Positions 1 through 64,000 of a stretch of DNA of 64,000 bases are shown here, piece after piece. This stretch comes from Fulvivirga sp. M361 (GTDB taxonomy: Bacteria; Bacteroidota; Bacteroidia; Cytophagales; Cyclobacteriaceae), in contig NZ_VKDC01000011.1 of the NCBI RefSeq assembly GCF_007097395.1, positions 1 through 64,000 on the forward strand, given 5' to 3'. Each line of letters begins with the position of its first letter. Positions within the stretch are counted from its first letter, which is position 1. A model generated the notes under the pieces. It saw only the letters and a list, made by a program, of their open reading frames with translations, was not told the DNA's origin and ran no database searches. The translations under genes and the position numbers were made by a program.

Positions 1-66
1 GCTTTCTCCTGACTCTTTCCATTGGCGGTAAAGAATACGCATCTGTTCCTGATCATGTCTTTTCAT
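1..66 (-). mobile_element. N-terminus of IS66-like TnpA accessory protein (cut by window edge)
   Basis: Reading the minus strand from the ATG at 66, 22 open codons run off the window. They begin MKRHDQEQM and continue with a YRQWKESGES stretch. This resembles the opening of IS66-family TnpA/OrfA accessory proteins, which typically start with a short helix followed by W-x-x-S-G-x-S before the helix-turn-helix. It follows directly on a gene that loses homology at about 130, as expected if an insertion sequence landed there. Only 22 residues are visible, so this is an inference; I could not define the terminal inverted repeat with certainty. Confidence 0.4.
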
Positions 67-109
67 GACACAAGTTTATCGCTTTTTACCACTCCCTCAA
101 ATATGGATT

Positions 110-268
110 TTATCGGACGGATACATTCATCCTCCCCTTCTCCTGTAACCGTTCAGCATACAGTTCATAAAGATCGCCTCTTAATACCTCAACCTCTTCT
201 TTCCTGCAAAACCATCCAAGCAATCGGTCTAACCACCCGGGAGGTGTTGTTCTGGGTGATTCATTCAT
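110..268 (-). pseudogene. Truncated ABC transporter permease (N-terminal prefix domain only)
   Basis: The frame starts at ATG 268, overlapping the PadR stop by 8 bp, and encodes 52 residues before a stop. The first about 46 residues (PPGWLDRLLGWFCRKEEVEV, then LRGDLYELYAERLQEKGR) match the short N-terminal prefix domain of large Bacteroidota MacB/FtsX-type permeases that sit directly behind PadR genes. The usual protein is about 800 residues. Here similarity stops at residue 46, six residues before the stop, and IS-like sequence follows, so the gene is interrupted. Transport function cannot be expected from this fragment. The overlap with PadR shows the ancestral two-gene operon. Confidence 0.6.
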
Positions 269-593
269 TGGACAAGCTTAATTTTGGAAGTGAATGATAC
301 AAGGTAGATCTAAGCTGATAAGAATGATCAAGCGCTTTCCTTCCGTATGCTGTGATAGCATAAAATCGTTTTCTCCGCCCTCCTCGCTCCTGCGTAGCCC
401 CCCCTTCAAATGAATCTACAAATCCTTTTTTCTGAAGACGGTTCAATGCAGAATGCAAAGCACCTATACTCGGATTCCGTTCTGTACGCTCCTTAAGTTC
501 ATTTTTGATGGATATACTATAAGATTCATTCCCAAGCGTACCAATAACGAGGAGTACCAATTCTTCGAATTCACCTAGCTGTGTATATTTCAT
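261..593 (-). CDS. PadR family transcriptional regulator
   Basis: 110 residues, the normal size for short PadR proteins. The N-terminus (LGEFEELVLLVIGTLGNESYSI) is the PadR winged-helix start. The middle carries the recognition helix and the SIGALHSALNRLQKKGFV segment (alignment core P/SIG-x-L-x-x-L-x-R-L), and the wing holds GGRRKRFYAITAYGRKAL. In Bacteroidota this subtype is co-transcribed with a prefix-domain ABC permease and presumably represses it in response to a ligand. The permease partner overlaps its stop codon but is truncated here, so the regulator may have lost its target. Confidence 0.85.
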   Translation of the reverse strand: MKYTQLGEFEELVLLVIGTLGNESYSISIKNELKERTERNPSIGALHSALNRLQKKGFVDSFEGGATQERGGRRKRFYAITAYGRKALDHSYQLRSTLYHSLPKLSLSNE

Positions 594-749
594 ATGATAT
601 CCGAAACGAAGAAAAAATTCATTTGTTTCCTAATTGTATAAATAATATATAAAAGCTCAGAGCAATTATTCTTTTAGTTCAAAGATTTTAAAGGGATTAT
701 AGCAATAAACAGGTAAATACCTGTTCTCCCAATCAGGAGTTTGAATAGA

Positions 750-908
750 ATGAATCTGATCAACAAATCACTTAAGGTGTATCCGGATACCTGGTATATG
801 CTATTAAGTAAGAATATCTGCCATTATTTCCTGGGGAGCAGGAAAAAAGCTTTGGTAACCCTTAAAAAAGCGAATGAATTATCCCTGGAAAATTCCAGGC
901 GAGGTTAG
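750..908 (+). pseudogene. Short TPR-like fragment (52 codons)
   Basis: A 52-codon frame between the PadR and S41-like genes. Residues 10-45 (VYPDTWYMLLSKNICHYFLG, then KKALVTLKKANELS) follow the spacing of a tetratricopeptide unit (W-x-x-L...G-x-x-x-x-A...A). This type ends many serine hydrolase/TPR proteins in this phylum. An AGGAG lies 10 bp before the ATG, which could be chance. It is more likely the tail of a lost gene than a functional small protein. The rest of 594-988 is AT-rich and holds nothing else I can recognise. Confidence 0.3.
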
Positions 909-988
909 CAGAAATTAAAACTGAAATCATCAATAATACGTATAAATTGCCTGATTATTGAATAGTTCTAATTTATTGACCCTACAAG

Positions 989-2506
989 ATGTTCAGAACA
1001 CTGATTTTATTGCTCTTGTCCATACAATTTTTTACTTTGAAGGCCCAGGTAAAGCGTGATCTGACGAAAAGTCAGTGGAAAGAAGACATTAATTTCTTAA
1101 AAACACAGATCAAAAAAACTTTTCCTGACTTTGACGATCGTATCAGCGAGACGGCTTTTGACAGTCAGTTGGAAGCGTCTTTAAATCAGGAATCATCCAC
1201 GGAGATCGTCCTGGAAATCCAAAGAGCGCTGGGACTTCTCGAAGATGAAGGCACGTCTATCTATCCTTTCCAAAAAGCATTTGATAGCCCCGTACTGCCC
1301 ATAAAAAGCTATTGGTTTTCTGATGGAATGTATATCTGCGATGCGAATGAAGCGAACCAACCATTGATAGGCAAAAAGATCGTAAGGATAAACGGTGAAA
1401 CTGTTGAAAACCTGTTCGAAAAAATGAAACCCTATCTCCCGGGTGATAATTTATCCTACAAGAAGTATGCCTTCCCTATGTACTCGCAAATTTCTGCATG
1501 GCTGACCGCAGCAGGAACAGAGAGCATGGAAAAGTACATAACACTAGAGTTAGAAAATGGAGAATCGATAAATGTTCCGTTCGAAACAGTCTCTGAATAT
1601 ATCAAAATCAAGAGAAATCTGGTTGGTAACAGGGAATCTGGCTTTACTGGCAAAAAATTTGAAGGCAGTTACTATTGGAAAGAGTACATCCCTGAACATA
1701 AACTATTAACAATTCAGTTTCTAAGAATTATCAACGATCCTTCAGGCATCCCATTCAAACAATTTGTAAAAGAGATCAGCAACGATCTTAACGAGAAAGA
1801 CATCGAAAGGATAATAGTAGATAATCGCTTTGGTGGAGGTGGTAATGGTTTTAAACTAAAGCCATTTACGGATTTGATAAAAAATCACCTGATAAGTTAT
1901 CCTGAGAAAGCGTTGTTCATATTCACGAGTAGGGCAACCAAAGGTACAATTGCAGAATTGACTTCCATATTAGCCAATAACACACCAGCCATATTGGTGG
2001 GTGAAAATACAGGAGAGGGAGCTAACTCCGTCGGCGATATTAAGAAAATCGAATTACCGAATTCCGGAATCAATGTATCTGTTACACATACGCTATGGAA
2101 AACCAGTTGGGATAAAGATGTAAGAAATACACTCCAACCGGAAAAGACCATCGCATATAGTCATGAGCATCATAAAAGCAGGCAAGACCCGTGGTATAAT
2201 GCCACGTTGAGTATGCCTGAGGAAAAACCTTCAAAAGCTTTACTATCGTCAGAAATGAGACAAAAACTGGTGGGTAGCTATAGCATTGGCGGCCAAAAAA
2301 TGACGATTTACGAAGACAATGGAAAAGTATATGCTACAGTAAAACGAGCGATAAAAAGTTTTTTTGAACTTCACACACAATTATATGATGGTGGCGCTAA
2401 CCGGCTATCTACCGACTTAAACGACGTATTCATTTTTTACGATATGAATGGGAACAGGCCTATATTAAGCGTCCAGTGGAAAGAAATACTGATAGAAAAC
2501 CCATAG
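989..2506 (+). CDS. Secreted S41-like (C-terminal processing peptidase fold) protein, probably inactive
   Basis: 505 residues with a signal peptide (1-20, ending LKA-Q). A PDZ-like strand pair is visible near 128-141 (KKIVRINGETVE). The S41 core follows from about 238: LLTIQFLR, IERIIVDNRFGGGGNG (273-287) and the segment 311-350 (IFTSRATKGTIAEL ... VGENTGEGANSVGD), which matches the family pattern R-x-T-F-S-A-A ... VGE-x-T-G-x-x-x-N-x-x-GD. At the position of the catalytic serine the sequence has K-G-T instead of F-S-A, so proteolysis is doubtful. The last about 100 residues form an extra beta-rich domain. Periplasmic or outer membrane location is inferred. It stands alone on its strand. Confidence 0.65.
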   Translation: MFRTLILLLLSIQFFTLKAQVKRDLTKSQWKEDINFLKTQIKKTFPDFDDRISETAFDSQLEASLNQESSTEIVLEIQRALGLLEDEGTSIYPFQKAFDSPVLPIKSYWFSDGMYICDANEANQPLIGKKIVRINGETVENLFEKMKPYLPGDNLSYKKYAFPMYSQISAWLTAAGTESMEKYITLELENGESINVPFETVSEYIKIKRNLVGNRESGFTGKKFEGSYYWKEYIPEHKLLTIQFLRIINDPSGIPFKQFVKEISNDLNEKDIERIIVDNRFGGGGNGFKLKPFTDLIKNHLISYPEKALFIFTSRATKGTIAELTSILANNTPAILVGENTGEGANSVGDIKKIELPNSGINVSVTHTLWKTSWDKDVRNTLQPEKTIAYSHEHHKSRQDPWYNATLSMPEEKPSKALLSSEMRQKLVGSYSIGGQKMTIYEDNGKVYATVKRAIKSFFELHTQLYDGGANRLSTDLNDVFIFYDMNGNRPILSVQWKEILIENP

Positions 2507-2656
2507 CTAAATTAATTTTATGGTTAGACTTAATGTTCTGAAAACTATGAAATAGTAAGCCAGAAAAAAGAACATAGCTACTGCCATCCCAGCAAAATTC
2601 CTTCTGGAACCATTTGATTTATTTTTAGCAAACGAGTCAGGCAGTCTACTCCTCAC
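2507..2656 (-). other. Possible small membrane protein ORF (49 codons) in the 2507-2767 spacer
   Basis: On the minus strand a GTG at 2656 opens 49 codons ending in a single hydrophobic stretch (MAVAMFFFLAYYFIVF) just before a TAG immediately after the S41-like gene. An upstream hydrophobic run precedes the GTG in the same frame. I recognise no family, and there is no clear ribosome site. It could be a gene remnant or chance. Confidence 0.2.
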
Positions 2657-2767
2657 TCCCAAAAAGAAAAACGCTACTTAATTCCACAGAAGGCATCTTA
2701 ATTTTCTTAATTTGAAGTTTTGAGACAAACAGTCTTTACAATCTGTTAAAATTAGAGAACATAGTGT

Positions 2768-3328
2768 ATGAATTTACGAAGTTATTGGGCCCTCGTGCTA
2801 CTATTGAATGGAATTGCGCTACACGCTCAAAACATTATTGGGCCTCAAAAAGGATATTCAGCGCAAATCGGCACAACCGTCTCCATGTTGGAAGATCTGA
2901 AAAAGCGAGTCACCAATAGTGTTGTAAACCTTAACATGGCAGAAGTAGATTTTCTCCTGGATGAAAAAGCGAATAGAATAGGTGCGTTGATTTTACACCT
3001 TGCAGCTACAGAAAAATACTACCAATTATACACTTTTGAAAACAGAGGCTTTAACAAAGAAGAATCAGAAAAGTGGGATGTAGCGCTTAGTTTAGGAGAT
3101 AGAGCACGTAAGTCAATCACAAACAAGCCAATAGAATTTTATCTCACCATCTGGGAAGATGTTCGGAAAGAAACTTTAAAATTATTAAAAAATAAGGATG
3201 ACGACTGGTTTGCTTCTAAAGTTAAAGGTAGTAGTATGAACAATCATTGGGCCTGGTATCATGTAATGGAGCATCAGGCTAACCATATGGGGCAAATACG
3301 ACTGATTATTAACCGTTTACCAAAATAA
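2768..3328 (+). CDS. Secreted DinB-family protein
   Basis: 186 residues with a cleavable signal peptide (1-20, ending LHAQ). The DinB four-helix bundle shows the three expected metal-ligand histidines: one in LILHLAATEKY near residue 77, and the pair in YHVMEHQANHMGQI near the C-terminus. DinB/YfiT proteins bind a divalent metal and include thiol-dependent transferases, but most, like this one, have no assigned reaction. Export to the periplasm is typical of the Bacteroidota branch. It lies 85 bp before the TIR-SIR2 gene on the same strand; I see no functional link. Confidence 0.75.
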   Translation: MNLRSYWALVLLLNGIALHAQNIIGPQKGYSAQIGTTVSMLEDLKKRVTNSVVNLNMAEVDFLLDEKANRIGALILHLAATEKYYQLYTFENRGFNKEESEKWDVALSLGDRARKSITNKPIEFYLTIWEDVRKETLKLLKNKDDDWFASKVKGSSMNNHWAWYHVMEHQANHMGQIRLIINRLPK

Positions 3329-3413
3329 AGAAAGGACGAATTAGAAAACACCGGCAACGGACATACTGCACTTTAGGTCGACGCACTAAGTATCCAAAAT
3401 CGTTAGTCAATAT

Positions 3414-4733
3414 ATGAATGTATTCATTAGTTATAGCCAAAACGACGAGAAATATGCTGATTTAATCTCTAAAAGACTCCGGGAAACCGGCCATGAAGTA
3501 TGGTACGACGACTGGAAAATCAGAGAGGGGGATAACCTGATCAGTAAAATTGAAGAGGGCCTGAGAAATACGGACGCCATTATTATTATCGTAAGTCAGC
3601 ATTCTCTCCAATCGGAATGGGTCAAGCAAGAGTACTCGGTGATCGCTTTTAGTGATATCTCTAAAAAGAAAGCCCGTATCATCCCAGTGCTGGTAGATAA
3701 AAGTACGGTGCCACAATATTTATCACGGTACTTGTATGTTGATTTAACCAACGACCAGTCTTTGGGCATAGACCGTATTGTCAATGCGCTGTCCGGTGAG
3801 ATTGCTGAACACCCCATAGGAAGTGAAGTTGACGAAAGGAATTACGATGCAGCCTATGGCTCTTTATCAGAGGCCCTGAAATCGGGAAAACTGACCCTGG
3901 TTTGCGGAGCAGGTGTTTCCATTGGTGCGGGAATACCTTCATGGAATACGTTATTATTGAGACTACTGGAATCAATGATGATCAAAATATCGAATGACCA
4001 TTCAATTTCTTTAAAAAATGTCAGTGCGAATGAGTTTCAGAAAAGGCTTGGGTCATCTTCATTGATGATCGGGAAATACTTAAAGTCCAATCTTGGAAAG
4101 GATTTTCTGCCGGAATTGCGAGAAGCGCTCTATCAAGGTAATCCCACTTGCTGCGATTTAATTGATGCCATTGTCGAATTGTCAAGACCACAGAGAAATG
4201 GAATGCCATTGGACTCGATCATAACCTTTAATTTCGATGCACTCATAGAAGAAAATTTAGATAATACCAACATTAAACACAAGACCATTTCAGCAGAAGG
4301 TTTAAGAAATGATCCCTCTGCTTTACCGATCTACCATGTACATGGTTTTTTGCCCAGAAAGGGTAAAGTGCCCAAAGAGACAGAAATTGTGTTCAGTGAA
4401 GATGCTTATCATGCTCAATTTATTGATCCATTTAGTTGGTCAAATCTGATACAACTCAACAAATTAGGTCAGAATACCTGCTTACTGATCGGCCTTAGTC
4501 TCACCGATTCTAATTTGAGACGGCTACTCGATGTATCCAATAGAAAAGACCCTTCAAAAAACCTTAACCATTACATTATTAAAAAAACCCCCAATTTTAA
4601 GGACAGTAGTGAAACGGTGGATAAAATGACCATGCTTTTGGAAGAGCAAGATGCCAATGAATTGGGTTTAAATGTTATCTGGGCCGATACATTCGATGAG
4701 ATGCCCGATATCATCAGAAAAATATGTGATTAG
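3414..4733 (+). CDS. TIR-SIR2 fusion protein (candidate anti-phage NADase)
   Basis: 439 residues, no signal peptide. Residues 1-130 form a TIR domain: VFISYSQND at 3-11, a DD/W strand at 31-34, and SQHSLQSEWVKQE at 61-73, in which E73 matches the TIR NADase catalytic glutamate. Residues 155-439 form a SIR2 domain: LVCGAGVSIGAGIPSW (162-177, NAD-binding), TFNFDALIE (271-279, N273) and YHVHGF (307-312, H310 as the catalytic histidine), then LLIGLSLTDSNLRRLL. Both NAD-consuming folds therefore retain active-site residues in one chain. In Thoeris a TIR protein makes a cyclic-ADPR signal that activates a separate SIR2-SLOG protein; here no SLOG domain or partner gene is present. A defence role with NAD depletion is inferred. 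Confidence 0.85.
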   Translation: MNVFISYSQNDEKYADLISKRLRETGHEVWYDDWKIREGDNLISKIEEGLRNTDAIIIIVSQHSLQSEWVKQEYSVIAFSDISKKKARIIPVLVDKSTVPQYLSRYLYVDLTNDQSLGIDRIVNALSGEIAEHPIGSEVDERNYDAAYGSLSEALKSGKLTLVCGAGVSIGAGIPSWNTLLLRLLESMMIKISNDHSISLKNVSANEFQKRLGSSSLMIGKYLKSNLGKDFLPELREALYQGNPTCCDLIDAIVELSRPQRNGMPLDSIITFNFDALIEENLDNTNIKHKTISAEGLRNDPSALPIYHVHGFLPRKGKVPKETEIVFSEDAYHAQFIDPFSWSNLIQLNKLGQNTCLLIGLSLTDSNLRRLLDVSNRKDPSKNLNHYIIKKTPNFKDSSETVDKMTMLLEEQDANELGLNVIWADTFDEMPDIIRKICD

Positions 4734-4752
4734 TTGTTTGTGGCTCCTAAGA

Positions 4753-4784
4753 AGAGTGTAAATCCATATGACTTATTACACTCT
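4753..4784 (+). terminator. Weak hairpin after the TIR-SIR2 gene
   Basis: AGAGTGTAA and TTACACTCT can form a 9-bp stem with a 14-nt loop, starting 20 bp after the stop codon. There is no U-run, so termination is only a suggestion. Confidence 0.3.
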
Positions 4785-4970
4785 CCAGGCAGTCATTGAT
4801 AAAGAAAGGCCGGCAGACATATGCTGTATTTGAGTTAAAAGGTACAATAAAAGATAGAACTGGAATTTTGAAAATCTACCAGGTCGGTATGACCACTTTC
4901 GTTCATTATTCAATTTTAACGTTAGTCACAGCATAAGTTCAAAGCAATAATTAAAAAAATAGATTATATT

Positions 4971-5002
4971 TTTGGAGTGATCATTCCAATTTTATATCTT
5001 CA
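4971..5002 (+). promoter_or_regulatory. Promoter with overlapping palindromic operator, TetR-SDR module 1
   Basis: The palindrome TTGGAnTGATCAnTCCAA lies at 4972-4989. It overlaps a TTTG (-33 element, 4971-4974). Twenty bases later comes TATCTTCA (4995-5002), a near match to the Bacteroidota -7 box TAnnTTTG. The GTG start of the TetR gene is only 4 bases further. The same half-site, TTGGAnTGA, recurs before the adjacent SDR gene, so autorepression by the TetR protein is the natural reading. Confidence 0.6.
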
Positions 5003-5006
5003 CACT

Positions 5007-5558
5007 GTGACTAAAAAAGAAGCCATAGCATCATCCGCCCTAAAACTACTTACAGAAAAAGGGGTCCATAATACACCAATGTCTGCTATCGCAAAAGCCG
5101 CAGGCACAGGGATGGGGACCATTTATAACTACTTTCCTAACAAAGAAACGCTCATCAATGAAATTTATGTAAGTATTAAGGAAAAAGAAAAGTCTGTATT
5201 GCAGGCCTTTGCATCAGACCAACCTATCAAAACACAATTTGAGGATTATTTCACTTCGATCATTGGCTTTTTCATCCATAATCCAATGTATTTTCACTTT
5301 ATGGAGCAACTTCAGGCCTCCCCCATTATAACGGAAGAAAGTAGAAATATAGGATCGGAATCGGTTGACGCTGTTATTCAGCTTTTGGTCAAAGGTAAAC
5401 AGGAGCGGGTCATCAAGGATATAGAAATAAGTGAATTATTACTATTCATCGGTGGCGCAGTTCTATCTTATTTGAGATGGCATTTTAATCAGAACGAAAC
5501 AAAACACACTGCACTAAAAAATCAAAAACAAATGGTGTGGGACGCTATTAAAGAATAA
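5007..5558 (+). CDS. TetR family repressor (module 1)
   Basis: 183 residues from GTG 5007. A longer in-frame start at 4977 lies inside the palindromic operator and upstream of the -7 box, so I reject it. Residues about 5-50 form the TetR helix-turn-helix (ASSALKLLTEKGVHNTPMSA, AKAAGTGMGTIYNYFPNKETLI), followed by an all-helical ligand domain. It lies 51 bp before an SDR gene on the same strand. A palindrome sharing its half-site stands before both genes, so it probably represses itself and the reductase. The start codon is so close to the -7 box that the mRNA would be leaderless or nearly so. Confidence 0.85.
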   Translation: MTKKEAIASSALKLLTEKGVHNTPMSAIAKAAGTGMGTIYNYFPNKETLINEIYVSIKEKEKSVLQAFASDQPIKTQFEDYFTSIIGFFIHNPMYFHFMEQLQASPIITEESRNIGSESVDAVIQLLVKGKQERVIKDIEISELLLFIGGAVLSYLRWHFNQNETKHTALKNQKQMVWDAIKE

Positions 5559-5571
5559 TTTTTTGCATGAA

Positions 5572-5595
5572 ATTGGAATGAATGTTCAATCCAAT
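5572..5595 (+). promoter_or_regulatory. Palindromic operator before the module 1 SDR gene
   Basis: A 24-bp imperfect palindrome (20 of 24 positions symmetric) with half-sites ATTGGAnTGAA and TTCAnTCCAAT. It lies between the TetR stop and the SDR start, and shares TTGGAnTGA with the operator at 4972-4989. Confidence 0.6.
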
Positions 5596-5609
5596 ATAAC
5601 TTAACTAAA

Positions 5610-6473
5610 ATGAAAAAAAACGTATTAATTACCGGAACTTCCACCGGAGTAGGACTAGAAAGTTCAATCCTGTTTGCCAGGAATGGCTACCGGGTATATG
5701 CTACTATGCGGAACCTGGATAAAGCTGACGAGCTTAGGAAAAAAATTAAAGAGGAAAATTTGACGATTGAATTGCTTCCCCTTGATGTTACGAATATTCA
5801 ATCCATTCAATCGGCTGTACAAACCATTATTGAAAAAGACGGAAGAATAGATGTGTTGATTAACAATGCAGGAGCCGGTTTTGCCAAAACAACTGAACAA
5901 TCCTCGGAGGAAGAAATCAGATCGGTAACGGAAGTAAACTATCACGGTGTAGTGTTTTGTACACAAGCTCTCTTGCCATTTATGAGAAAACAAAGGTCCG
6001 GTCAGATCATTAGTATAACCTCTGTAGGTGGTTTAGTGGGGCAACCATTCAACGAATTGTATTGCGGAGCAAAATTTGCCGTAGAAGGATTTATGGAAGG
6101 TTTAGCTACTTATGTAAGCAACGCCTTTAATATTAAGATCACCAATGTTGAGCCTGGTGGTATTGCAACAGAATTCATGAAATCGGCAGTAGAAAAAACC
6201 ACTGGTGATGACGGGCAATTAGCTTCAGGGGAGTACCTGCCAATATTCGAGAGGTATTTAGCAGGCAATCAAAAAAGAGCAAATGAAAGCAAAGAACAAG
6301 TTTATCAAACGGGACTGGAAGTAGCAGAAGTAATTCTAAAAGTGGCACAAAATGAAGATCCGCCTTTACGCGTTCGTACTTCAAAATGGGCAGAAGATTT
6401 TTGTCAGCTAAAAACACAGGCCGACCCCGATGGGACCAGATTGGTGAGCCAAATAAAAGATAGTTTTTTGTGA
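5610..6473 (+). CDS. SDR family NAD(P)-dependent oxidoreductase (module 1)
   Basis: 287 residues, classical SDR. The cofactor motif TGTSTGVG is at residues 8-15 and NNAG at 85-88. The catalytic triad is S138, Y151 and K155 (ITSVGG ... YCGAK). The substrate-side C-terminus (residues 185-287) is longer than in minimal SDRs, as in retinol- and ketone-type enzymes. The substrate is unknown. It is paired with the upstream TetR gene and shares its operator, which suggests induction by a small lipophilic compound that both proteins recognise. Cytoplasmic; no signal peptide. Confidence 0.88.
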   Translation: MKKNVLITGTSTGVGLESSILFARNGYRVYATMRNLDKADELRKKIKEENLTIELLPLDVTNIQSIQSAVQTIIEKDGRIDVLINNAGAGFAKTTEQSSEEEIRSVTEVNYHGVVFCTQALLPFMRKQRSGQIISITSVGGLVGQPFNELYCGAKFAVEGFMEGLATYVSNAFNIKITNVEPGGIATEFMKSAVEKTTGDDGQLASGEYLPIFERYLAGNQKRANESKEQVYQTGLEVAEVILKVAQNEDPPLRVRTSKWAEDFCQLKTQADPDGTRLVSQIKDSFL

Positions 6474-6554
6474 GCAACAGTTATGAACTGAACATAATAT
6501 GTTGGTCCATCACCGTAATAATCTCCATCTTTCTATTTTTGGATTCTTGCACCT

Positions 6555-6586
6555 ATGCCCAGATGTGATGTCGCGCCTCTGGGCAT
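6555..6586 (+). terminator. Hairpin after SDR module 1
   Basis: ATGCCCAGA (6555-6563) pairs with TCTGGGCAT (6578-6586), a 9-bp stem. It is followed within 10 bases by a T-rich run (ATTTTTTA). This is a plausible factor-independent terminator for the TetR-SDR unit. Confidence 0.5.
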
Positions 6587-6913
6587 AATTAGGATTTTTT
6601 AAAGTAGCGAATTTGCAGATCAGTTTCAAATCGGCAGGTTGAGGCGTGCGTCATATTTGCCAGATTTCCGCGGATTTTCCGTCCTGCATTTTCGTTCAAT
6701 GTATTAGGATTTACAATCTTTTTCTAACAAGCGATGGCCCCATTCAAGAGGGTTCTTTCAAATTAAAAGTTAACTGTCAAGAACATCAACGTCAGAGCCA
6801 AAAGCGGGTGATACCAAGAAGGTAATTACATCAAAGAGATACCTCACCTGTGGGTATTGCAAAACCTGTACCTTAGTTGATAATTAAACATCCTTCAGTT
6901 AACTTCAACTTAT
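6587..6913. other. Intergenic region without recognisable gene
   Basis: About 330 bp between the SDR terminator and the DUF1080 lipoprotein gene. I see no conserved ORF, RNA gene or repeat. The promoter of the following gene presumably lies near its right end. Confidence 0.4.
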
Positions 6914-7780
6914 ATGCGTTATTTATTCCTAATCCCGTTGTTTTTGGGGGTTTCTCAATTCAGTTGTTCGAACAGCACTCCCGACAAACCTGTTTGGGAA
7001 CAGCTTTTCAATGGAAAAGACCTGAGTGGATGGGACATTAAAATTGCCGGGCACGAACTTAGTGACAACTATAAAAACACGTTCAAAGTGGAGGACGGTC
7101 TGCTCAAGGTTAATTATAATGAATATGAACACTTTGATAACAAATTTGGTCATATCTATTATTACAAGCCCTTCTCGTATTACATCATTCGTACAGAATA
7201 TCGGTTTGTAGGTGAGCAATTGAAAGGGGGGGTACATTGGAACGTAAGAAATAGTGGGGTCATGCTTCATTCTCAGGCTGCTAATACCCTTACCAAAGAT
7301 CAGCCCTTCCCGATATCTATAGAATTGCAGCTCCTTGGAGGACTAGGAGAAGAACGTCCTACGGGTAACGTATGTACTCCGGGAACCCAGGTAGAAATGA
7401 ACGGAAAACTACTTCCGGACCACTGTATTAATTCCAGTTCAAAAACGTACAATGGTGATCAATGGGTCACTGCTGAAGCCATAGTACTCGGTGATTCAAT
7501 CATACATCACCTCATTAACGGTGATACTGTATTGACCTATAACCGTCCACAGATAGGCGCTCTTCCCTGGATCAAAAAACAACTTCCTGAGCAATACGAT
7601 TATTGGGCTGAAAGGAATGGCGAACTGCTCCGGGAAGGATACCTGGCGCTACAAGCAGAAAGCCATGCGATCCACTTCAGAAAAGTAGAACTACTCAATT
7701 TGGAAGGATGTATGGACAAAAAAGCCGTCAACTATAAATCTTATTACATAAAACCCAAACCGTCTGCCTGTTTATACTGA
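6914..7780 (+). CDS. DUF1080 (3-keto-disaccharide hydrolase-like) lipoprotein
   Basis: 288 residues. The signal peptide ends in a lipobox (SQFSC, about residue 18). The DUF1080 beta-sandwich starts at WEQLFNGKDLSGWDIK and includes the GGVHWNVRNSGVMLH and PISIELQLLGG segments typical of the family. A Cys-containing tail (EGCMDKKAVNYKSYYIKPKP) follows. DUF1080 proteins include 3-keto-glucoside hydrolases and are common in polysaccharide users. The predicted place is the outer membrane or periplasmic face. It sits between two TetR-SDR modules with its own spacer on each side; no operon is visible. Confidence 0.8.
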   Translation: MRYLFLIPLFLGVSQFSCSNSTPDKPVWEQLFNGKDLSGWDIKIAGHELSDNYKNTFKVEDGLLKVNYNEYEHFDNKFGHIYYYKPFSYYIIRTEYRFVGEQLKGGVHWNVRNSGVMLHSQAANTLTKDQPFPISIELQLLGGLGEERPTGNVCTPGTQVEMNGKLLPDHCINSSSKTYNGDQWVTAEAIVLGDSIIHHLINGDTVLTYNRPQIGALPWIKKQLPEQYDYWAERNGELLREGYLALQAESHAIHFRKVELLNLEGCMDKKAVNYKSYYIKPKPSACLY

Positions 7781-7982
7781 TATCCGGACCTCAGTGGTGT
7801 CCCGACAATTATCTCCAAATAAACACGCCAGGCATATATTTTACCTATGACCCATTCATAATCAAATTTTATTACTTACTATTTCCCAGTGTATTGACAG
7901 TTTTGCTCTTGGTAGATAGTATTTTAAGGGATGTCAGTAAGTCTGACTCCTTGACCCAGTGCCGTATTTCTTATAAAAAAAG

Positions 7983-8018
7983 ACAGACTTGTCTGTTTAT
8001 TATTTAATCATATCTTTG
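7983..8018 (+). promoter_or_regulatory. Promoter with overlapping palindromic operator, TetR-SDR module 2
   Basis: ACAGACTTGTCTGT (7983-7996) is a 14-bp palindrome with only the two central bases asymmetric. Its central TTG serves as the -33 element. Nineteen bases later TATCTTTG (8011-8018) is an exact TAnnTTTG -7 box, and the GTG start follows after 4 bases. The same palindrome with matching flanks recurs before the SDR gene at 8607-8620. Confidence 0.7.
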
Positions 8019-8022
8019 TGTT

Positions 8023-8586
8023 GTGAAACACTCAGAAGTCAGGAACAGAATCATTGAAACGGCCTCTTTTCTATTTTATAGGAATGGGTATAATCTGACC
8101 GGAATAAATGAAATAATTTCGGAGGCTGGCATTGCAAAGGCTACACTATATAGTCATTTCAAATCCAAGGAAGACATCTGCCTGGCATATTTAAGGTTTA
8201 AGAATGACACTTTCTTAAGTGATATTGAAAAATTCTGCCGGTCCAGGCAAAAAGGAAGGAATCAATTACTGGCCATCTTTGATTTTCTCTTGTTGTTTTT
8301 TAAAGACCGGGATTTTAATGGTTGTTGGTGCATTAGAACAGTATCTGAAATCCCTAAAGACGATCATAAAATACGAGATGAGATCCAGGAACAGAAGACA
8401 AGTCTTATTGAACTGATCGGTAAACTATTAGAAGATAACGTCCAGGAAAAATCCCGAAAAGAGATTGACCTGCTTGCCAGGCAAATCTATTTACTCTATG
8501 AAAGTGCAGTGTCAGAAAGTCACCTGCACCAGGAAAACTGGCCTATAAAATCTGCTAAACAATTATGTGACCAAATATTAAATTAA
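8023..8586 (+). CDS. TetR family repressor (module 2)
   Basis: 187 residues from GTG 8023. The helix-turn-helix occupies about residues 5-52 (IIETASFLFYRNGYNLTGIN, ISEAGIAKATLYSHFKSKED). The C-terminal region with FNGCWCIRTVSEIP resembles the YxaF/LmrA-like branch (TetR_C_33 type), whose members often control quinone- or flavonoid-linked reductases. No alternative start fits, because the HTH begins at once. The -7 box ends 4 bp before GTG, so a leaderless mRNA is likely. It shares an identical palindrome with the SDR gene downstream. Confidence 0.88.
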   Translation: MKHSEVRNRIIETASFLFYRNGYNLTGINEIISEAGIAKATLYSHFKSKEDICLAYLRFKNDTFLSDIEKFCRSRQKGRNQLLAIFDFLLLFFKDRDFNGCWCIRTVSEIPKDDHKIRDEIQEQKTSLIELIGKLLEDNVQEKSRKEIDLLARQIYLLYESAVSESHLHQENWPIKSAKQLCDQILN

Positions 8587-8606
8587 AAAAATTTCTCAAT
8601 AAAAAG

Positions 8607-8620
8607 ACAGACTTGTCTGT
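8607..8620 (+). promoter_or_regulatory. Palindromic operator before the module 2 SDR gene
   Basis: ACAGACTTGTCTGT is identical to the operator at 7983-7996, and the matching flanks (AAAAAG on the left, nearly TTTATTATTTA on the right) make it a 25-30 bp near-duplicate. It lies 27 bp before the SDR start codon and 20 bp after the TetR stop. Confidence 0.7.
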
Positions 8621-8647
8621 TCATTATTTATATTAATAATTACAATT

Positions 8648-9394
8648 ATGGAAAACTTAGAAAACAAAACAGCCGTCATAATAGGGGGCACAAGTGGTAT
8701 TGGAAAGGCAACCGCTGAAGAACTTTTAAAACATGGAGCAAATGTTCATATTGTTGGCCGTAATGTGGACAAAGTGCATGATACTCCTAACTTATACAAA
8801 CACCAGGTAGACATTACTGACTCTGCCAGTTTTAATACATTTATATCCGTAATACATTCTTTTAACGATGTAAATTTCCTGGTGAATGCATCCGGAATAT
8901 TTGACCCTAAACCATTTCTTGAGCATACAGAAGAAGACTATAACGCTTATCTCGATCTAAATAAGGGCTTCTTTTTCATTACACAAGCTGTAGCAAAAAA
9001 AATGAAGAAGACGGGGGGCGGTTCTATAGTGAATGTAGGATCAATGTGGGCTAAACAAGCTGTAAAAGCCACACCATCCTCCGCTTATTCCATGCAAAAA
9101 GCAGGATTACATTCTCTTACGCAGCACCTGGCAATGGAACTGGCAGATGTTAACATCAGGGTTAATGCTGTCTCTCCGGCCGTAGTAGACACGCCGGTCT
9201 ACCATGGTGTTTTTGGAGGGAAAGAAGAGGCTGAAAAAGCATTGGTTGGCTTTAACGGCTTTCATCCCATTGGAAGAAATGGCACTCCACAAGATATCGC
9301 TAATGCCATCCTATTTCTACTTTCTGACAAGTCAAGTTGGGTGACCGGGGCTGTTTGGGACATAGATGGTGGAGTTATGGCCGGAAGAAATTAA
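8648..9394 (+). CDS. SDR family oxidoreductase (module 2)
   Basis: 248 residues, the usual length for a classical SDR. Residues 13-19 are GGTSGIG, 80-83 NASG, and the triad is S132, Y147 and K151 (GSMWAK ... YSMQKAG). The C-terminus carries the FabG-like [26 protein letters not shown] segment that closes the active site. The substrate is unknown. The operator shared with the upstream TetR gene suggests that the TetR ligand is the enzyme's substrate or a related compound. Confidence 0.9.
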
Positions 9395-9733
9395 AACCGA
9401 TATTTTTTAACTGATGGAAATGATGGCGGTTAGGTAAGTATCCAACCGCTATCTTCACACCACAACATGTAAAACTAGCTGAACCTACCTTTCAGCATTG
9501 AATAAAACGATTTAAGTATAAATAAGTTAAGCCCTGGTTCCACACAGTTGTAAAAGTACTATTCTGTTTTTAGTTATACTTTCAAGCGTTTTTGCTATGA
9601 GTAACTCCAACAATTATTCATAAACAAGCCGCTGTTTCTGGTATAATAAAAGCCCCTTAACAACAAAAAGCCCGGGCCGAATTTCGTCCGGCTAAGAAGA
9701 ATAAATGTTTTCATTATGTAGGATACAAATTAT
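9395..9733. other. Intergenic region between convergent genes
   Basis: Convergent SDR and DsbA-like genes end here. An imperfect GC-rich hairpin at about 9668-9694 (AGCCCGGGC ... GTCCGGCT) could terminate either transcript. I see nothing else. Confidence 0.35.
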
Positions 9734-10453
9734 TTATTTTGTTCCCGAAATAAGCCAATACTCCACTTGTTCTTTCATCTGATCAAAAGTACTGTATCCA
9801 TAAGCAATTTTATGAAGTTGATCATTGTGAAGTAATAATACCGATGGATACCCCTGAATACCCCAGGAGCGATTTATATTAAACTCGTCCATGGTTTCCT
9901 GTTTTATCTCAGCATTTTCAAAACGATCTAAAAAAACACCATAGTTTATATCAAACTGATCACAAATACCGGCATAAAACGAAGCCTTGCCCGGATCCTG
10001 GGATTCAACATAAAATTTATGTTGTATTGCTTCGAAAAATTCCATTTCCCTTTCTTTCACCAGGGGTCTTGCAGCTACTACCGCCCGGCAAGACGGTTCT
10101 GTGTCATAGTTAAATGCTTCCTGATCAAGTAACTCATATCCAAACGGTTGTCCACTACGCTCTGTCACCTGCTCCCAATGATGTTTGAGAAATGCCTTCA
10201 TCTGATCATTCCAAGACTGTCCTCCTCCCGGTCTCAACCCACCAACAATCACCCTAAAGGCAACTTTACTCTTCCTGAAATGATCTCTAAGCTGCACCAA
10301 CGCCGGAGAGATTCCCCAACACCACGAGCACATAGGATCACCTACATAAATAATTTCGGTTTTATCACTTTGTGGGTTAGAACCGATACTACTTAATTCC
10401 TGTAGTGTAGAAGGGGTACAAATACCCGTTTCGGGATCGCAATAAGTGTTCAT
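9734..10453 (-). CDS. DsbA family protein (thioredoxin-fold, C-S-W-C)
   Basis: 239 residues. After an N-terminal arm with two cysteines (C5, C12), the thioredoxin fold begins: IIYVGDPMCSWCWG places the active-site pair at C42 and C45. The cis-proline loop (WGIQGYPSVLLL) is near residue 200. The PMCSWCWG signature is typical of cytoplasmic DsbA-like/FrnE-type or HCCA-isomerase-like proteins, not of periplasmic DsbA, and no signal peptide is present. A disulfide or thiol redox role is likely; the partner is unknown. Confidence 0.82.
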   Translation of the reverse strand: MNTYCDPETGICTPSTLQELSSIGSNPQSDKTEIIYVGDPMCSWCWGISPALVQLRDHFRKSKVAFRVIVGGLRPGGGQSWNDQMKAFLKHHWEQVTERSGQPFGYELLDQEAFNYDTEPSCRAVVAARPLVKEREMEFFEAIQHKFYVESQDPGKASFYAGICDQFDINYGVFLDRFENAEIKQETMDEFNINRSWGIQGYPSVLLLHNDQLHKIAYGYSTFDQMKEQVEYWLISGTK

Positions 10454-10501
10454 CTTTTATATGTTTTGAGAGCTAACAACCTGCCGGAGGTATAAGTTCT
10501 G

Positions 10502-10696
10502 TTATTTAATAAATGCTTCACGAAGAGGTTTCAATTGATCAATGGAATTGATCTCGACAGCAGAGATATGGGCACTTGCCCTGTTTGATGTTATTTTTTC
10601 AATGAGGTTCTGATCTGTGTCATTTTCAATTTCATTGTCAGTTAGCACAGAAAAAATATTTAATAAATGCCTGATTTCATGAACGTTAATTCGCAA
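10502..10696 (-). CDS. Unrecognised short protein or gene remnant
   Basis: The frame stays open from about 10735 to 10502 but has no ATG; the first usual start is TTG at 10696 (64 residues). Composition is mixed, with a plausible helix (HEIRHLLNIFSVLTDNEIEN) and no hydrophobic segment. It ends 48 bp before the DsbA-like gene on the same strand. I recognise no family. The lack of a good start and the adjacent debris on its other side make a remnant as likely as a gene. Confidence 0.25.
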   Translation of the reverse strand: MRINVHEIRHLLNIFSVLTDNEIENDTDQNLIEKITSNRASAHISAVEINSIDQLKPLREAFIK

Positions 10697-10778
10697 AATC
10701 GCCCTATGTTGCTCATCTTCAATGTGTTACTTCATTGCGTTATTCATATCGTTTTTAACCTATACGACATTTGGTTAG

Positions 10779-11021
10779 CCAAAAATCACTAAAAAGGACC
10801 TGACTGACTTTAGTTATTCACTGCTGGACGGCCTGAATGTGTCCTTGTATGCTGACCTGGTCATAGCCAGAAAAGGTGGCGAAGGAGGTAGTCGAGCCGC
10901 TCACCTGATGAATGAGGTATTTTTTAATGAAGGTAACTTTAGAACAGGTCAAACCTGGATGGTAAAAGCACAGCTTGAAAAGCTTGTAAGTACGATAGGG
11001 CCAGACGATGTACGTAAATGA
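10779..11021 (+). pseudogene. Fragment of an unrecognised gene
   Basis: An 80-codon open frame without a proper start (after a TAG at 10776) and with protein-like composition: DFSYSLLDGLNVSLYADLVI, ARKGGEGGSRAAHLMNEVFF. I cannot assign it. It abuts and overlaps by 4 bp the CHAT remnant that follows, so both are probably debris of larger genes joined by deletion. Confidence 0.3.
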
Positions 11022-11143
11022 CCTCATTTTATGAAGAATGGCTTAAGACCAACGATGTGGAAACAGCATTTCACAATGCACAAAAAACAGTATTCAAAAA
11101 ATATTCTCACCCTTTCTACCGGGGCATTTGTTATGTTCAATTA
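11018..11143 (+). pseudogene. C-terminal remnant of a CHAT-domain protease
   Basis: The 42 residues from ATG 11018 (MTSFYEEWLKTNDVETAFHN, AQKTVFKKYSHPFYRG) match the last two helices of CHAT (caspase-like) domains, whose hallmark is a FY-x-x-W-L ... A-x-x-x-A-Q ... HP-(F/Y)-YW-(A/G) ending. The catalytic His and Cys regions, which lie further N-terminal, are absent. The frame continues by chance into the next gene's signal peptide. I read it as the relic of a deleted CHAT gene. Confidence 0.55.
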
Positions 11144-11167
11144 ATCAAGATCAATAAAAAAGCTGTC

Positions 11168-12193
11168 ATGAAAACATTTTTAATCTTACTTACATTATTG
11201 CCCTGTACCTTATTCGGACAATATACGGTGAAATCAACCATGACTGCCGGAAAGAAGCAGATCACTACCACTAATTACATCAAAGGATATGTGGTATTAA
11301 GTTCGGGACAAAGAAAAGATGGGAAGATCTCTCTCAAAGTGGTGAATACGGATACGGTAGAGATCCGCTACCAGGGTAATAATAAAGAAAAGATGAAATT
11401 TAAAAGGCTGGACTTATTGGATTACGGGCCCGCAAACTTACTATTGTCAGAAGTTAAAAATGACTATAAAGATGTTTCCAAAAACTTTCACCCGGGTTAT
11501 ATCATTTTAAAAGATGGGCAGAAAAAAACGGGTAAAATAGCTTCCCGGAAAAGAGATGTAAAAGAGTCGGATGGCACAAAGGTCTACGGCCCTATCGGCG
11601 TAAAATATGTGGGAGAAAATGATGAGGTTATCGAGTATAGGGGTAAAACCTTCACGGTATCGTATTACATGCAAAATATTGGCGGGGAAGAGCAGCATTA
11701 TTTGAACGTATACGGTACATACATTCGTGTCTTCAACCCTAGAGGCAGGTTCAGCTACTACAGAAATTCAAGACCGACCCATGTGCGGGAAGGTACCACC
11801 AACCTTGTGAAAGGTGTAGCTGAATCTGCACAACAAGAATTAGCTGAATCTGCTGCCAAGGGTGCCGCTAAACGGAGCTTTGAAAGGTCAATGAAAAATG
11901 GCGAGGACCTGGGTACGGCCATCGGAAATGCCACCGTTAATGCTCAAAAAGCCGCTAATGAAATACAAGGGGCCGTTAATTTTGACGATGCGGGCGGCCT
12001 TTATTTCAAAGAGTATTTCATCGTAGACAATAAACACAATACTCAAAATCTTGTCTACAAAAAGAACATCAAAGAAGTACTTAACACGCTGCTGGAAGGA
12101 TGTGGACTGGATGAAAAGATCGTTAACAAGTCTTCAAAAATCAAGGAGCTTGAAGAAGTGATGGCATTTTTGGAGGAAAATGCTTGTGACTAA
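11168..12193 (+). CDS. Secreted protein of unknown function
   Basis: 341 residues from ATG 11168, where a clean signal peptide starts (MKTFLILLTLLPCTLFGQ). A longer frame from 11018 is CHAT debris. Two similar segments, GYVVLSSGQRKDGKISLKVV and GYIILKDGQKKTGKIASRKR, suggest a duplicated small beta domain. After residue about 220 follows an Ala/Glu-rich helical stretch (VKGVAESAQQELAESAAKGA), then a C-terminal domain with paired acidic residues. I recognise no family. Periplasmic or surface location is inferred from the signal peptide. Confidence 0.6.
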   Translation: MKTFLILLTLLPCTLFGQYTVKSTMTAGKKQITTTNYIKGYVVLSSGQRKDGKISLKVVNTDTVEIRYQGNNKEKMKFKRLDLLDYGPANLLLSEVKNDYKDVSKNFHPGYIILKDGQKKTGKIASRKRDVKESDGTKVYGPIGVKYVGENDEVIEYRGKTFTVSYYMQNIGGEEQHYLNVYGTYIRVFNPRGRFSYYRNSRPTHVREGTTNLVKGVAESAQQELAESAAKGAAKRSFERSMKNGEDLGTAIGNATVNAQKAANEIQGAVNFDDAGGLYFKEYFIVDNKHNTQNLVYKKNIKEVLNTLLEGCGLDEKIVNKSSKIKELEEVMAFLEENACD

Positions 12194-12310
12194 CTTATGC
12201 ATATCATAATGTGAAAACAATACATTTCCTCAACTAATCCGTAGCTAGTCTGTTGGGAAATCGGTGGGCAGCATATTTAGTTTTAGCCGTCTATTGAAAA
12301 ACTTGTTCCA

Positions 12311-15300
12311 TTACCTGATCAATACCTTTCTGATGATAGATTGACCTTCCCCAACTATTACTAGGTAATAAGTTCCTGAAGCTACTTCCGATACATCTAT
12401 CCTTGTTCCGGTACCATAGGCACTGGTTTCCCACAGTTTTTTACCTGCACTATTGATCAGTGAAAATTGCCAGGGCAGCTTTGGGGCCGGTTCGGAAAAT
12501 TGTATGGTCATATGGTCTTCCACAGGATTGGGATACACTGAAAATGATGATATAGCCTGACCCTCCAGGGAAGTGGTCACATTAGCCTCTACCACAATGT
12601 TCTCTAATAAAAATGTACACCCGTTGGTATCACTTACTGTAACGCTATACTCACCTGCTGCGGCATTTTCCAAGACCGCTTCATTATGCTCCGGAAGCCA
12701 ACGGTAGTTGTACGGAGAGTTTCCACCACTTACTTCCACTACCAGGTCAGCACCTTCTGTGAGGTCATCTACTGATAAGGTAGCCACTAAGGGGGCTGGT
12801 TCGGTTAAGTTAAATACGTCTGATATAAATACACATCCCTTCGCATCAGTGACAGTGACTGTATAATCCCCTTCTGATAATGCTGTGGCGGTAGCTTCCG
12901 TGTGTCCATTACTCCATAAGTAAGTGTAAGGTCCGGTACCCCCGGATATCGTAGTAGAAACGCGACCATCAGACTCTCCATGACAACTGAGAGACACCAC
13001 TTCATACTCAGAAAGTATTACTGGTGTGGGCGCCAAAAGAGCAAATGCTTCCGAGGTAATGGAACAATCTTTTATATCAGTAACGGTTACTGAATATTCT
13101 CCTTCAACCAGTTCCGTAGCGATGGCTTCGGTTTCTCCATTACTCCATAAATAGGTATAAGACCCACTACCTCCGGAGGTACTAATTTTAATGCTGCCAT
13201 CAGATGCATCGTGGCAACTTGGGGACATCATTTCCGGTTCTGAAAACATCAAAGAGGCAGGGGCCACTATGGTGAATGTCTCTGAAGTAATAGAGCAGTC
13301 CTTAGCATCGCTAATAGTCACCGAATATTCTCCTTCTACAAGTTCTGTAGCAGTTGCCTCGGTTTGTCCATTGCTCCACAGGTAAGTATAAGGTCCGGTA
13401 CCCCCGGATACATCAAGTGAAATGCTTCCGTTACCGTCGCCTGCACAAGTTAGGTCAACCTGTTCCACAAGGGTCGAGCGGAGTCCTGGCGGTTGAATCA
13501 CGGCTATTAACACCGTTTGCATATCGCAACCAACGGCATCTTCCACAAAAGCGCGATATATACCTCTTCCCAGGTTATCCTGGGTTCCTGTAGTACCCGC
13601 TAAGGGCTGTCCATCTTTCTCCCAGGTGATAGTATACGGTTCGGTTCCTCCGGTCAGACGTAAATCAATGGCCCCGTCTCCGGCTTCAAAGCAAGAAAGT
13701 GGCTGTACCTGCGGGGACATGGTAAAACCTGCACAACTCACAGAAGGGGCTATGGTAATGATATAATCCTGCCTTAAACCACTGGAGATACAGGGGTCGA
13801 ATGGGTTGCGCCCGCTAATATTTGCAGGTAATACCTTTACCCTTAACCGGGTCTCGCCTAAAAGTGCATCTTCCGGTATAGTAATTTGAGCCTCTGTCGT
13901 ACCGCCACGCACTCTAGAACCTATCAGTTTAACTTCTTTATCTGTTGCCGTATTGGTTTCACTTAATAGCCCGTTCTGGTTATAATCTATAAAAACATAA
14001 ACACTTCCATTTTCATTGGTAACGGTGGATTCTGAATAACGAAATGCGTATGTTTCTCCACGTATCAATGTAGTGGTATAAGGAGGTTCAAAAGGGAATT
14101 CCATTAGTTCTTCCAAAGCTTCATTGGTTTGAAAATGAAGTGTATTCAATTCAACAGACTCTATTATACCAAGGCCACCCCTAATCGGAGGGCTACAATA
14201 CTCTAACCCTCCACGTGTGGTAAAAGAAGAGATGTCCAGGGGTGTACTGCCGTTTGCGTTATGAGCCACTATCCCGATATAATAAGTAGTGCCGGGGGCC
14301 AGTTCCGGTAATTCCAATCGTCTTTCGCTCACCCCTGAAACAAGTAGATCAGCAGGTGGGTAATCAGTACTCAGGTATACATCATAGGTATTGTCTAATT
14401 GACTTGCGGGTGACCAGCCCAGAACCGGGTTTCGGGAAATACTATCTGCCTGATCAGCCAGAATGTAGTGGAATTCAGCATCTCCATACTGAGAGCCCGA
14501 ATAATAGTCAGGTACCAGAAAATAAGTAACAGGACTTTCGGGTGTAGCAGTATTATCTATCGGAGGACTGAATGTGAATGTGCGGGAGTTTCCCGACAGC
14601 AGGTCTTGGTTAAAATCCATCACAGCACTCGGATTAGCACTTTTTTCAGAAGTGGTCCAATCATTGATTCCATTGACAACGCTACGCAGGTGTAAATTTT
14701 CTGGATTATTATTCAATTGAGAGCCACGCAAGCCTATAGCTACTTCTTTAATATGTGTAGCAAAAGGCAGGCCCGCGAAATACGAAAACCGTAGACTCCT
14801 CTCTCTCTCTAAAAGTGTTACTTGTGTGAATATTTCCCGTGCGCTACCAGATGGATATTCTTCATAAAAACCAATAGAATAAATATTATACCACGATACA
14901 ATTGTTTTTTTCTCTCCTGGGAATCCAAGGCCCGACACATAGTTAAAGGTATGACTATATGGGATGTTTGTATTTACGTCGGTTTGAAAAACGGATATAA
15001 TATTTTGTCTTTCCTTCGCAAAATCATGTTCAAACACCGCCCCTGTCAATGTATCTCTTTTTATTGTAAAGTCTTCGGAGGATGTACCCAATTTAATATA
15101 ACCATTGGTAGAAGCGGCAAAACGATCAAAGTATTGACCATCATAATAGAAGTCAAAACCCATAGGAAATCCCGGACCCTTAACAAAAGTAGTATCTTCT
15201 TCTAAATCATTATTAATAACAATCGCCCCTCGCTTTGTTCGATCAAAAATATCAAAAGGTTTTAAAAGTGAGGTTCCGACACCTGAACTTGGTCCTGCCC

Positions 15301-15433
15301 CTCCATCTTTATTTGAAAAAGTGTAATTACTCACTTGTGCTAAAACAAGAACTGGTTGACACAAGAAGATAAGTAACCATAAATGTTTAATCACATATGG
15401 TAATTGCTTAATCATAACAAGTTGTTTCATCAT
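12311..15433 (-). CDS. Large T9SS-exported surface protein with SprB repeats
   Basis: 1040 residues. The signal peptide (to about 32) is followed by a beta-rich N-terminal domain, a fibronectin-III-like segment near 330-405 (LELPELAPGTTYYIGIVAHN), and a GEVED-type domain near 450-560 (VFIDYNQNGLLSE ... LRVKV). Five SprB-like repeats follow (about 570-920; pattern C-x-G-x-x-D-G-x-I ... SGGTGPYTYLWSNG). The type A type IX secretion signal is at 955-1040 (FSVYPNPVEDHMTIQF). Three central SprB repeats are nearly identical in DNA (about 12840-13440), a sign of recent duplication or homogenisation. A role in adhesion or gliding is inferred from SprB. Confidence 0.85.
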   Translation of the reverse strand: MMKQLVMIKQLPYVIKHLWLLIFLCQPVLVLAQVSNYTFSNKDGGAGPSSGVGTSLLKPFDIFDRTKRGAIVINNDLEEDTTFVKGPGFPMGFDFYYDGQYFDRFAASTNGYIKLGTSSEDFTIKRDTLTGAVFEHDFAKERQNIISVFQTDVNTNIPYSHTFNYVSGLGFPGEKKTIVSWYNIYSIGFYEEYPSGSAREIFTQVTLLERERSLRFSYFAGLPFATHIKEVAIGLRGSQLNNNPENLHLRSVVNGINDWTTSEKSANPSAVMDFNQDLLSGNSRTFTFSPPIDNTATPESPVTYFLVPDYYSGSQYGDAEFHYILADQADSISRNPVLGWSPASQLDNTYDVYLSTDYPPADLLVSGVSERRLELPELAPGTTYYIGIVAHNANGSTPLDISSFTTRGGLEYCSPPIRGGLGIIESVELNTLHFQTNEALEELMEFPFEPPYTTTLIRGETYAFRYSESTVTNENGSVYVFIDYNQNGLLSETNTATDKEVKLIGSRVRGGTTEAQITIPEDALLGETRLRVKVLPANISGRNPFDPCISSGLRQDYIITIAPSVSCAGFTMSPQVQPLSCFEAGDGAIDLRLTGGTEPYTITWEKDGQPLAGTTGTQDNLGRGIYRAFVEDAVGCDMQTVLIAVIQPPGLRSTLVEQVDLTCAGDGNGSISLDVSGGTGPYTYLWSNGQTEATATELVEGEYSVTISDAKDCSITSETFTIVAPASLMFSEPEMMSPSCHDASDGSIKISTSGGSGSYTYLWSNGETEAIATELVEGEYSVTVTDIKDCSITSEAFALLAPTPVILSEYEVVSLSCHGESDGRVSTTISGGTGPYTYLWSNGHTEATATALSEGDYTVTVTDAKGCVFISDVFNLTEPAPLVATLSVDDLTEGADLVVEVSGGNSPYNYRWLPEHNEAVLENAAAGEYSVTVSDTNGCTFLLENIVVEANVTTSLEGQAISSFSVYPNPVEDHMTIQFSEPAPKLPWQFSLINSAGKKLWETSAYGTGTRIDVSEVASGTYYLVIVGEGQSIIRKVLIR

Positions 15434-15763
15434 TTGTAAACAAGTCTAACAGATCATCAGACCTTGTTCTTCTATACGTTTCTTGAGTAAGAAGTAATTA
15501 GTGATGTAAGTTATTCATGGTTTTTGCCTAAGAGGAAAAGATTGAAAGCCAAAATATCACATTAATACAGATTTAAATTAATTAAATATAAAAAATATAA
15601 TATTTCAACCTTAAGTATGTTAATTGTTAAATATGACATATGTCCTGGACTATCTCCCATTATTATATTTAACAATAACTCATAGTAAGTTTATGTTTAG
15701 GACATTTCAAATTCTACACTACCAACGTAACAAAGTAGAGAAAAATGAGCCTATGAAGAAAAT
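15434..15763. other. Spacer between two co-oriented surface-protein genes
   Basis: AT-rich, with no ORF I trust. It contains the promoter region of the 12311-15433 gene near its left end (minus strand). A terminator hairpin for the upstream gene follows at its right end. Confidence 0.4.
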
Positions 15764-15795
15764 AAACATCCGAAGTGCTGAAACTTCGGATGTTT
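15764..15795 (-). terminator. Terminator of the 15811-18096 gene
   Basis: AAACATCCGAAG and CTTCGGATGTTT form a perfect 12-bp stem with an 8-nt loop, 16 bp after the stop of the minus-strand gene. On that strand it runs into TTTATTTTC, fitting factor-independent termination. Confidence 0.75.
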
Positions 15796-15810
15796 AAATT
15801 AACCGAATTA

Positions 15811-18096
15811 TTATTCTTTTATCAGTCTTGTGGAAAACTTGTTAGTGCCGTCATTCACCAACAAGAAGTAAACACCTGGTTTTCTATCCCACATATTTAT
15901 AACTTCCATTCTTGCATCGCTCTCTTTGATAATTAGCTGCCTGCCTTCAGCATTAAGTAATACAATAGTAAAGGTCGTTTCCGTAGGTGGCAGAGTCAGA
16001 TTGATCTTATCTGTTATAGGATTGGGCATAACTTTAAAATCTGCGCTGACAATACTTGAAGACTGCATTGTTCGTGCAGCGCTTGCATTTAAAGCGTTTA
16101 AACACGTATCAATGGTAAATAATGCAGTAGCATTTATGCAAGCATCCCGGTCGATGACTCTTGCGGTCAACGTGCCTTTTTCACATTGGATTTGACCATA
16201 TACAATACCATTGGGCAATACAACACTGTCCATTACCGTACCCGATTCATTGCTAAAAGTCCAAACGATTTGATCTGCACTGCTAAAATTGTAACTGGGC
16301 TCAATAATTTGATAAAATGTAGTCCCTGGAAATTGAACAACGGAAAAATTGAAACCACCATCACCTTCAATCACGACCTCCAGACTACTTATTGCCGTAG
16401 TATCACATCCAATAGCTGATACCTCAATAAATGAGTTATCACCAACATTACCATTAGGTGTAACAGAAACCGTATTGCCAGTCTCACTGGTTCCTGGTTC
16501 AAACCCCCAACCCACAGGGAGCTTCCATTTGAAGGCAACACCTACCTGATTATCTACAGAATAAGTGAAATAATTACTTAATGAATCCAATCCTATGCAA
16601 GTAGGGCCATCAAGGTTTGTAGGCACATTCGGCCCATAAGCTACGGGCAGTGTACTAACAGCACTGTTTTGACAACCGTTGGCTCGCACCGTAACATTTC
16701 CTATTCCTTCAAAAGGGTTGGCGGTTACCGTAGCAGAAGGAATAGTTGTAGTCAATGTGTTAGGTGAAAAACTGGCAGGAAAAGTCCAGGTATAGCTTAC
16801 TGCATTATCTACCGGAGTCACCATATAGCTAACATCCCCGATCAAACCGTTGGGTATACAATCATCTCCTTGGAGGTTTTCAGGTGTCAATGGAATAATG
16901 TCGACTGCCAATGCAAGCGTATCCCCCGGACAGCTAGCCGAAACTGCTCTCAGAGTATCGCTTTGCAGTCCTGCAATAAGGGTTACTGTAGAAAGATTTA
17001 CATTGGCATTAGCAAAATTCCATCCTCCGGGTAACAGCCATTGTACATCTGCATCGGAATTGGTAATGGAGAAAACCGCTTCAGCACCACCGTTGAGACA
17101 AGTGCCATTAACGCTTATTAATTCATTGCTTGTGCCAAATTGCCTGTTTATAATGAAGGTAGTATCTAATGGCTGATCACAGGCACCTTTAATCTGTAAG
17201 GTAAGTATCCCCACTCGATCATCTACGTTCACTACTATCCTTTCGTCTTTCGCTCCCGTGCCTTCACCAAAACCCCAACTTGTGCCAGGGCCAAAACCCC
17301 AGGTATATTCGAGTCCGGCAATTGCTGCCACATCCACAGTAAATTTTGTAGAATCCAGAGAAAGACAGATTGGTGGAGCAATATCAAAGATGGGATCATC
17401 CACTCCCAATGCCAGGTTCAGTTCATATTCAAAGGTATCATTAAAGTTCGCTTGTCCAATATCTACCTTCAACATGTCATTACCACTCAGCGCACCTACT
17501 ATAAAAGTAATAGAGCTGCTATCACCGGAGTAGAACTGGATTCCACTTTCCCAACCAGGGGGCAATGTCCACTTATATTTGTCAATACCGATACGATCAT
17601 TAATGTTGACACTCACGATAGGCAAGATCGAATAGGTCACGGTGTCTCCAGGCTTTATACATGAAGGTCCGATTATGTTATCTATCTCTGTCGCTTTCCC
17701 AAACTTCTTAAATATTCGTTTACCCAAATTAGGTCGACCGCAGACCGATGGTCTTAATGAATCAGTATAACTGACCACTACCTGACCTAGACCATAACCT
17801 TCCAATATCTGACCTGCTGTATTTCGTTTTACCGACGAATAAAATGCTCTAAATCCGTCCACTGAGACAGATTCCAACTGCAGATCACCCCTAGCACCCC
17901 AGGAGATATCACTAAAATCAGCCGGGTTTCGTGGCCCTATATCTAAAATATACTCAACATTAGTTGCATTAATTAAAACTGTATCTGATCCAAAAATATC
18001 AACTTGCGCTTTGACATTCAGTGCACAGCACGTTAACACTATTATTGCCAGAACGTTCTGTAGCTTTTTTCTATAATTGTTGAAAAAATCTTTCAT
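15811..18096 (-). CDS. Large T9SS-exported protein with PKD-like domains
   Basis: 761 residues. A signal peptide is present (to about 31, NVKAQ). The body repeats Ig/PKD-like units that share the pattern W-x-x-P-x-G-W followed by a glycine- and serine-rich strand (YKWTLPPGWESG, VQWLLPGGWNF, FKWKLPVGWGFEPG), about 85-95 residues apart. The C-terminal about 80 residues (FKVMPNPITDKINLTLPPTE ... GVYFLLVNDG) are a type A type IX sorting domain. A cell-surface or secreted role is expected; no catalytic residues are seen. It is co-oriented with the SprB-repeat gene but has its own terminator. Confidence 0.82.
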   Translation of the reverse strand: MKDFFNNYRKKLQNVLAIIVLTCCALNVKAQVDIFGSDTVLINATNVEYILDIGPRNPADFSDISWGARGDLQLESVSVDGFRAFYSSVKRNTAGQILEGYGLGQVVVSYTDSLRPSVCGRPNLGKRIFKKFGKATEIDNIIGPSCIKPGDTVTYSILPIVSVNINDRIGIDKYKWTLPPGWESGIQFYSGDSSSITFIVGALSGNDMLKVDIGQANFNDTFEYELNLALGVDDPIFDIAPPICLSLDSTKFTVDVAAIAGLEYTWGFGPGTSWGFGEGTGAKDERIVVNVDDRVGILTLQIKGACDQPLDTTFIINRQFGTSNELISVNGTCLNGGAEAVFSITNSDADVQWLLPGGWNFANANVNLSTVTLIAGLQSDTLRAVSASCPGDTLALAVDIIPLTPENLQGDDCIPNGLIGDVSYMVTPVDNAVSYTWTFPASFSPNTLTTTIPSATVTANPFEGIGNVTVRANGCQNSAVSTLPVAYGPNVPTNLDGPTCIGLDSLSNYFTYSVDNQVGVAFKWKLPVGWGFEPGTSETGNTVSVTPNGNVGDNSFIEVSAIGCDTTAISSLEVVIEGDGGFNFSVVQFPGTTFYQIIEPSYNFSSADQIVWTFSNESGTVMDSVVLPNGIVYGQIQCEKGTLTARVIDRDACINATALFTIDTCLNALNASAARTMQSSSIVSADFKVMPNPITDKINLTLPPTETTFTIVLLNAEGRQLIIKESDARMEVINMWDRKPGVYFLLVNDGTNKFSTRLIKE

Positions 18097-18636
18097 TTTA
18101 AAGATTGTTTAATAGACTGTATTGCAAGTGTATCGTCTTAGTCTTACCTAAGATTTCCATCTCCCATTGCAAATCAGTCCTTTCATATAATTATTTTTTA
18201 AAGCCTCTTGCAGACTCCTGGAGCCCACAAAGGGGGGTTGCTTTTAGAAAAATTATATTTTCCTTGTAGCAGGATAAAGGGATGATCCGGTTATTACCAT
18301 AAACGACATTTAAAAGTGAAATTCGATTGTTCACGGACTTAGTTCATAAGGCCGTCACCACTGACATTTCCTCCCATACGCAGGGCTACTTATGTGGAGG
18401 ATCAGAAAGGATATAAATGTATGCTGAAATTTCTTTTTATACCAAAAGCAGAATGTGTATTTTATTACTTTTTTGTTATTTACTTAAATAACATTGACTA
18501 TCAGAAGATTAACTTTAATGATAAGTTTTTTTAAGATCAAAAAATATAACATTGACCCACGTAAAATACCATGTGATCGTTTTCTAAAACCGCTTGTATG
18601 ACAGTTTTGGAGTGAGTAAAAATTGGAGGGTAAACT
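18097..18636. other. Intergenic region, 540 bp, no gene seen
   Basis: AT-rich DNA between a minus-strand methyltransferase gene and the start of the minus-strand surface-protein gene. I found no conserved ORF, RNA or strong hairpin. The promoter for the surface protein should lie near 18100-18200. Confidence 0.4.
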
Positions 18637-19218
18637 TCATAATCTCTTTGTACAAAGTACTAAGCCGGTTGACCAGTTCATTTTTGTCATAGAAAAGTCA
18701 CTGCGCCTCTCAAGGTATTCCATCAATCTTTTCGCTTTTTCCGAATGCCCATGCGGCCAGTTGGGTTGAGGGTTCATATCATCAATCACATAAAAGCCTC
18801 CCACCTTGACAAGGTCAAGTGTTTCGTTCAACTCGCTGTATTTTCCAGGCCATGCATCTGCAAAAATCAAATCGAACTTCTCTTCACAATAGCTTTTAAT
18901 CCAATCCGCACCGTCTTCGCAAACAATCTTTACTCTTTCATCTTTCCCAAAAAAGCCTTTGGCTATTTCAATGAGTTCAGGATCATTATCAACGGTGGTC
19001 AGCCTGGAATCATTATCCAGCCCATCGATCATCCAGGCCAATGACAGCCCAATTCCTGTTCCCAATTCTAAAATATTTGACTTGGGTTTAGAGGTTATCA
19101 GTGTCTTCAAAAAAGTTCCTATGTAAACATCAGAAGGCATGTCAAACCCGGTTTCTTTACATTTGGCTTTAATTTTTGGGTAAACTTCCGGGAAATCAAG
19201 AATATTAAAATCGTTCAT
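18637..19218 (-). CDS. Class I SAM-dependent methyltransferase (O-methyltransferase-like)
   Basis: 193 residues. Motif I is at 49-58 (ILELGTGIGL), the acidic end of strand 2 at VDNDPE (76-81), a DGADWI segment follows, and DLIFADAWPGKY gives the motif with the metal- or substrate-side Asp. The overall order matches the catechol/caffeoyl-CoA O-methyltransferase-like family, which is usually about 200 residues. The substrate is unknown. It stands alone, 230 bp from the next minus-strand gene. Confidence 0.8.
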   Translation of the reverse strand: MNDFNILDFPEVYPKIKAKCKETGFDMPSDVYIGTFLKTLITSKPKSNILELGTGIGLSLAWMIDGLDNDSRLTTVDNDPELIEIAKGFFGKDERVKIVCEDGADWIKSYCEEKFDLIFADAWPGKYSELNETLDLVKVGGFYVIDDMNPQPNWPHGHSEKAKRLMEYLERRSDFSMTKMNWSTGLVLCTKRL

Positions 19219-19312
19219 TTCGTTGGGTAAATCGTTTAAATAAAACAGTCACTGGCATTGGTCAATGATTACATGTCACATCCGATGTTGATCATACGCA
19301 GTATTTATAGAA

Positions 19313-19459
19313 ACTAGTGTCATTCGATGTGCTAACAGTCAGCAAAGGGCATGGTAACCCGTTCATAAAATTTTGCCTACTGCACTTTGCCGACTGCCGA
19401 CTTTGGGAACGAGGCTGAAAAAAATTTAACCACCATTTGAGCTGTGACATGACACTAGT
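19313..19459. repeat. Short inverted repeat flanking about 125 bp
   Basis: ACTAGTGTCAT (19313-19323) recurs inverted as ATGACACTAGT (19449-19459). The inside holds a low-complexity CTGC/CCGACTGCCGACT string and no ORF I trust. The second arm overlaps the 3' end of the NTF2-like gene. It could be a small non-autonomous element or a large hairpin; only this copy is seen in the window. Confidence 0.35.
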
Positions 19460-19832
19460 ACATGATATTATTATTAGCAGATTTTTTAGGAATTTGCTGA
19501 ATTGAATCCCAGTGCTCAACAATCTTTCCATTTTCATCAAAGCGAAAAAAATCCATGGTCACGTATTCGTCGCCTTCCGGCCATATTTGATGTGTATGAA
19601 GCGCTACAAGGTCTGCCTCCGCAATACAACGAACGAATTCGATTGATTTATTCGGATACTCTTTTTGCATTCTTTCAAAATAATCGATAAACCCTTGTTT
19701 ACCATCGGCTACATCAGGATTATGCTGAATGTATTCCTCACCGACATACAGCTCAATGGCTTTCTTCGGTTCACCTGCATACGCCATTCGATAGAACTCT
19801 ACCGCATTTTCTTTATTCTTTTCTGCATTCAT
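19455..19832 (-). CDS. NTF2/SnoaL-like family protein
   Basis: 125 residues, the usual size of a single SnoaL-like cone-shaped alpha+beta barrel. Signature stretches are MAYAGEPKKAIELYVGEEYI, QHNPDVADGKQGFIDYFERM and VALHTHQIWPEGDEYVTMDF, and it ends with an EHWDSIQ strand. Members act as small isomerases, hydrolases or ligand binders; this ester-cyclase-like subgroup has no fixed substrate. The last residues lie in one arm of the 11-bp inverted repeat described at 19313-19459, so its 3' end may have been altered by that element. Confidence 0.8.
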   Translation of the reverse strand: MNAEKNKENAVEFYRMAYAGEPKKAIELYVGEEYIQHNPDVADGKQGFIDYFERMQKEYPNKSIEFVRCIAEADLVALHTHQIWPEGDEYVTMDFFRFDENGKIVEHWDSIQQIPKKSANNNIMY

Positions 19833-19878
19833 TTTTTCTTAATTATTACTTACAGACCAGACTTGGCTTTTGCCGTTT

Positions 19879-20547
19879 TCATTTGATCAATCTTAGCGCT
19901 TCTTTTTTACTCAGGTTACTTAGTTCTGTGTTATTGACGAATTCAGTCACCCACGACGGGTCAGTCCTGCTGTATTCTCTCAAGATCCATCCAATGGCCT
20001 TATTTATAAAGAACTCTTTCGTATCTGATAATAAATGGATAGTAGTTTTTAATAAAGTCGTATCCAACGCTTCCTTGTATTTGAGTTGAAATAATAAGGC
20101 AGATCGCTGTAACCAGATATTATTTGAATCGACCCACCTTTGGATATAGATCTCCCTCTGTTCGGGAAATGTCTTAAAGTACTCTCCTATTAGTTTATTG
20201 GCAATGAAATCTACTGTATCCCACCAGGATTTATGCGTTACCATAAATTCGAAAAGTTTGATATCCTTTTTATCCAATTTTTTAACATACTTATATGCAA
20301 GTTCTTGCGCAAAGTACTGGTAATCTCGCTGTGGCTTCTTCCAAAGAGTTTTGACTATTTCATCTAACTCCTTTTTTTCAGGTAAATATTCTTTGATCAA
20401 AAATACGCTTTGAATTTTTCGTCTTAGGGTGGTTTTCAGGCCATAATACTCAAATTGATTTCGCATATATGCTTTCTGTTCCAAAGCAATTTTTGGATTC
20501 GCATTTTTCTCTAATTCAATTTCTAAAGTATTTATGAATTCTGTCAT
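19879..20547 (-). CDS. alkD: DNA alkylation repair glycosylase AlkD
   Basis: 222 residues, all helical (HEAT-like repeats), the usual AlkD length. The residues that define Bacillus AlkD are all present at the same numbers: W109 and D113 (SWWDTVD), R148 (WLQRSALL) and W187 (AIGWILRE). The enzyme removes positively charged alkyl lesions such as N3-methyladenine and N7-methylguanine without base flipping. It is followed after 46 bp by the NTF2-like gene on the same strand. Confidence 0.9.
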   Translation of the reverse strand: MTEFINTLEIELEKNANPKIALEQKAYMRNQFEYYGLKTTLRRKIQSVFLIKEYLPEKKELDEIVKTLWKKPQRDYQYFAQELAYKYVKKLDKKDIKLFEFMVTHKSWWDTVDFIANKLIGEYFKTFPEQREIYIQRWVDSNNIWLQRSALLFQLKYKEALDTTLLKTTIHLLSDTKEFFINKAIGWILREYSRTDPSWVTEFVNNTELSNLSKKEALRLIK

Positions 20548-21008
20548 TTTTATTTTTCACATTGCCATATAACTAATTTACAATATCCATGATATTTTCA
20601 GATTCCGGTAAGCATTTAGCAGCAATCTAAAACCAGTATCATTTTTAAAATTGAAACCATCTCTGAATAGCTTTTGAACCTATTTAAGATCAGGTTATTG
20701 GATTACCATGACCCTATGGACAGGGGCTTAACAAAGACAATGAACATCCATACCGTTAATGCTTGTTTTATTCAATTCAGTCCATTGGTTTTACTTGGCG
20801 AAAAACAAAAAAGAAGTACCATTTATCAGATATCATGACACTGATCAATCGACCTTAAACCCGGATAATGCATTAAAACTCGTTATGAAAGTTCAAAATG
20901 CAATAAGGTCAAGTATTTCGGGTTATTTTAGCACGGAATCGTAGTCTACCATCACGGTGAGTTCTGAAATACTTGATATTGAAGCGGTTTGAGCTTGGAA
21001 TAGAATGT
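20548..21008. other. Intergenic region, 461 bp
   Basis: A 61-codon plus-strand frame (20759-20944) is open but has no family resemblance or start support, so I do not call it. I see no RNA gene or repeat. Confidence 0.35.
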
Positions 21009-21929
21009 TTAGAAATATCGTTCTATATCAAACTGACCTTTGAACACATTCAGTTCCACCATTAATGATAACTCATGCGTACCGATATTGTCATTGACCA
21101 GTTGATTTGTAGGTAACTCAAAGGAGTATCCAAAACGAAACGATCTACTTGCCTGCACCTGGGCATTGATGCCAATGCCGTTCACATTACGTAATGTGAC
21201 ACCTGCCCAAAATACATTACCAAAGAGTGCATTAACACTTATGTCAGCAGAAAGCTGATTACCACCGGTATAGCGTAGTAAAAACGTTGGTTTCAGCAGA
21301 AAACCGCTCACAGAACTGGACTTTATCACATAACCTCCACTCAAATAATAATGAGGTTGATAACGTGTGCTGTTAGCCACTCCGTCACCAACTTCAGCAT
21401 TTAAAATGCGGGGAACGGATAATCCCAGGTAAAACACATCATTCATATAAAATACGCCTGCACCAAAGTTGGCCTTATTGAATGCATCGTTGTTCAGGTC
21501 AAGCCCTTCATCATCTACAAAGGCGAGATTAAGCTTATTATAGTCATAGCGGTAGCTGATAAATCCACCCTGAACACCAAAGGCAAGTGTACTGATACCA
21601 TTGATCAATTTATAAGCAAAGGACAGTTGGCCTTCAAAATTATTATTCACTCCCAGTTGATCGTTCACCAGAAGCACCCCGGCACCAAACTGCCGGTCAA
21701 TAGAGGAATGTAATGACAGCACATTCGTCAAAGGTGTGCCGTCTATACCGGCCCATTGCTTTCGTGTAATAAGGTTCGCATTAAAATTATTGTAAATTCC
21801 GGCATAAGCCGGGTTGATCATATATTGATTAAATGTGTATATATTATACAATGGATCTTGCTGTGCCTGCAGGCATACAGGTATGATCATTGAAAAGAAC
21901 CCCAGTAGCAGTATATATTTTTTCAACAT
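21009..21929 (-). CDS. PorP/SprF family type IX secretion membrane protein
   Basis: 306 residues with a signal peptide (to about 22, LQAQ). The N-terminus of the mature protein (DPLYNIYTFNQYMINPAYAG) is the family signature, followed by a beta-barrel rich in aromatic-ended strands that closes with DIERYF. PorP/SprF proteins act in the outer membrane to deliver or hold partner T9SS substrates, especially those with type B C-terminal domains. The gene begins 4 bp after the stop of the 1481-residue type B protein, so this is a dedicated secretin-adhesin pair. Confidence 0.9.
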   Translation of the reverse strand: MLKKYILLLGFFSMIIPVCLQAQQDPLYNIYTFNQYMINPAYAGIYNNFNANLITRKQWAGIDGTPLTNVLSLHSSIDRQFGAGVLLVNDQLGVNNNFEGQLSFAYKLINGISTLAFGVQGGFISYRYDYNKLNLAFVDDEGLDLNNDAFNKANFGAGVFYMNDVFYLGLSVPRILNAEVGDGVANSTRYQPHYYLSGGYVIKSSSVSGFLLKPTFLLRYTGGNQLSADISVNALFGNVFWAGVTLRNVNGIGINAQVQASRSFRFGYSFELPTNQLVNDNIGTHELSLMVELNVFKGQFDIERYF

Positions 21930-21933
21930 GATC

Positions 21934-24900
21934 TTATCTTCTTAAAAGGAAAAAGCCATTTTTAGTGATTTCACCGCTATTGAGTTCGATCACATAATAA
22001 TACGTTCCGTCTATCAGTTCTTCTCCACTGTCAGACAGACCAATAAATCGATTATTGGTGTTATCATAATCTGTGGTCTTATACACTTCATTACCCCAAC
22101 GGTTATAAATGAACACCCGATTAGTATCATAGAACTCAATATTTCGGATCTCAAAATGGTCGTGTTTGTTGTTAGCCTGTACTGTTACCACATTGAATAT
22201 TTCAATAGGTGGTGCTTCGCTCAGGCCATTAGAAGTGAGTGTAGCCGTAAAGTCTTCAGCTGACGTACTCTCTATAGTAATCCGTCCGGTTCTGACCCCT
22301 GTAGTCGTTGGAGAAAAGGCAATTAATAGTGTACTGCTACCTCCTGATGCAATTGGGTCGGGAATTGGGCTGATCAGCCGGAAGTCATCACCGCTGATGG
22401 TAATATTGGTAATAATCAAAGGTATCGTGCCTGTATTTGTGATGATAAACTCTTGTGTGTCTTGAGTACCTATCAACACATCATCAAACACGATGTCTCC
22501 TCCGCTTGCCTGGCTTATACCATCTATTTCGACCATAATTTCTCCCGCTATTACGTTTATCAACAGATCAAACACGGGGCTGTCATCCTGTCCGTCATTT
22601 ACAACCACAGGCACATTGAGCGCTCCCGCAAAATCTGTTGCCGGTGTTATCGTAGTACCTTCAGCCGTATAGTTATTTCCTGAGTTGACAAACAAGGTAA
22701 AACCTGTTGGAAAATTATTGTCAGGGTCAGTAACCATAACATCATTAACATCTAATGTAAGTGTCGTATTCTGAGGAGTTGATAAGACTACCTGACCGGT
22801 AATGAGTGGCGCATCATTGACGGCATTTACTGTGAGTACAAACGTTTCACTAATGGTAGCCACACCATCATCAACCGTTAGGGTCAGGTTGGCACTACCA
22901 TTCTGATCAGGTTCAGGCGTCAGGGTAATAAGGCGTGAAGTACCGGTACCTCCCAACATTATGCCTGAATCGGTGATCAGGGTAGTATTATCGGAAGTTG
23001 CCGTAACTATCAGATCACCGGGTAAACTTTCAGCATCACCTATGGTAAATGGTATATTGCCTGTTGCGCCATCCTCATCTATAATGACGTCATCTACCGT
23101 GCTAATGGTGGGTAAGGTATTGGGCATAGTAATAGTGCCGGTAATTGGAAAGTCAAAACTTGCTTCATCTGCATCATCACTGGTGATGGTCAGTGTTTCA
23201 TTAAAAGTACCTACTGAAGCCCCACTCAGAGTAATCATAAAATTATTGATGTTCCCGGCAGTAACGGTGAGAGGAGTGGCTGTGAGAGAAGAAAAGGCTG
23301 TGCCTGTAATGGCTATATTGGAAATCGTCAAAACCCCTGACCCCGTGTTAGAAATAGTAAATGTCTGGTTAATATCTGTACCTAAATCAGCGCTTCCCAG
23401 ATTAACAACACTGGCCTGTCCGTCCATTATAGCAAGACCTGACGCATCCGGCCCCAGGAAAAGCGATATCTCGGGAGTTGGTGTAGCAGTTATTACCCCG
23501 GTCAAAGTAAAATTAAAAATGGCCTCATCAGAATCATTATTGGTAATCGTCAATACTTCTGTAAATGTGCCTGTGCTGGAACCACTTAATATAACTTCAA
23601 TGGTTTCTGAATTTCCGGAAGCTATAGCAGGAGGTGCTGTTCCGACCAGGCTAAAAGCCGTTCCTGTAACGGATATACTGCTAATATTCAAGGTTGAAGA
23701 ACCCTGGTTTTCAATAATGAATTGGCGATTAATGTTGTTTCCCTGAGTATCAGAACCATAGTCAATAGCCACTGCCTGTCCATCAAAGATCTCTGTAGCA
23801 GGGGAAACATCAAAGACGGCTATTTCAGGTGCAGGAGTACCGGTAATTTCACCGCTTACGGGAAAATCAAAAAGCGGCTCATCATCGTCATCACTAGTGA
23901 TAGTAAGCGTTTCATCAAAGGAGCCCGGAGCTGCCCCACTCAGTACCAGGTCCAACGTTACCCTGGATATTATTCCATCTATTTCGGCATCAATGGTTAT
24001 TGGGGTAGCAGCTACCAGGCTAAATGCCGTACCGGTTATAGAAATATCAGAAATAGTTAAGTCAGAGGCATTAAAGTTGGCAATGGTGATCTGTCTTACA
24101 ACATCAACACCTAATGATCCTGATCCAAGATCAAGACTTACTACCTGACCATCAAATATTTCCGGATCTGAAAATATGTTAGTCCCGTCAAATACTGCGA
24201 TATCCGGCCCAATGATCTCACCCTCGACATCAAAATTAAAAATGGCCTCATCAGAATCATTATTGGTAATGGTAAGTGTCTCCGAAAACACACCGCTTGT
24301 TACGCCACTTAACACTATTTGGATCGTTTCCATACCATCAACAACAATTGAGGTGGGAGGTACTGCTCCCAAGGTAAAGGCCGTTCCTGTTATGGATATA
24401 TTTGAAATATTAAGTGCCGCTGCTCCTATGTTTGTAATGGTTATCTCTCGGGTTAGGTCAGTTCCTCTGGGTCCTTGAAAAAGGTCGAATGGACTGGTTT
24501 GTCCATCCTGTATTTGCGTGCTGGCAGTAGTTGTGCCTTCAAATACTACTATCTCCGGTTCAGGTGTAGCCGTAACAACACCTGTTAGTATAAATTCAAA
24601 GGTATTGCTAAAGTTATCACTGGTGATGGACAATGTTTCTGTAAACGAACCAACTGTTGTGCCAAGCAGATCAACATCAATCGTTAACGTAGTTCCGGCC
24701 GTCAATGTAGTAGGTAAAGAGGCTGCTGTACTGAACTCCGTTCCGGTTATGGTAACATCCAGGTTCGTGATATCTACCGCAAGCCTGTTCTCGATGGTAA
24801 AACTGCGTATTTTCCCTACACCCAAAGTTCCGGAACCATAGTCAATAGCCTCTGACTGACCATTGGTTATTTCTGTACCACTGGTATCGCCTCCGTCATA

Positions 24901-26379
24901 TACTGCAATACAACCCTGTCCGGCATCTGTAAAAAACCAGTTATAGCTTGAAATGATAAAGTCACGGGCAGTTTGAGCACTGCAATAAAAGATACCGGAA
25001 GCCCCAAAATTCACATTGTTTCGTAAGGAAGGCAAAGCTGCCCACCCAATCAATAAATTGTCATAATTAGTAAGAGACAATCCGGAATTATTAAACATGT
25101 TGAACATAAAACGAACATTGCTCACATCCCACACGCCCAGGTTCTGATCAAACGATGAGGCATTGGAAAACATTGAGCGCATATCCTGTACGCTACTTAT
25201 GTTCCACCCGGTAATGTCCTGATTGAAGGCAGTAGCACCAGCAAACATAGAGTTCATATCATTGACACTCCCCACTGCCCAGCCGCTAATGTTTTGATTG
25301 AATAAAACGGCGTTTTCAAACATGCTATTCATGTCTGTAACATTGTCTACATTCCAGCTACTGATGTTTTGATTAAAAGCCTGGGCATTACTGAACATAC
25401 CCCGCATATTAGTGACATTATCCACCACCCAGCCGCTGATATCCTGATCAAAAACAACTGCGCTTCTAAACAGGTTACTCATATTTGTAACACTGCTAAC
25501 CGTCCAGCCGCTAATATCCTGGTTAAAGGCGCTGGCACTACTGAACATCGAACGTATATTAGTAACGTTACTCATATTCCACCCACTTATATCCTGATTG
25601 AAAGCCTGGGCTCCGGCAAACAGCTGATCCATGTTGGTAACATTGTCCACGGTCCAGCCACCAATATTCTGATTAAAAGAAGAAGCCCCGCCAAACATTA
25701 AACGCATATTAGTGACGCTGCTTACATTCCAGCCACTTAAGTCCTGGTTAAATGAATTAGCAAAGAAAAACATGCTTTCCATATCTGTCACATTATCAAC
25801 AGTCCAGGCGTTCAGGGGTTGGTTGAATAAACTGGTTTCACGAAAAAGGTCCACCATGGTAGTGATCGAAATTACGTTCCAGCCACTTATATCACTGTTA
25901 AACGCACTGGCGCCACGAAACATAGAGGACATATCTGTTACCCCGGACAGGTCCGGGACATCTGGTGCCGGAACCGTCAGGTTAGTACACCCCCTGAATG
26001 CAGCCACCATGGAAGTCCAGGAGATATCACCCCATTGCTCCACTGTTAGTATTTTTTGACGATCGCCCCCGTTATTAAAGAAGATTCTCGGAAATGTACC
26101 TGAAATAGCCACTGTATAAGTGCCCGGAACCGCGTAGGTATGCGTAATATTTCCAATGACACCGGCGTCCATCGTTCCATCGCCCCAATCCACGGTATAG
26201 TTATAACCTCCTCCTGTGGTAGGTATGGTAATCTCATTGTCATTGGAGGTTCCCGGATTATCTGTTTGCCAGGTGGTAATAAATGACTGCCCTTTCAGCT
26301 GTCCATGGCAAAAGACAAACAGGATTGTCAATAAAAGTAGGAATCGCTTTAAAACCCCGATTATATGTATCATGGCCAA
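21934..26379 (-). CDS. Giant T9SS type B adhesin with BspA and choice-of-anchor D repeats
   Basis: 1481 residues. The signal peptide (to about 31) is followed by a PKD-like opening (WGDGTMDAG). BspA-type leucine-rich repeats (DUF285, about 100-440; unit FNQDISGWNVSSVTNMRSMF) come next. Five choice-of-anchor D (ASH/Hydin-like) domains lie at about 490-1080 (unit LTISNISITGTAFS ... FNETLTITSDDADE), then cadherin/Big-like domains (ISTVDDVIIDEDGATGNIPF) and another anchor-D copy near 1290-1390. The last about 85 residues (VFIYNRWGNEVYK ... GTYYYVIELNSG) are a gliding-motility type B sorting domain. It is translated just before its PorP/SprF partner. Surface adhesion is inferred. Confidence 0.88.
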   Translation of the reverse strand: MAMIHIIGVLKRFLLLLTILFVFCHGQLKGQSFITTWQTDNPGTSNDNEITIPTTGGGYNYTVDWGDGTMDAGVIGNITHTYAVPGTYTVAISGTFPRIFFNNGGDRQKILTVEQWGDISWTSMVAAFRGCTNLTVPAPDVPDLSGVTDMSSMFRGASAFNSDISGWNVISITTMVDLFRETSLFNQPLNAWTVDNVTDMESMFFFANSFNQDLSGWNVSSVTNMRLMFGGASSFNQNIGGWTVDNVTNMDQLFAGAQAFNQDISGWNMSNVTNIRSMFSSASAFNQDISGWTVSSVTNMSNLFRSAVVFDQDISGWVVDNVTNMRGMFSNAQAFNQNISSWNVDNVTDMNSMFENAVLFNQNISGWAVGSVNDMNSMFAGATAFNQDITGWNISSVQDMRSMFSNASSFDQNLGVWDVSNVRFMFNMFNNSGLSLTNYDNLLIGWAALPSLRNNVNFGASGIFYCSAQTARDFIISSYNWFFTDAGQGCIAVYDGGDTSGTEITNGQSEAIDYGSGTLGVGKIRSFTIENRLAVDITNLDVTITGTEFSTAASLPTTLTAGTTLTIDVDLLGTTVGSFTETLSITSDNFSNTFEFILTGVVTATPEPEIVVFEGTTTASTQIQDGQTSPFDLFQGPRGTDLTREITITNIGAAALNISNISITGTAFTLGAVPPTSIVVDGMETIQIVLSGVTSGVFSETLTITNNDSDEAIFNFDVEGEIIGPDIAVFDGTNIFSDPEIFDGQVVSLDLGSGSLGVDVVRQITIANFNASDLTISDISITGTAFSLVAATPITIDAEIDGIISRVTLDLVLSGAAPGSFDETLTITSDDDDEPLFDFPVSGEITGTPAPEIAVFDVSPATEIFDGQAVAIDYGSDTQGNNINRQFIIENQGSSTLNISSISVTGTAFSLVGTAPPAIASGNSETIEVILSGSSTGTFTEVLTITNNDSDEAIFNFTLTGVITATPTPEISLFLGPDASGLAIMDGQASVVNLGSADLGTDINQTFTISNTGSGVLTISNIAITGTAFSSLTATPLTVTAGNINNFMITLSGASVGTFNETLTITSDDADEASFDFPITGTITMPNTLPTISTVDDVIIDEDGATGNIPFTIGDAESLPGDLIVTATSDNTTLITDSGIMLGGTGTSRLITLTPEPDQNGSANLTLTVDDGVATISETFVLTVNAVNDAPLITGQVVLSTPQNTTLTLDVNDVMVTDPDNNFPTGFTLFVNSGNNYTAEGTTITPATDFAGALNVPVVVNDGQDDSPVFDLLINVIAGEIMVEIDGISQASGGDIVFDDVLIGTQDTQEFIITNTGTIPLIITNITISGDDFRLISPIPDPIASGGSSTLLIAFSPTTTGVRTGRITIESTSAEDFTATLTSNGLSEAPPIEIFNVVTVQANNKHDHFEIRNIEFYDTNRVFIYNRWGNEVYKTTDYDNTNNRFIGLSDSGEELIDGTYYYVIELNSGEITKNGFFLLRR

Positions 26380-26611
26380 CTATTTTAACTCTGGAAAATA
26401 GTCCGGGATAATGTAATACCATAACGGTTTTTAGTAAACGACCTGGTTTATTTAGGAAGCGACAGTATCTCGAGATGAGTTAGTAGAATTAATGATAAAA
26501 GGCCTTATTGCACTCCTTTTAACATGACCCTCAAGTACTAAGATGATATACCCCAGGCTTTTATTCTAATGTTAATTAAGCCATTGATTACTTTTTTTAA
26601 GCTAACCTTAG

Positions 26612-27307
26612 CTACAGCATAGAAAGTTTGGACATAAAAGCTGTTTTAAACGCCCTTCCAATCGGTAGCGCCTTTTCACCAAAGTACACATGACCTTCAC
26701 TTATCCTGGTTAACCTTGAAAAATTGATAAGATAAGATTTATGAATTCTCTCAAAACCAAAAGGTAACAGTTTGTTCTCTATGCTTTTGAGTGTATGACT
26801 TATAATGTGGAACTGGTCGCTGGTAAATACTTTTGCATAGTTATCAAATGCTTCCACATACTGGATATCCGCCGGTTCAATGGGTATGATCCCTTCTTTT
26901 TCTCTAATAAAAAAACGTTCCGGCGTACGGTTTTTAAGGTCTATTTTATGGAAGGCCATTTCCACATTAACATAGACTTCTTGTTTATCAAATGGCTTGA
27001 CGATATATCCATAGGGGTCTGTTTCCTTGGCCCGGCCAAGTGTAGCAGCATCGTAGTACGAAGTAACAAAAACAAAGGGCGCCGGACGTTGCTGATTGAT
27101 GAAATGTGCCAGATCGATACCATCTTTGTCACCGGATAAGTTGATATCCAATAGTACCAGGTCAAAATTGCTAGTCCGTAACTGTTGTTGGGCCTGGTCA
27201 TAACTCAGCGACACTTTCACATCCTGAATGCCCAAATCATTGAGATGAAAACTTAGATCATCTGCTATCAAAGGCTCGTCCTCTACAATAAGTACTGACT
27301 TTTGCAC
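26612..27307 (-). CDS. LytTR-family response regulator
   Basis: 231 residues. The receiver domain has the acidic pair E9/D10, phospho-acceptor D54 (LLDINL), a threonine in the FVTSY strand and K in YIVKPF. The C-terminal half (about 130-231) is a LytTR DNA-binding domain (VEAFDNYAKVFTSDQFHIIS ... FERIHKSYLIN). Its cognate kinase is encoded 6 bp upstream and is surely co-transcribed. The target is unknown; the adjacent adhesin operon, 230 bp downstream on the same strand, is a candidate by position only. Confidence 0.92.
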   Translation of the reverse strand: MQKSVLIVEDEPLIADDLSFHLNDLGIQDVKVSLSYDQAQQQLRTSNFDLVLLDINLSGDKDGIDLAHFINQQRPAPFVFVTSYYDAATLGRAKETDPYGYIVKPFDKQEVYVNVEMAFHKIDLKNRTPERFFIREKEGIIPIEPADIQYVEAFDNYAKVFTSDQFHIISHTLKSIENKLLPFGFERIHKSYLINFSRLTRISEGHVYFGEKALPIGRAFKTAFMSKLSML

Positions 27308-27313
27308 TTACAA

Positions 27314-29224
27314 TTATACTAATTTATAGCTGGAAATGGAGAGTGTAGTAGCTGTACCATGCTCATGATCAGTGGCAATAGTAGCATCCAGTTTCCTGGA
27401 AAGCGATGTGATCATGCGCAGACCAAAAGTCTCAGTATTTTGCTTAATATCACTATTTCCAATACCATCATCTTTTACAGTTAGTTTGAGCTTTCCTTCC
27501 ACAGATTTAAGACCAATGCATATTTGTCCCTTACGACCGTCAGGGAAAGCATGTTTAAAAGAATTACTGATCAATTCATTCAATATGAGACCAATGGGAA
27601 TAATAGTATCTACATCGATGTTAAGCTCATCTACATCAAGATCAACTGCTACCCTATCGCCATCAATGCCGTAAGCAGCTCTTAGAGAACCTGCAAGGTT
27701 TTGTATATAATCCAGGGCCTCCACTCCACTGAGGTTGTCATGCTGGTAAAGCTTTTGATGGATCAATGCCATAGACTTTACCCGGTTTTGCCCTTCATTC
27801 ACCGCTTTTCTGGCCCCGTCGTCATCCATAAACCTGGACTGCAGGCTCAACAAGCTGGAAATCACCTGAAGATTGTTTTTTACCCTATGGTGGATCTCTT
27901 TAAGTAATGTTTCTTTATCCGCTAACGACTGTAATATAACTGCATTTGCCCTCGACTTGGCTTTAAGCAGCAGGTAAAGTAAGACTGTGCCTAAAATCAA
28001 CAACCCGGCGATAAAAATGAAAACATTTCGTTGGTTTACGGAGCGCTGTTGCTCAATTTCAGCTTGTTGGTTTTCAATCTTTAACGTGGCGATCTCTTTT
28101 TCCTTTTGCTCCGTTTCATATTTCAGTGTGAGTTCAGTAATAGTCTCATTCAAAGAGGTGTTCAGCAGAGAATCCTTCTGTTCAAATGATTGCTTCATGG
28201 CATCATAAGCTTGTCTGTACCTGCCTTTTGACGCGTAAGCCTGGGCTATGAGCAATTGATTTGAAATCATTAACTCATTGTTATTCAGATTTTTACTATA
28301 ATCATCTACCTTTTCGGAATAAGTAATTGCGTTATTGAAATCTTTTTTATCAAAATATAGTTGGGCTATGGACAACAGTGAATGAGAAATATTCAGCGTA
28401 TCTTTCTCCAACTGAAAAAAAGTCAATCCCTTTTTTACATAATACAGGCCACTATCCAACTGACCTGAACCTTGATAAGCATTACCCAGGTTCACATACG
28501 CTTTGGCCAGATTACGCTGTGACGCTCGTTCTTCTGCCAGGCGCACTAACTTTAAATTGTAAAACACACCTTTTTCAAAGTCGCCAATAGTGTTGTAAAT
28601 GGAGCCCAGGTTAAGCAGCGATGTCTCAAGGTAATTACTTTTACCAAAATGCTCAAAGACTTCTTTTGCCTCCATATAATAGCTTATGGCTTTGGGATAA
28701 TTACCTTGTTTCTTACAGATCAGACCAAGGTTAAACTTTGTTATTGCTACTCCCAGGCTGTCATATAGCTGTTCTCTTACACGCATCGCTTCAATGTAAT
28801 GGTCCGTAGCAACCTTATACTCCTCCAGACTCATGAACATGACCCCCAGATTATTCAGCGAAGAAGCTACCTTTGCCGTATCCTTACTGTCTCTCCTGAT
28901 TTGCAGTGCCTGTTTATAATAATATGCTGCACTATCCCATTGATTGAGGTAATGAAAAGCTACTGCCACTGAGGTAGCACTTTGAGACAGCCCTTTTGGC
29001 TCCTCTAACACTTCAAAAGCCTGATATGCCAAACGTCCGTAATAAAGTGAGCTATCCAGGCTTCTCGTAAACCATTGGTAAGATAGCTCATCCAATACAT
29101 AAGCTCTCTTGCTGGCATTGAGATCAGTGGCAAGAACATGGTAGAGACTGTCAATCGTTTTACTGTGTTGGGAGTATACTAACGTCCCCATAAGTAAAAA
29201 AAATATTGACCAAAGTAATTTCAT
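27314..29224 (-). CDS. TPR-containing histidine kinase (HisKA_2 type)
   Basis: 636 residues. Signal sequence, then a periplasmic TPR array (about 60-340; units such as AYYYKQALQIRRDSKDTAKV). A coiled coil follows (ETITELTLKYETEQKEKEIA), then one transmembrane helix near 402-420 (FIFIAGLLILGTVLLYLLL). The HisKA_2 box is LLKEIHHRVKNNLQVISSLL (His near 444). HATPase_c carries the N-box LILNELISNSFKHA and the DDGIG and FGLRMI boxes. This TPR-HisKA_2 form pairs with LytTR regulators in Bacteroidota. Autophosphorylation is followed by transfer to the downstream regulator; the signal is unknown. Confidence 0.92.
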   Translation of the reverse strand: MKLLWSIFFLLMGTLVYSQHSKTIDSLYHVLATDLNASKRAYVLDELSYQWFTRSLDSSLYYGRLAYQAFEVLEEPKGLSQSATSVAVAFHYLNQWDSAAYYYKQALQIRRDSKDTAKVASSLNNLGVMFMSLEEYKVATDHYIEAMRVREQLYDSLGVAITKFNLGLICKKQGNYPKAISYYMEAKEVFEHFGKSNYLETSLLNLGSIYNTIGDFEKGVFYNLKLVRLAEERASQRNLAKAYVNLGNAYQGSGQLDSGLYYVKKGLTFFQLEKDTLNISHSLLSIAQLYFDKKDFNNAITYSEKVDDYSKNLNNNELMISNQLLIAQAYASKGRYRQAYDAMKQSFEQKDSLLNTSLNETITELTLKYETEQKEKEIATLKIENQQAEIEQQRSVNQRNVFIFIAGLLILGTVLLYLLLKAKSRANAVILQSLADKETLLKEIHHRVKNNLQVISSLLSLQSRFMDDDGARKAVNEGQNRVKSMALIHQKLYQHDNLSGVEALDYIQNLAGSLRAAYGIDGDRVAVDLDVDELNIDVDTIIPIGLILNELISNSFKHAFPDGRKGQICIGLKSVEGKLKLTVKDDGIGNSDIKQNTETFGLRMITSLSRKLDATIATDHEHGTATTLSISSYKLV

Positions 29225-29539
29225 TTTAAGCCCGTCATATTTATCAAAACCACTGAATTTTCAGACTGTTTTGCGTCAATATAGTAAATAGTTTTTGAGG
29301 GGTCAGGTTTTTCAATCATTTCGTGTCTGAGAATTTCAAAAGACACAAGCATTCTTATAATCAGCACTTTAAATCATCTGACTCGACACTCGTTCATGGT
29401 CTGCCTTTTTATTTAGGTTAGCTTTCTCTATCCGGGTACTAAGAAATTTAATCGGGTCCCTCATGGTAACGGAACCTTCGAACATCCGAATTACTGATGA
29501 AAATCAGTATTACAACGTCTTAAATAATCAAATTTTTAG

Positions 29540-29570
29540 TTTGTGTAGGCAAAAAGTGAATTTATATTCG
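29540..29570 (+). promoter_or_regulatory. Bacteroidota-type promoter for the 29593 gene
   Basis: TTTG (29540-29543) and TATATTCG (29563-29570) are separated by 19 bp and resemble the -33/-7 pair TTTG / TAnnTTTG. The start codon is 22 bp further. The rest of the 29225-29592 spacer between the divergent kinase and this gene shows nothing else. Confidence 0.5.
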
Positions 29571-29592
29571 TGTATAAATACAATTTATAGTT

Positions 29593-30906
29593 ATGATGGC
29601 TTTTTCAAAATATACTTTCCTTTTCTTAGCGATATTATGTGCATTTTCCTGTGATGATGACGAGCCGGAACCTGATAATCTCGGTTCAAAAGCAATAATA
29701 ATAGGAGATCATATTTACACCATTATACAGGGGGACGAACAGAGTGGAGTATTTGGTCAAGCGCTGGATGAAGTAATTAAAATTCGCATAACCGATTTGA
29801 CCGGCAGGGTTGTAAGGCGAAATTTAAAGTTTGAGGCATCGGACAATGGGGTATTCACTCATGTAAATCATTATAACAGCGATACAATATCCATAAGCTG
29901 GCAACTAGGATGTACAGAACCAAACCAAACATTAAAAATAACAGACAATGTATGTGGGCTGGCCAAAAACGGGTGTATTGATGTAGAAGTTTTCGAGATA
30001 ACAGCAGAGGCCAAGAAGATTCAACAAGGTTGGTTTCAATCCTGTGAAACTTTTGGTAGCTATTCTAATAATTCTGTCATCTCCAATGATAAGTATATCA
30101 GCGTGATCACATACCAGAGTGTTTACACTACTACCGATCCTGTCAATGGAGAGTGGACGACTAACAGCTCACCTCAAACCTCCAATTACAGAGAAATAGC
30201 GTATGCTGAAAATGGTCATATGTATGCAAAGAGCCGTTATGGAAATGGGTTAAGCATATCAAATAACTATGGACAATCCTGGAAGTCCATCTCTTTGCCA
30301 AATAACTGGGGGAATCATGACATGATCATCATGAAAAACGGAGATTATATATATGCAAGGGAATATAGTCATCTCATTTATCGTAGCACGGACGCAGGCG
30401 CTTCATGGCAAGAGTTTGTGAATGTTTTAGATGAGACGAATTCCACATCCTCTCAGGTATTAGCCATTGCCAGTGATGATGATGTTCTTCATATCGTCAC
30501 ACGCAATGCGAACCATGTCATCACAATTCAAGGACAAACCATACACGTCAAAGCATATACCAATTCATGGCCTATCTATTCGGATATGTCCCGTTTTCAT
30601 GCGCAAGCGGGAAAAAACAACGTAATATTACTCGACAACAGAAATTATAAGGTCTATGGTATTAATACAAACTCAGGATCAATAACATCTTCTTCTCTCC
30701 AATACCAGCACAGCCTGGTGAAATCTCAGGGTAAGGTGTATGTTACCGATAATTCGAATACCTACAGAGTCTATGAAAACGGCTCTTTTCAAATTAAGTC
30801 ATTCGAAATGCCTAAAAATTCATCCCGTATCTCTCGTTTAAACTTTCACCAGGGTTCACCTGTATTCATCGATCACTTTGGCAAACTAAATGTCTATATC
30901 AAATAA
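29593..30906 (+). CDS. Lipoprotein with BNR/sialidase-like beta-propeller repeats
   Basis: 437 residues. The lipobox is FSC (about residue 20), followed by an acidic DDDEPEPDN stretch typical of Bacteroidota surface lipoproteins. A first beta domain with two cysteines precedes propeller-like repeats with Asp-box features: SISNNYGQSWKSISLP and IYRSTDAGASWQEFV. No catalytic sialidase residues are recognisable. It is first of three same-strand genes (OMP, lipoprotein) with overlaps or short gaps, so a shared envelope role is likely. Confidence 0.65.
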   Translation: MMAFSKYTFLFLAILCAFSCDDDEPEPDNLGSKAIIIGDHIYTIIQGDEQSGVFGQALDEVIKIRITDLTGRVVRRNLKFEASDNGVFTHVNHYNSDTISISWQLGCTEPNQTLKITDNVCGLAKNGCIDVEVFEITAEAKKIQQGWFQSCETFGSYSNNSVISNDKYISVITYQSVYTTTDPVNGEWTTNSSPQTSNYREIAYAENGHMYAKSRYGNGLSISNNYGQSWKSISLPNNWGNHDMIIMKNGDYIYAREYSHLIYRSTDAGASWQEFVNVLDETNSTSSQVLAIASDDDVLHIVTRNANHVITIQGQTIHVKAYTNSWPIYSDMSRFHAQAGKNNVILLDNRNYKVYGINTNSGSITSSSLQYQHSLVKSQGKVYVTDNSNTYRVYENGSFQIKSFEMPKNSSRISRLNFHQGSPVFIDHFGKLNVYIK

Positions 30907-30934
30907 ATCAACCATACTTCATAACTCAACTAAC

Positions 30935-31657
30935 ATGACGAAACTTTTTAGTACCCTCGTAATGCTAACCCTGTCACTTGCCACACTGGCACAGCAGACG
31001 GATGAAAATACAACTATTGCACCAACACAAGATGCCACAAATTCTTACAAGCCGGAAGCACGCGAGACCTCATTAGAGGTACAATTTGAGCCTTTTGGTG
31101 ATAACCCTGTTAGCATCAATGGCATTAGAGCACGTTTTTTCAAATCACCGAATAAAGCGGTTCGCCTGAACGTTTTCCTGGGATATGATGTAGACTCTGA
31201 CATTACCCAGCAAGCGGTCTCAAATACCAACCTGCGTGAATTAAAAGACCGAACAGCCATTTTTTCACTTAACATCCGCCCTGGTTATGAGTGGCATTTG
31301 AAAGGCACTAAGAAACTCTCTCCTTATTTTGGAATGGAAATGGACCTTGGATACCAGATCTCAAGGTTTAAGTCAGAGGTACAAAATGGCGACGATGTTA
31401 ATTACACTTTACGGAAAAATGACAATGGTTTTTTCAGGATTGGAGCAAACGCTATAGCAGGCCTGGACTTTTATGTGGCCAAAAAACTTTATCTGGGGAC
31501 AGAAATGGGTTTCGGCGCTTCGGTAACCAGGTTACTGGATGTAGAAGTTGAAAGTGATGTGACCGGTTTTCAAGAGCCAGACCCGTTAAAACGTGGCAGT
31601 GCTTTTGACATCGGCCCTAACGTAAACGTGGATATAAGACTTGGATATGTTTTTTAG
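30935..31657 (+). CDS. Outer membrane beta-barrel protein
   Basis: 240 residues from ATG 30935, where the signal peptide starts (MTKLFSTLVMLTLSLATLAQ). An earlier in-frame start overlaps the previous gene and lacks support. The mature part alternates polar and hydrophobic residues with turn-rich loops and ends in VDIRLGYVF, a terminal aromatic as in outer membrane barrels of the OmpW/OMP_b-brl type. It is 28 bp after the propeller lipoprotein gene and overlaps the next gene by 17 bp, so it is in an operon. Ligand unknown. Confidence 0.75.
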   Translation: MTKLFSTLVMLTLSLATLAQQTDENTTIAPTQDATNSYKPEARETSLEVQFEPFGDNPVSINGIRARFFKSPNKAVRLNVFLGYDVDSDITQQAVSNTNLRELKDRTAIFSLNIRPGYEWHLKGTKKLSPYFGMEMDLGYQISRFKSEVQNGDDVNYTLRKNDNGFFRIGANAIAGLDFYVAKKLYLGTEMGFGASVTRLLDVEVESDVTGFQEPDPLKRGSAFDIGPNVNVDIRLGYVF

Positions 31658-32372
31658 TCAACGGATCATTACCTACACCCATAAATACCTCGCCGTTCTG
31701 CTCCTGTTGTTGTCAGGCTGTAATGATGAGGAAGGCTCAGGAATAATAAGTCAGCAGGACAGGGACAGAAGAATAAGTCTCGAAATTCTGGAATTGGTTA
31801 AGGGTCTAAATTTTTCCGGTGTCCTTCCTAATGGAATGGCAATAAATTTTTCGCCTGGAGGCCCCTTCTTAGGAATAGGATCAAATGAATATACTTCAGC
31901 ACCTCAGGGTTTCAGCTTTTCTGATCAGGAACAAACGACAATAGATGGACTGAATTTTAGTAAAGGTAATGCTACATTAACCATAAATGGACAACCTAGG
32001 AATTATTCTTTTGTAACCTGTTTTACCCTAGGTGAGCTCAGACGTAGATTTCCCGACCTTTTTAACTTTGACCCTGGTTTTGACAACTGGCTCTATTTTA
32101 TAGCCGTGAGCAGTAATGATTATTCAGTCGAACAAGTAGTGCGAGGTGATAACTTTCGGGTGGATGAGATTTTAACAATTTTTGTAAGCCCTAACAGACC
32201 TATAATACTTTCCGGAGATTTGACACTGAAACGCGGTGATAGATACTATCTTGATAGTCGTTCGGCAGAATACAATGACCAGAAACTCACCAGTGAAGGC
32301 CGAATAACTGAGAACCTCTCAAGAAATATAATTATTGGAAATTATTTCCTGGACTTAAGGTGTGGTAACTAA
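31641..32372 (+). CDS. Lipoprotein of unknown function
   Basis: 243 residues. A hydrophobic leader ends in LLLSGC (lipobox near residue 27) and an acidic NDEEGSG stretch. I recognise no domain; the rest is beta-rich with a few charged turns. The gene overlaps the preceding barrel gene by 17 bp, so translation is coupled. The shared operon suggests the three products act together at the outer membrane. The start could also be an internal ATG nearer the hydrophobic core; the lipobox is unaffected. Confidence 0.6.
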   Translation: MDMFFSQRIITYTHKYLAVLLLLLSGCNDEEGSGIISQQDRDRRISLEILELVKGLNFSGVLPNGMAINFSPGGPFLGIGSNEYTSAPQGFSFSDQEQTTIDGLNFSKGNATLTINGQPRNYSFVTCFTLGELRRRFPDLFNFDPGFDNWLYFIAVSSNDYSVEQVVRGDNFRVDEILTIFVSPNRPIILSGDLTLKRGDRYYLDSRSAEYNDQKLTSEGRITENLSRNIIIGNYFLDLRCGN

Positions 32373-32509
32373 TGAAATAAATACCACCTAAAATACATAG
32401 CAGATTATACCTTCAAGATCAAAGCACTTTTATGTTTTGTATTGACCTGAGATGATCAGGGTAGCACTAGGATTACGGTAAAGGAAGTATCGAATACAAA
32501 ACCAAATAT

Positions 32510-32540
32510 CACCTGAGCATAGTTCTACTATGTTCAGGTG
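32510..32540 (+). terminator. Terminator-like hairpin
   Basis: CACCTGAGCATAG pairs with CTATGTTCAGGTG (13-bp stem, one G-T), loop TTCTA. It lies about 140 bp after the lipoprotein stop. The U-run is poor. Confidence 0.5.
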
Positions 32541-32861
32541 AATTATTTCCTTACAGCCACATACACACACTGTTGCTTGTTGATATATAACTTCCTCAAT
32601 CCTAAAAAGTCCTTAACTATATCAAAGAACCGCATTAAAATAACAGAACTAAAAGCTTCAGATGCAACATCAAAAAAATAGACCTTAAAAACTCTATTAG
32701 TAATCTATCTGAAGCTATTACTCAAAAAATCAGCTACTTATTTTCACTCCTCACATTGCATCATCAACGATCATATTACAAGTTTGTCACCTTTTAGTAA
32801 TATTTGCTGTCTAACATAAATAAGAACTAACTATTTTAATTAAGTATTAGAATTACTTACC
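32541..32861. other. Intergenic region with a second inverted repeat
   Basis: AGCTTCAGAT (32654-32663) recurs inverted as ATCTGAAGCT (32707-32716) with a 43-bp loop. I see no gene. The promoter for the following lipoprotein gene should be near the right end. Confidence 0.35.
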
Positions 32862-34049
32862 ATGAAGGTTATCATTGAAGCTGCACGCATTTCTTTTTTC
32901 TTCCTATGCATAATTAATTTAACCTGTTGTAGCTCTGATGACGGACCAAGCGTGGGTACAACCAGTGTTGATATCAAAGATGCTCTATTGAGTGACTTTC
33001 CACTAACTGAGGCTGACTATTTAGATATTGATATTGTGCAGCCAAAATTCAATGACAACGCTGAAGAGATCGAACATGGCTCCATTAAAATTACAATATC
33101 TTATGCCGATCGTCTGGGATCTCTGAGTTTAAGGTCTGTTAATTTCGACCTTTCAAAATTCAATATAATTCCAGGTATCGGTTCAAAAGTATTATCTGTT
33201 GGGTCACCCTTCACCTATGAGATCAATTCTACAAGAGATGGTGATAAAATCATCCACTACGATGTTGAAGTGGTTATAGAAGAAGATCCGACTGGAGGGA
33301 AGCTGGAACTAACGAGTTTTAAGTTTGAAAAAAGCCGGAATCCTACGTTATCCTCAGATATTCAAGCGTTAAAATTTACCGAATATCCAACGTTAGGAAA
33401 CAGTCGGGCTGTGTTTATCCTGGTACCCGTAGGTACAGATTTTTCTACGTTGATCCCCACTATAACGTATGAAGGGGCTACCCTTGAGTATAGTAAAGAC
33501 AACGGACCCTTTATCGACTACCCCACTGAGGGTAAGGCCATTGATTTTAAATACCCTAATAGAATTAATATCCGCGTAACTAACTTCTATGGCAATGAAT
33601 CTCAAACTTTCCAGGTTATCGTTGACGTTCCTCAACCTATACAACTGGAGGAAATAAAGTTTGTCACACCAGACATCACAATAGGAGATAGTTATCAAGG
33701 TTTTGGCATAATGAAGTGGATAAATCAAGGCAATCACCCAATCCCTCCATTATCTCCAAATTCATATATAAATATCAAAACACCCACCGGTGGATCTGAA
33801 TATAAACTTTTCAGCGCCAGTCTCACTAAAGGTGGGTCTGGAGATATAAACCCTGGCCAGGAGGGCAAAATTAATGTATTGAGTGTCCAGGCACCTGCTA
33901 TAACGGGTGAACATAGGTCAACAGCTGTTTTTGACTTTAATTTTGACTTCACACGGCACATGGTAACAGGTTTCAGCACATCGCTCAATTTTGTAGAAGA
34001 TATTTATGAACCACTGGAGTTCGAAATCAGTGGTACAGTTGTGGAATAA
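32862..34049 (+). CDS. Surface lipoprotein with repeated beta-sandwich domains (DUF5018-like)
   Basis: 395 residues; lipobox LTCCSS near residue 23, then SSDDGPS. Three stretches resemble each other as bacterial Ig-like or DUF5018-type units: residues about 40-145, 150-255 (LTSFKFEKSRNPTLSSDIQA, then PTITYEG) and a longer C-terminal sandwich about 260-395 (LEEIKFVTPDITIG). The segment that ends in INIRVTNFYGNESQTFQV is typical of cell-surface binding lipoproteins in this phylum. No enzyme motif is visible. It stands as a single gene. Confidence 0.55.
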   Translation: MKVIIEAARISFFFLCIINLTCCSSDDGPSVGTTSVDIKDALLSDFPLTEADYLDIDIVQPKFNDNAEEIEHGSIKITISYADRLGSLSLRSVNFDLSKFNIIPGIGSKVLSVGSPFTYEINSTRDGDKIIHYDVEVVIEEDPTGGKLELTSFKFEKSRNPTLSSDIQALKFTEYPTLGNSRAVFILVPVGTDFSTLIPTITYEGATLEYSKDNGPFIDYPTEGKAIDFKYPNRINIRVTNFYGNESQTFQVIVDVPQPIQLEEIKFVTPDITIGDSYQGFGIMKWINQGNHPIPPLSPNSYINIKTPTGGSEYKLFSASLTKGGSGDINPGQEGKINVLSVQAPAITGEHRSTAVFDFNFDFTRHMVTGFSTSLNFVEDIYEPLEFEISGTVVE

Positions 34050-34346
34050 ACTAGATAAATCTCTGAAATACCACTGTTTTTCAAGCCCCTTCCTGTTTAT
34101 CATTAAAAATCAATAAAATTTCCGCCTTCCATTTTGGAAGCTGTCCTTTATTCAATTAGATAATTCTTTTTTATCGTGATACTTTCATCTATAAAAAGGA
34201 TAAACCAAATGCTTTGCGCTACTGATAAAGATCCGGCCATCAATATTTGTTTTATAAATAAGCAATTGAATATATTGATTTGAATAATATCATTATCTGG
34301 TAGATTTTTGAGTTCACATTAATTGATCCAACAAACTCAAGTATCT

Positions 34347-35860
34347 ATGAAAAATCTATTATCGATCGGTCTTGTTTTACTCTGCACAGCCGGGGCCTTT
34401 GCACAAGACATGACAACTAACACAGACGCCCCCATAGGGGACAATCAAAACTCCAAAACTGCCGGAGAATATGGCCCCGTTCTGCTTGAAGATATTCACC
34501 TGATAGAAAAGCTGGCAGCTTTTGACAGGGAGCGTATCCCGGAACGGGTGGTACGTGCACGCGGGGCAGGTGCATTCAGTCATTTTGAAGCTACGGCCGA
34601 CATGTCTGAATTCACTATGGCAGCACCATTCAACCAAAAAGGTGAAAAACGGAGCTGGCTGTACGGTTTTCTACTGTAATTCATGGTAAAGGCTCACCTG
34701 AAACAGCCTGTGATCCTCGTGGTTTTGCTGTGAAGTTTTATACCGAGCAAGGCAATTATGATATTGTGGGTAACAACCTTCCGGTGTTCTTCATCCGTGA
34801 TGTCATGAAATTTTCGGACATGGTACACTCTCTGAAACCTTCCCCGGTAACTAATAAGCAAGATCCTAACCGTTTCTTTGATTTCTTTTCTAACATCCCT
34901 GAGGCTACTCATATGATCACCCGGCTTTGGACAGACCTGGGCACTCCACTGGGTTATCAATACATAAACGGCAGCAGTGTACATGGTTTTAAGTGGATCA
35001 ATAATAAAGGTGAAGTGACTTATGTAAAATATTCCTGGGTATCAAAGCAAGGAGAGAAAAATATGAGTTCAGAAGAAGTCAGTATACAGCAATCCAAAGA
35101 CTGGCAGCACGCAACAGTATCATTATTCAATAATATAAAAGAGGGCAATCATCCCCAATGGAACCTATACGTGCAGATGATCAAGCCTGAAGACATACAC
35201 AACTTCGATTTCTGGCCACTGGACGCTACCAAAGATTGGCCAGCCGATAAAATTAACAAAGTAAAGATCGCTACCATGACGTTGAACAGAAATCCTGTAA
35301 ATTACTTTCAGGAAGTAGAATCTATCGCCTTTTCTCGTGGCTCTCTGATCCCGGGTGTAGAGTCTTCGGAAGATCGGTTATTACAAGGCAGGCTTTTCTC
35401 CTATTTCGATACACACCTCCACAGGTTAGGGCCTAATTACTTACAAATAGATGTTAACGAGCCTAAAAATAAAGCCGTAAACTATAATTCTGATAGCTAT
35501 TTAAGCGCCAGAAACGATGATTTTTTACATGCGGATATCAATTATCAATCCAGCAATAAAGTCTCACTAGCTGAAAATACGGATTATCGCTATTCCAAAT
35601 CAACCTTAAAAAATGTAACGATCATGCAGCAAAGTATATCCAAGACAAATGATTTTGCCCAGGCGGGTGAGTTCTATCGCTCGTTGAGCAAAGTAGATCA
35701 AGATCATTTGATTGCCAACTTAAGTGGTGATCTGGGGCAGGTAACAGACAAAAACATACAAAAAAAGATGGTGACTTATTTTTACCGGGCAGACAAAGAC
35801 TATGGCATGCGAGTAGCACAAGCATTGGGATTTGGAATGAAGGACTTCGTGGATCCCTAA
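34347..35860 (+). pseudogene. Frameshifted secreted catalase-like gene
   Basis: A signal peptide ([20 protein letters not shown]) is followed by the catalase core. The first frame covers [20 protein letters not shown] and stops at 34677; the second frame resumes at [20 protein letters not shown] and runs through GNNLPVFFIRD and the haem-ligand segment RLFSYFDTHLHRLGPNYLQI. Restoring one A in the A5 run at 34645-34649 (GGTGAAAAACGG) joins the frames exactly. In addition, the distal catalytic His of the VVHA(R/K)G motif is Arg (CGT 34554-34556), while the Tyr ligand and Asn are kept. Frameshift plus loss of the His suggest decay; a sequencing error could explain only the former. Confidence 0.75.
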
Positions 35861-35930
35861 AATCCTGATCTCTGCTTCATCTTTCTGTGGATCGTAGCAT
35901 TGCAACGAAATAAAGACAATTCTGACACAA

Positions 35931-36476
35931 ATGATTAACATAAAACTCACATTAACATTTATTCTGTTCAATATTTTATCATGCCAGCTTAAGGGGCAGC
36001 AACTTCCCGGTATTTTCGATGCATGTCGTACCGGTAACTTTGACGTAATAAAAAAACTCAGCATACACCACCTTGATATACTCAACAGCCAGGATGACAA
36101 AGGTTACACTCCCCTGATCCTGGCCGTATATAATGATCATCCTCATATTGTAAAGTTTTTGCTATCTCAATCAGTACATGTAGATGCTCAGGATAACTCT
36201 GGCAATACCGCATTAATGGGAGCTGTGTTCAAAGGTTATTCATATTACGTAAAACTTCTTTTGCAGCATAAAGCTTCTGTCAACCTGCAAAACTACAACC
36301 TTGCTACAGCACTTACATTCGCCGTTACCTTTAGTAGCTCTGACGTAGTAAGCGAATTACTAGCGCAAGAAGCTCAATATGACCTAAAAGACGCACGTGG
36401 ATTGACTCCCTTAGATCATGCCTGGATGCAGGGTAACATCATGGCAGAAGAATTAATTAGGACTTATACTGATTAA
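35931..36476 (+). CDS. Ankyrin-repeat protein (catalase partner, AnkB-like)
   Basis: 181 residues with an N-terminal signal or anchor (to about 22, LSCQLKGQ; a lipobox is possible). About four ankyrin repeats follow, with the G-x-T-P/A-L-x-x-A-V core: DDKGYTPLILAVYNDHPHIV, NSGNTALMGAVFKGYSYYVK, NLATALTFAVTFSSSDVVSE, ARGLTPLDHA. Such proteins sit next to catalase genes in many bacteria (katB-ankB) and help catalase work in the periplasm. Here it follows the broken catalase by 70 bp and still looks intact. Confidence 0.8.
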   Translation: MINIKLTLTFILFNILSCQLKGQQLPGIFDACRTGNFDVIKKLSIHHLDILNSQDDKGYTPLILAVYNDHPHIVKFLLSQSVHVDAQDNSGNTALMGAVFKGYSYYVKLLLQHKASVNLQNYNLATALTFAVTFSSSDVVSELLAQEAQYDLKDARGLTPLDHAWMQGNIMAEELIRTYTD

Positions 36477-36620
36477 ACAGGGCATCCGAGGGAACACAAT
36501 TAAACGAATTTTATTATTCATTGTATTGCAAGTACAATATACTATGTGTATGACTCGATTTACTTGTTATAATAAATATTATCTGCATCGTTAAAAATCT
36601 CAATTAACATTCATATTTTT

Positions 36621-36639
36621 CATTCACAAATTGTGAATG
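36621..36639 (+). promoter_or_regulatory. Palindrome next to the start of the 36642 gene
   Basis: ATTCACAA-A-TTGTGAAT, bounded by C and G, is a 19-bp palindrome with only the centre unpaired. It ends 2 bases before the ATG. It could be a repressor operator or an RNA hairpin masking translation start. No second copy was found in the window. Confidence 0.45.
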
Positions 36640-36641
36640 AA

Positions 36642-37703
36642 ATGAAGAAACTTGATAAAGGCTTTAGAATGCCGAGTGCGGCCTATACCCTACCCAGAAA
36701 AGCTATTAAAGGGTATATCCCTATTGAACAACCTCCGAAAATTGGTGACGTATTGTATGGCCAGGTCGATACAATAGGACAGCATAGTTCATTGGAGAAC
36801 AGCCAGGGAAGAATACATACTATTCACCCCGGGACTAAAGCTACTTTTGTGTTTGGCAATCGCTATGCACCAGATTATTATGAGGGTATAATCCCCGATA
36901 CTACTAACTTTGAAAACCTTGATTTATTGGCACGTTCCGGAGTTATAGGTCAGGTGGTATCGAAAAGTGGTAAGGTCATTTCACCTACAACGATAAAACC
37001 TATTGGATATGCTTGTGATCTGACGGGAGAGATCCTAAATACAAGGTCTTTCAGCCTGATCAAACCAAAAAATATTGAAAAGAAATTCCCCAGGGCTAAG
37101 CTTATCCTGGCTATCGGCACTGCCATGAACTCCGGAAAAAGTGCTGCTGCTACGGCCTGTGTTTATGCACTATCAGTTCATGACAAAGAAGTACGAGCTT
37201 CAAAAGTAACAGGCACGGCCAGCCTTAAAGACATCCTGAGCATGAATGATGCTGGCGCTACTCATTATTCTGACTTTTCATTTATGGGATATCCTGCAAC
37301 CTACCTCATTGATGAAAGTGAGGTCACTACTATTTTTGATAAACTAGACATGAAATACGCGAATAACAAGGAGAATTACTGGGTGGTAGAATTTGCAGAT
37401 GGTATTAATCAAAGAGAGACCGCTATGTTACTTCGGTCTGAAACTGTAAGAAAAAGAATACACAAACTTATCTTTTGTGCGGCAGATTCCTTTGGTGCCA
37501 TAGGCGGACTGGAAGTATTAAAAAACAAATTCAATTTGATACCGGATGCCATTTCAGGAGTATGTTCAAGTTCTCCGCTTCATATTAAAGAGTTGAGTGA
37601 ATATACAGACATACCTGTGTTCAATAGCCTTAATATCAAATCCCAGGAGCTATTTAAAATATTAACCACAACTAGAAAACGTACACAAAACCATAAATCA
37701 TGA
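36642..37703 (+). CDS. P-loop protein resembling DUF1611 (DgcN-type) proteins
   Basis: 353 residues from ATG 36642; an in-frame GTG at 36633 lies inside the palindrome and is less likely. An N-terminal beta domain (about 1-145) is followed by a Rossmann/P-loop half with GTAMNSGKS (159-167, Walker A-like) and later VVEFADGINQRE and LIFCAADSFGAIGGLEVL. The arrangement resembles DUF1611, which includes the D-glutamate N-acetyltransferase DgcN, but the match is partial and I am not sure. Its 3' end overlaps the isoaspartyl peptidase start by 4 bp (ATGA), so the two products are translationally coupled. Confidence 0.5.
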   Translation: MKKLDKGFRMPSAAYTLPRKAIKGYIPIEQPPKIGDVLYGQVDTIGQHSSLENSQGRIHTIHPGTKATFVFGNRYAPDYYEGIIPDTTNFENLDLLARSGVIGQVVSKSGKVISPTTIKPIGYACDLTGEILNTRSFSLIKPKNIEKKFPRAKLILAIGTAMNSGKSAAATACVYALSVHDKEVRASKVTGTASLKDILSMNDAGATHYSDFSFMGYPATYLIDESEVTTIFDKLDMKYANNKENYWVVEFADGINQRETAMLLRSETVRKRIHKLIFCAADSFGAIGGLEVLKNKFNLIPDAISGVCSSSPLHIKELSEYTDIPVFNSLNIKSQELFKILTTTRKRTQNHKS

Positions 37704-38626
37704 AGGCATATGGTATTGCCATACACGGTGGAGCCGGCACCGTTTCTAGAGCAAAAATGACCAAATGGAAGGCTGAGGCATACAAAGAAACATTGAAAAG
37801 AGCCTATAGCATGGCATATCAAACATTACACAAAGGAGGGAGCTCAATAGACGCGGTTATTGAGGCAATTGTTATTCTTGAAGACAGCTATTTGTTTAAT
37901 GCCGGGAAGGGCTCTGTATACACACATCTCGGCACTCATGAAATGGACGCTGCTGTTATGGAGGGGAAAAAGCTTAAAGCAGGTGCTGTGGCCAGTGTCG
38001 GGTATGTAAAAAATCCCATCAAACTTGCACACACTGTGATGACTAAAACAAAACACGTTTTGATCAGTGGTGAACAAGCAACAGAATTTGCCAAAGATCA
38101 TAACCTGGAAATAGAATCTAAAGAATACTTCTACGATGAGTTCAGGTATAAACAATGGCAAAAGGCCCTGATGAATGACAAAGTTCAGCTCGATCACGAT
38201 GAGGACGGGCAAAAGTTTGGGACGGTTGGTGCCGTCGCTCTAGATAAAAAAGGAAACCTTGCCTCAGGCACCTCTACAGGTGGTATGGTAAATAAAAAAT
38301 ATGGACGTATTGGTGATACACCTCTCATTGGGATAGGCACATATGCAAACAATGACAGTTGTGCCATCTCTTGCACCGGCCATGGAGAGTTCTTTATACG
38401 TGCTGCCGTAGCTTATGATATTTCAGCACGAATGATGTACAATAAACAATCCCTACAAGAAGCATCAAACGAAGTAATTCATAAAGAACTGCCTGCATTA
38501 GGAGGAAGAGGTGGATTAATTGGCATTGATAAACATGGCCATATTGTAATGCCCTTTAATACCAAAGGAATGTACCGTGGCCTCAAAAGCTCAAAAAACG
38601 AAGAGTTTGTGGGTATTTTTGAGTGA
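37700..38626 (+). CDS. Isoaspartyl peptidase / L-asparaginase (Ntn-hydrolase)
   Basis: 308 residues. IAIHGGAGTV (7-15) opens the plant-type asparaginase fold. The autocleavage site is G174-T175 (KFGTVGAVALD), T175 being the N-terminal nucleophile after cleavage. GTSTGGM and RIGDTPLIGIGTYA form the active-site loops, and TGHGE follows. The enzyme cleaves beta-aspartyl dipeptides and asparagine. No signal peptide, so cytoplasmic. It is coupled by a 4-bp overlap to the P-loop gene upstream, an unusual partner that hints at a shared amino-acid or peptide substrate. Confidence 0.9.
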   Translation: MKAYGIAIHGGAGTVSRAKMTKWKAEAYKETLKRAYSMAYQTLHKGGSSIDAVIEAIVILEDSYLFNAGKGSVYTHLGTHEMDAAVMEGKKLKAGAVASVGYVKNPIKLAHTVMTKTKHVLISGEQATEFAKDHNLEIESKEYFYDEFRYKQWQKALMNDKVQLDHDEDGQKFGTVGAVALDKKGNLASGTSTGGMVNKKYGRIGDTPLIGIGTYANNDSCAISCTGHGEFFIRAAVAYDISARMMYNKQSLQEASNEVIHKELPALGGRGGLIGIDKHGHIVMPFNTKGMYRGLKSSKNEEFVGIFE

Positions 38627-38633
38627 TTGAGCT

Positions 38634-39146
38634 TTATCCCTTGGAAAGAATGATCCCAACGGCCTCAGCCAAGTCCTTAGTTTTATGGTCAGCAATAGTA
38701 CTATCACTATGATCTACCTGGATAGTGCGGATACCTATTTTTTTTGCAGGTACCAGGTCCCGTTCCTTATCTCCGACCATCCATGACCTTTCAACAGCTA
38801 CATCGAACCGCGCTATGGCTTTTTCAAACATGAGCGATCCGGGCTTGCGGGTAAGACTTTCCGTAACCTTGGGATGCCATGGTGAATAGTAGAAATGATC
38901 AATTCCATGATCACATTTTTTCTGGATAAGTTCATGACATTCATGCATTTGCTGACGTGTATAGATCTCCTGGGCAATACCGGACTGGTTAGTAATAACT
39001 ACTATAGTATAACCTGTATCCTTCAATAAACGGATGGCACCCGCTACTCCGGGCAGGATTGTCAACTTCTCGGATGAATACACATAATCCACATAGTCTT
39101 TGTTGATTACACCATCTCTATCAAGAAAAATACAAGGCTTGGACAT
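38634..39146 (-). CDS. HAD-IIIA phosphatase, GmhB-like
   Basis: 170 residues. Motif I FLDRDGVIN (7-15), motif II ITNQSG, and motif III/IV MVGDKERDL with a preceding RKPG (Lys). The order and size match histidinol-phosphate / heptose-1,7-bisphosphate phosphatases (GmhB). Those usually hold a zinc through C-x-H ... C-x-C just before CRKP; here the segment reads YYSPWHP...SLTRKPG, without the cysteines. Such a Cys-less form exists but makes the substrate assignment uncertain. It converges with the isoaspartyl peptidase gene, stops 7 bp apart. Confidence 0.78.
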   Translation of the reverse strand: MSKPCIFLDRDGVINKDYVDYVYSSEKLTILPGVAGAIRLLKDTGYTIVVITNQSGIAQEIYTRQQMHECHELIQKKCDHGIDHFYYSPWHPKVTESLTRKPGSLMFEKAIARFDVAVERSWMVGDKERDLVPAKKIGIRTIQVDHSDSTIADHKTKDLAEAVGIILSKG

Positions 39147-39273
39147 TTCGATAATTTGTTGAAAAATTCAATGTTAATTAAAAGAATGACATTTAACTTA
39201 ATTCAAATTAACATTCTTAAAGATTCATCAAGTTTTCTTAAATTAGTCAACACTCAATAAACCGCATTAATTC

Positions 39274-40014
39274 TTGAACGATAGTCTGGTCATAATACCT
39301 ACGTACAATGAAAAGGAAAATATCCGCTTAATCATTGAAGAAGTTTTTACACTGGAGAAGAAATTTGATGTACTGATCGTTGATGACAGTTCACCAGACG
39401 GTACTGGTGATATCGTCAAAGAGCTACAGCAAATAGATTACGATGGCCGTCAGCTACACCTGCTGGAACGCACGGGAAAACAAGGCCTGGGAACTGCTTA
39501 TATAACAGGCTTCAAATACGCCATTGATAATCGTTATGACTACATCTATGAGATGGATGCAGACTTTTCGCACAATCCTAAAGACCTGGAAAGACTTTAT
39601 ACGGCCTGTGCGGAAGAAGGTGCTGACCTGGCGGTAGGTTCACGATATGTATCAGGAGTAAATGTGGTAAACTGGCCTATGGGGCGTGTCATCATGTCTT
39701 ATTTCGCCAGTATGTATGTTCGGTTTATTACGGGAATGCCTATAAATGACACTACGGCCGGATTTGTCTGTTTCAAAAGGCATGTACTTGAAAGTATTGC
39801 CCTGGACAGCGTAAAGTTTGTAGGTTACGCTTTCCAGATTGAAATGAAATTTCTCGCTACAAAGTTTGGATTCAATATCCACGAAGTACCTATTATTTTT
39901 ACAGATCGTACACGGGGGAAATCAAAAATGTCAACCTCTATTTTTAAAGAAGCCTTCTTCGGTGTAATACAAATGAAGATAGATAGTTTATTTAAAAAAT
40001 ACATCCCGGCTTGA
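39274..40014 (+). CDS. Polyprenol-phosphate mannosyl/glycosyltransferase (Dpm1-like, GT2)
   Basis: 246 residues from TTG 39274 (no ATG fits; the fold starts at once: LVIIPTYNEKENI). VDDSSPDGTGD and EMDADFSHNP give the GT-A nucleotide and metal sites (DAD). FVGYAFQIEMKFLATKFGF and RTRGKSKMSTSI complete the DPMS family. No C-terminal membrane helices, as in the short bacterial/eukaryotic catalytic subunit. It transfers a sugar, probably mannose or another hexose, from a nucleotide sugar to a polyprenyl phosphate for envelope glycans. Confidence 0.88.
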   Translation: MNDSLVIIPTYNEKENIRLIIEEVFTLEKKFDVLIVDDSSPDGTGDIVKELQQIDYDGRQLHLLERTGKQGLGTAYITGFKYAIDNRYDYIYEMDADFSHNPKDLERLYTACAEEGADLAVGSRYVSGVNVVNWPMGRVIMSYFASMYVRFITGMPINDTTAGFVCFKRHVLESIALDSVKFVGYAFQIEMKFLATKFGFNIHEVPIIFTDRTRGKSKMSTSIFKEAFFGVIQMKIDSLFKKYIPA

Positions 40015-40090
40015 GCTCTTCTGACCAGGATCTAATACGGCTAACTGATCATCAAGGTCCTGCAATACCTGAATTATCGTTACTACCAGA

Positions 40091-41263
40091 ATGACAGGTG
40101 CCTCTAAAAGTTGGGTTCTCCTGATCATCGTTATTTCTCAATTTGCCTGTACCTCACTTTGGTTTGCGGGTAATGCCGTTGTCAATAATATTATTGACGC
40201 TTATGCCTTACAACCAGATGTCGTAGGGTACATCACCTCGTCTGTACAGTTTGGGTTTATTACCGGAACGTTGCTTTTTGCCTTGTTCACACTGGCCGAC
40301 CGCTTTTCTCCTTCAAAAGTATTTTTCACATGTGCAGTACTTGGTGCACTGGCTAACCTGATCATCTTTTTAGGCTCTGCGCTTTCCATTCTACTGATCT
40401 CCAGGTTTGCTACAGGTTTATTGTTAGCAGGCATTTATCCGGTAGGCATGAAAATAGCTGCCGATCATCATAAGCAGGGGCTGGGTAAAGCCCTTGGGTA
40501 CCTGGTAGGAGCACTCGTCGTGGGCACAGCTTTTCCCCACCTTTTGAGCAGTTTTGATCACATACTCTCCTGGCAATATGTAGTGGTAGCTACCTCGCTG
40601 TGCTCACTTTCCGGTGGCATACTCATGGTACTTTTCGTCCCTGACGGCCCTTATCGGAAGAGAAGTACAAAACTTGACCTGTCTTCCTTTTTTAAGGTTT
40701 TTAAGCGAAAAGAATTTCGTCTGTCTGCCTTTGGTTACTTCGGTCATATGTGGGAATTATATGCATTTTGGGCTTTCATACCTGGTCTGCTGGAGGCTTA
40801 TGCTTCTTATAACAGCATTACACTGAATGTGTCCCTCCTCTCCTTTTGGATGATTGCCATAGGAGGTATATCCTGTGTGGCCGGAGGTTATCTTTCCACC
40901 AGGATCGGTAGTCATAAAACTGCTTTTTACGCACTTTTAATTTCGGGATGTTGTTGTATTCTATCTCCCTTTTTCTTCGAGGTTGGCCTGTTGCCTTTTA
41001 TAGGACTCATGTCCATCTGGACATTAAGTGTTATTGCCGACTCACCACAGTTTTCTACACTTGTAGCCCAGTCGGCACCGGAGGACGCCAAGGGGACAGC
41101 ATTAACCATTGTCAACTCTATTGGCTTTTTGATCACCATTATAAGTATACAATTGCTTAATTGGATGGTCACTGAATGGGAAATAAAATATATTTTTACG
41201 GTACTGGCCTTAGGACCCATTTTTGGGCTATTATCTATCACTCGAAACAAAAGTAAAAGCTGA
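40091..41263 (+). CDS. MFS transporter
   Basis: 390 residues with about 12 hydrophobic segments, no signal peptide. The first helix (SWVLLIIVISQFACTSLWFA) and the loop ADRFSPSKVFFTCAVLGAL between helices 2 and 3 fit the major facilitator family. The conserved MKIAADHHKQGLGKALGYLV segment lies at helix 4-5. The CynX/nitrate-cyanate-like subgroup is possible, but the substrate is unknown. It lies 76 bp after the glycosyltransferase gene on the same strand; the next gene is convergent. Confidence 0.82.
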   Translation: MTGASKSWVLLIIVISQFACTSLWFAGNAVVNNIIDAYALQPDVVGYITSSVQFGFITGTLLFALFTLADRFSPSKVFFTCAVLGALANLIIFLGSALSILLISRFATGLLLAGIYPVGMKIAADHHKQGLGKALGYLVGALVVGTAFPHLLSSFDHILSWQYVVVATSLCSLSGGILMVLFVPDGPYRKRSTKLDLSSFFKVFKRKEFRLSAFGYFGHMWELYAFWAFIPGLLEAYASYNSITLNVSLLSFWMIAIGGISCVAGGYLSTRIGSHKTAFYALLISGCCCILSPFFFEVGLLPFIGLMSIWTLSVIADSPQFSTLVAQSAPEDAKGTALTIVNSIGFLITIISIQLLNWMVTEWEIKYIFTVLALGPIFGLLSITRNKSKS

Positions 41264-41279
41264 CCTTCGAAGTCCTTGT

Positions 41280-42500
41280 TCAATCGAATCGGATACTTTT
41301 AATAGGATTCACTCGTACTATTATCATACCGGGAAGCATAACAATCAGGCTCACCACCGTAAAGGTTAAAAGATTCAGCGTCAAAATGATTTGCCAATCC
41401 CAGCCAATAGGCACATAGCTCATATAATAATCATTCGGATTAAGCGGTATTACTTTCAGGTAATACTGAATAAAACAAATACCAAGGCCAATAAAGTTAC
41501 CCCCTATTAAACCCTTTAGGACCAGGCTTATTCCATTATATGTGAATATACCTCTGATCTGTCGGTTGGTAGCGCCGAATGCTTTCAATAATCCTATCAT
41601 CCGAGTGCGCTCCATGATAAGGATCAAGATGATAGATACCATGTTTACACACACGACTAATAATATGATACCCAGGAAAATATTCACCTGCCTGTCGATA
41701 AGGAAAAGCCACTCAAATACCTGGATATATTTGTCACTGATCTTTTCTACAAATAAGTCAAAGTCCAGCAGGTCATCCAATAAAGATTCAGCCTTATCAA
41801 CTTGTTGAGTATTTTTTACAAACACCTCCATGCCTCCCGCCAATGAGTCCGGCCAACTATTAAGACGTTGTACCAGTCTTATATCTCCCAGGATAAATTT
41901 ATCGTCATAATAATCAGAAAGATTAGTTTCATAAATACCGACCACCTTAAGTTTTCGTGGCCGTGGCGGTTGCATAAAAAAATGCACTATAATATCATCA
42001 TCTATAGCCAATTGAAGCTTATCCGCTATGATACGGCTAATTACCACCTCCTTGGAATAACTGTCAACTGAAAAATCCACAAAACGTCCTTCTACCAGAT
42101 TATCTCCAAACCTGGAAAGGTCGAAGCTCTTACCCACTCCCTTGAATACAACTCCTAAAATCTCTTCTTTGGTTTTAAGTAACCCGGCCTTATGGCTGTA
42201 TTCCTGCACATGATCAATCTGATCAAGTTCGCCATAGGATTGAAACAAAATGTTATTTAAAGAAATGGGTACCTCATCATAAGAATTGCCCAATGTATAT
42301 TTGGTAACCTGTATATGAGCACTGAAACTATAAATTTTTTCTGTTACAGTACTCTGAAACCCTTTTAAGATTAAAAAAGAGACGATCATCACTGCCAATC
42401 CAATGGCTATACTGCCAACAGCTATTTTATGAATAGTAGCAGAAAAAGTACCTGTTGCTCCTTTGCTGACCTTTTTAGATATAAAATAAGAAAAATTCAA
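41280..42500 (-). CDS. FtsX/LolC-type lipoprotein-releasing ABC permease
   Basis: 406 residues with four membrane segments: near 25-48 (KIAVGSIAIGLAVMIVSFLI), and three in the C-terminal half (ILLVVCVNMVSIILILIMER, LVLKGLIGGNFIGLGICFIQ, LTLNLLTFTVVSLIVMLPGM). A periplasmic MacB-like core domain (about 50-260) is inserted between the first two. The RTRMIGLLKAFGATNRQIRG motif and the C-terminal NPIKSIRFD are signatures of LolC/E. The protein probably helps extract lipoproteins from the inner membrane. No ATPase gene (LolD) lies beside it. Confidence 0.85.
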   Translation of the reverse strand: MNFSYFISKKVSKGATGTFSATIHKIAVGSIAIGLAVMIVSFLILKGFQSTVTEKIYSFSAHIQVTKYTLGNSYDEVPISLNNILFQSYGELDQIDHVQEYSHKAGLLKTKEEILGVVFKGVGKSFDLSRFGDNLVEGRFVDFSVDSYSKEVVISRIIADKLQLAIDDDIIVHFFMQPPRPRKLKVVGIYETNLSDYYDDKFILGDIRLVQRLNSWPDSLAGGMEVFVKNTQQVDKAESLLDDLLDFDLFVEKISDKYIQVFEWLFLIDRQVNIFLGIILLVVCVNMVSIILILIMERTRMIGLLKAFGATNRQIRGIFTYNGISLVLKGLIGGNFIGLGICFIQYYLKVIPLNPNDYYMSYVPIGWDWQIILTLNLLTFTVVSLIVMLPGMIIVRVNPIKSIRFD

Positions 42501-42736
42501 AAGGCTTTTACTGTTTCAGTCATCCTCCAAATTAAAGCATTAACCATCTAAGAACGTCTGTATTACGTTATCTATTTTTTGGGTGTTAAAATTTATCAAC
42601 TCCAGCAGAATATTCTCCCGAACATTCAAAAAACAATTAGATCATACTACAATTCAGAAAATACAGATAGCACACACGCAAGTTCTGCACAAAACGTAGT
42701 TTTGGCAGGTTACATGTTATATACCATGATAACCTT

Positions 42737-42744
42737 TAAGTTTG
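42737..42744 (+). promoter_or_regulatory. -7 box (TAnnTTTG) of the NamZ-like gene
   Basis: TAAGTTTG is an exact match to the Bacteroidota -7 consensus, 12 bp before ATG 42757, so the transcript leader would be short. I found no well-spaced -33 TTG. Confidence 0.45.
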
Positions 42745-42756
42745 GTAACTAAACAC

Positions 42757-43953
42757 ATGAAATTTCTGTTGATGATCACCTTTCACAATCAATTGTTATC
42801 TATTCTCCTCATTTTCATTAGCCTAAGCTGCAGACATACACAGCCTGAAGCTAAACTATTGACTGTAGGGGCAGCACGTACAGGACAATACCTCCCATTA
42901 ATCATGAATAAAAAAGTTGCTCTGGTCACTAATCACTCTGCATTAGTCGGAGATATTCATTTAGTGGACACCTTGCTCACATTAGGAATCCCTATTACCA
43001 AGGTGATGGCACCTGAGCACGGCTTTCGCGGAGATAAGTCAGATGGAGCTACCATTGCCGACGGTCGGGATGCTAAAACAGGTATACCCATCTTATCCAT
43101 CTATGGTAAAACAAAAAAACCAACCCAAGAAATGTTACAGGATGTAGAGGTAGTACTCTTTGATATCCAAGATGTAGGAGTACGTTTTTTTACCTTTATC
43201 AGTACGATGCACTATGTGATGGAAGCCTGTGCGGAAAACAATATCCCATTTATTGTACTTGACCGCCCAAACCCTAATGGCATGTATATAGATGGTCCGG
43301 TATTAGATCCTGATTTCCAGTCATTCGTTGGTATGCACCCTATTCCATTGGTGCATGGCCTGACTATGGGCGAGCTGGCTAAAATGATCAACGGAGAAGG
43401 GTGGCTTACAAATAGCATTAAAGCTGATCTCACAGTCATCCAGATGAACCAGTATGATCATGCTACCATCTATCCATTACCTGTCAAACCCTCTCCTAAT
43501 CTGCCTAATGACCTGGCTGTAGGCTTATACCCTTCCCTGGCTTTGTTTGAAGGCACAGCAATAAGTATAGGACGCGGTACTTATGAGCCATTCTTGCAGT
43601 TTGGCCATCCATCTTTTGAAGGTACTTTTAACTATAGTTTTACTCCTGTGTCCATTGAGGGCATGTCCAAATATCCGCCGTTAGAAGGTGAAACCTGTTA
43701 TGGAAAATCTCTGATGTCGCTCAAAAAAGCCCCGTCTTTCACCTTGAAGTATGTACTGGAGGCTTATGAGATATTTGAGAATAAGGAAAATTTCTTTAAG
43801 CCTTATTTCAACAAACTACTGGGGCAATCAAATACCATGGACCAAATTAAGGCAGGTCTGTCGGAGAAGGAAATCCGAAACTCATGGCAGGATCAACTTG
43901 ACTCTTACAAAGAGATGAGAAAGCGCTACTTACTGTATACAGATGTTGAATGA
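42757..43953 (+). CDS. DUF1343 / NamZ-like exo-beta-N-acetylmuramidase lipoprotein
   Basis: 398 residues from ATG 42757 (an in-frame TTG 15 bp earlier falls in the -7 box). The lipobox ISLSC is near residue 24. The DUF1343 landmarks are in order: KKVALVTNHSALV, MAPEHGFRGD (the Glu-His pair that carries catalysis in the NamZ family), VVLFDIQDVGVRFFTFISTM, DRPNPNG and IGRGTYEPFLQFGHP. NamZ releases terminal N-acetylmuramic acid from peptidoglycan fragments, so it acts in cell-wall turnover in the periplasm or at the outer membrane. Confidence 0.88.
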   Translation: MKFLLMITFHNQLLSILLIFISLSCRHTQPEAKLLTVGAARTGQYLPLIMNKKVALVTNHSALVGDIHLVDTLLTLGIPITKVMAPEHGFRGDKSDGATIADGRDAKTGIPILSIYGKTKKPTQEMLQDVEVVLFDIQDVGVRFFTFISTMHYVMEACAENNIPFIVLDRPNPNGMYIDGPVLDPDFQSFVGMHPIPLVHGLTMGELAKMINGEGWLTNSIKADLTVIQMNQYDHATIYPLPVKPSPNLPNDLAVGLYPSLALFEGTAISIGRGTYEPFLQFGHPSFEGTFNYSFTPVSIEGMSKYPPLEGETCYGKSLMSLKKAPSFTLKYVLEAYEIFENKENFFKPYFNKLLGQSNTMDQIKAGLSEKEIRNSWQDQLDSYKEMRKRYLLYTDVE

Positions 43954-44096
43954 AATTATTTTTTCCACCTAGTTCTAATTAAGGTTTGATCACATACAAT
44001 TTTTCCTTTGCATCAGCAAAACTTGGCTCTACTCCTGATTAAAAGTCTTTCCGATTGCTTTAATTTCACGTACGAACTAAAACCTGACAACATCTA

Positions 44097-45020
44097 ATGA
44101 ATGAACTGCGGATAATTTTTATGGGCACCCCGGACTTTGCAGTTCCAAGCCTGGATATTCTGGTGGAAAACGGCTTCAACATAGTAGCTGTTATCACAGC
44201 GCCGGACAAACCTAAAGGGCGAGGACAAAAGTTGGCTTCATCACCCGTAAAAGAATCTGCCGTAAGTCATAACATTCCCGTTTTACAACCCACTAATTTA
44301 AAAGATCCGGCTTTTCTGGAAGAGCTCAGAGATTATGGAGCTAACCTCCAAATAGTAGTAGCTTTCCGAATGCTACCTGAGGTTGTTTGGAACATGCCGA
44401 AAATTGGAACTTTTAATCTTCATGCCTCGCTCCTACCGCAGTACAGGGGTGCCGCACCTATCCATTGGGCCATTATTAACGGAGAAAAAGAAACTGGTGT
44501 TACCACGTTTTTCTTAAAACATGAAATAGATACCGGTAAGATCATTTTCCAGGAAAAAGAGCCGATCCACCCTGATGATACAGTAGGCAGTCTATATCAA
44601 AGGCTCATGGAGAAAGGTGGCCGACTTGTTTTGAAAACTGTTCAGGCCATAGCAAAAAATGATTATCCTCAAGTGGATCAGGTGGAATCTAATACACTCT
44701 TCAGGGCGCCCAAGATCTTCCGGGAAACATGTGAGATTAATTGGCACCAGCCAGCAACAAAGGTATATGATTTTATTCGTGGCCTTTCTCCCTATCCGGG
44801 TGCATGGACAGAGGTAAATGGAAAAGTGACAAAGCTGTTCAGGGTTAAATTGGCAGAGAATGACCAACTCCCTGATTTGCAACCTGGAGATTTTCTTGCT
44901 GACAACAAGAAAACACTTTATTTCAAGACCTCTGACCACCTGTTGGAAGTTATGGAATTACAATTGGCCGGTAAGAAACGAATGACCACTGAAGAATTAT
45001 TAAGAGGGTCAACGTTATAA
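44097..45020 (+). CDS. fmt: Methionyl-tRNA formyltransferase
   Basis: 307 residues, the normal length. RIIFMGTPDFAV opens the formyltransferase fold. TFNLHASLLPQYRGAAPI places N107 and H109, and HEIDTG places D145, the catalytic triad of the family. The C-terminal OB-like domain (about 205-307) includes FRAPKIFRETCEINW. The enzyme transfers a formyl group from 10-formyl-THF to Met-tRNAfMet for translation initiation. It stands alone, without the def gene often found nearby. Confidence 0.95.
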   Translation: MNELRIIFMGTPDFAVPSLDILVENGFNIVAVITAPDKPKGRGQKLASSPVKESAVSHNIPVLQPTNLKDPAFLEELRDYGANLQIVVAFRMLPEVVWNMPKIGTFNLHASLLPQYRGAAPIHWAIINGEKETGVTTFFLKHEIDTGKIIFQEKEPIHPDDTVGSLYQRLMEKGGRLVLKTVQAIAKNDYPQVDQVESNTLFRAPKIFRETCEINWHQPATKVYDFIRGLSPYPGAWTEVNGKVTKLFRVKLAENDQLPDLQPGDFLADNKKTLYFKTSDHLLEVMELQLAGKKRMTTEELLRGSTL

Positions 45021-45139
45021 AAGTAGTCTCCATCATCTCTACATAAGTGCGACCATAGTCTTTGACAATTAATTTGTATTGTCGACTACTTGTCTTAACT
45101 TACTTATTCTGCTATTGGTCAGAATATTAAAGCTCAGAG

Positions 45140-45562
45140 ATGACTGGATTATATCAACTTATTTATTCAAGTATTCGAACCCCCAGTTGCACTGATGCTG
45201 AGATTGAAGATATTTTAAGATCCTGCAAAAGAAATAATTCTAAAGAGGAGATCACCGGTATTCTTCTACATTCGAGGAATAGATTCATTCAATACATAGA
45301 AGGAACAAGTGAAATATCTAAGCTGTACGAAAAAATAAAATTAGATGATCGCCACTTTAATGTTACACTCTTAGCCTATAGCCCAATAGAAAAACGAATT
45401 TTCCCGAGCTGGCAAATGGGGTTCAAGGACATCGATAAGTTAGGGTTTTACACATCCATTACAGAGAAAGACAAAATTGTTTTTAACAACATGATCAAGG
45501 GTGATATGCCGGAAATAGGTATAGGTATTTCTCTCCTGAAAAAATTCTTCGAAAAAGCTTAA
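45140..45562 (+). CDS. BLUF-domain blue-light sensor (stand-alone)
   Basis: 140 residues, so the BLUF domain (about 1-95) plus a short helical tail. The flavin-network residues are in place: Y9 (QLIYSS), N32 (CKRNN) and Q51 (FIQYIEG), with the ITGILLHSRNRFIQ strand between. W88 or so (FPSWQMGF) is the semi-conserved Trp. Such short proteins bind FAD and signal by protein-protein contact, as no output domain is attached. The partner is unknown; neighbours are unrelated (fmt and a lipoprotein). Confidence 0.88.
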   Translation: MTGLYQLIYSSIRTPSCTDAEIEDILRSCKRNNSKEEITGILLHSRNRFIQYIEGTSEISKLYEKIKLDDRHFNVTLLAYSPIEKRIFPSWQMGFKDIDKLGFYTSITEKDKIVFNNMIKGDMPEIGIGISLLKKFFEKA

Positions 45563-45819
45563 CAAGAGCACAAAACAGATATTGCCATACTTATTTTAAC
45601 AGAAGAGATCCATATCTTTTTTATTTTTTTTCAAGGTTTATCCAGTCTTTAAAAATTGATTTTACTCTCTGATAATGAGTTATTTACACATAAATACTCT
45701 GTATAAAGCACTGAACTTTGATAGTCCTTTTAATAATTCCCGATGCCACTGAGGCAACCCATTTCCATGTATCCTCGTGTTGTGATGGATTGAAATTAAA
45801 TGAAATAATACTAAGCATT

Positions 45820-47202
45820 ATGAAACACAACCTAAGCACTACCCTAACACGTGCAATTTTATTCCTTTTTAGCATGACAGCTCTGCTTTCAGTTCAAAGC
45901 TGTGGAGACGACGACGATTCAGTCCCGGAAGGATCTGCAAATATTCGATTGGTGAAAGTAGACCCTTCAGAGGATAAGTTTTATGTGAAAAACTTTGGTA
46001 CTGTTGCCAAAGATATCAGCGACTATTGGATATGCAACTTAAAAAGCTATGAGCAGTTAAGTAACTTATCATCAGAAGACCTCACATTAGACCCGGATGA
46101 AATGATCGCAATAGACCGTTCTTTCGACAATAATACTTCTGACGTAGGTCTTTATAATGACAATACTTTTACTTCTGCTACCGCGCTCATCGATTTCATG
46201 CAGTATGGAGCAGACCTGGGTACTGATGGCAGGGTAAATGTAGCTGTTGAAAAGGGCATCTGGACAGCAGGTGAATTTGTAGAAGGTGCAGCGCTTTACG
46301 ATTACACCGGTAATGGCACACAAAACGGAGCCAACTTTTGGACAGGTACCGGCACGCTTGGTACACCTAACGTCAGGTTGATCAAAGTAGATGCGGGTGC
46401 AGATCAGATCACATTGAAAAACTTTGGCGACGCACCTCAGGACCTTACGGATATATTTCTATGTAATCGGTTTAGCTATGAAAAGATCAGTGCACTATCT
46501 ACGGCTGATCTAACACTAGACCCTGACGAAACAATAGTGATCGACAGAACCTTAGACGATACGTCTTCAGATGTAGGACTGTATAGTACAAATTCATTTA
46601 CTTCAGCCGAAGCTATGATGGACTTCATGCAGTATGGCGAAGATGTAGCAGCCGGCGGTAGAGCAAGTGTAGCGATAGAAAAAGGCATATGGACGGCAGG
46701 TGAATTTGTAGAAAACGGAACTCCTTACGACTATACAGGCGATGGTAGTCAAAATGGAGCCAGCTCGTGGACCAATACAATTACTCCTAATGTGCGTTTA
46801 TTTAAAGTAGATGCCAATACAGATCAAATTACGTTGAAAAACTTTGGCAATGGACCACTGGACCTTACAGACATATGGCTTTGTAACAGGTTTTCCTATT
46901 CCAAAATCAGTGACCTATCCAGTGCAGACTTAATACTTGATCCTGATGAAACGATTGTAATTGACAGAACGTTGGATGATACATCCTCAGACGTAGGACT
47001 CTACAGTACAAACTCATTTACTTCAGCCGAGGCCATGATGGACTTCATGCAGTATGGTGAAGATGTAGCAGCCGGCGGTAGAGTAAGTGTAGCGATAGAA
47101 AAAGGTATCTGGGCAGCAGGTGAATTTGTAGCCGCTGGAACTCCTTATGACTATATAGGGAATGGCAATCAAAATGGAGCCGGCCAATGGCAAGGAGAAT
47201 AA
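45820..47202 (+). CDS. Lipoprotein of three tandem lamin-tail-like repeats
   Basis: 460 residues from ATG 45820; an upstream in-frame start adds an unlikely N-terminus. Lipobox VQSC (residue 28) with GDDDDS. Then three copies of a 140-residue unit at about 41-182, 183-322 and 323-460. Each starts N(I/V)RL(V/I/F)KVD, continues LKNFG...DLTD...LCN, DPDE-T-(I/V)-(V/A)-IDR, then FMQYGEDV and KGIW(T/A)AGEFV. The opening beta pattern resembles lamin-tail domains. It is surface-exposed by inference. Copies 2 and 3 are close in DNA, so duplication is recent. Confidence 0.7.
   Translation: MKHNLSTTLTRAILFLFSMTALLSVQSCGDDDDSVPEGSANIRLVKVDPSEDKFYVKNFGTVAKDISDYWICNLKSYEQLSNLSSEDLTLDPDEMIAIDRSFDNNTSDVGLYNDNTFTSATALIDFMQYGADLGTDGRVNVAVEKGIWTAGEFVEGAALYDYTGNGTQNGANFWTGTGTLGTPNVRLIKVDAGADQITLKNFGDAPQDLTDIFLCNRFSYEKISALSTADLTLDPDETIVIDRTLDDTSSDVGLYSTNSFTSAEAMMDFMQYGEDVAAGGRASVAIEKGIWTAGEFVENGTPYDYTGDGSQNGASSWTNTITPNVRLFKVDANTDQITLKNFGNGPLDLTDIWLCNRFSYSKISDLSSADLILDPDETIVIDRTLDDTSSDVGLYSTNSFTSAEAMMDFMQYGEDVAAGGRVSVAIEKGIWAAGEFVAAGTPYDYIGNGNQNGAGQWQGE
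46369..47199 (+). repeat. Tandem DNA repeats (copies 2 and 3) in the lipoprotein gene
   Basis: Two about 415-bp units (46369-46787, 46788-47199) share long identical blocks, for example around ATGATGGACTTCATGCAGTA and GATGTAGCAGCCGGCGGTAG. The first copy (45940-46368) is more diverged. Recombination between copies 2 and 3 could change repeat number. Confidence 0.7.
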
Positions 47203-47258
47203 AATTGTAGAACTGATCACATCTTGTTCCAATACAGCTGTTGATTTGTGAAATAATC

Positions 47259-47292
47259 AAAAAAGGCCTCTCAAGTTTGCGAGGCCTTTTTT
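47259..47292 (+). terminator. Strong terminator of the repeat lipoprotein gene
   Basis: AAAAAAGGCCTC and GAGGCCTTTTTT form a perfect 12-bp stem with a 10-nt loop and a terminal T-run, 57 bp after the stop. It is symmetric, so it can act in both directions. Confidence 0.85.
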
Positions 47293-47675
47293 GACTGATT
47301 GTCACGTGCTAAAACAAGTTGACACAAAATCGACTTATTGATAAAACATGGAAAACGGAGTATGCCAGCAGCTGAGTAGGAGTACGTAACAGGACTACCA
47401 TTTATACTACTAAATTTAGTATGCAGCTCAGAAAATGCCCATGGAGAATGAGATCCATAAAAGATTCTATGACTCGATAGCCCCTCTATGTGCCTTGAGG
47501 CTCATTTACATTTTAGACTAAACAACAGATCAAAATCATTCTTAAAATAAAACAGGAGTAAGTTCTCAAATGACAACATATGAAGTAAGAGTGACTCAAG
47601 GATGAAAATAAAAGAGATAGCAGATGTCATTACTTAATGTATAAGAATTAGTTCATTTTCACTTAGCTTTATCTC
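47293..47675. other. Intergenic region before folA
   Basis: No ORF or RNA gene is recognisable in about 380 bp. The folA promoter presumably lies near 47630-47660. Confidence 0.35.
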
Positions 47676-48185
47676 ATGAAGGTATCTATGATTGCCGCAG
47701 TAGCAGAAAACAACGTCATTGGAAAAGATAATGACCTTGTTTGGAATTTACCCGACGATATGAAGTTTTTTATGCGTAAGACCACAGGTCACCATGTAAT
47801 TATGGGAAGGAAAAACTTTGAGTCTATTCCGGAAAAATTCAGACCGTTACCAAATCGTACTAATATCATTGTTACAAGAAACCAAACATACGACGGAGGG
47901 GATGCCTTAATCGTCGGCTCCATTCAGGAAGCGTTGGAAATAGCCAAAAAGAATGAAGAAACGGAGGCTTTCATTATTGGGGGAGGCCAAATTTATGAAA
48001 TGGGCCTCCCTTTATCGGATATTATGTATATCACTGAAATAAAGGCTTCCTTTACAGGAGATACTTTTTATCCTGTATACCCCTCGTCGGAATGGAAAGA
48101 GCGTGAACGTATTCCTCATGAAGTAGATGAACGACACGCATATCCCTTTGATTTTGTTACTTATGACAGAACGTCTTATAAATAA
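47676..48185 (+). CDS. folA: Dihydrofolate reductase
   Basis: 169 residues, the normal bacterial size. MIAAVAENNVIGKDNDLVWN opens the fold and W23-N-L-P-D-D28 holds the substrate-binding Asp (D28, equal to D27 in E. coli). HVIMGRKNFESIP and NIIVTR are NADPH-side segments, and AFIIGGGQIYEMGL is the conserved G-G loop. It reduces dihydrofolate to tetrahydrofolate with NADPH. It is followed after an overlapping hairpin terminator by convergent minus-strand genes. Confidence 0.95.
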   Translation: MKVSMIAAVAENNVIGKDNDLVWNLPDDMKFFMRKTTGHHVIMGRKNFESIPEKFRPLPNRTNIIVTRNQTYDGGDALIVGSIQEALEIAKKNEETEAFIIGGGQIYEMGLPLSDIMYITEIKASFTGDTFYPVYPSSEWKERERIPHEVDERHAYPFDFVTYDRTSYK

Positions 48186-48221
48186 AAATGCAGGAGTAAA
48201 TATTACCTCTGCATTTTTATT
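48181..48221 (+). terminator. Terminator of folA
   Basis: AATAAAAATGCAG and CTGCATTTTTATT pair perfectly over 13 bp around a 15-nt loop, beginning at the stop codon. T-rich 3' arms occur on both strands, so it may also serve the convergent cutA transcript. Confidence 0.75.
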
Positions 48222-48247
48222 TATACGTCATTAAAAGTGGGTATTAC

Positions 48248-48562
48248 CTATACAGTAATAACTCCTTCCCGTAGAACATCCTGGTAAAAGTGATTAATCT
48301 GAGTAATAGGCATTGAGAAGATGTTAGGTTGCTTTGTACCCATTAATTCTGAAACGCGTTTTTCTATGCTGGAGTACAGAAGCGCCTTCGTCTTAATTAG
48401 TAAAATCGTCTCAGAAGTATCCTGAACTTCATTGTCCATCCACCTCAATGTCTGAATTCTGGGGATAACATTAGCACTATTTGTAATACGTTCCTGAATA
48501 AGTACACGACCAATACTCCTTGCCTCTGCAGCATCTTTGGTAATGAGATAGATCAATACCAT
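48248..48562 (-). CDS. cutA: CutA-like divalent ion tolerance protein
   Basis: 104 residues, a typical trimeric CutA1 size. NSANVIPRIQTLRWMDNEVQ matches the conserved A-C/S-V-N-I-x-P-x-x-x-S-x-Y-x-W-x-x-x-x-x-x-x-E strip, followed by ILLIKTK and a helical C-terminus with ISQINHFY-like sequence. Physiological function is uncertain (metal tolerance or signalling). It starts 5 bp after the ECF sigma gene on the same strand, so they form an operon, preceded by the shared 17-bp palindrome. Confidence 0.8.
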   Translation of the reverse strand: MVLIYLITKDAAEARSIGRVLIQERITNSANVIPRIQTLRWMDNEVQDTSETILLIKTKALLYSSIEKRVSELMGTKQPNIFSMPITQINHFYQDVLREGVITV

Positions 48563-48567
48563 AACAC

Positions 48568-49107
48568 TTAATTGTTGCGCCCATAGAACCCTGAATCCAT
48601 CAAAGATTTACGCATTAACATTCTGGCCCGATGTATCCGGGTTTTTACCGTACACAAAGGAATATCCAATACCTTTGAAATTTCTTCATACTTCAGCCCC
48701 TCAAAATCCCTCAAAAAAATGGCCCACTTGAATTCTTCTTTTAGCGCATTAAATGCGTTCATAACCTCGTCACTAAAGGTATTCCGAAAAACATCCGGCT
48801 TCACAGGTGTTTCATAATAGTTAATATCATTATTCTCATCCGTCATCTCCACAAACGGTCCTTTTTGCTTTCTTCTATAATTATTAACAAACAGGTTATA
48901 CATCATTTTAAACAACCATGACCTTGCGTTGGTACCGGGTTCATAATAGTTTTGATATCTAAAAGCCCGTAGAAAAGTATCTTGTACCAGGTCCTGGGCG
49001 TCTTCCTCATTATTAGCAAGTTTTACAGCAAAATGAAACATAGCATCTGTATGCTGTAAAAATTCTTCTAGATGTTGCTCGTTTGGAGATGAAGTTAATG
49101 TATGCAT
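48568..49107 (-). CDS. ECF-type RNA polymerase sigma factor
   Basis: 179 residues from ATG 49107 (a TTG two codons earlier also fits). Region 2: FAVKLANNEEDAQDLVQDTF, LRAFRYQNYYEPGTNARSWL; region 4: ALKEEFKWAIFLRDFEGLKY, ISKVLDIPLCTVKTRIHRAR. This is the SigW/RpoE-like subgroup, not FecI type. No anti-sigma gene is adjacent; cutA follows instead. The 17-bp palindrome of the regional regulon lies 16 bp upstream, so its synthesis is probably controlled there. Confidence 0.9.
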   Translation of the reverse strand: MHTLTSSPNEQHLEEFLQHTDAMFHFAVKLANNEEDAQDLVQDTFLRAFRYQNYYEPGTNARSWLFKMMYNLFVNNYRRKQKGPFVEMTDENNDINYYETPVKPDVFRNTFSDEVMNAFNALKEEFKWAIFLRDFEGLKYEEISKVLDIPLCTVKTRIHRARMLMRKSLMDSGFYGRNN

Positions 49108-49123
49108 AGCCAAATATTTTACA

Positions 49124-49140
49124 TGATAGTAATACTATTA
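49124..49140 (-). promoter_or_regulatory. Regulon palindrome, site A (ECF sigma-cutA)
   Basis: TGATAGTAATACTATTA; on the gene's strand it reads TAATAGTATTACTATCA. Sixteen bases separate it from the sigma gene ATG. One of six near-identical sites in the window. Confidence 0.7.
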
Positions 49141-49531
49141 TTTTTAAACGCAATATACTGAAAAAAGTTATGAAGTGTTTCAAACTAACGTGCTATACTT
49201 TTAATTTTGATGATAGAAGGAAGAAGGCCGTGTTTTAATAAGGTTTTCTATCACTTATCCGGTTATCGAAAAAGGTCTAATCACTTAAAAAAACAGCCAA
49301 TAGCTATCACTTGATAGATTTATATTTCTAAGAGTTTGTACCGGCCGGCAGGATAAACCATAGCGATTGATACTCGCTCAGATTATCGCAGCTTCTTTCA
49401 GGGATAGTGTAGTATAAAAGTTCTTCTCAGACTTTTGAAATGACTTTGTGAGTCAAGTAAAGGAAGCATCGTTTTTGACGGGTATTGGATTGGATACTAA
49501 TTTAGATGGTTTTCAGGCAGAAAAGCCAAAA
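49141..49531. other. Intergenic region behind the exporter operon
   Basis: About 390 bp between the tolC-like stop and the ECF sigma promoter. No ORF, RNA or strong hairpin is recognised. Confidence 0.35.
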
Positions 49532-50968
49532 TCACTGCTCCACCAATAATCCAAGATTAACCACGCCAGCTGCCCAATAAAGATTGGCGATGTTTTTATA
49601 ATAAGTAGCGCGAAGTTTGAACAATTTGGACTGTGCAGCAATCAATTTTTCAATCTGGACATTGATCTTGAAAAGATCACTTTCTCCATTTTGCAGGTTA
49701 AGCCGTTCAGCAGCCAAAATAAGTTGATAATTATTGGCCATTTCCTCTTGTTGTATCAACATATCACCGGTATTTACAAGAGAATTAAACTGCCCATTGA
49801 TATTGTTAATGATCTGACGCTCTGCAAAATCCCGTTGAAAGTTGTTCTCTATTAATTTCAGTTTGGTCTGATTAAGTTTGGCTCGTTCTTTCCTCAAAAA
49901 AATAGGAAATGAAAAATCCACTCCTACTTTTAAATTCTCCGTTAAGGTAATATCATTACGGTCTCCCTGAGCGTTGAATGGCTGGTCCAGTAGAACATAG
50001 TTCAAATCCAACTGTGGCTTGAGGTTTTCCCTTGCCAGATCTCTGTCTACCATCAATGACCTGTTCTTAATATCCAATTTGCGTATTTCCGGATGATTTT
50101 CTCGCGCCATTTCTACCAGTTCATTTAAAAACGCATCTTCAAACGTAAGCGTAGGCAATTGTTCCGGCCTCACATTATCTGCAAGTTCAAGCGGTGCACC
50201 ATCGGCATTCCACAAGTTATTGGATAGTGTCAGGGCTGCTTTAATACGATCAATATTCGCCTGCTGATAATCGATCATCCTGGTTTGAAGCGTAATTTTA
50301 GCCTGGATCGTATCGATAGCAGCTGTTTCTCCATAATCAAAAGCTAATTTGGTACGGTCAAAGATATCCTGGGCCACACCAATACTTTGCTGCATCAGCA
50401 GGTAGTTATTGTAGGCGAAATACCACTCCCAATAATCTTTAGCAGCTGTCAGCAGTATTTTGTTCATCTCCTTGATCTGCTCTGCCTCAGCCATATCCTG
50501 AAAAAGCCGGGCCTGCTTTACTGTAGCTCTTCGCTGATCGATAAAAAGGCCTTTACCTACCGGAATAGATACTCCGGCAAATACCTGCTGATTATTTGTT
50601 TTATCAGAAATCTCATTCTCATCACTCACAAAGTCACCAGTAGCTCTTTCTACCCCTACTTGGGGATCAATGGGAAACCAAACGGGGATCTTCAACCCAA
50701 CTTTAAGACGGTTATAATACTCTATTTCTGACAAATCCTTATAATCCCATGAACCTTCCAGCTTTGGATCAAAACCACCACGTGCCAGTCTGACTTCTTG
50801 CATGGCCTGGTCCGTTAATAGCTCCGCCTGCTTAACTACCGGATGATTATTCAGAACTAATGCATAGAAATCATCAAACTTAAGTACCGTGATACTGTCT
50901 GACTCTGTTTGTGCGAATAGGTGAAAAGAAATACAGCAGCAAAACAATATGCCTATCAGTCTTCTCAT
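49532..50968 (-). CDS. TolC family outer membrane efflux protein
   Basis: 478 residues with a signal peptide (to about 20, HLFAQ). Two structural repeats of long helices with heptad-like patterns are visible, for example LLTDQAMQEVRLARGGFDPK and IDTIQAKITLQTRMIDYQQA in the first half and RENLKPQLDLNYVL, then IIQQEEMANNYQLILAAERL in the second. The protein forms the outer membrane channel of a tripartite exporter. Its start overlaps the stop of the HlyD-like gene by 4 bp. It closes the TetR-ABC-HlyD-TolC operon. Confidence 0.9.
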   Translation of the reverse strand: MRRLIGILFCCCISFHLFAQTESDSITVLKFDDFYALVLNNHPVVKQAELLTDQAMQEVRLARGGFDPKLEGSWDYKDLSEIEYYNRLKVGLKIPVWFPIDPQVGVERATGDFVSDENEISDKTNNQQVFAGVSIPVGKGLFIDQRRATVKQARLFQDMAEAEQIKEMNKILLTAAKDYWEWYFAYNNYLLMQQSIGVAQDIFDRTKLAFDYGETAAIDTIQAKITLQTRMIDYQQANIDRIKAALTLSNNLWNADGAPLELADNVRPEQLPTLTFEDAFLNELVEMARENHPEIRKLDIKNRSLMVDRDLARENLKPQLDLNYVLLDQPFNAQGDRNDITLTENLKVGVDFSFPIFLRKERAKLNQTKLKLIENNFQRDFAERQIINNINGQFNSLVNTGDMLIQQEEMANNYQLILAAERLNLQNGESDLFKINVQIEKLIAAQSKLFKLRATYYKNIANLYWAAGVVNLGLLVEQ

Positions 50969-52317
50969 TTTGCCTTGCTCTTCTTGTTTTCTTTACCAGC
51001 TTTGTCTGACGAGGGTTCCTCATACAAACTAGGTGGAAAGCCATTCAATTGTCGCCATATTTCATACCATATAGGCACATTATCAAGCATTACCCAGCCC
51101 TTTGTACCTGAACCAAGCCTAAGTTGTTCCGGCCATTGTTCATCATCAGGATCAGGAGTAACCAATATACGAAATTCATTTCCCTGGGTATTGAAATAAT
51201 CTATGACCTGTACCACTCCACCAAAAGTACCTACTGAAACGCTGGGCCATCCGGAAAACTGCAAAGCAGGCCATCCATCAAATTCAATTCTTACTTTTCG
51301 ACCAATAGATAACAAAGGGACATCCATGGCCTTAACATACATTTCTACCGCTACATCCGGGTCAGCGGGCATAATGGTCACTACAGCTTCCCCTTCTTTT
51401 ATTGTCTCTCCTATCCCCGCTTGCATTGCCCTAACCACAAAGCCCGATTGTGGAGCTATTACCTGGTATTGCTTGTTTCTGATCTGCATGTTGGCATATT
51501 CGTTTTTAAGCTTGGCTAAAGAAGCTTCCGCATCAAAAAGTTCCGAAAGTGTAGCGTTAAGATCGGATTGGGCCTTGCTGATCTTATCCTGATATTCCGC
51601 CTGTACTCCTGCAAGGTTTACACGAGAATTAACAAGTTCTGCTTTAGCTTCCAGGTATTTATTTTCTGAAGAAACGACTTTCATTCGTGACTCCTGGTAC
51701 TTGGATTCTATATCCTGAAATTTGGTTAAAGCTATATTGCCAGCGTCATATAAAGTCTTATTACGTTCGTATTGATTGCTAAAGTTATTGAATCGAACTT
51801 TCTCCGCAAGGTAGTCAACACTATCAGAAATAAGTTTAAAACCTGTCTGTGCCAGTTTATTCTGGGCTTGTTCATACTTCACGGTGAGGCCGTCGTTTAA
51901 TGCTTTTATCTGGTTCTTAAGTGCATCAACCTTGGCTTGCTTCGAAATAATACTATTTGCTTTCGCCTCTAACTGCTCTTCAAGGCGGATCAGGAGGTCA
52001 GGGTCAAAATATTTATCCTTTATCTCACTAAGTGTCAGAATAGTATCATTGATACTAACAAACTCACCTTCGCGAACTTTCCAGCTCTCTATACGCCCTG
52101 CTATGGCAGATTCTACAGATTGTGGCCTGTTACTGGGTGTAAAGGCGGTAACGTTGCCTACACCTTGAATGTTCTGCTGCCATGGTACAAATAATACAAT
52201 GAAAAAAATTGCTCCGATTCCTAAAAGTACACGTGCTAACCTACGCCCGGCACTGGGCGTTTTCAATGTTTTTAAAGTGTAGAGCTCTTTACTTGTTAGT
52301 TCTTCTCTGACTTCCAT
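50965..52317 (-). CDS. HlyD-family periplasmic adaptor
   Basis: 450 residues. One N-terminal transmembrane helix (RVLLGIGAIFFIVLFVPW), then a lipoyl/biotinyl-like half (VESAIAGRIESWKVREGEFV), and a long coiled coil (about 110-290, with LEAKANSIISKQAKVDALKN). The second lipoyl half contains VIAPQSGFVVRAMQAGIGET. A beta-barrel (VDVAVEMYVKAMDVP, WPALQFSGWPSVSVG) and a Lys-rich tail follow. It bridges the inner membrane ABC protein and TolC. The gene is 5 bp downstream of the ABC gene. Confidence 0.9.
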   Translation of the reverse strand: MEVREELTSKELYTLKTLKTPSAGRRLARVLLGIGAIFFIVLFVPWQQNIQGVGNVTAFTPSNRPQSVESAIAGRIESWKVREGEFVSINDTILTLSEIKDKYFDPDLLIRLEEQLEAKANSIISKQAKVDALKNQIKALNDGLTVKYEQAQNKLAQTGFKLISDSVDYLAEKVRFNNFSNQYERNKTLYDAGNIALTKFQDIESKYQESRMKVVSSENKYLEAKAELVNSRVNLAGVQAEYQDKISKAQSDLNATLSELFDAEASLAKLKNEYANMQIRNKQYQVIAPQSGFVVRAMQAGIGETIKEGEAVVTIMPADPDVAVEMYVKAMDVPLLSIGRKVRIEFDGWPALQFSGWPSVSVGTFGGVVQVIDYFNTQGNEFRILVTPDPDDEQWPEQLRLGSGTKGWVMLDNVPIWYEIWRQLNGFPPSLYEEPSSDKAGKENKKSKAK

Positions 52318-52322
52318 GACAA

Positions 52323-54497
52323 TCAGTTAATAATGTTGTTTAACTCGCCGGACTTAACCAGTCCTTCAAAAGACCCTTCACTTTTTATGAGCCCTTTTTC
52401 CATTAGTACAACGCGGTCACAAGCGGCCATAATCACCGGGTCATTTGAGACCACAAGCAACGTCCAGGGATGTTCTGGCCTCGTGAGCATGTTTATCAAG
52501 TTTAAACGTTCTGATTTTAGAAAATCGTTAAAAAAATCATTCAATATTAACAAATTAGGGCGCTTGGCAAGACAGCGCGCTAAGATAATTTTATTTACCA
52601 AACTATTAGATAGTCCTTTACCACCACTCACCATCATAGTATCCAGCCCCTCAGGCATCGCATTAATGTCATCAGCGATACCCACCGTATTGATTGCCCA
52701 AATGGCATCAGCTGCCTGTGCATGAGGCTTAGCTAATAGTATATTTTCAATAATACTCCCTTCGAAAATGTCTTCCTGCGAAACGTTCTTTCCTATCTTA
52801 TCCCGAAGGTTAGTCAGATCCAGATCCCGCAATGAAAAGCCGTCCATGGTAATGATCCCCTGGTAATTCGTATTCAGTCCTGCTATGGTATTCATAAGCA
52901 CGGTTTTACCAGAGCCTCCACCTCCGGCAATACAAATATGCTCCCCACCTTCTATCGTAAGATCGATCCCTTTCAAAGCCTGTTGTGACTTGTCCGGGAA
53001 CTTATATTTCAAATCCTTCATCTGAATACCAAAACCACGATACAACATTGCTTTCGGCATGTCCATTCCTCCGCTTTTTTCTAGTGGCAGATCAGTTACA
53101 TGTGATATTTTATCCACTGCAGTAAGCATGTCATAAATGACATCCATATACATAATTATCTTTTCTACAGAACTGAGTGTGAGGATAATAATCACCTCTG
53201 ATGCAACAAACTGGCCCAATGTTATTTCACGTTGAATCACCAGGATAGTGCCAATGATCAACAAACCTCCGGTAACTAATGCCTTAAACAGCAGAATAAA
53301 CGAATACTGACTAATCAGTACTCCGAAATGTACTTTCCTGTTTTTTAAATAGTTGTTTACATTGTAATCCGTCTTTCGAATGGGTAGTGCCGTATTACCG
53401 GATAATTTAAAAGAGTTAATGGTACGTGCGAGCTCTTCCAACCAATAAACTACTTTATACTTAAATTTAGATTCTTTTATAGAGGAATTCAGACCGCGGG
53501 GTCCGGTATAGTAAAAAATCAGTGTTAATGCTATCAAAAGGATTAAACTAAAGAACACAAAGAATGGATGATAAAATGATAGCAATATCAATCCAAATAA
53601 TATCTGGATAACACCCGCAGATAAATCAATTAAAAGCTTAGGCAGTCCTTTTTGTATGGTCAGCACATCAAAAAACCTGTTCATCAGTTCAGGTGCATGG
53701 TAGTTTAACAAGGCTTCAGCCTTAATTCTGGGTACACGAAAAGCGAATTCAAAGGCTGCTTTGGTAAACACTCGCCGTTGTAGATATTCCACCAGGGTAA
53801 TCTGCATGACCTGCAAACCTCCCGTAGCCAATACACCTACAATTACCAGCCCTATCAAAACATATACAGAGCTGAATACCACGCCTCCTGAAATAAGAGA
53901 TACTGTAGCCTGGATACCCAAGGGCAACGTAAGACTAATAAGTCCTATAAGCACAGCATACACATACACATAAAAAATGTCCTTCTTTTCCTCAGAAAGC
54001 AACCTGATCAGACGTTGTACCGGGTTCAATTTCTTTTGCTCTTCCCCGTCGTCAGGATCATCGCTGACCAGGCTTTTGTAAGAAAATACGCCTAAAAACG
54101 ACACCTTACCCATCTCTTCGTATAGAGAAGGGAAATAATCGTCAGAGCACTCCTTAACTCGAGTATCATTTTCCAAAAGTTGGAGTACCTGGGTTTTCCC
54201 TTTCTTTTTGAAGAAAAGAACTGGTATCCTATCCCCTTCTGTTTCCTCAAAAGCAACCAGTGGAATCTCCACTCCCTGGATAAAGGCTCGAAACTCTTCT
54301 CTTTCAAGGCTATTATCAAGATAAATGATACGCTGTTTATTCGCTGCCTCTATCAGGTCTCTCTTAAACTCAGCAATTTCATCCATCGCATACTCACGGG
54401 GCGATGAATCAATTTCAGTCAAAGTAAGCCCGTCAAAGTCCTGCTCAAGCATATACGCAGATTCCCTGATAATCTGTATGATCTGATTACTATTCAT
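52323..54497 (-). CDS. ABC exporter (type I secretion-like) with degenerate ATPase motifs
   Basis: 724 residues. An N-terminal about 150-residue cytosolic domain without C39 peptidase residues precedes six membrane helices (about 190-460) of ABC_membrane type. In the nucleotide-binding domain Walker A is intact (GGGGSGKT, near 525) and a Q-loop is present (NVSQEDIFEG). The signature is VSGGKGLSN. Walker B reads LLILNDFFND in place of LLILDE, so the Mg-ligand Asp is Asn and the catalytic Glu is Asp. The H-switch is VVSND with no His. It is the transport unit of the HlyD-TolC exporter; ATP hydrolysis may be weak or absent. Confidence 0.85.
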   Translation of the reverse strand: MNSNQIIQIIRESAYMLEQDFDGLTLTEIDSSPREYAMDEIAEFKRDLIEAANKQRIIYLDNSLEREEFRAFIQGVEIPLVAFEETEGDRIPVLFFKKKGKTQVLQLLENDTRVKECSDDYFPSLYEEMGKVSFLGVFSYKSLVSDDPDDGEEQKKLNPVQRLIRLLSEEKKDIFYVYVYAVLIGLISLTLPLGIQATVSLISGGVVFSSVYVLIGLVIVGVLATGGLQVMQITLVEYLQRRVFTKAAFEFAFRVPRIKAEALLNYHAPELMNRFFDVLTIQKGLPKLLIDLSAGVIQILFGLILLSFYHPFFVFFSLILLIALTLIFYYTGPRGLNSSIKESKFKYKVVYWLEELARTINSFKLSGNTALPIRKTDYNVNNYLKNRKVHFGVLISQYSFILLFKALVTGGLLIIGTILVIQREITLGQFVASEVIIILTLSSVEKIIMYMDVIYDMLTAVDKISHVTDLPLEKSGGMDMPKAMLYRGFGIQMKDLKYKFPDKSQQALKGIDLTIEGGEHICIAGGGGSGKTVLMNTIAGLNTNYQGIITMDGFSLRDLDLTNLRDKIGKNVSQEDIFEGSIIENILLAKPHAQAADAIWAINTVGIADDINAMPEGLDTMMVSGGKGLSNSLVNKIILARCLAKRPNLLILNDFFNDFLKSERLNLINMLTRPEHPWTLLVVSNDPVIMAACDRVVLMEKGLIKSEGSFEGLVKSGELNNIIN

Positions 54498-54514
54498 GAT
54501 ATGAAAAGAAGGAG

Positions 54515-55192
54515 TTAGGCGTGTATAGCGTTAAAAACGAGCTGTTTCAGGAAGTCTTCATTCTGTTTGTAGATATCTCCGTTGCTTTTTTTAAAATTAC
54601 TAAGTGAAGGTAGGTGCTCAGCATAAAACAACTGTTGGTGACCTGTCTGCAAAGCCGTAGTTACTAAAGAATGTGGATACTCGAAATCAGGGTTAATCTC
54701 CAAAATGTATGAAGCTATCTTTCCACATAGTGATTTAAAGCCTCTGAACAGCCCCTCCTTATTATCTTCATCCACTTGCTTAGTCAGGTAGGTTTTATCT
54801 GATTCTGCAATAACAATTCTGTAAAGTGCCTCTTCATCTATTTGAGGAAATGATGCATCCTTCTCCTTTTTCTCCGCAATGATCCTTATGGCTATTTCTA
54901 ACCTTCTCTTCGGATCATCTATGTTTTGAGTACCAAAGTCTATCCGATATTCGATCCAATTCCAGTACCAGGCGATAAGATAAACCAGTAATCGGTGTTT
55001 ATTTTCAAAATAACGGTAAATAGATGCTTCCGTAGAATCGATCCTTTGCGCTAATTTTTTGAAAGTAAATTTTTCAAAACCTAATTCGTCAATCATCATG
55101 ATGCTGTCCTGCACGATTTTCCTGCCCAGTTCAGTCTCTTGTGGATCCCTTAAAAAGAGATTCTCTTTCAGCAACAACTGTAAAATTGCCAT
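54515..55192 (-). CDS. TetR family regulator of the exporter operon
   Basis: 225 residues. About 22 N-terminal residues precede the helix-turn-helix (KIVQDSIMMIDELGFEKFTF, LAQRIDSTEASIYRYFENKH). The ligand domain contains YLIAWYWNWIEYRIDFG and a long helical C-terminus. It is the first gene of the TetR-ABC-HlyD-TolC operon, 17 bp from the ABC gene. A 17-bp palindrome stands 34 bp before the start, and the same site precedes five other local transcription units. Autoregulation and control of the whole set by this protein is the simplest model. Confidence 0.88.
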   Translation of the reverse strand: MAILQLLLKENLFLRDPQETELGRKIVQDSIMMIDELGFEKFTFKKLAQRIDSTEASIYRYFENKHRLLVYLIAWYWNWIEYRIDFGTQNIDDPKRRLEIAIRIIAEKKEKDASFPQIDEEALYRIVIAESDKTYLTKQVDEDNKEGLFRGFKSLCGKIASYILEINPDFEYPHSLVTTALQTGHQQLFYAEHLPSLSNFKKSNGDIYKQNEDFLKQLVFNAIHA

Positions 55193-55226
55193 GTGCCCGT
55201 TTGATTATTAAAGATACTAACCTATT

Positions 55227-55243
55227 TAAAAGTATTACTATCA
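55227..55243 (-). promoter_or_regulatory. Regulon palindrome, site B (TetR-exporter operon)
   Basis: TAAAAGTATTACTATCA on the plus strand, one mismatch to the core ATAGTATTACTAT. It lies 34 bp before the TetR start. Confidence 0.65.
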
Positions 55244-55367
55244 ATTATGATATTCAAATAACGTACCAATGTTCAAAAAGTTTAACCCTGATACATTTAA
55301 TTTCATTTCTGGTAATAGATCATAATATCTCTCAGTAATTAAAATGTAATGTATTTAACAGAGCTCT

Positions 55368-56318
55368 TTAAAATTTTTGCCCCAATAATACCTTTAATAA
55401 TCCATTGTTCTCTCCCTTTTTCTTCAATACCAATAAAAAATGATGGTATGCTTTGAAATATACATGTTCAAAAACACTACCAATGAGTGTCGCTAAACCT
55501 GCCGACTTCCCTTTGGCTCCAATAATTACCATATCTACTTTATTATTTTCTACCCAGTCATTTATAGCATGACTCACTTCTTTGCTATGATCTATACTGG
55601 CAATATGGGGCACTACTTCTACTGACAAGTTGGCATTCTCCAGGTATTCATCCAACTGATGCCTGGCATACTGGTCCAGTTTGTTGTTGATAGCTGCTCT
55701 TTTTTCTAAAATGCCGTCTATTTCATGTTTCGTTTCAAAAACCTGCCCCAGGTATTTAGTGGCATCCTGGTACACATGTAAAGTATGTAACTTACACTCT
55801 CGATATTTTTCGGCTATAGCCTGGCTCATATCCAGTGCCAACTGTGAATAACTGGAAAAATCAACAGGTACCAAAGTAGCATGAATTGAGTTAATCACTT
55901 CTTCAGGCACTATCAAAAGGCTGCAAGGTGCCTTTCGGGCCATTTTCTTCACAACACTGCTTGGCATCTCCTTTTGCTTTTTTCCCAATAAAAAAAGGTC
56001 AGCATTCACATCCGAAGCATATCTCAATAATTCGGTTACAACATTACCTTCCTTTACGCAAACCTTTTTTTGTATATCCGCTTTGAAATTCGCACTCAAC
56101 CATTCTTCTATCCTGGATTGATAATGGTTTAATTCAGGAAGGTGTAAATCCGGAATGTCATCCAATACCTCTTGAGGGATATCCGGTTGATTGGTTATGT
56201 ATACAAAGTGAATGATATCGGGCTTAAATTGCTTTGCCAGCTGTTCAATATTTTTTAAGATAAATGTATCTGTCAGGGACATATCAACCCCCACTACCCA
56301 TGTTTTGAAAAAATCCAT
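55368..56318 (-). CDS. Universal stress protein with two Usp domains
   Basis: 316 residues. Two tandem UspA folds: the first starts TWVVGVDMSLTDTFILKNIE and ends with SSVVKKMARKAPCSLLIVPE, the second starts ATLVPVDFSSYSQLALDMSQ and ends with GSVFEHVYFKAYHHFLLVL. The second domain has G-A-K-G-K-S-A-G-L, a reasonable G-2x-G-9x-G(S/T) ATP-loop. Stress or metabolic signalling role, cytoplasmic. It is divergent from the bicarbonate transporter gene, with the 17-bp palindrome in between, 10 bp from its ATG. Confidence 0.88.
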   Translation of the reverse strand: MDFFKTWVVGVDMSLTDTFILKNIEQLAKQFKPDIIHFVYITNQPDIPQEVLDDIPDLHLPELNHYQSRIEEWLSANFKADIQKKVCVKEGNVVTELLRYASDVNADLFLLGKKQKEMPSSVVKKMARKAPCSLLIVPEEVINSIHATLVPVDFSSYSQLALDMSQAIAEKYRECKLHTLHVYQDATKYLGQVFETKHEIDGILEKRAAINNKLDQYARHQLDEYLENANLSVEVVPHIASIDHSKEVSHAINDWVENNKVDMVIIGAKGKSAGLATLIGSVFEHVYFKAYHHFLLVLKKKGENNGLLKVLLGQKF

Positions 56319-56328
56319 TGCCTAAAAA

Positions 56329-56345
56329 TAATAGTATTACTATGA
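56329..56345 (+). promoter_or_regulatory. Regulon palindrome, site C (UspA / SbtA divergent)
   Basis: TAATAGTATTACTATGA. It sits in the 78-bp divergent promoter region, 10 bp from the UspA ATG and 51 bp from the SbtA ATG, so a single site could serve both units. Confidence 0.7.
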
Positions 56346-56396
56346 AATTATATAGATAAACAATCATAAGTTTGTAATGTTTCACATATCTATATC

Positions 56397-57362
56397 ATGA
56401 GCTCTGATATTATACTAAACAATTTACTAAATCCGGCCGTACTTTTCTTCTTTCTAGGTTTAATAGCCGTTTTCATAAAATCAGACCTGGAAGTACCACA
56501 ACCTATTCCTAAGTTCTTATCACTATATCTTTTGCTTTCTATAGGGTTAAAAGGAGGTATAGAACTATCTCATAGTGGTATTAATGCCCATGTCCTTACT
56601 ACATTAGGTATAGCCGTACTGACATCATTTGTTATTCCCGTGTATACTTTCTTTATCCTTAAAAAACGGGTAAACATCTATGATGCAGGGGCTATAGCAG
56701 CCACATATGGATCCATAAGTGCTGTTACCTTTATTACAGCCACAGCTTTCTTAAAAGATTTGGATGTAAGCTATGGAGGGCATATGGTGGCGGCCATGGC
56801 CCTCATGGAATCTCCGGCCATTATTGTCGGTGTACTTTTGATCAATATTTATACTAATGGTGGTCAGCAAAAAATGGGATATGGCAGTATCCTGAAAGAA
56901 GCATTGACAAATGGTTCAGTAGTATTAATATTAGGCAGTTTGATCATCGGCATATTAGGAGGAAGTAAGACTGCAACCGCCCTTGAGCCTTTTACAGGAG
57001 GTATTTTCAAAGGAATGTTAGCATTTTTTCTTCTGGACATGGGTTTGTTGGCAGGTAAAAGAATACGAGCACTACGATCGGCCGGGAGTTTTTTAATTGT
57101 ATTCAGCCTTATGATACCCATTTTTAATGCAGCCGTGGGAATTGCTCTCTGCACTCTTTTCCACATTAATACCGGAGATGCATTATTGCTGGTGGTATTA
57201 CTTGCCAGTGCATCCTACATTGCAGTACCCGCAGCCATAAGGTTAACCGTGCCAGAGGCCAATCCCGGCCTTTATGTGCCTATGTCATTAGCCATTACAT
57301 TTCCGTTTAATATTATTATAGGTATCCCTACTTATTATTATATCATCAATTGGTTAAATTAA
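56397..57362 (+). CDS. sbtA: Sodium-dependent bicarbonate transporter (SbtA family)
   Basis: 321 residues and about 10 transmembrane helices. NLLNPAVLFFFLGLIAVFIK opens the protein as in SbtA, followed by SIGLKGGIELS, and MALMESPAIIVGVLL is the conserved helix-break region. SLAITFPFNIIIGIPTYYYI closes it. SbtA imports bicarbonate with sodium in cyanobacteria; the heterotroph homologues probably supply CO2/HCO3- to carboxylation steps. The PII-like partner gene starts 7 bp after its stop. Confidence 0.88.
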   Translation: MSSDIILNNLLNPAVLFFFLGLIAVFIKSDLEVPQPIPKFLSLYLLLSIGLKGGIELSHSGINAHVLTTLGIAVLTSFVIPVYTFFILKKRVNIYDAGAIAATYGSISAVTFITATAFLKDLDVSYGGHMVAAMALMESPAIIVGVLLINIYTNGGQQKMGYGSILKEALTNGSVVLILGSLIIGILGGSKTATALEPFTGGIFKGMLAFFLLDMGLLAGKRIRALRSAGSFLIVFSLMIPIFNAAVGIALCTLFHINTGDALLLVVLLASASYIAVPAAIRLTVPEANPGLYVPMSLAITFPFNIIIGIPTYYYIINWLN

Positions 57363-57369
57363 AGGAAAG

Positions 57370-57663
57370 ATGAAGCATTTAAAACGAGTAGAAATCGTCA
57401 CAGGAGCTCTTGAAGCTCCTAAAGTGGTCCAAATATTGGATGAATATAACATCACTGGGTATACCATGATTAAAAATGTAGAAGGCCGTGGTGACAAAGG
57501 CATTCAGGATGGTCAAGGGCTACACAACGCGTTTCAAAACATTTATTTAATGGTAGCCTGTTCAGAAGACGAAGTGAAATCTTTCACTGAACCGCTCAGG
57601 GCACTATTGAAAAAATCAGGAGGTGTATGTTTGGTGAGTGATGCCGAATGGCTGATACACTAA
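57370..57663 (+). CDS. PII-like regulator of the bicarbonate transporter (SbtB-like)
   Basis: 97 residues with the ferredoxin-like fold of PII proteins: LKRVEIVTGALEAPKVVQIL, DEYNITGYTMIKNVEGRGDK and a C-terminal VCLVSDAEWLIH. In cyanobacteria SbtB is a PII-like protein that binds adenyl nucleotides (cAMP, ADP, AMP) and closes SbtA. The T-loop region (RGDKGIQDGQGLHNAF) is compact as in SbtB. Co-translation with SbtA supports that role here. The loop binding specificity cannot be read from sequence alone. Confidence 0.85.
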   Translation: MKHLKRVEIVTGALEAPKVVQILDEYNITGYTMIKNVEGRGDKGIQDGQGLHNAFQNIYLMVACSEDEVKSFTEPLRALLKKSGGVCLVSDAEWLIH

Positions 57664-57667
57664 AACA

Positions 57668-57892
57668 TCAGGATACTTGTAATGAATGTCCGTCCGGATA
57701 AACCATGATAACACTTTCTGCACAGTACTGGTTTTTAAGTTTTGTTGCATACGAGATAGCGTCATTGGCTTTATCAAATACGCTGAATTGTTTCCTTATG
57801 TTGAAGAGTTCTACCGCCTCTATTCTTGGTCTTACCAGAATAACTACACAAGTCTCAGGCTTAGGGTCTCCTTCAATTACAATCCAGGTCAT
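57668..57892 (-). CDS. Small DUF2188-like protein
   Basis: 74 residues: a strand-strand-helix-strand order with FDKANDAISYATKLKNQYCA and ending VIMVYPDGHSLQVS, similar to the DUF2188 pattern (F-x-T-K-x-x-A-x-x-x-A ... V-x-x-x-x-x-DG). Function is unknown. It lies 18 bp after the TPR gene on the same strand and belongs to that operon; its 3' end nearly meets the SbtB stop from the other strand. Confidence 0.6.
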   Translation of the reverse strand: MTWIVIEGDPKPETCVVILVRPRIEAVELFNIRKQFSVFDKANDAISYATKLKNQYCAESVIMVYPDGHSLQVS

Positions 57893-57910
57893 AGAAATTT
57901 GATAAACACA

Positions 57911-58237
57911 TCATTCCGTATTTTCAGGTATTTTTTGCACACCATTTTTTTTCAGAAAGATCTTTACAAACTCGGGATCTAATTCCAGCGCCCTCTTGTA
58001 ATCATTTACAGCTTCCTGATACTTATCTGCCACCATGAAAGCACGGGCACGATGCATATATGCTTTTGGTGAAAGTGGTTCTTCTTCTATAGCTCGGGTA
58101 AAGAAGAAAATGGCTTGCTGAAAATCTCTCTGGGACATAAGTGCTTCTCCATGACGAACGAAATCATTACCTGATGCCATGAATGAACAACTGAGAGAAA
58201 AGAGTAGAAAGACGGAGGTATATCTGAGAGTGCGCAT
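57911..58237 (-). CDS. Small secreted TPR protein
   Basis: 108 residues. Signal peptide (MRTLRYTSVFLLFSLSCSFM; a possible lipobox LSCS). Two TPR units follow: GEALMSQRDFQQAIFFFTRA, EEPLSPKAYMHRARAFMVAD and KYQEAVNDYKRALELDPEFV. It presumably binds a partner protein in the periplasm. The regulon palindrome lies 12 bp upstream of the ATG. Confidence 0.78.
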   Translation of the reverse strand: MRTLRYTSVFLLFSLSCSFMASGNDFVRHGEALMSQRDFQQAIFFFTRAIEEEPLSPKAYMHRARAFMVADKYQEAVNDYKRALELDPEFVKIFLKKNGVQKIPENTE

Positions 58238-58249
58238 AACTATTTATTA

Positions 58250-58266
58250 TGATAGTATTACTATAA
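58250..58266 (-). promoter_or_regulatory. Regulon palindrome, site D (TPR-DUF2188 operon)
   Basis: TGATAGTATTACTATAA on the plus strand; perfect ATAGTATTACTAT core. It is 12 bp from the TPR gene ATG. Confidence 0.7.
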
Positions 58267-58614
58267 ATACGTAAAAAGATAGTCATTGGTTGCAGTTTAG
58301 AGCGCCTTTCTCCATGCTCTACTCCAAGTATAAAAGAAGTAACAGATAAGCGATTATACTATTGCAATTAGTATAATTATCATTAACCGCAATTGAAAAC
58401 ATGTACGGGAAAAAGGCTTACAATTCAGAGATAAGAAATGCAAACTAAATCAATATTTGCTTCTGAAGATTATGCAAGACGGCTATTCAGACAGTAAACG
58501 CTACTCTAACGAAATTAGGGTTCTGACTTATAAGGTAATTACCTGGTTCTCCCCCTATATCAGCCCGCTTAAAAAGCGAAGTAATTAAATAATCAACACC
58601 ACAAAGTGAGATAA
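58267..58614. other. Intergenic region, about 350 bp
   Basis: No ORF, RNA gene or strong hairpin recognised. Confidence 0.35.
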
Positions 58615-58923
58615 TTATTTTATCACCTCGATCTCTATGGTACCGTTAATTTTTAGTTGCGCACCTTGTTCCCCCAACGTTGCTAATAGCTCCTTTAAAG
58701 AATCATTAACATTTTTCAACTCCACGATGCGCTGTCTTGAATGTGATACATCGCCGCTATTCTTCTCCTGGATGCAAAACATTTCAAAACTATGATAGTT
58801 GATCTTATCTTTGATAAGGGCTTTGAGTACCTTACCAGCGTCTTTAGCGGAAAACATTCCTTCTACCAGTTTAAAATCATACTTATTTTCCTTTTCATGA
58901 AAGGTCAGTGTTGTATCAGTCAT
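58615..58923 (-). CDS. Unrecognised 102-residue protein
   Basis: From ATG 58923; a longer frame begins at 59061 but would read through the regulon palindrome, so I prefer the shorter start, whose N-terminus MTDTTLTFHEKENKYDFKLV looks like a real strand pattern. Then LVEGMFSAKDAGKVLKALIK, INYHSFEMFCIQEKNSGD, a helix VELKNVNDSLKELLATLGEQ, and a C-terminal strand INGTIEIEVIK. I know no family. The architecture is a small beta domain with a helix, perhaps a scaffold or binding protein. Its place in the regulon is its main clue. Confidence 0.7.
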   Translation of the reverse strand: MTDTTLTFHEKENKYDFKLVEGMFSAKDAGKVLKALIKDKINYHSFEMFCIQEKNSGDVSHSRQRIVELKNVNDSLKELLATLGEQGAQLKINGTIEIEVIK

Positions 58924-58959
58924 TTCTGCGATTATGTTTAAATGCTTTACATTACTAAT

Positions 58960-58976
58960 TAATAGCATTACTATCA
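58960..58976 (-). promoter_or_regulatory. Regulon palindrome, site E (102-residue protein)
   Basis: TAATAGCATTACTATCA, one mismatch in the core (C for T). It is 36 bp from the ATG at 58923 and supports that start. Confidence 0.6.
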
Positions 58977-59071
58977 TTGAACACGCTAATTCATAAAAAG
59001 TTGCAATAACCTGTATTTTTTTTTGATTTGCTGATGATAACCCAATACACTTATTTATCACAATACATCAT

Positions 59072-59950
59072 CTAGTGAGGTACCTTTCGCTTCTTTAACA
59101 TCCCTCCTTTCACATCTCGCACACCATGTATTACGACGAAAGCTGCAGGGTCCGTATCATCCACAATACGGTTAATTTTCAACAATTCCAGCCTGGTAAC
59201 TACAGTATATAATACATCTATCTTTTCCTGGCCTTCACTATTTTGACCATATCCTCCCCTGCCATTTAATACGGTCACACCTGTATTCATTTCTTCGAGA
59301 ATGATTTGTTTTATTTCATCGCTTTGCGTGGAAATTATGGTTAGCCCGAGGTATTCTTCGATACCTTGAATAATAAAATCCATGGTTTTAGAAGCCACGA
59401 AATAGGTTAAGATAGAATATAAAGCGAGTTCTACACTCAATAACCAGGCAGCCACACCAAATATCACCAGGTTGATCAATATAATAATATCACCCATAGA
59501 AACATTCAATAATCTGCTAAAGTACAACGCTAATATCTCTGTTCCATCGATTACACAGCCTCCCCGTACGCTTAACCCAATACCCGCTCCCAGGAAAAAC
59601 CCGCCAAATACAGCAGCCAGCAGAGTATCTTCCGTAATAATGGGAAATTCTAACAGCGCCAGCACTACAGACAGCAATACTACCGCTAATGTTGTTTTAA
59701 GTACGAACTTCCTGCTCATCTGAAGGTAGCCTATGATAATGAAAGGTATGTTCACTACCAGGATTACATAAGAAATGTCTAAAATCGTGGTTTCAGCAAT
59801 AAGGAGTGATATACCTGTTGCTCCACCATCAATGAAATTATTTGGTAAAAGAAATCCTTTTAACCCAAATGCAGCAGAAAATACTCCAGCCAATACCCAA
59901 AGTATTTCTACTACAGCACGACCCACCGAGGTGTTTTTATGATCATTCAT
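59072..59950 (-). CDS. YitT family membrane protein
   Basis: 292 residues. Five or six membrane helices in residues about 10-195 (EILWVLAGVFSAAFGLKGFL, DISYVILVVNIPFIIIGYLQ, FGGFFLGAGIGLSVRGGCVI) and a C-terminal cytosolic DUF2179 domain (IISTQSDEIKQIILEEMNTG, VTVLNGRGGY). YitT proteins are widespread putative transporters of unknown substrate. It starts just after the terminator of the isocitrate dehydrogenase gene and has no palindrome of its own. Confidence 0.88.
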   Translation of the reverse strand: MNDHKNTSVGRAVVEILWVLAGVFSAAFGLKGFLLPNNFIDGGATGISLLIAETTILDISYVILVVNIPFIIIGYLQMSRKFVLKTTLAVVLLSVVLALLEFPIITEDTLLAAVFGGFFLGAGIGLSVRGGCVIDGTEILALYFSRLLNVSMGDIIILINLVIFGVAAWLLSVELALYSILTYFVASKTMDFIIQGIEEYLGLTIISTQSDEIKQIILEEMNTGVTVLNGRGGYGQNSEGQEKIDVLYTVVTRLELLKINRIVDDTDPAAFVVIHGVRDVKGGMLKKRKVPH

Positions 59951-59958
59951 AATAAAAA

Positions 59959-59979
59959 AACCAGGCCAAAAGCCTGGTT
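59959..59979 (-). terminator. Terminator of the isocitrate dehydrogenase gene
   Basis: AACCAGGC and GCCTGGTT form an 8-bp stem with a CAAAA loop. On the minus strand it is followed by seven Ts, 38 bp after the stop codon and only 9 bp before the YitT start. Confidence 0.75.
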
Positions 59980-60017
59980 CTGTAATAAGTTAAGTATAGT
60001 TCATCTGCTAACGAAAA

Positions 60018-61529
60018 TTACTCCCCTTGCCCTAAGGAAAACCCTATGCGATCGCCGAATTTATATAAGTTTTCGGTTTTGATGACATCAAAGCCACCTG
60101 CATTTAACTTCGATAAGAGCGCCACTATATCTTCGTAGTTGACTTCCTCATACTTGGTGGGTTTACTGGTCAAGTCCGATGTTGTGCATACAAAACGACA
60201 TCTCCAATGATCTGTGCAGAACGTTTCCGGTAGTCCATCGGGGTAAACCTTAACCCCACGGTTAGTAATCATTTTCAATTTCATTCGATACGCATTCAAC
60301 GCTTCCAATGACTTTCCAAGTTTATTAGCATCATTTTCCGGCCAATCAAGGAAAACATCTACCCCAACTAGTTTCTTAGTAGTGGCTTTTCGTTTAAACT
60401 CAGGAATTTCCATTTTCCCTGTACCTTCTATCAACCTGCTGGGTTTCAAATGCTCAGGCTCCATGCCCAATCGCGCTATGACTTCATCAGCAAAATCCTC
60501 AGTGGATACCTTTTTCTTACTTTCTTGTGTAAAAATATCTTGTGTATGATAGCCTGACTCAATAGTAGCAAGCCATGCATTTTTAACTTTATCAGCCACA
60601 TCTGACTGACCTATATGTGCCAACATCATAACAGCCCCATTGAGCAATCCTGACGGGTTAGCCACATTCATACCGGCTATATCAGGCGCTGATCCATGAA
60701 TAGCTTCAAACATGGCTATATCTTTTCCAATATTTGCGGACCCGGCCATTCCTACCGAGCCAACCATTTCGGCAGCTACATCAGATACAATGTCACCGTA
60801 CAAATTAGAAGTTACCACCACATCATAATCTGCAGGCCGGGTTGCCAGACGAGCGGTAGCAATATCAATGATCTGAACATCTTTTTCAATAGCAGGATAC
60901 AGCTCGCCAATTTCGTCAAATACCTTGTGGAAAAGACCATCGGTAAGCTTCATGATATTGTCTTTAAGCATACAAGTAACCTTCTTACGACCATAGGCCT
61001 TAGCATACTCAAAAGCATAACGCACTATTTTTTCACAACCTGGTCTTGTAATAAGTTTTAAGCATTGTACTACATCCTGTGTTTGTTGATGTTCGATCCC
61101 CGCATACAGGTCTTCCTCATTTTCACGGATAACCACTACATCCATGGTAGGGAAATAGGTCTGCACGTAAGGGGATAAAGACATGACGGGTCTTACGTTG
61201 GCAAAAAGCCCCAGCGACTTACGCATGGTAACATTTAAACTTTTATACCCCTTTCCCTGAGGTGTAGTAATAGGGCTTTTCAGAATAATTTTATTCTTCC
61301 TGATCACATCCCAGGACTCCGGTGTAATACCAGATGAATTACCGGAAAGATAAACTGCTTCACCTACATCAATAAAAGTAGGTTCAATGCGCGCCCCTGC
61401 AGCGTCTAATATGCGAAGCGTAGCGTCCATAATTTCGGGCCCAATGCCATCGCCTTTGGCAACGGCAATCTTCACGGCCTCCTTTTCATTCAGCTCAAAA
61501 GAATTAGACTCAAGTGAAAGGCTTTTCAT
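60018..61529 (-). CDS. icd: NADP-dependent isocitrate dehydrogenase (Thermus-type)
   Basis: 503 residues from ATG 61529 (a longer start would run through the palindrome). VKIAVAKGDGIGPEI opens the fold and RPVMSLSPYVQTYFPTMDVV precedes the substrate motif RENEEDLYAGIEHQ. The signature is NLYGDIVSDVAAEMVGSVGM and the cofactor loop EAIHGSAPDIAGMNVANPSG. The C-terminal about 150-residue extension, ending FGDRIGFSLGQGE, is typical of the long Thermus-like form. It converts isocitrate to 2-oxoglutarate and CO2 in the TCA cycle. The 17-bp palindrome is 18 bp upstream. Confidence 0.93.
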   Translation of the reverse strand: MKSLSLESNSFELNEKEAVKIAVAKGDGIGPEIMDATLRILDAAGARIEPTFIDVGEAVYLSGNSSGITPESWDVIRKNKIILKSPITTPQGKGYKSLNVTMRKSLGLFANVRPVMSLSPYVQTYFPTMDVVVIRENEEDLYAGIEHQQTQDVVQCLKLITRPGCEKIVRYAFEYAKAYGRKKVTCMLKDNIMKLTDGLFHKVFDEIGELYPAIEKDVQIIDIATARLATRPADYDVVVTSNLYGDIVSDVAAEMVGSVGMAGSANIGKDIAMFEAIHGSAPDIAGMNVANPSGLLNGAVMMLAHIGQSDVADKVKNAWLATIESGYHTQDIFTQESKKKVSTEDFADEVIARLGMEPEHLKPSRLIEGTGKMEIPEFKRKATTKKLVGVDVFLDWPENDANKLGKSLEALNAYRMKLKMITNRGVKVYPDGLPETFCTDHWRCRFVCTTSDLTSKPTKYEEVNYEDIVALLSKLNAGGFDVIKTENLYKFGDRIGFSLGQGE

Positions 61530-61547
61530 AAGTTCTACATTTATATT

Positions 61548-61564
61548 TAATAGTATTACTATCA
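61548..61564 (-). promoter_or_regulatory. Regulon palindrome, site F (icd)
   Basis: TAATAGTATTACTATCA on the plus strand; perfect core, 18 bp from the icd ATG. Confidence 0.7.
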
Positions 61565-61820
61565 AAGAACAAACCAACACCCCGGAAGTTCAGATTTTAC
61601 ATAATTTATTTATCATGGGGAATACTTATTCAATACACTCAACTTCAAACCAAGAATAATTATACCTCCATCAAGAATTATAAAGAATACGTATGTGTTT
61701 GAAGCTTAAACTATTTTATGATTCCCCCAAAATGATTAACATGGGCCTTTCTTTAAAGGGTAAAGCCTGTAAAAGAATGTCTTACATGAATAAAACACAG
61801 CCTCTTTGACAGGTTAATAA

Positions 61821-62417
61821 ATGACTGAAAAACAATTATGGCAACGATTTAAAGAAGGGAGTGAAGAAGCCTTTTCCAACATATATCACACCCATTACAA
61901 TGTATTATATAATTATTTAAACAAAATAGGCAGGGATGAAAATTTGAGCAACGACTGCATCCAGGACTTGTTTTTCAAACTCTGGCGTGACCGAGAGAAA
62001 TTAGGAGATATACAGTCTATTAAGTTTTACCTTCTTACCTCAGCCAGAAGAGCTATTCTCAAAAAAATTAAAAAGGAAAGGGCGTTTGATAAAAAAATCA
62101 AAGCAGCAGGATACCACGAAACGGACATCACATTTGCACAGGAAGAACTATTGATCCATGATGAAGAAGCAGCTGAGCTCAAGAAGAAAATAGCCGACTT
62201 GCTAAATTCGTTGCCCAAAAGACAAAAGGAGGCCATTTACCTTAAATATTACGAAGGCCTCTCTTACGATGAAGTAGCTGAATTGATGGAAGTCAATTAT
62301 CAATCGGTCGTAAACCTCATTTATAAAGCTTTCCAAACATTCAAGAAGCATGACTTATTACAGTCTCTAAAACATTGGTGCATCTTTCTTTTACTGCGTC
62401 ATCTTTTTCAACAGTAA
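61821..62417 (+). CDS. ECF sigma factor (FecI-like)
   Basis: 198 residues. Region 2: EEAFSNIYHTHYNVLYNYLN, DCIQDLFFKLWRDREKLGDI; region 4: LNSLPKRQKEAIYLKYYEGL, YDEVAELMEVNYQSVVNLIY. This is the Bacteroidota FecI-like/Sig70-19 type that is encoded next to FecR and SusC-type receptors. The following genes confirm this: FecR and a SusC-like gene, all on the plus strand. It presumably drives the expression of this receptor system in response to substrate. Confidence 0.93.
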   Translation: MTEKQLWQRFKEGSEEAFSNIYHTHYNVLYNYLNKIGRDENLSNDCIQDLFFKLWRDREKLGDIQSIKFYLLTSARRAILKKIKKERAFDKKIKAAGYHETDITFAQEELLIHDEEAAELKKKIADLLNSLPKRQKEAIYLKYYEGLSYDEVAELMEVNYQSVVNLIYKAFQTFKKHDLLQSLKHWCIFLLLRHLFQQ

Positions 62418-62516
62418 AATTTATTCAGAAAAAATTTAGGGGAGAAGAGTATAGAACACAGCCATGTGTCTCTTCCATAGTAGGCAACAACCAAATAGTA
62501 TTGAAATCAACGTAAA

Positions 62517-63542
62517 ATGAAAACGCCAGAAGAATTAATATCGGATAGTTCTTTTCAGAACTGGGTGCACAAAACGCATCGTGGAGACCAGGAGTTTTGG
62601 GAAAGGTGGGTACAAGACCACCCTGAACAAAAGGACCAGGTAGAGATTGCCATTGCAATGATCCGTGGGATCAATTTCAAAAAAGACGCCGGCCTCTCTA
62701 AAGAGGAAGTTAGTGCTCGATTTGCTGAACTCAATACCTCTATCGAAAATAGAGCAACAAAACACATTACTTCAATAAGCTGGAAAACACTGTACAGAGC
62801 AGCTGCCATCTTCATTGGAGTAGCAGCAATAGGGTTAGCACTCTGGAACAGTGCTATTTTCAGTAATCAAAAAGAACATCGCACTGACTTTGGTGAGATA
62901 GCATCAGTTACATTACCAGATGGTTCCGAAGTATTATTAAATGGAAATTCAACACTTATTCACAGCAAAAGTTGGAGTGAGAACGAACCAAGAGAAGTAT
63001 GGTTAAAAGGGGAGGCTTTTTTCAATGTAAATAAGCAATTAAAAAAAGATAAAGATGGAAACCCTGTCTCCTTTGTAAAATTCATCGTCCACGCATCAGA
63101 TTTAAACGTGCAGGTAATTGGTACTGAGTTCAATGTAAGGGACCGGCGAGGAGAAACGTATGTAGTATTGAATTCAGGAGAAGTAGAATTAATTAAAGCA
63201 ATTACAACGGACACTTCCGTGATATCTATGGTTCCCGGAGAAATGGTAAAAACGATCAAAGGTTTTGCATCTTTTGAAAAGAAAAAGGTGGACCCCGAAA
63301 AGTACATTTCCTGGACAGGGAATAAATTGATATTTGACGCCACCCCTCTGGATGAGATCATACTCATTCTGGAGGATACTTATGGGTTCAAAACACACCT
63401 TAAAGATGCTTCGCTGACAGACAAAAAACTTACTGGTGAATTATCAGTAGAAAGCGCAGATGACCTCATTAATGCACTTTCAATTGCTTTAAGTATAAAA
63501 ATCACAAGAAAAGACAAAGAACTGGTTATGGATAACTATTAA
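62517..63542 (+). CDS. FecR family anti-sigma factor
   Basis: 341 residues. An N-terminal cytosolic sigma-binding segment (EELISDSSFQNWVHKTHRGD), one transmembrane helix (about 93-110, AAAIFIGVAAIGLALW) and the periplasmic FecR domain (about 120-225, HRTDFGEIASVTLPDGSEVL, LKGEAFFNV, FIVHASDLNVQVIGTEFNVR). A DUF4974 C-terminal domain (about 265-341, NKLIFDATPLDEIILILEDT) contacts the receptor plug. It is 99 bp after the sigma gene and 51 bp before the SusC-type gene. Confidence 0.93.
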   Translation: MKTPEELISDSSFQNWVHKTHRGDQEFWERWVQDHPEQKDQVEIAIAMIRGINFKKDAGLSKEEVSARFAELNTSIENRATKHITSISWKTLYRAAAIFIGVAAIGLALWNSAIFSNQKEHRTDFGEIASVTLPDGSEVLLNGNSTLIHSKSWSENEPREVWLKGEAFFNVNKQLKKDKDGNPVSFVKFIVHASDLNVQVIGTEFNVRDRRGETYVVLNSGEVELIKAITTDTSVISMVPGEMVKTIKGFASFEKKKVDPEKYISWTGNKLIFDATPLDEIILILEDTYGFKTHLKDASLTDKKLTGELSVESADDLINALSIALSIKITRKDKELVMDNY

Positions 63543-63593
63543 TTATCCAAGCCAAGCAGTTCGTCTATTACAATTAATGAAAGGTATAAGCCT

Positions 63594-64000
63594 ATGAAAA
63601 CACTGTACAAACTAAAGATCTTTTTGACCTTAATCAACCTATTTTGCTTGCATATGCTGACGCAGGCTACAAGTGCTCTGCCCCTGGCCCAAAATGTAAA
63701 CTTATCCAATGAATACCTGGTAAGTAACCAAGGCGCCGTACCATTAATAGAGGCCCTGGAACAAATCAAAAAAACGCGAAACGTAGACTTTCTTTATGAA
63801 CAGCATAACCTGAAAGATAAGTACATCATACCAGTAGAGGACAAAAGCAAGCGTAGTATTGAAAACCTACTCAAAGAGGCCCTGGGAACATTTGGTCTGA
63901 TGATTAAAAAAGTAAAAAAGAATACCTATGCCATTGTTCCACGATCTGAAAAGAAAACACTGAGAAAGATCAAAGCAAGGGCATACAATCAAGGGGGACT
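63594..64000 (+). CDS. SusC/RagA-type TonB-dependent receptor, N-terminus only
   Basis: 135 codons to the window edge, from ATG 63594. Signal peptide (MKTLYKLKIFLTLINLFCLH, ending about residue 31), then an STN (secretin/TonB short N-terminal) domain with PLIEALEQIKKTRNVDFLYE and IENLLKEALGTFGLMIKKVK. STN domains at this place contact FecR and are found in receptors that signal to ECF sigma factors. The carboxypeptidase-like, plug and barrel domains would lie outside the window. An ATG at 63577 hits a stop after six codons. Confidence 0.85.
   Translation, partial: MKTLYKLKIFLTLINLFCLHMLTQATSALPLAQNVNLSNEYLVSNQGAVPLIEALEQIKKTRNVDFLYEQHNLKDKYIIPVEDKSKRSIENLLKEALGTFGLMIKKVKKNTYAIVPRSEKKTLRKIKARAYNQGG

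Follow-up and report, generated by a model that had tools for sequence, protein, structure and literature searches.

The 64-kb window, the whole stretch of DNA analysed here, carries a cluster of genes for a TetR-family regulator, an exporter, a bicarbonate transporter of the SbtA type, stress proteins and isocitrate dehydrogenase. The genes are as follows.

48248..48562, minus strand: CutA1 (PF03091)
48568..49107, minus strand: ECF sigma factor (Pfam), ATG start (TTG start at 49113)
49532..50968, minus strand: TolC-type outer-membrane channel (PF02321, OEP)
50965..52317, minus strand: HlyD-type adaptor (Pfam HlyD)
52323..54497, minus strand: ABC exporter subunit, 724 aa, degenerate nucleotide-binding motifs
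54515..55192, minus strand: TetR-family regulator, 225 aa, proposed palindrome binder (PF00440, 30.1 bits, cut-off 24)
55368..56318, minus strand: universal stress protein, Usp (PF00582)
56397..57362, plus strand: SbtA-type sodium/bicarbonate transporter (PF05982, 399 bits)
57370..57663, plus strand: SbtB-type PII protein (PF00543, P-II, 49 bits)
57911..58237, minus strand: TPR protein, 108 aa (Pfam TPR)
58615..58923, minus strand: 102-residue protein without a Pfam family
59072..59950, minus strand: YitT/DUF2179 membrane protein, after icd (Pfam YitT and DUF2179)
60018..61529, minus strand: NADP-dependent isocitrate dehydrogenase, icd, ATG start (NF006673, 743.9 bits, cut-off 509; Pfam Iso_dh)

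Pfam agrees with the first-pass annotation, made from the sequence alone, on TetR, ABC, HlyD, TolC, ECF, CutA, Usp, SbtA, SbtB, TPR and icd; its call of a DUF2188 protein is left without support, as no Pfam family appears there at E≤0.001. The YitT gene behind icd had been left unnamed. In other families, relatives of the 102-residue protein occur in the vicinity of SbtA, Icd or CutA and TetR.

Three of the proteins were compared further with known families. SbtA has both the PF05982 match and an adjacent SbtB (P-II) partner, and bicarbonate transport is predicted from its sequence. The ABC subunit falls well short of the type I secretion ABC proteins (LssB/HlyB; TIGR03375, 178.5 bits, cut-off 693.1), and its signature and H-loop are degenerate, so that it lacks the intact set of ATPase motifs (comparison of 142 rows, of which 23–25 stop short of the motifs). 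The TetR protein has a TetR_N helix-turn-helix and reaches none of the NCBIfam equivalogs SlmA, KstR, FadR, TetR and BetI (19–28.8 bits against cut-offs of 120–280).

Six copies of one palindrome

Six copies of the 17-mer palindrome TRATAGTAWTACTATYA precede these genes.

49124..49140, no strand: putative operator palindrome, perfect 17-mer, before ECF sigma-cutA
55227..55243, no strand: putative operator palindrome, 1 mismatch, before tetR-ABC-hlyD-tolC
56329..56345, no strand: putative operator palindrome, between divergent usp and sbtA-sbtB
58250..58266, no strand: putative operator palindrome, before the TPR gene
58960..58976, no strand: putative operator palindrome, 1 mismatch, before the 102-residue protein gene
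61548..61564, no strand: putative operator palindrome, perfect 17-mer, before icd-yitT

Four of the six sites match the 13-bp core ATAGTANTACTAT exactly; the other two, among them the one at the TetR gene's own promoter, have one mismatch. The core ends 18 bases before the start codon of the ECF gene, 36 before TetR, 12 before Usp, 53 before SbtA, 14 before TPR, 38 before the 102-residue protein and 20 before icd; measured from the 17-mer, the distances span 10–51 bases. The first-pass annotation had described exactly this set, with these mismatch counts and the 10–51 range, and had seen no further copy in the window. Our scan bears it out: at up to two mismatches the 64 kb hold only three other matches, each with two. 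Nine or more matches at this threshold occurred in 1 of 100 shuffles of the window (shuffle mean 3.2).

The genome-wide scan that the annotation had proposed found no strict site beyond the cluster. At up to one mismatch the 17-mer occurs exactly six times in the 8.13-Mb assembly (8,129,137 bases, 148 contigs, 97.55% complete), each time inside the same 12.4-kb stretch, and four of the five exact cores in the genome lie there too. The 17 further matches to the 17-mer listed all have two mismatches. Looser searches carry no such signal. At up to two mismatches the 17-mer shows no excess over the reversed control in the whole genome (23 versus 26), the core at one mismatch does not exceed its control in the own genome (50 versus 69), and the exact core is not enriched in 148 host-family genomes (144 versus 151), where 105 of the 144 copies are not at TetR. 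We therefore rejected the bare 13-mer as an informative signal; what is informative is the 17-mer at the strict threshold, together with the way its copies cluster.

Linkage to the TetR family

The palindrome travels with this TetR family, as had been expected. In 80 loci (1.33 Mb) chosen by TetR similarity alone, the 17-mer at up to one mismatch has 58 sites, every one of them where TetR or another regulon gene begins: 48 at TetR and 10 at TPR, ECF, Icd, ABC or SulP. The reversed control gave 0. With a strict genome count of six and sites only at regulon genes in these loci, we rejected chance or a repeat family as the source.

TetR itself is patchy: of 296 genomes sampled from the phylum, 43 have it. 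Outside the host family, a site lies no more than 200 bp ahead of 24 of 37 TetR genes, the greatest distance being 105 bp, and 13 of 15 perfect 17-mers lie in that same 200-bp stretch before TetR. The perfect 17-mer is absent from 20 TetR-negative genomes outside the host family, drawn from the 253 genomes without a TetR match. Within the host family, an exact core stands no more than 300 bp ahead of 39 of the 144 TetR genes listed at E≤1e-25; because not every listed TetR gene was fetched, this is the unbiased family count, and it takes exact cores only. Among 188 distinct TetR homologues of the fetched loci, 121 have the core at up to one mismatch (reversed control 1); 19 of the 188 (18 of them of operator class A) came through the core itself, and excluding these gives 103 of 169. 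A two-mismatch core is all that 17 of the 188 have, and 35 have neither operator class; eight of these 35 have SulP close by, and there a site precedes SulP instead.

Close relatives keep most of the sites, and the flanks of orthologous promoters diverge while the sites persist. The ECF-gene site has an orthologue in L342 and G009; the TetR-gene site is kept in L341–L344 and G107, the TPR-gene site in L341, L342, L344, G009 and G090, and the icd site in G009, G090, L344 and L341, with the icd-yitT order retained in the first three. The usp/sbtA site has a core with no more than one mismatch in L341, L342, L344 and G009. No site was found before the 102-residue gene in the four relatives examined, a comparison that leaves out the window's own row (scored from a GTG start). 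The expected conservation thus holds for five of the six units and fails for that of the 102-residue gene.

On this evidence TRATAGTAWTACTATYA is very probably the operator of the TetR protein, which would repress its own operon and neighbouring units until a ligand releases it. A TetR dimer would bind the palindrome and shut off tetR-ABC-hlyD-tolC, and with it ECF-cutA, usp/sbtA-sbtB, TPR and icd-yitT, possibly also the 102-residue gene. In many cases the bound dimer would lie over the beginning of an ECF-type promoter, AAC-N16-CGTT. The releasing ligand may reflect the state of inorganic carbon or of the TCA cycle, or may be linked to what the exporter carries. The first-pass annotation had placed all six units under TetR; comparative evidence supports this for five, the non-conserved site before the 102-residue gene being the exception.

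Carbon genes and exporter genes around TetR

What would such a regulon be for? TetR most often has exporter genes, and not carbon genes, as neighbours. Among 118 TetR neighbourhoods (the distinct proteins of at least 150 aa from the host-family list) ABC occurs in 78, HlyD in 62 and TolC in 62, and SulP and carbonic anhydrase in 19 each; in the 80 named TetR loci the counts are ABC 54, HlyD 48, TolC 45, SulP 12 and SbtA 10. Regulon content varies between genomes. Distant genomes have SulP with carbonic anhydrase, and SbtA, adjoining the same TetR, and distant records place SbtA near the exporter operon, which supports the earlier suggestion that carbon/CO2 metabolism may be coupled with export.

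Most copies of the carbon genes in the fetched loci have no site of their own: 38 of 43 SbtA and 28 of 36 Icd (both including a correction for L341), 25 of 38 SulP and 29 of 30 carbonic anhydrase copies. Many of these loci were fetched because they hold a site (L001–L045, L156–L185 and L186–L253 mostly for an exact core), and the counts lean that way. The site counts for these four genes are also lower bounds, because the icd and usp frames of L341 were called too long: its icd site lies 18 bases before the homologous ATG, and its one-mismatch usp core lies inside the called frame.

The regulon could be real and yet serve detoxification or envelope stress, with a toxic compound opening the exporter and SbtA, SulP, Usp and icd as stress passengers. 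We regard this as possible though doubtful. The prominence of the exporter fits it, Usp and ECF sigma factors are typical stress genes and both are among the units, and Pfam leaves the anion carried by SulP or SbtA unsettled. Such a role sits less easily with carbonic anhydrase and SulP in 19 of 118 loci each, with SbtB accompanying SbtA in the window, with a separate site before icd in several genomes and with the exporter operon and SbtA lying close together in distant records.

Promoters next to the sites

The following putative promoter elements, with coordinates read manually, adjoin the sites.

49147..49169, minus strand: ECF-type promoter AAC-N16-CGTT of the ECF gene
55260..55282, minus strand: ECF-type promoter AAC-N16-CGTT of tetR
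56359..56381, minus strand: possible promoter AAC-N16-TGTT of usp
56367..56374, plus strand: TAnnTTTG -7-like box before sbtA, which we take to be the Bacteroidota -7 box
58268..58291, minus strand: possible promoter AAC-N17-CGTA of the TPR gene
61568..61590, minus strand: possible promoter AAC-N16-TGTT of icd

AAC-N16-CGT[TA] occurs in 51 of 181 windows preceding a site versus 5 of 946 control windows, and the spacing of the AAC and CGT boxes peaks at 19 (51 cases, any other spacing at most 7); part of these statistics comes from sequences that had first suggested the pattern. SbtA genes show no ECF-type box (0 of 6). The [CT]GT[TA] box lies 4–25 bp before the core at 60 of 67 promoters, so that the site would cover or follow the transcription start; this placement suggests repression.

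Activation, or activation combined with repression, at these sites is improbable. It would suit sbtA, where the core ends 53 bases before the start codon and upstream of the TAnnTTTG box, and the 7 of 67 promoters whose box is 37–50 bp from the core; the other 60 have the repressing geometry, and a site stands at TetR's own start. An operator at a regulator's own start is the arrangement of autorepression.

The ECF factor of the locus was considered as sole reader of these promoters and is not supported in that role. It probably does not read them generally, since its orthologue (E≤1e-45, at most 23 candidates scored per genome in the rows listed) is found in 2 of 148 host-family genomes; the boxes are spread more widely.

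Putative operator and presumed recognition helix change together

One clade of 11 TetR proteins has a changed palindrome, class B, and in it the operator changes together with two residues presumed to sit in the recognition helix. S53C and S57A are both found in 11 of 11 class-B proteins, whereas in class A 1 of 121 has the former and 0 of 121 the latter; the 11 are kin, not independent cases. The class-B pattern, defined after being noticed, matches all 11 at up to three mismatches versus 1 for the reversed pattern, and 8 versus 0 at up to two. Operator class also clusters on the TetR tree, with 30 changes versus 61.7 for shuffled labels (0 of 200 shuffles as low; this quick method asks only whether labels cluster).

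This covariation bears on the idea that the palindrome belongs to a different regulator, with tetR as just one target. These genomes do encode further regulators, with a LysR gene beside TetR in L392 and L404, but operator class follows the TetR tree and its helix residues, and the perfect 17-mer is missing from the 20 TetR-negative genomes outside the host family; we consider this explanation very unlikely. That the element is an RNA leader hairpin, or a repeat without regulatory role, is scarcely credible: it is palindromic and mostly in a presumed leader, but its arms are short and A+T-rich, it changes in step with TetR residues, and all 58 sites in loci chosen by TetR alone are at regulon genes.

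Discussion

As a putative repressor acting at this palindrome, TetR has familiar counterparts. TetR-TetA and AcrR-AcrAB are autoregulated efflux systems of the TetR family, and the window resembles them in its TetR_N domain, its palindromic putative operator at the regulator's own start and an exporter in the same operon. What sets it apart is that units for a bicarbonate transporter, isocitrate dehydrogenase, an ECF sigma factor, Usp and a TPR protein have sites as well, and that its TetR protein reaches no equivalog cut-off. Among solved structures, the best matches to the TetR profile include PDB 5gp9/5gpa/5gpc, 3whb and 1vi0 (5gp9, E 2.8e-8), of which 5gp9 and 1vi0 are presumably FadR. The FadR-type matches reach no further than profile position 134 of 219, taking in the DNA-binding half and some of the remainder, and, unlike the case of FadR-type TetR proteins, no fatty-acid degradation genes were noticed among the site-bearing units. 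SulP and carbonic anhydrase form a bicarbonate-uptake pair; the same pair adjoins this TetR, with a different regulator and operator. Judging from search results in the open literature, we found no description of this TetR and operator together with SulP-carbonic anhydrase, nor of the control of bicarbonate uptake in heterotrophic Bacteroidota, in keeping with the first-pass view that no system of this make-up has been described.

A parallel in physiology is CcmR of Synechocystis, which the consulted part of the source describes as a LysR-type, self-repressing regulator of inorganic-carbon transporters with 2-oxoglutarate and NADP+ as co-repressors (PMC3401165). As there, inorganic-carbon transporters would be under a putative self-repressing regulator, and the NADP-isocitrate dehydrogenase encoded in this regulon has one of the two co-repressors as its product and the other as its cofactor. 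By analogy, 2-oxoglutarate or NADP+ are candidate ligands of TetR. Unlike CcmR, whose host is a photoautotroph, the regulator here is of the TetR and not the LysR type (Pfam finds TetR_N only, and neither the helix-turn-helix nor the substrate domain of CmpR/CcmR-type LysR proteins), and it comes with a tripartite exporter operon, none being noted for CcmR in that part of the source (PMC3401165). LexA-like SOS regulons of Bacteroidetes are also defined by palindromes, in the same phylum; in the portion of the source consulted these are CTAA-N5-TTAG and GGA-N5-TCC (PMC8565304). Motifs, protein family and genes all differ from those here, and we rejected a LexA-like regulon as the identity of this one on its motifs.

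We tentatively suggest, as an idea that may well prove wrong, that one TetR serves as an inorganic-carbon repressor of heterotrophic Bacteroidota. It would sense a metabolite linked to CO2 or bicarbonate, cap ECF-type promoters and switch together SbtA-SbtB, SulP-carbonic anhydrase, bestrophin, the CO2-releasing isocitrate dehydrogenase and a dedicated tripartite exporter. Operator, regulator and target genes are now defined well enough for direct tests. The class-B clade offers a natural specificity swap, in which the operator and two helix residues differ. A TetR operator layered on ECF-type promoters suggests a way in which these bacteria may combine an alternative sigma factor with a metabolite repressor.

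A palindrome confined to one gene cluster

The first-pass annotation had described six copies of a 17-bp palindrome (TRATAGTAWTACTATYA), and we confirmed all six, which lie between 49124 and 61564 as reported. The 13-bp centre of the palindrome (the core) is separated from the start codon by 18 bases at the ECF sigma factor gene, 36 at tetR, 14 at the TPR gene, 38 at the gene for a 102-residue protein and 20 at icd. The single site between usp and sbtA lies 12 bases from the former and 53 from the latter.

The genome-wide scan proposed in that annotation (8,129,137 bases, 148 contigs) found TRATAGTAWTACTATYA at no more than one mismatch six times, only in this cluster. The exact core occurs five times in the assembly, four of them within the 12.4-kb cluster; the fifth, on another contig (C60:47136), is 84 bases upstream of a 160-residue gene, and the 17-mer there has two mismatches. 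The other 17 listed 17-mer matches all have two mismatches, a threshold at which the reversed pattern is equally common (26 vs 23). The strict motif is restricted to 12.4 kb of this assembly, and looser matches are background.

Pfam supports the gene identities in the window (TetR_N, ECF sigma, CutA1, Usp, Sbt_1, P-II, TPR, YitT/DUF2179 and Iso_dh), including those of the exporter (ABC, HlyD and OEP). The isocitrate dehydrogenase scores above the NCBIfam cut-off for the NADP-dependent enzyme. No NCBIfam equivalog was passed by the TetR protein, whose closest named relatives, at 86 and 84% identity, belong to assemblies of Fulvivirga and Flammeovirgaceae (the window's own genome was possibly excluded).

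Features of the window
45718-47202: 494-residue frame; three similar repeats in the translation, by eye
52323-54497: ABC subunit with degenerate nucleotide-binding motifs (GLSNSL for LSGGQ; Walker B reads N-D and the H-loop S-N-D)
54515-55192, reverse strand: TetR-family regulator, 225 residues
58615-58923: 102-residue protein
61821-63542: a further ECF-like sigma gene with a FecR-like gene (both labelled by eye), divergent from icd and 259 bases from the icd site

Among 142 homologues of the ABC subunit, the H-loop has S in 104 and N in 75, with 25 gapped at that position.

The TetR regulator and the palindrome

Of 148 genomes of the family Cyclobacteriaceae, 128 hold a TetR match (E≤0.001; some matches are weak). 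The bare exact core is no commoner in these genomes than its reversed control (144 vs 151); 39 of those 144 cores lie within 300 bp upstream of TetR genes, which is 39 of the 144 TetR genes listed at E≤1e-25.

We scanned 188 distinct TetR genes in fetched loci from −300 to +70 of the start. A core at no more than one mismatch (class A) was found at 121, and a reversed core at one. The remainder have a two-mismatch core (17), a variant palindrome near TGTTAGTANTACAAACT (class B, 15) or neither (35). Leaving out 19 rows fetched via the core itself gives 103 of 169. Eight of the 35 genes with neither are close to a SulP gene that has the core (≤1 mismatch) upstream (loci L155, L196, L271, L272, L273, L276, L370 and L373).

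The cleanest set comprises 80 named loci, 1,329,202 bases in all, for which TetR similarity was the sole criterion. It holds 58 17-mer sites at no more than one mismatch, and none of the reversed pattern; 48 precede TetR, three TPR, one ECF, and two each Icd, ABC and SulP. One of the ten non-TetR sites, apparently inside icd, is really 18 bases upstream of the homologous ATG. In 35 genomes from outside the family, the 200 bp upstream of TetR hold a site at 24 of 37 genes, at most 105 bp away, and account for 13 of the 15 perfect 17-mers. Among 20 TetR-negative genomes the perfect 17-mer is absent, and 11 matches carry one mismatch.

The comparative evidence indicates that the motif and this TetR family belong together. 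It also supports the proposal that the TetR protein controls the site-bearing units.

Operator variants track the protein. On a tree of the 188 TetR proteins, four operator labels require 30 changes against 61.7 after shuffling (none of 200 shuffles was that low), and a single 18-row clade with support of 100 takes in 13 of the 15 class-B rows. Eleven clade members (L301, L302, L304, L305, L309-L312, L317, L318 and L417) all carry the class-B pattern at no more than three mismatches (reverse, 1), and eight at no more than two (reverse, 0). This clade, with its altered operator, carries S53C and S57A: position 53 is C in 11/11 vs 1/121 of class A, and position 57 is A in 11/11 vs 0/121. Positions 18 (F, 10/11), 48 (S, 7/11) and 79 (Y, 8/11) were also flagged. 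We take residues 53-62 to be the recognition helix, and residue 57 is presumably the counterpart of a base-contacting residue of TetR. Because the 11 proteins form one clade, the covariation counts as one event.

Sites and promoters in relatives

The genome G009, from another genus of the family, has an exact core before each of icd-yitT, TPR, sbtA-sbtB/usp and ECF. Its TetR (48% identical) is on a separate contig with its own one-mismatch core, and its exporter has a core 308 bases upstream of the ABC gene, with a 79-residue frame in between. In a second family genome, G090, exact cores precede icd-yitT, TPR and TetR; another lies 127 bases upstream of an ABC-HlyD-TolC operon without TetR. 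Partial clusters in L341 (a Fulvivirga sp. MAG), L342 and L344 have exact or one-mismatch cores at matching places. In aligned promoters the palindrome is kept and the flanks diverge. The expected conservation of sites held in close relatives for icd-yitT, TPR, sbtA-sbtB/usp, ECF and TetR, and failed for the 102-residue gene (core before 0 of 4 relatives in fetched loci). The predicted regulon content is lineage-specific.

Core (≤1 mismatch) upstream of genes in fetched loci; AAC-N16-[CT]GT[TA] pattern before the sites, by gene
TPR: 9/9; 6/9
ECF: 4/8; 3/4
Usp: 4/15; 4/4
SbtA: 5/43 (confined to close relatives, at ≥79%); 0/6
Icd: 7/36 (8 including L341); 6/7
YitT: 2/11; 0/2
SulP: 13/38; 2/13
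Bestrophin: 4/6 (four loci, all found through the site); 0/4
ABC: 10/124 (many behind TetR in one operon); 2/10
Carbonic anhydrase: 1/30
CutA: 0/3
Band7: 0/9

Before the sites, AAC and CGT[TA] are spaced at distance 19 in 51 cases, with at most seven at any other distance from 8 to 40 and one at 19 on the reverse complement. AAC-N16-CGT[TA] occurs in 51/181 windows before sites vs 5/946 control windows, and AAC-N16-[CT]GT[TA] in 67/181 vs 21/946, the pattern having first been spotted in a few of the sequences later counted. The looser form accompanies 21/30 TetR proteins at ≥58% identity, 15/34 at 48-58% and 8/58 below 48%. In 60 of the 67 promoters the box is 4-25 bases upstream of the core. 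This arrangement fits best with TetR as a repressor that would cover the transcription start. Orthologues of the local ECF factor were found in 2 of 148 family genomes, and therefore another ECF factor must serve elsewhere.

Gene neighbourhoods and a probable carbon theme

The genes found most often around 118 distinct family TetR genes are those for ABC (78 loci), HlyD and TolC (62 each). SulP and beta-carbonic anhydrase, both named via representatives, follow with 19 loci each, then Usp with 8 and Icd with 5. The 80 named loci give ABC 54, HlyD 48 and TolC 45, then SulP 12, SbtA 10, ECF 8, carbonic anhydrase 5 and Icd 4. Nine distant loci were picked for closer inspection, and in seven of them SbtA is no more than 10 kb from the TetR-exporter operon (L381, from Sphingobacteriaceae, L392, L402, L404, L409, L412 and L420); L404 has Icd in addition. 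SulP and SbtA, judged by their protein families, would carry bicarbonate at these loci.

Relatives of the 102-residue protein (about 30-36% identical; L385, L402, L404, L409 and L420) are found repeatedly in the vicinity of the TetR-exporter operon and of SbtA, Icd or CutA, with a DUF6671 gene alongside in all three loci tested (L402, L404 and L420). In L139 and L144 (G090 and G009) the genes near TetR include those for an acyl-CoA carboxyltransferase and a SulP protein. A LysR gene directly precedes TetR in two distant loci (L392:8981-9904 and L404:8973-9899) and might be a second carbon regulator.

We class the window protein as a TetR-family regulator; none of the open-licence papers listed in our searches showed a description of this regulator or operator, or of this operator with this gene set. 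The nearest functional analogue is CcmR of Synechocystis (PMC3401165), a repressor of inorganic-carbon transporters that responds to 2-oxoglutarate and NADP+, but it belongs to the LysR family. The carbon theme suggested for the TetR regulon is unproven but likely.
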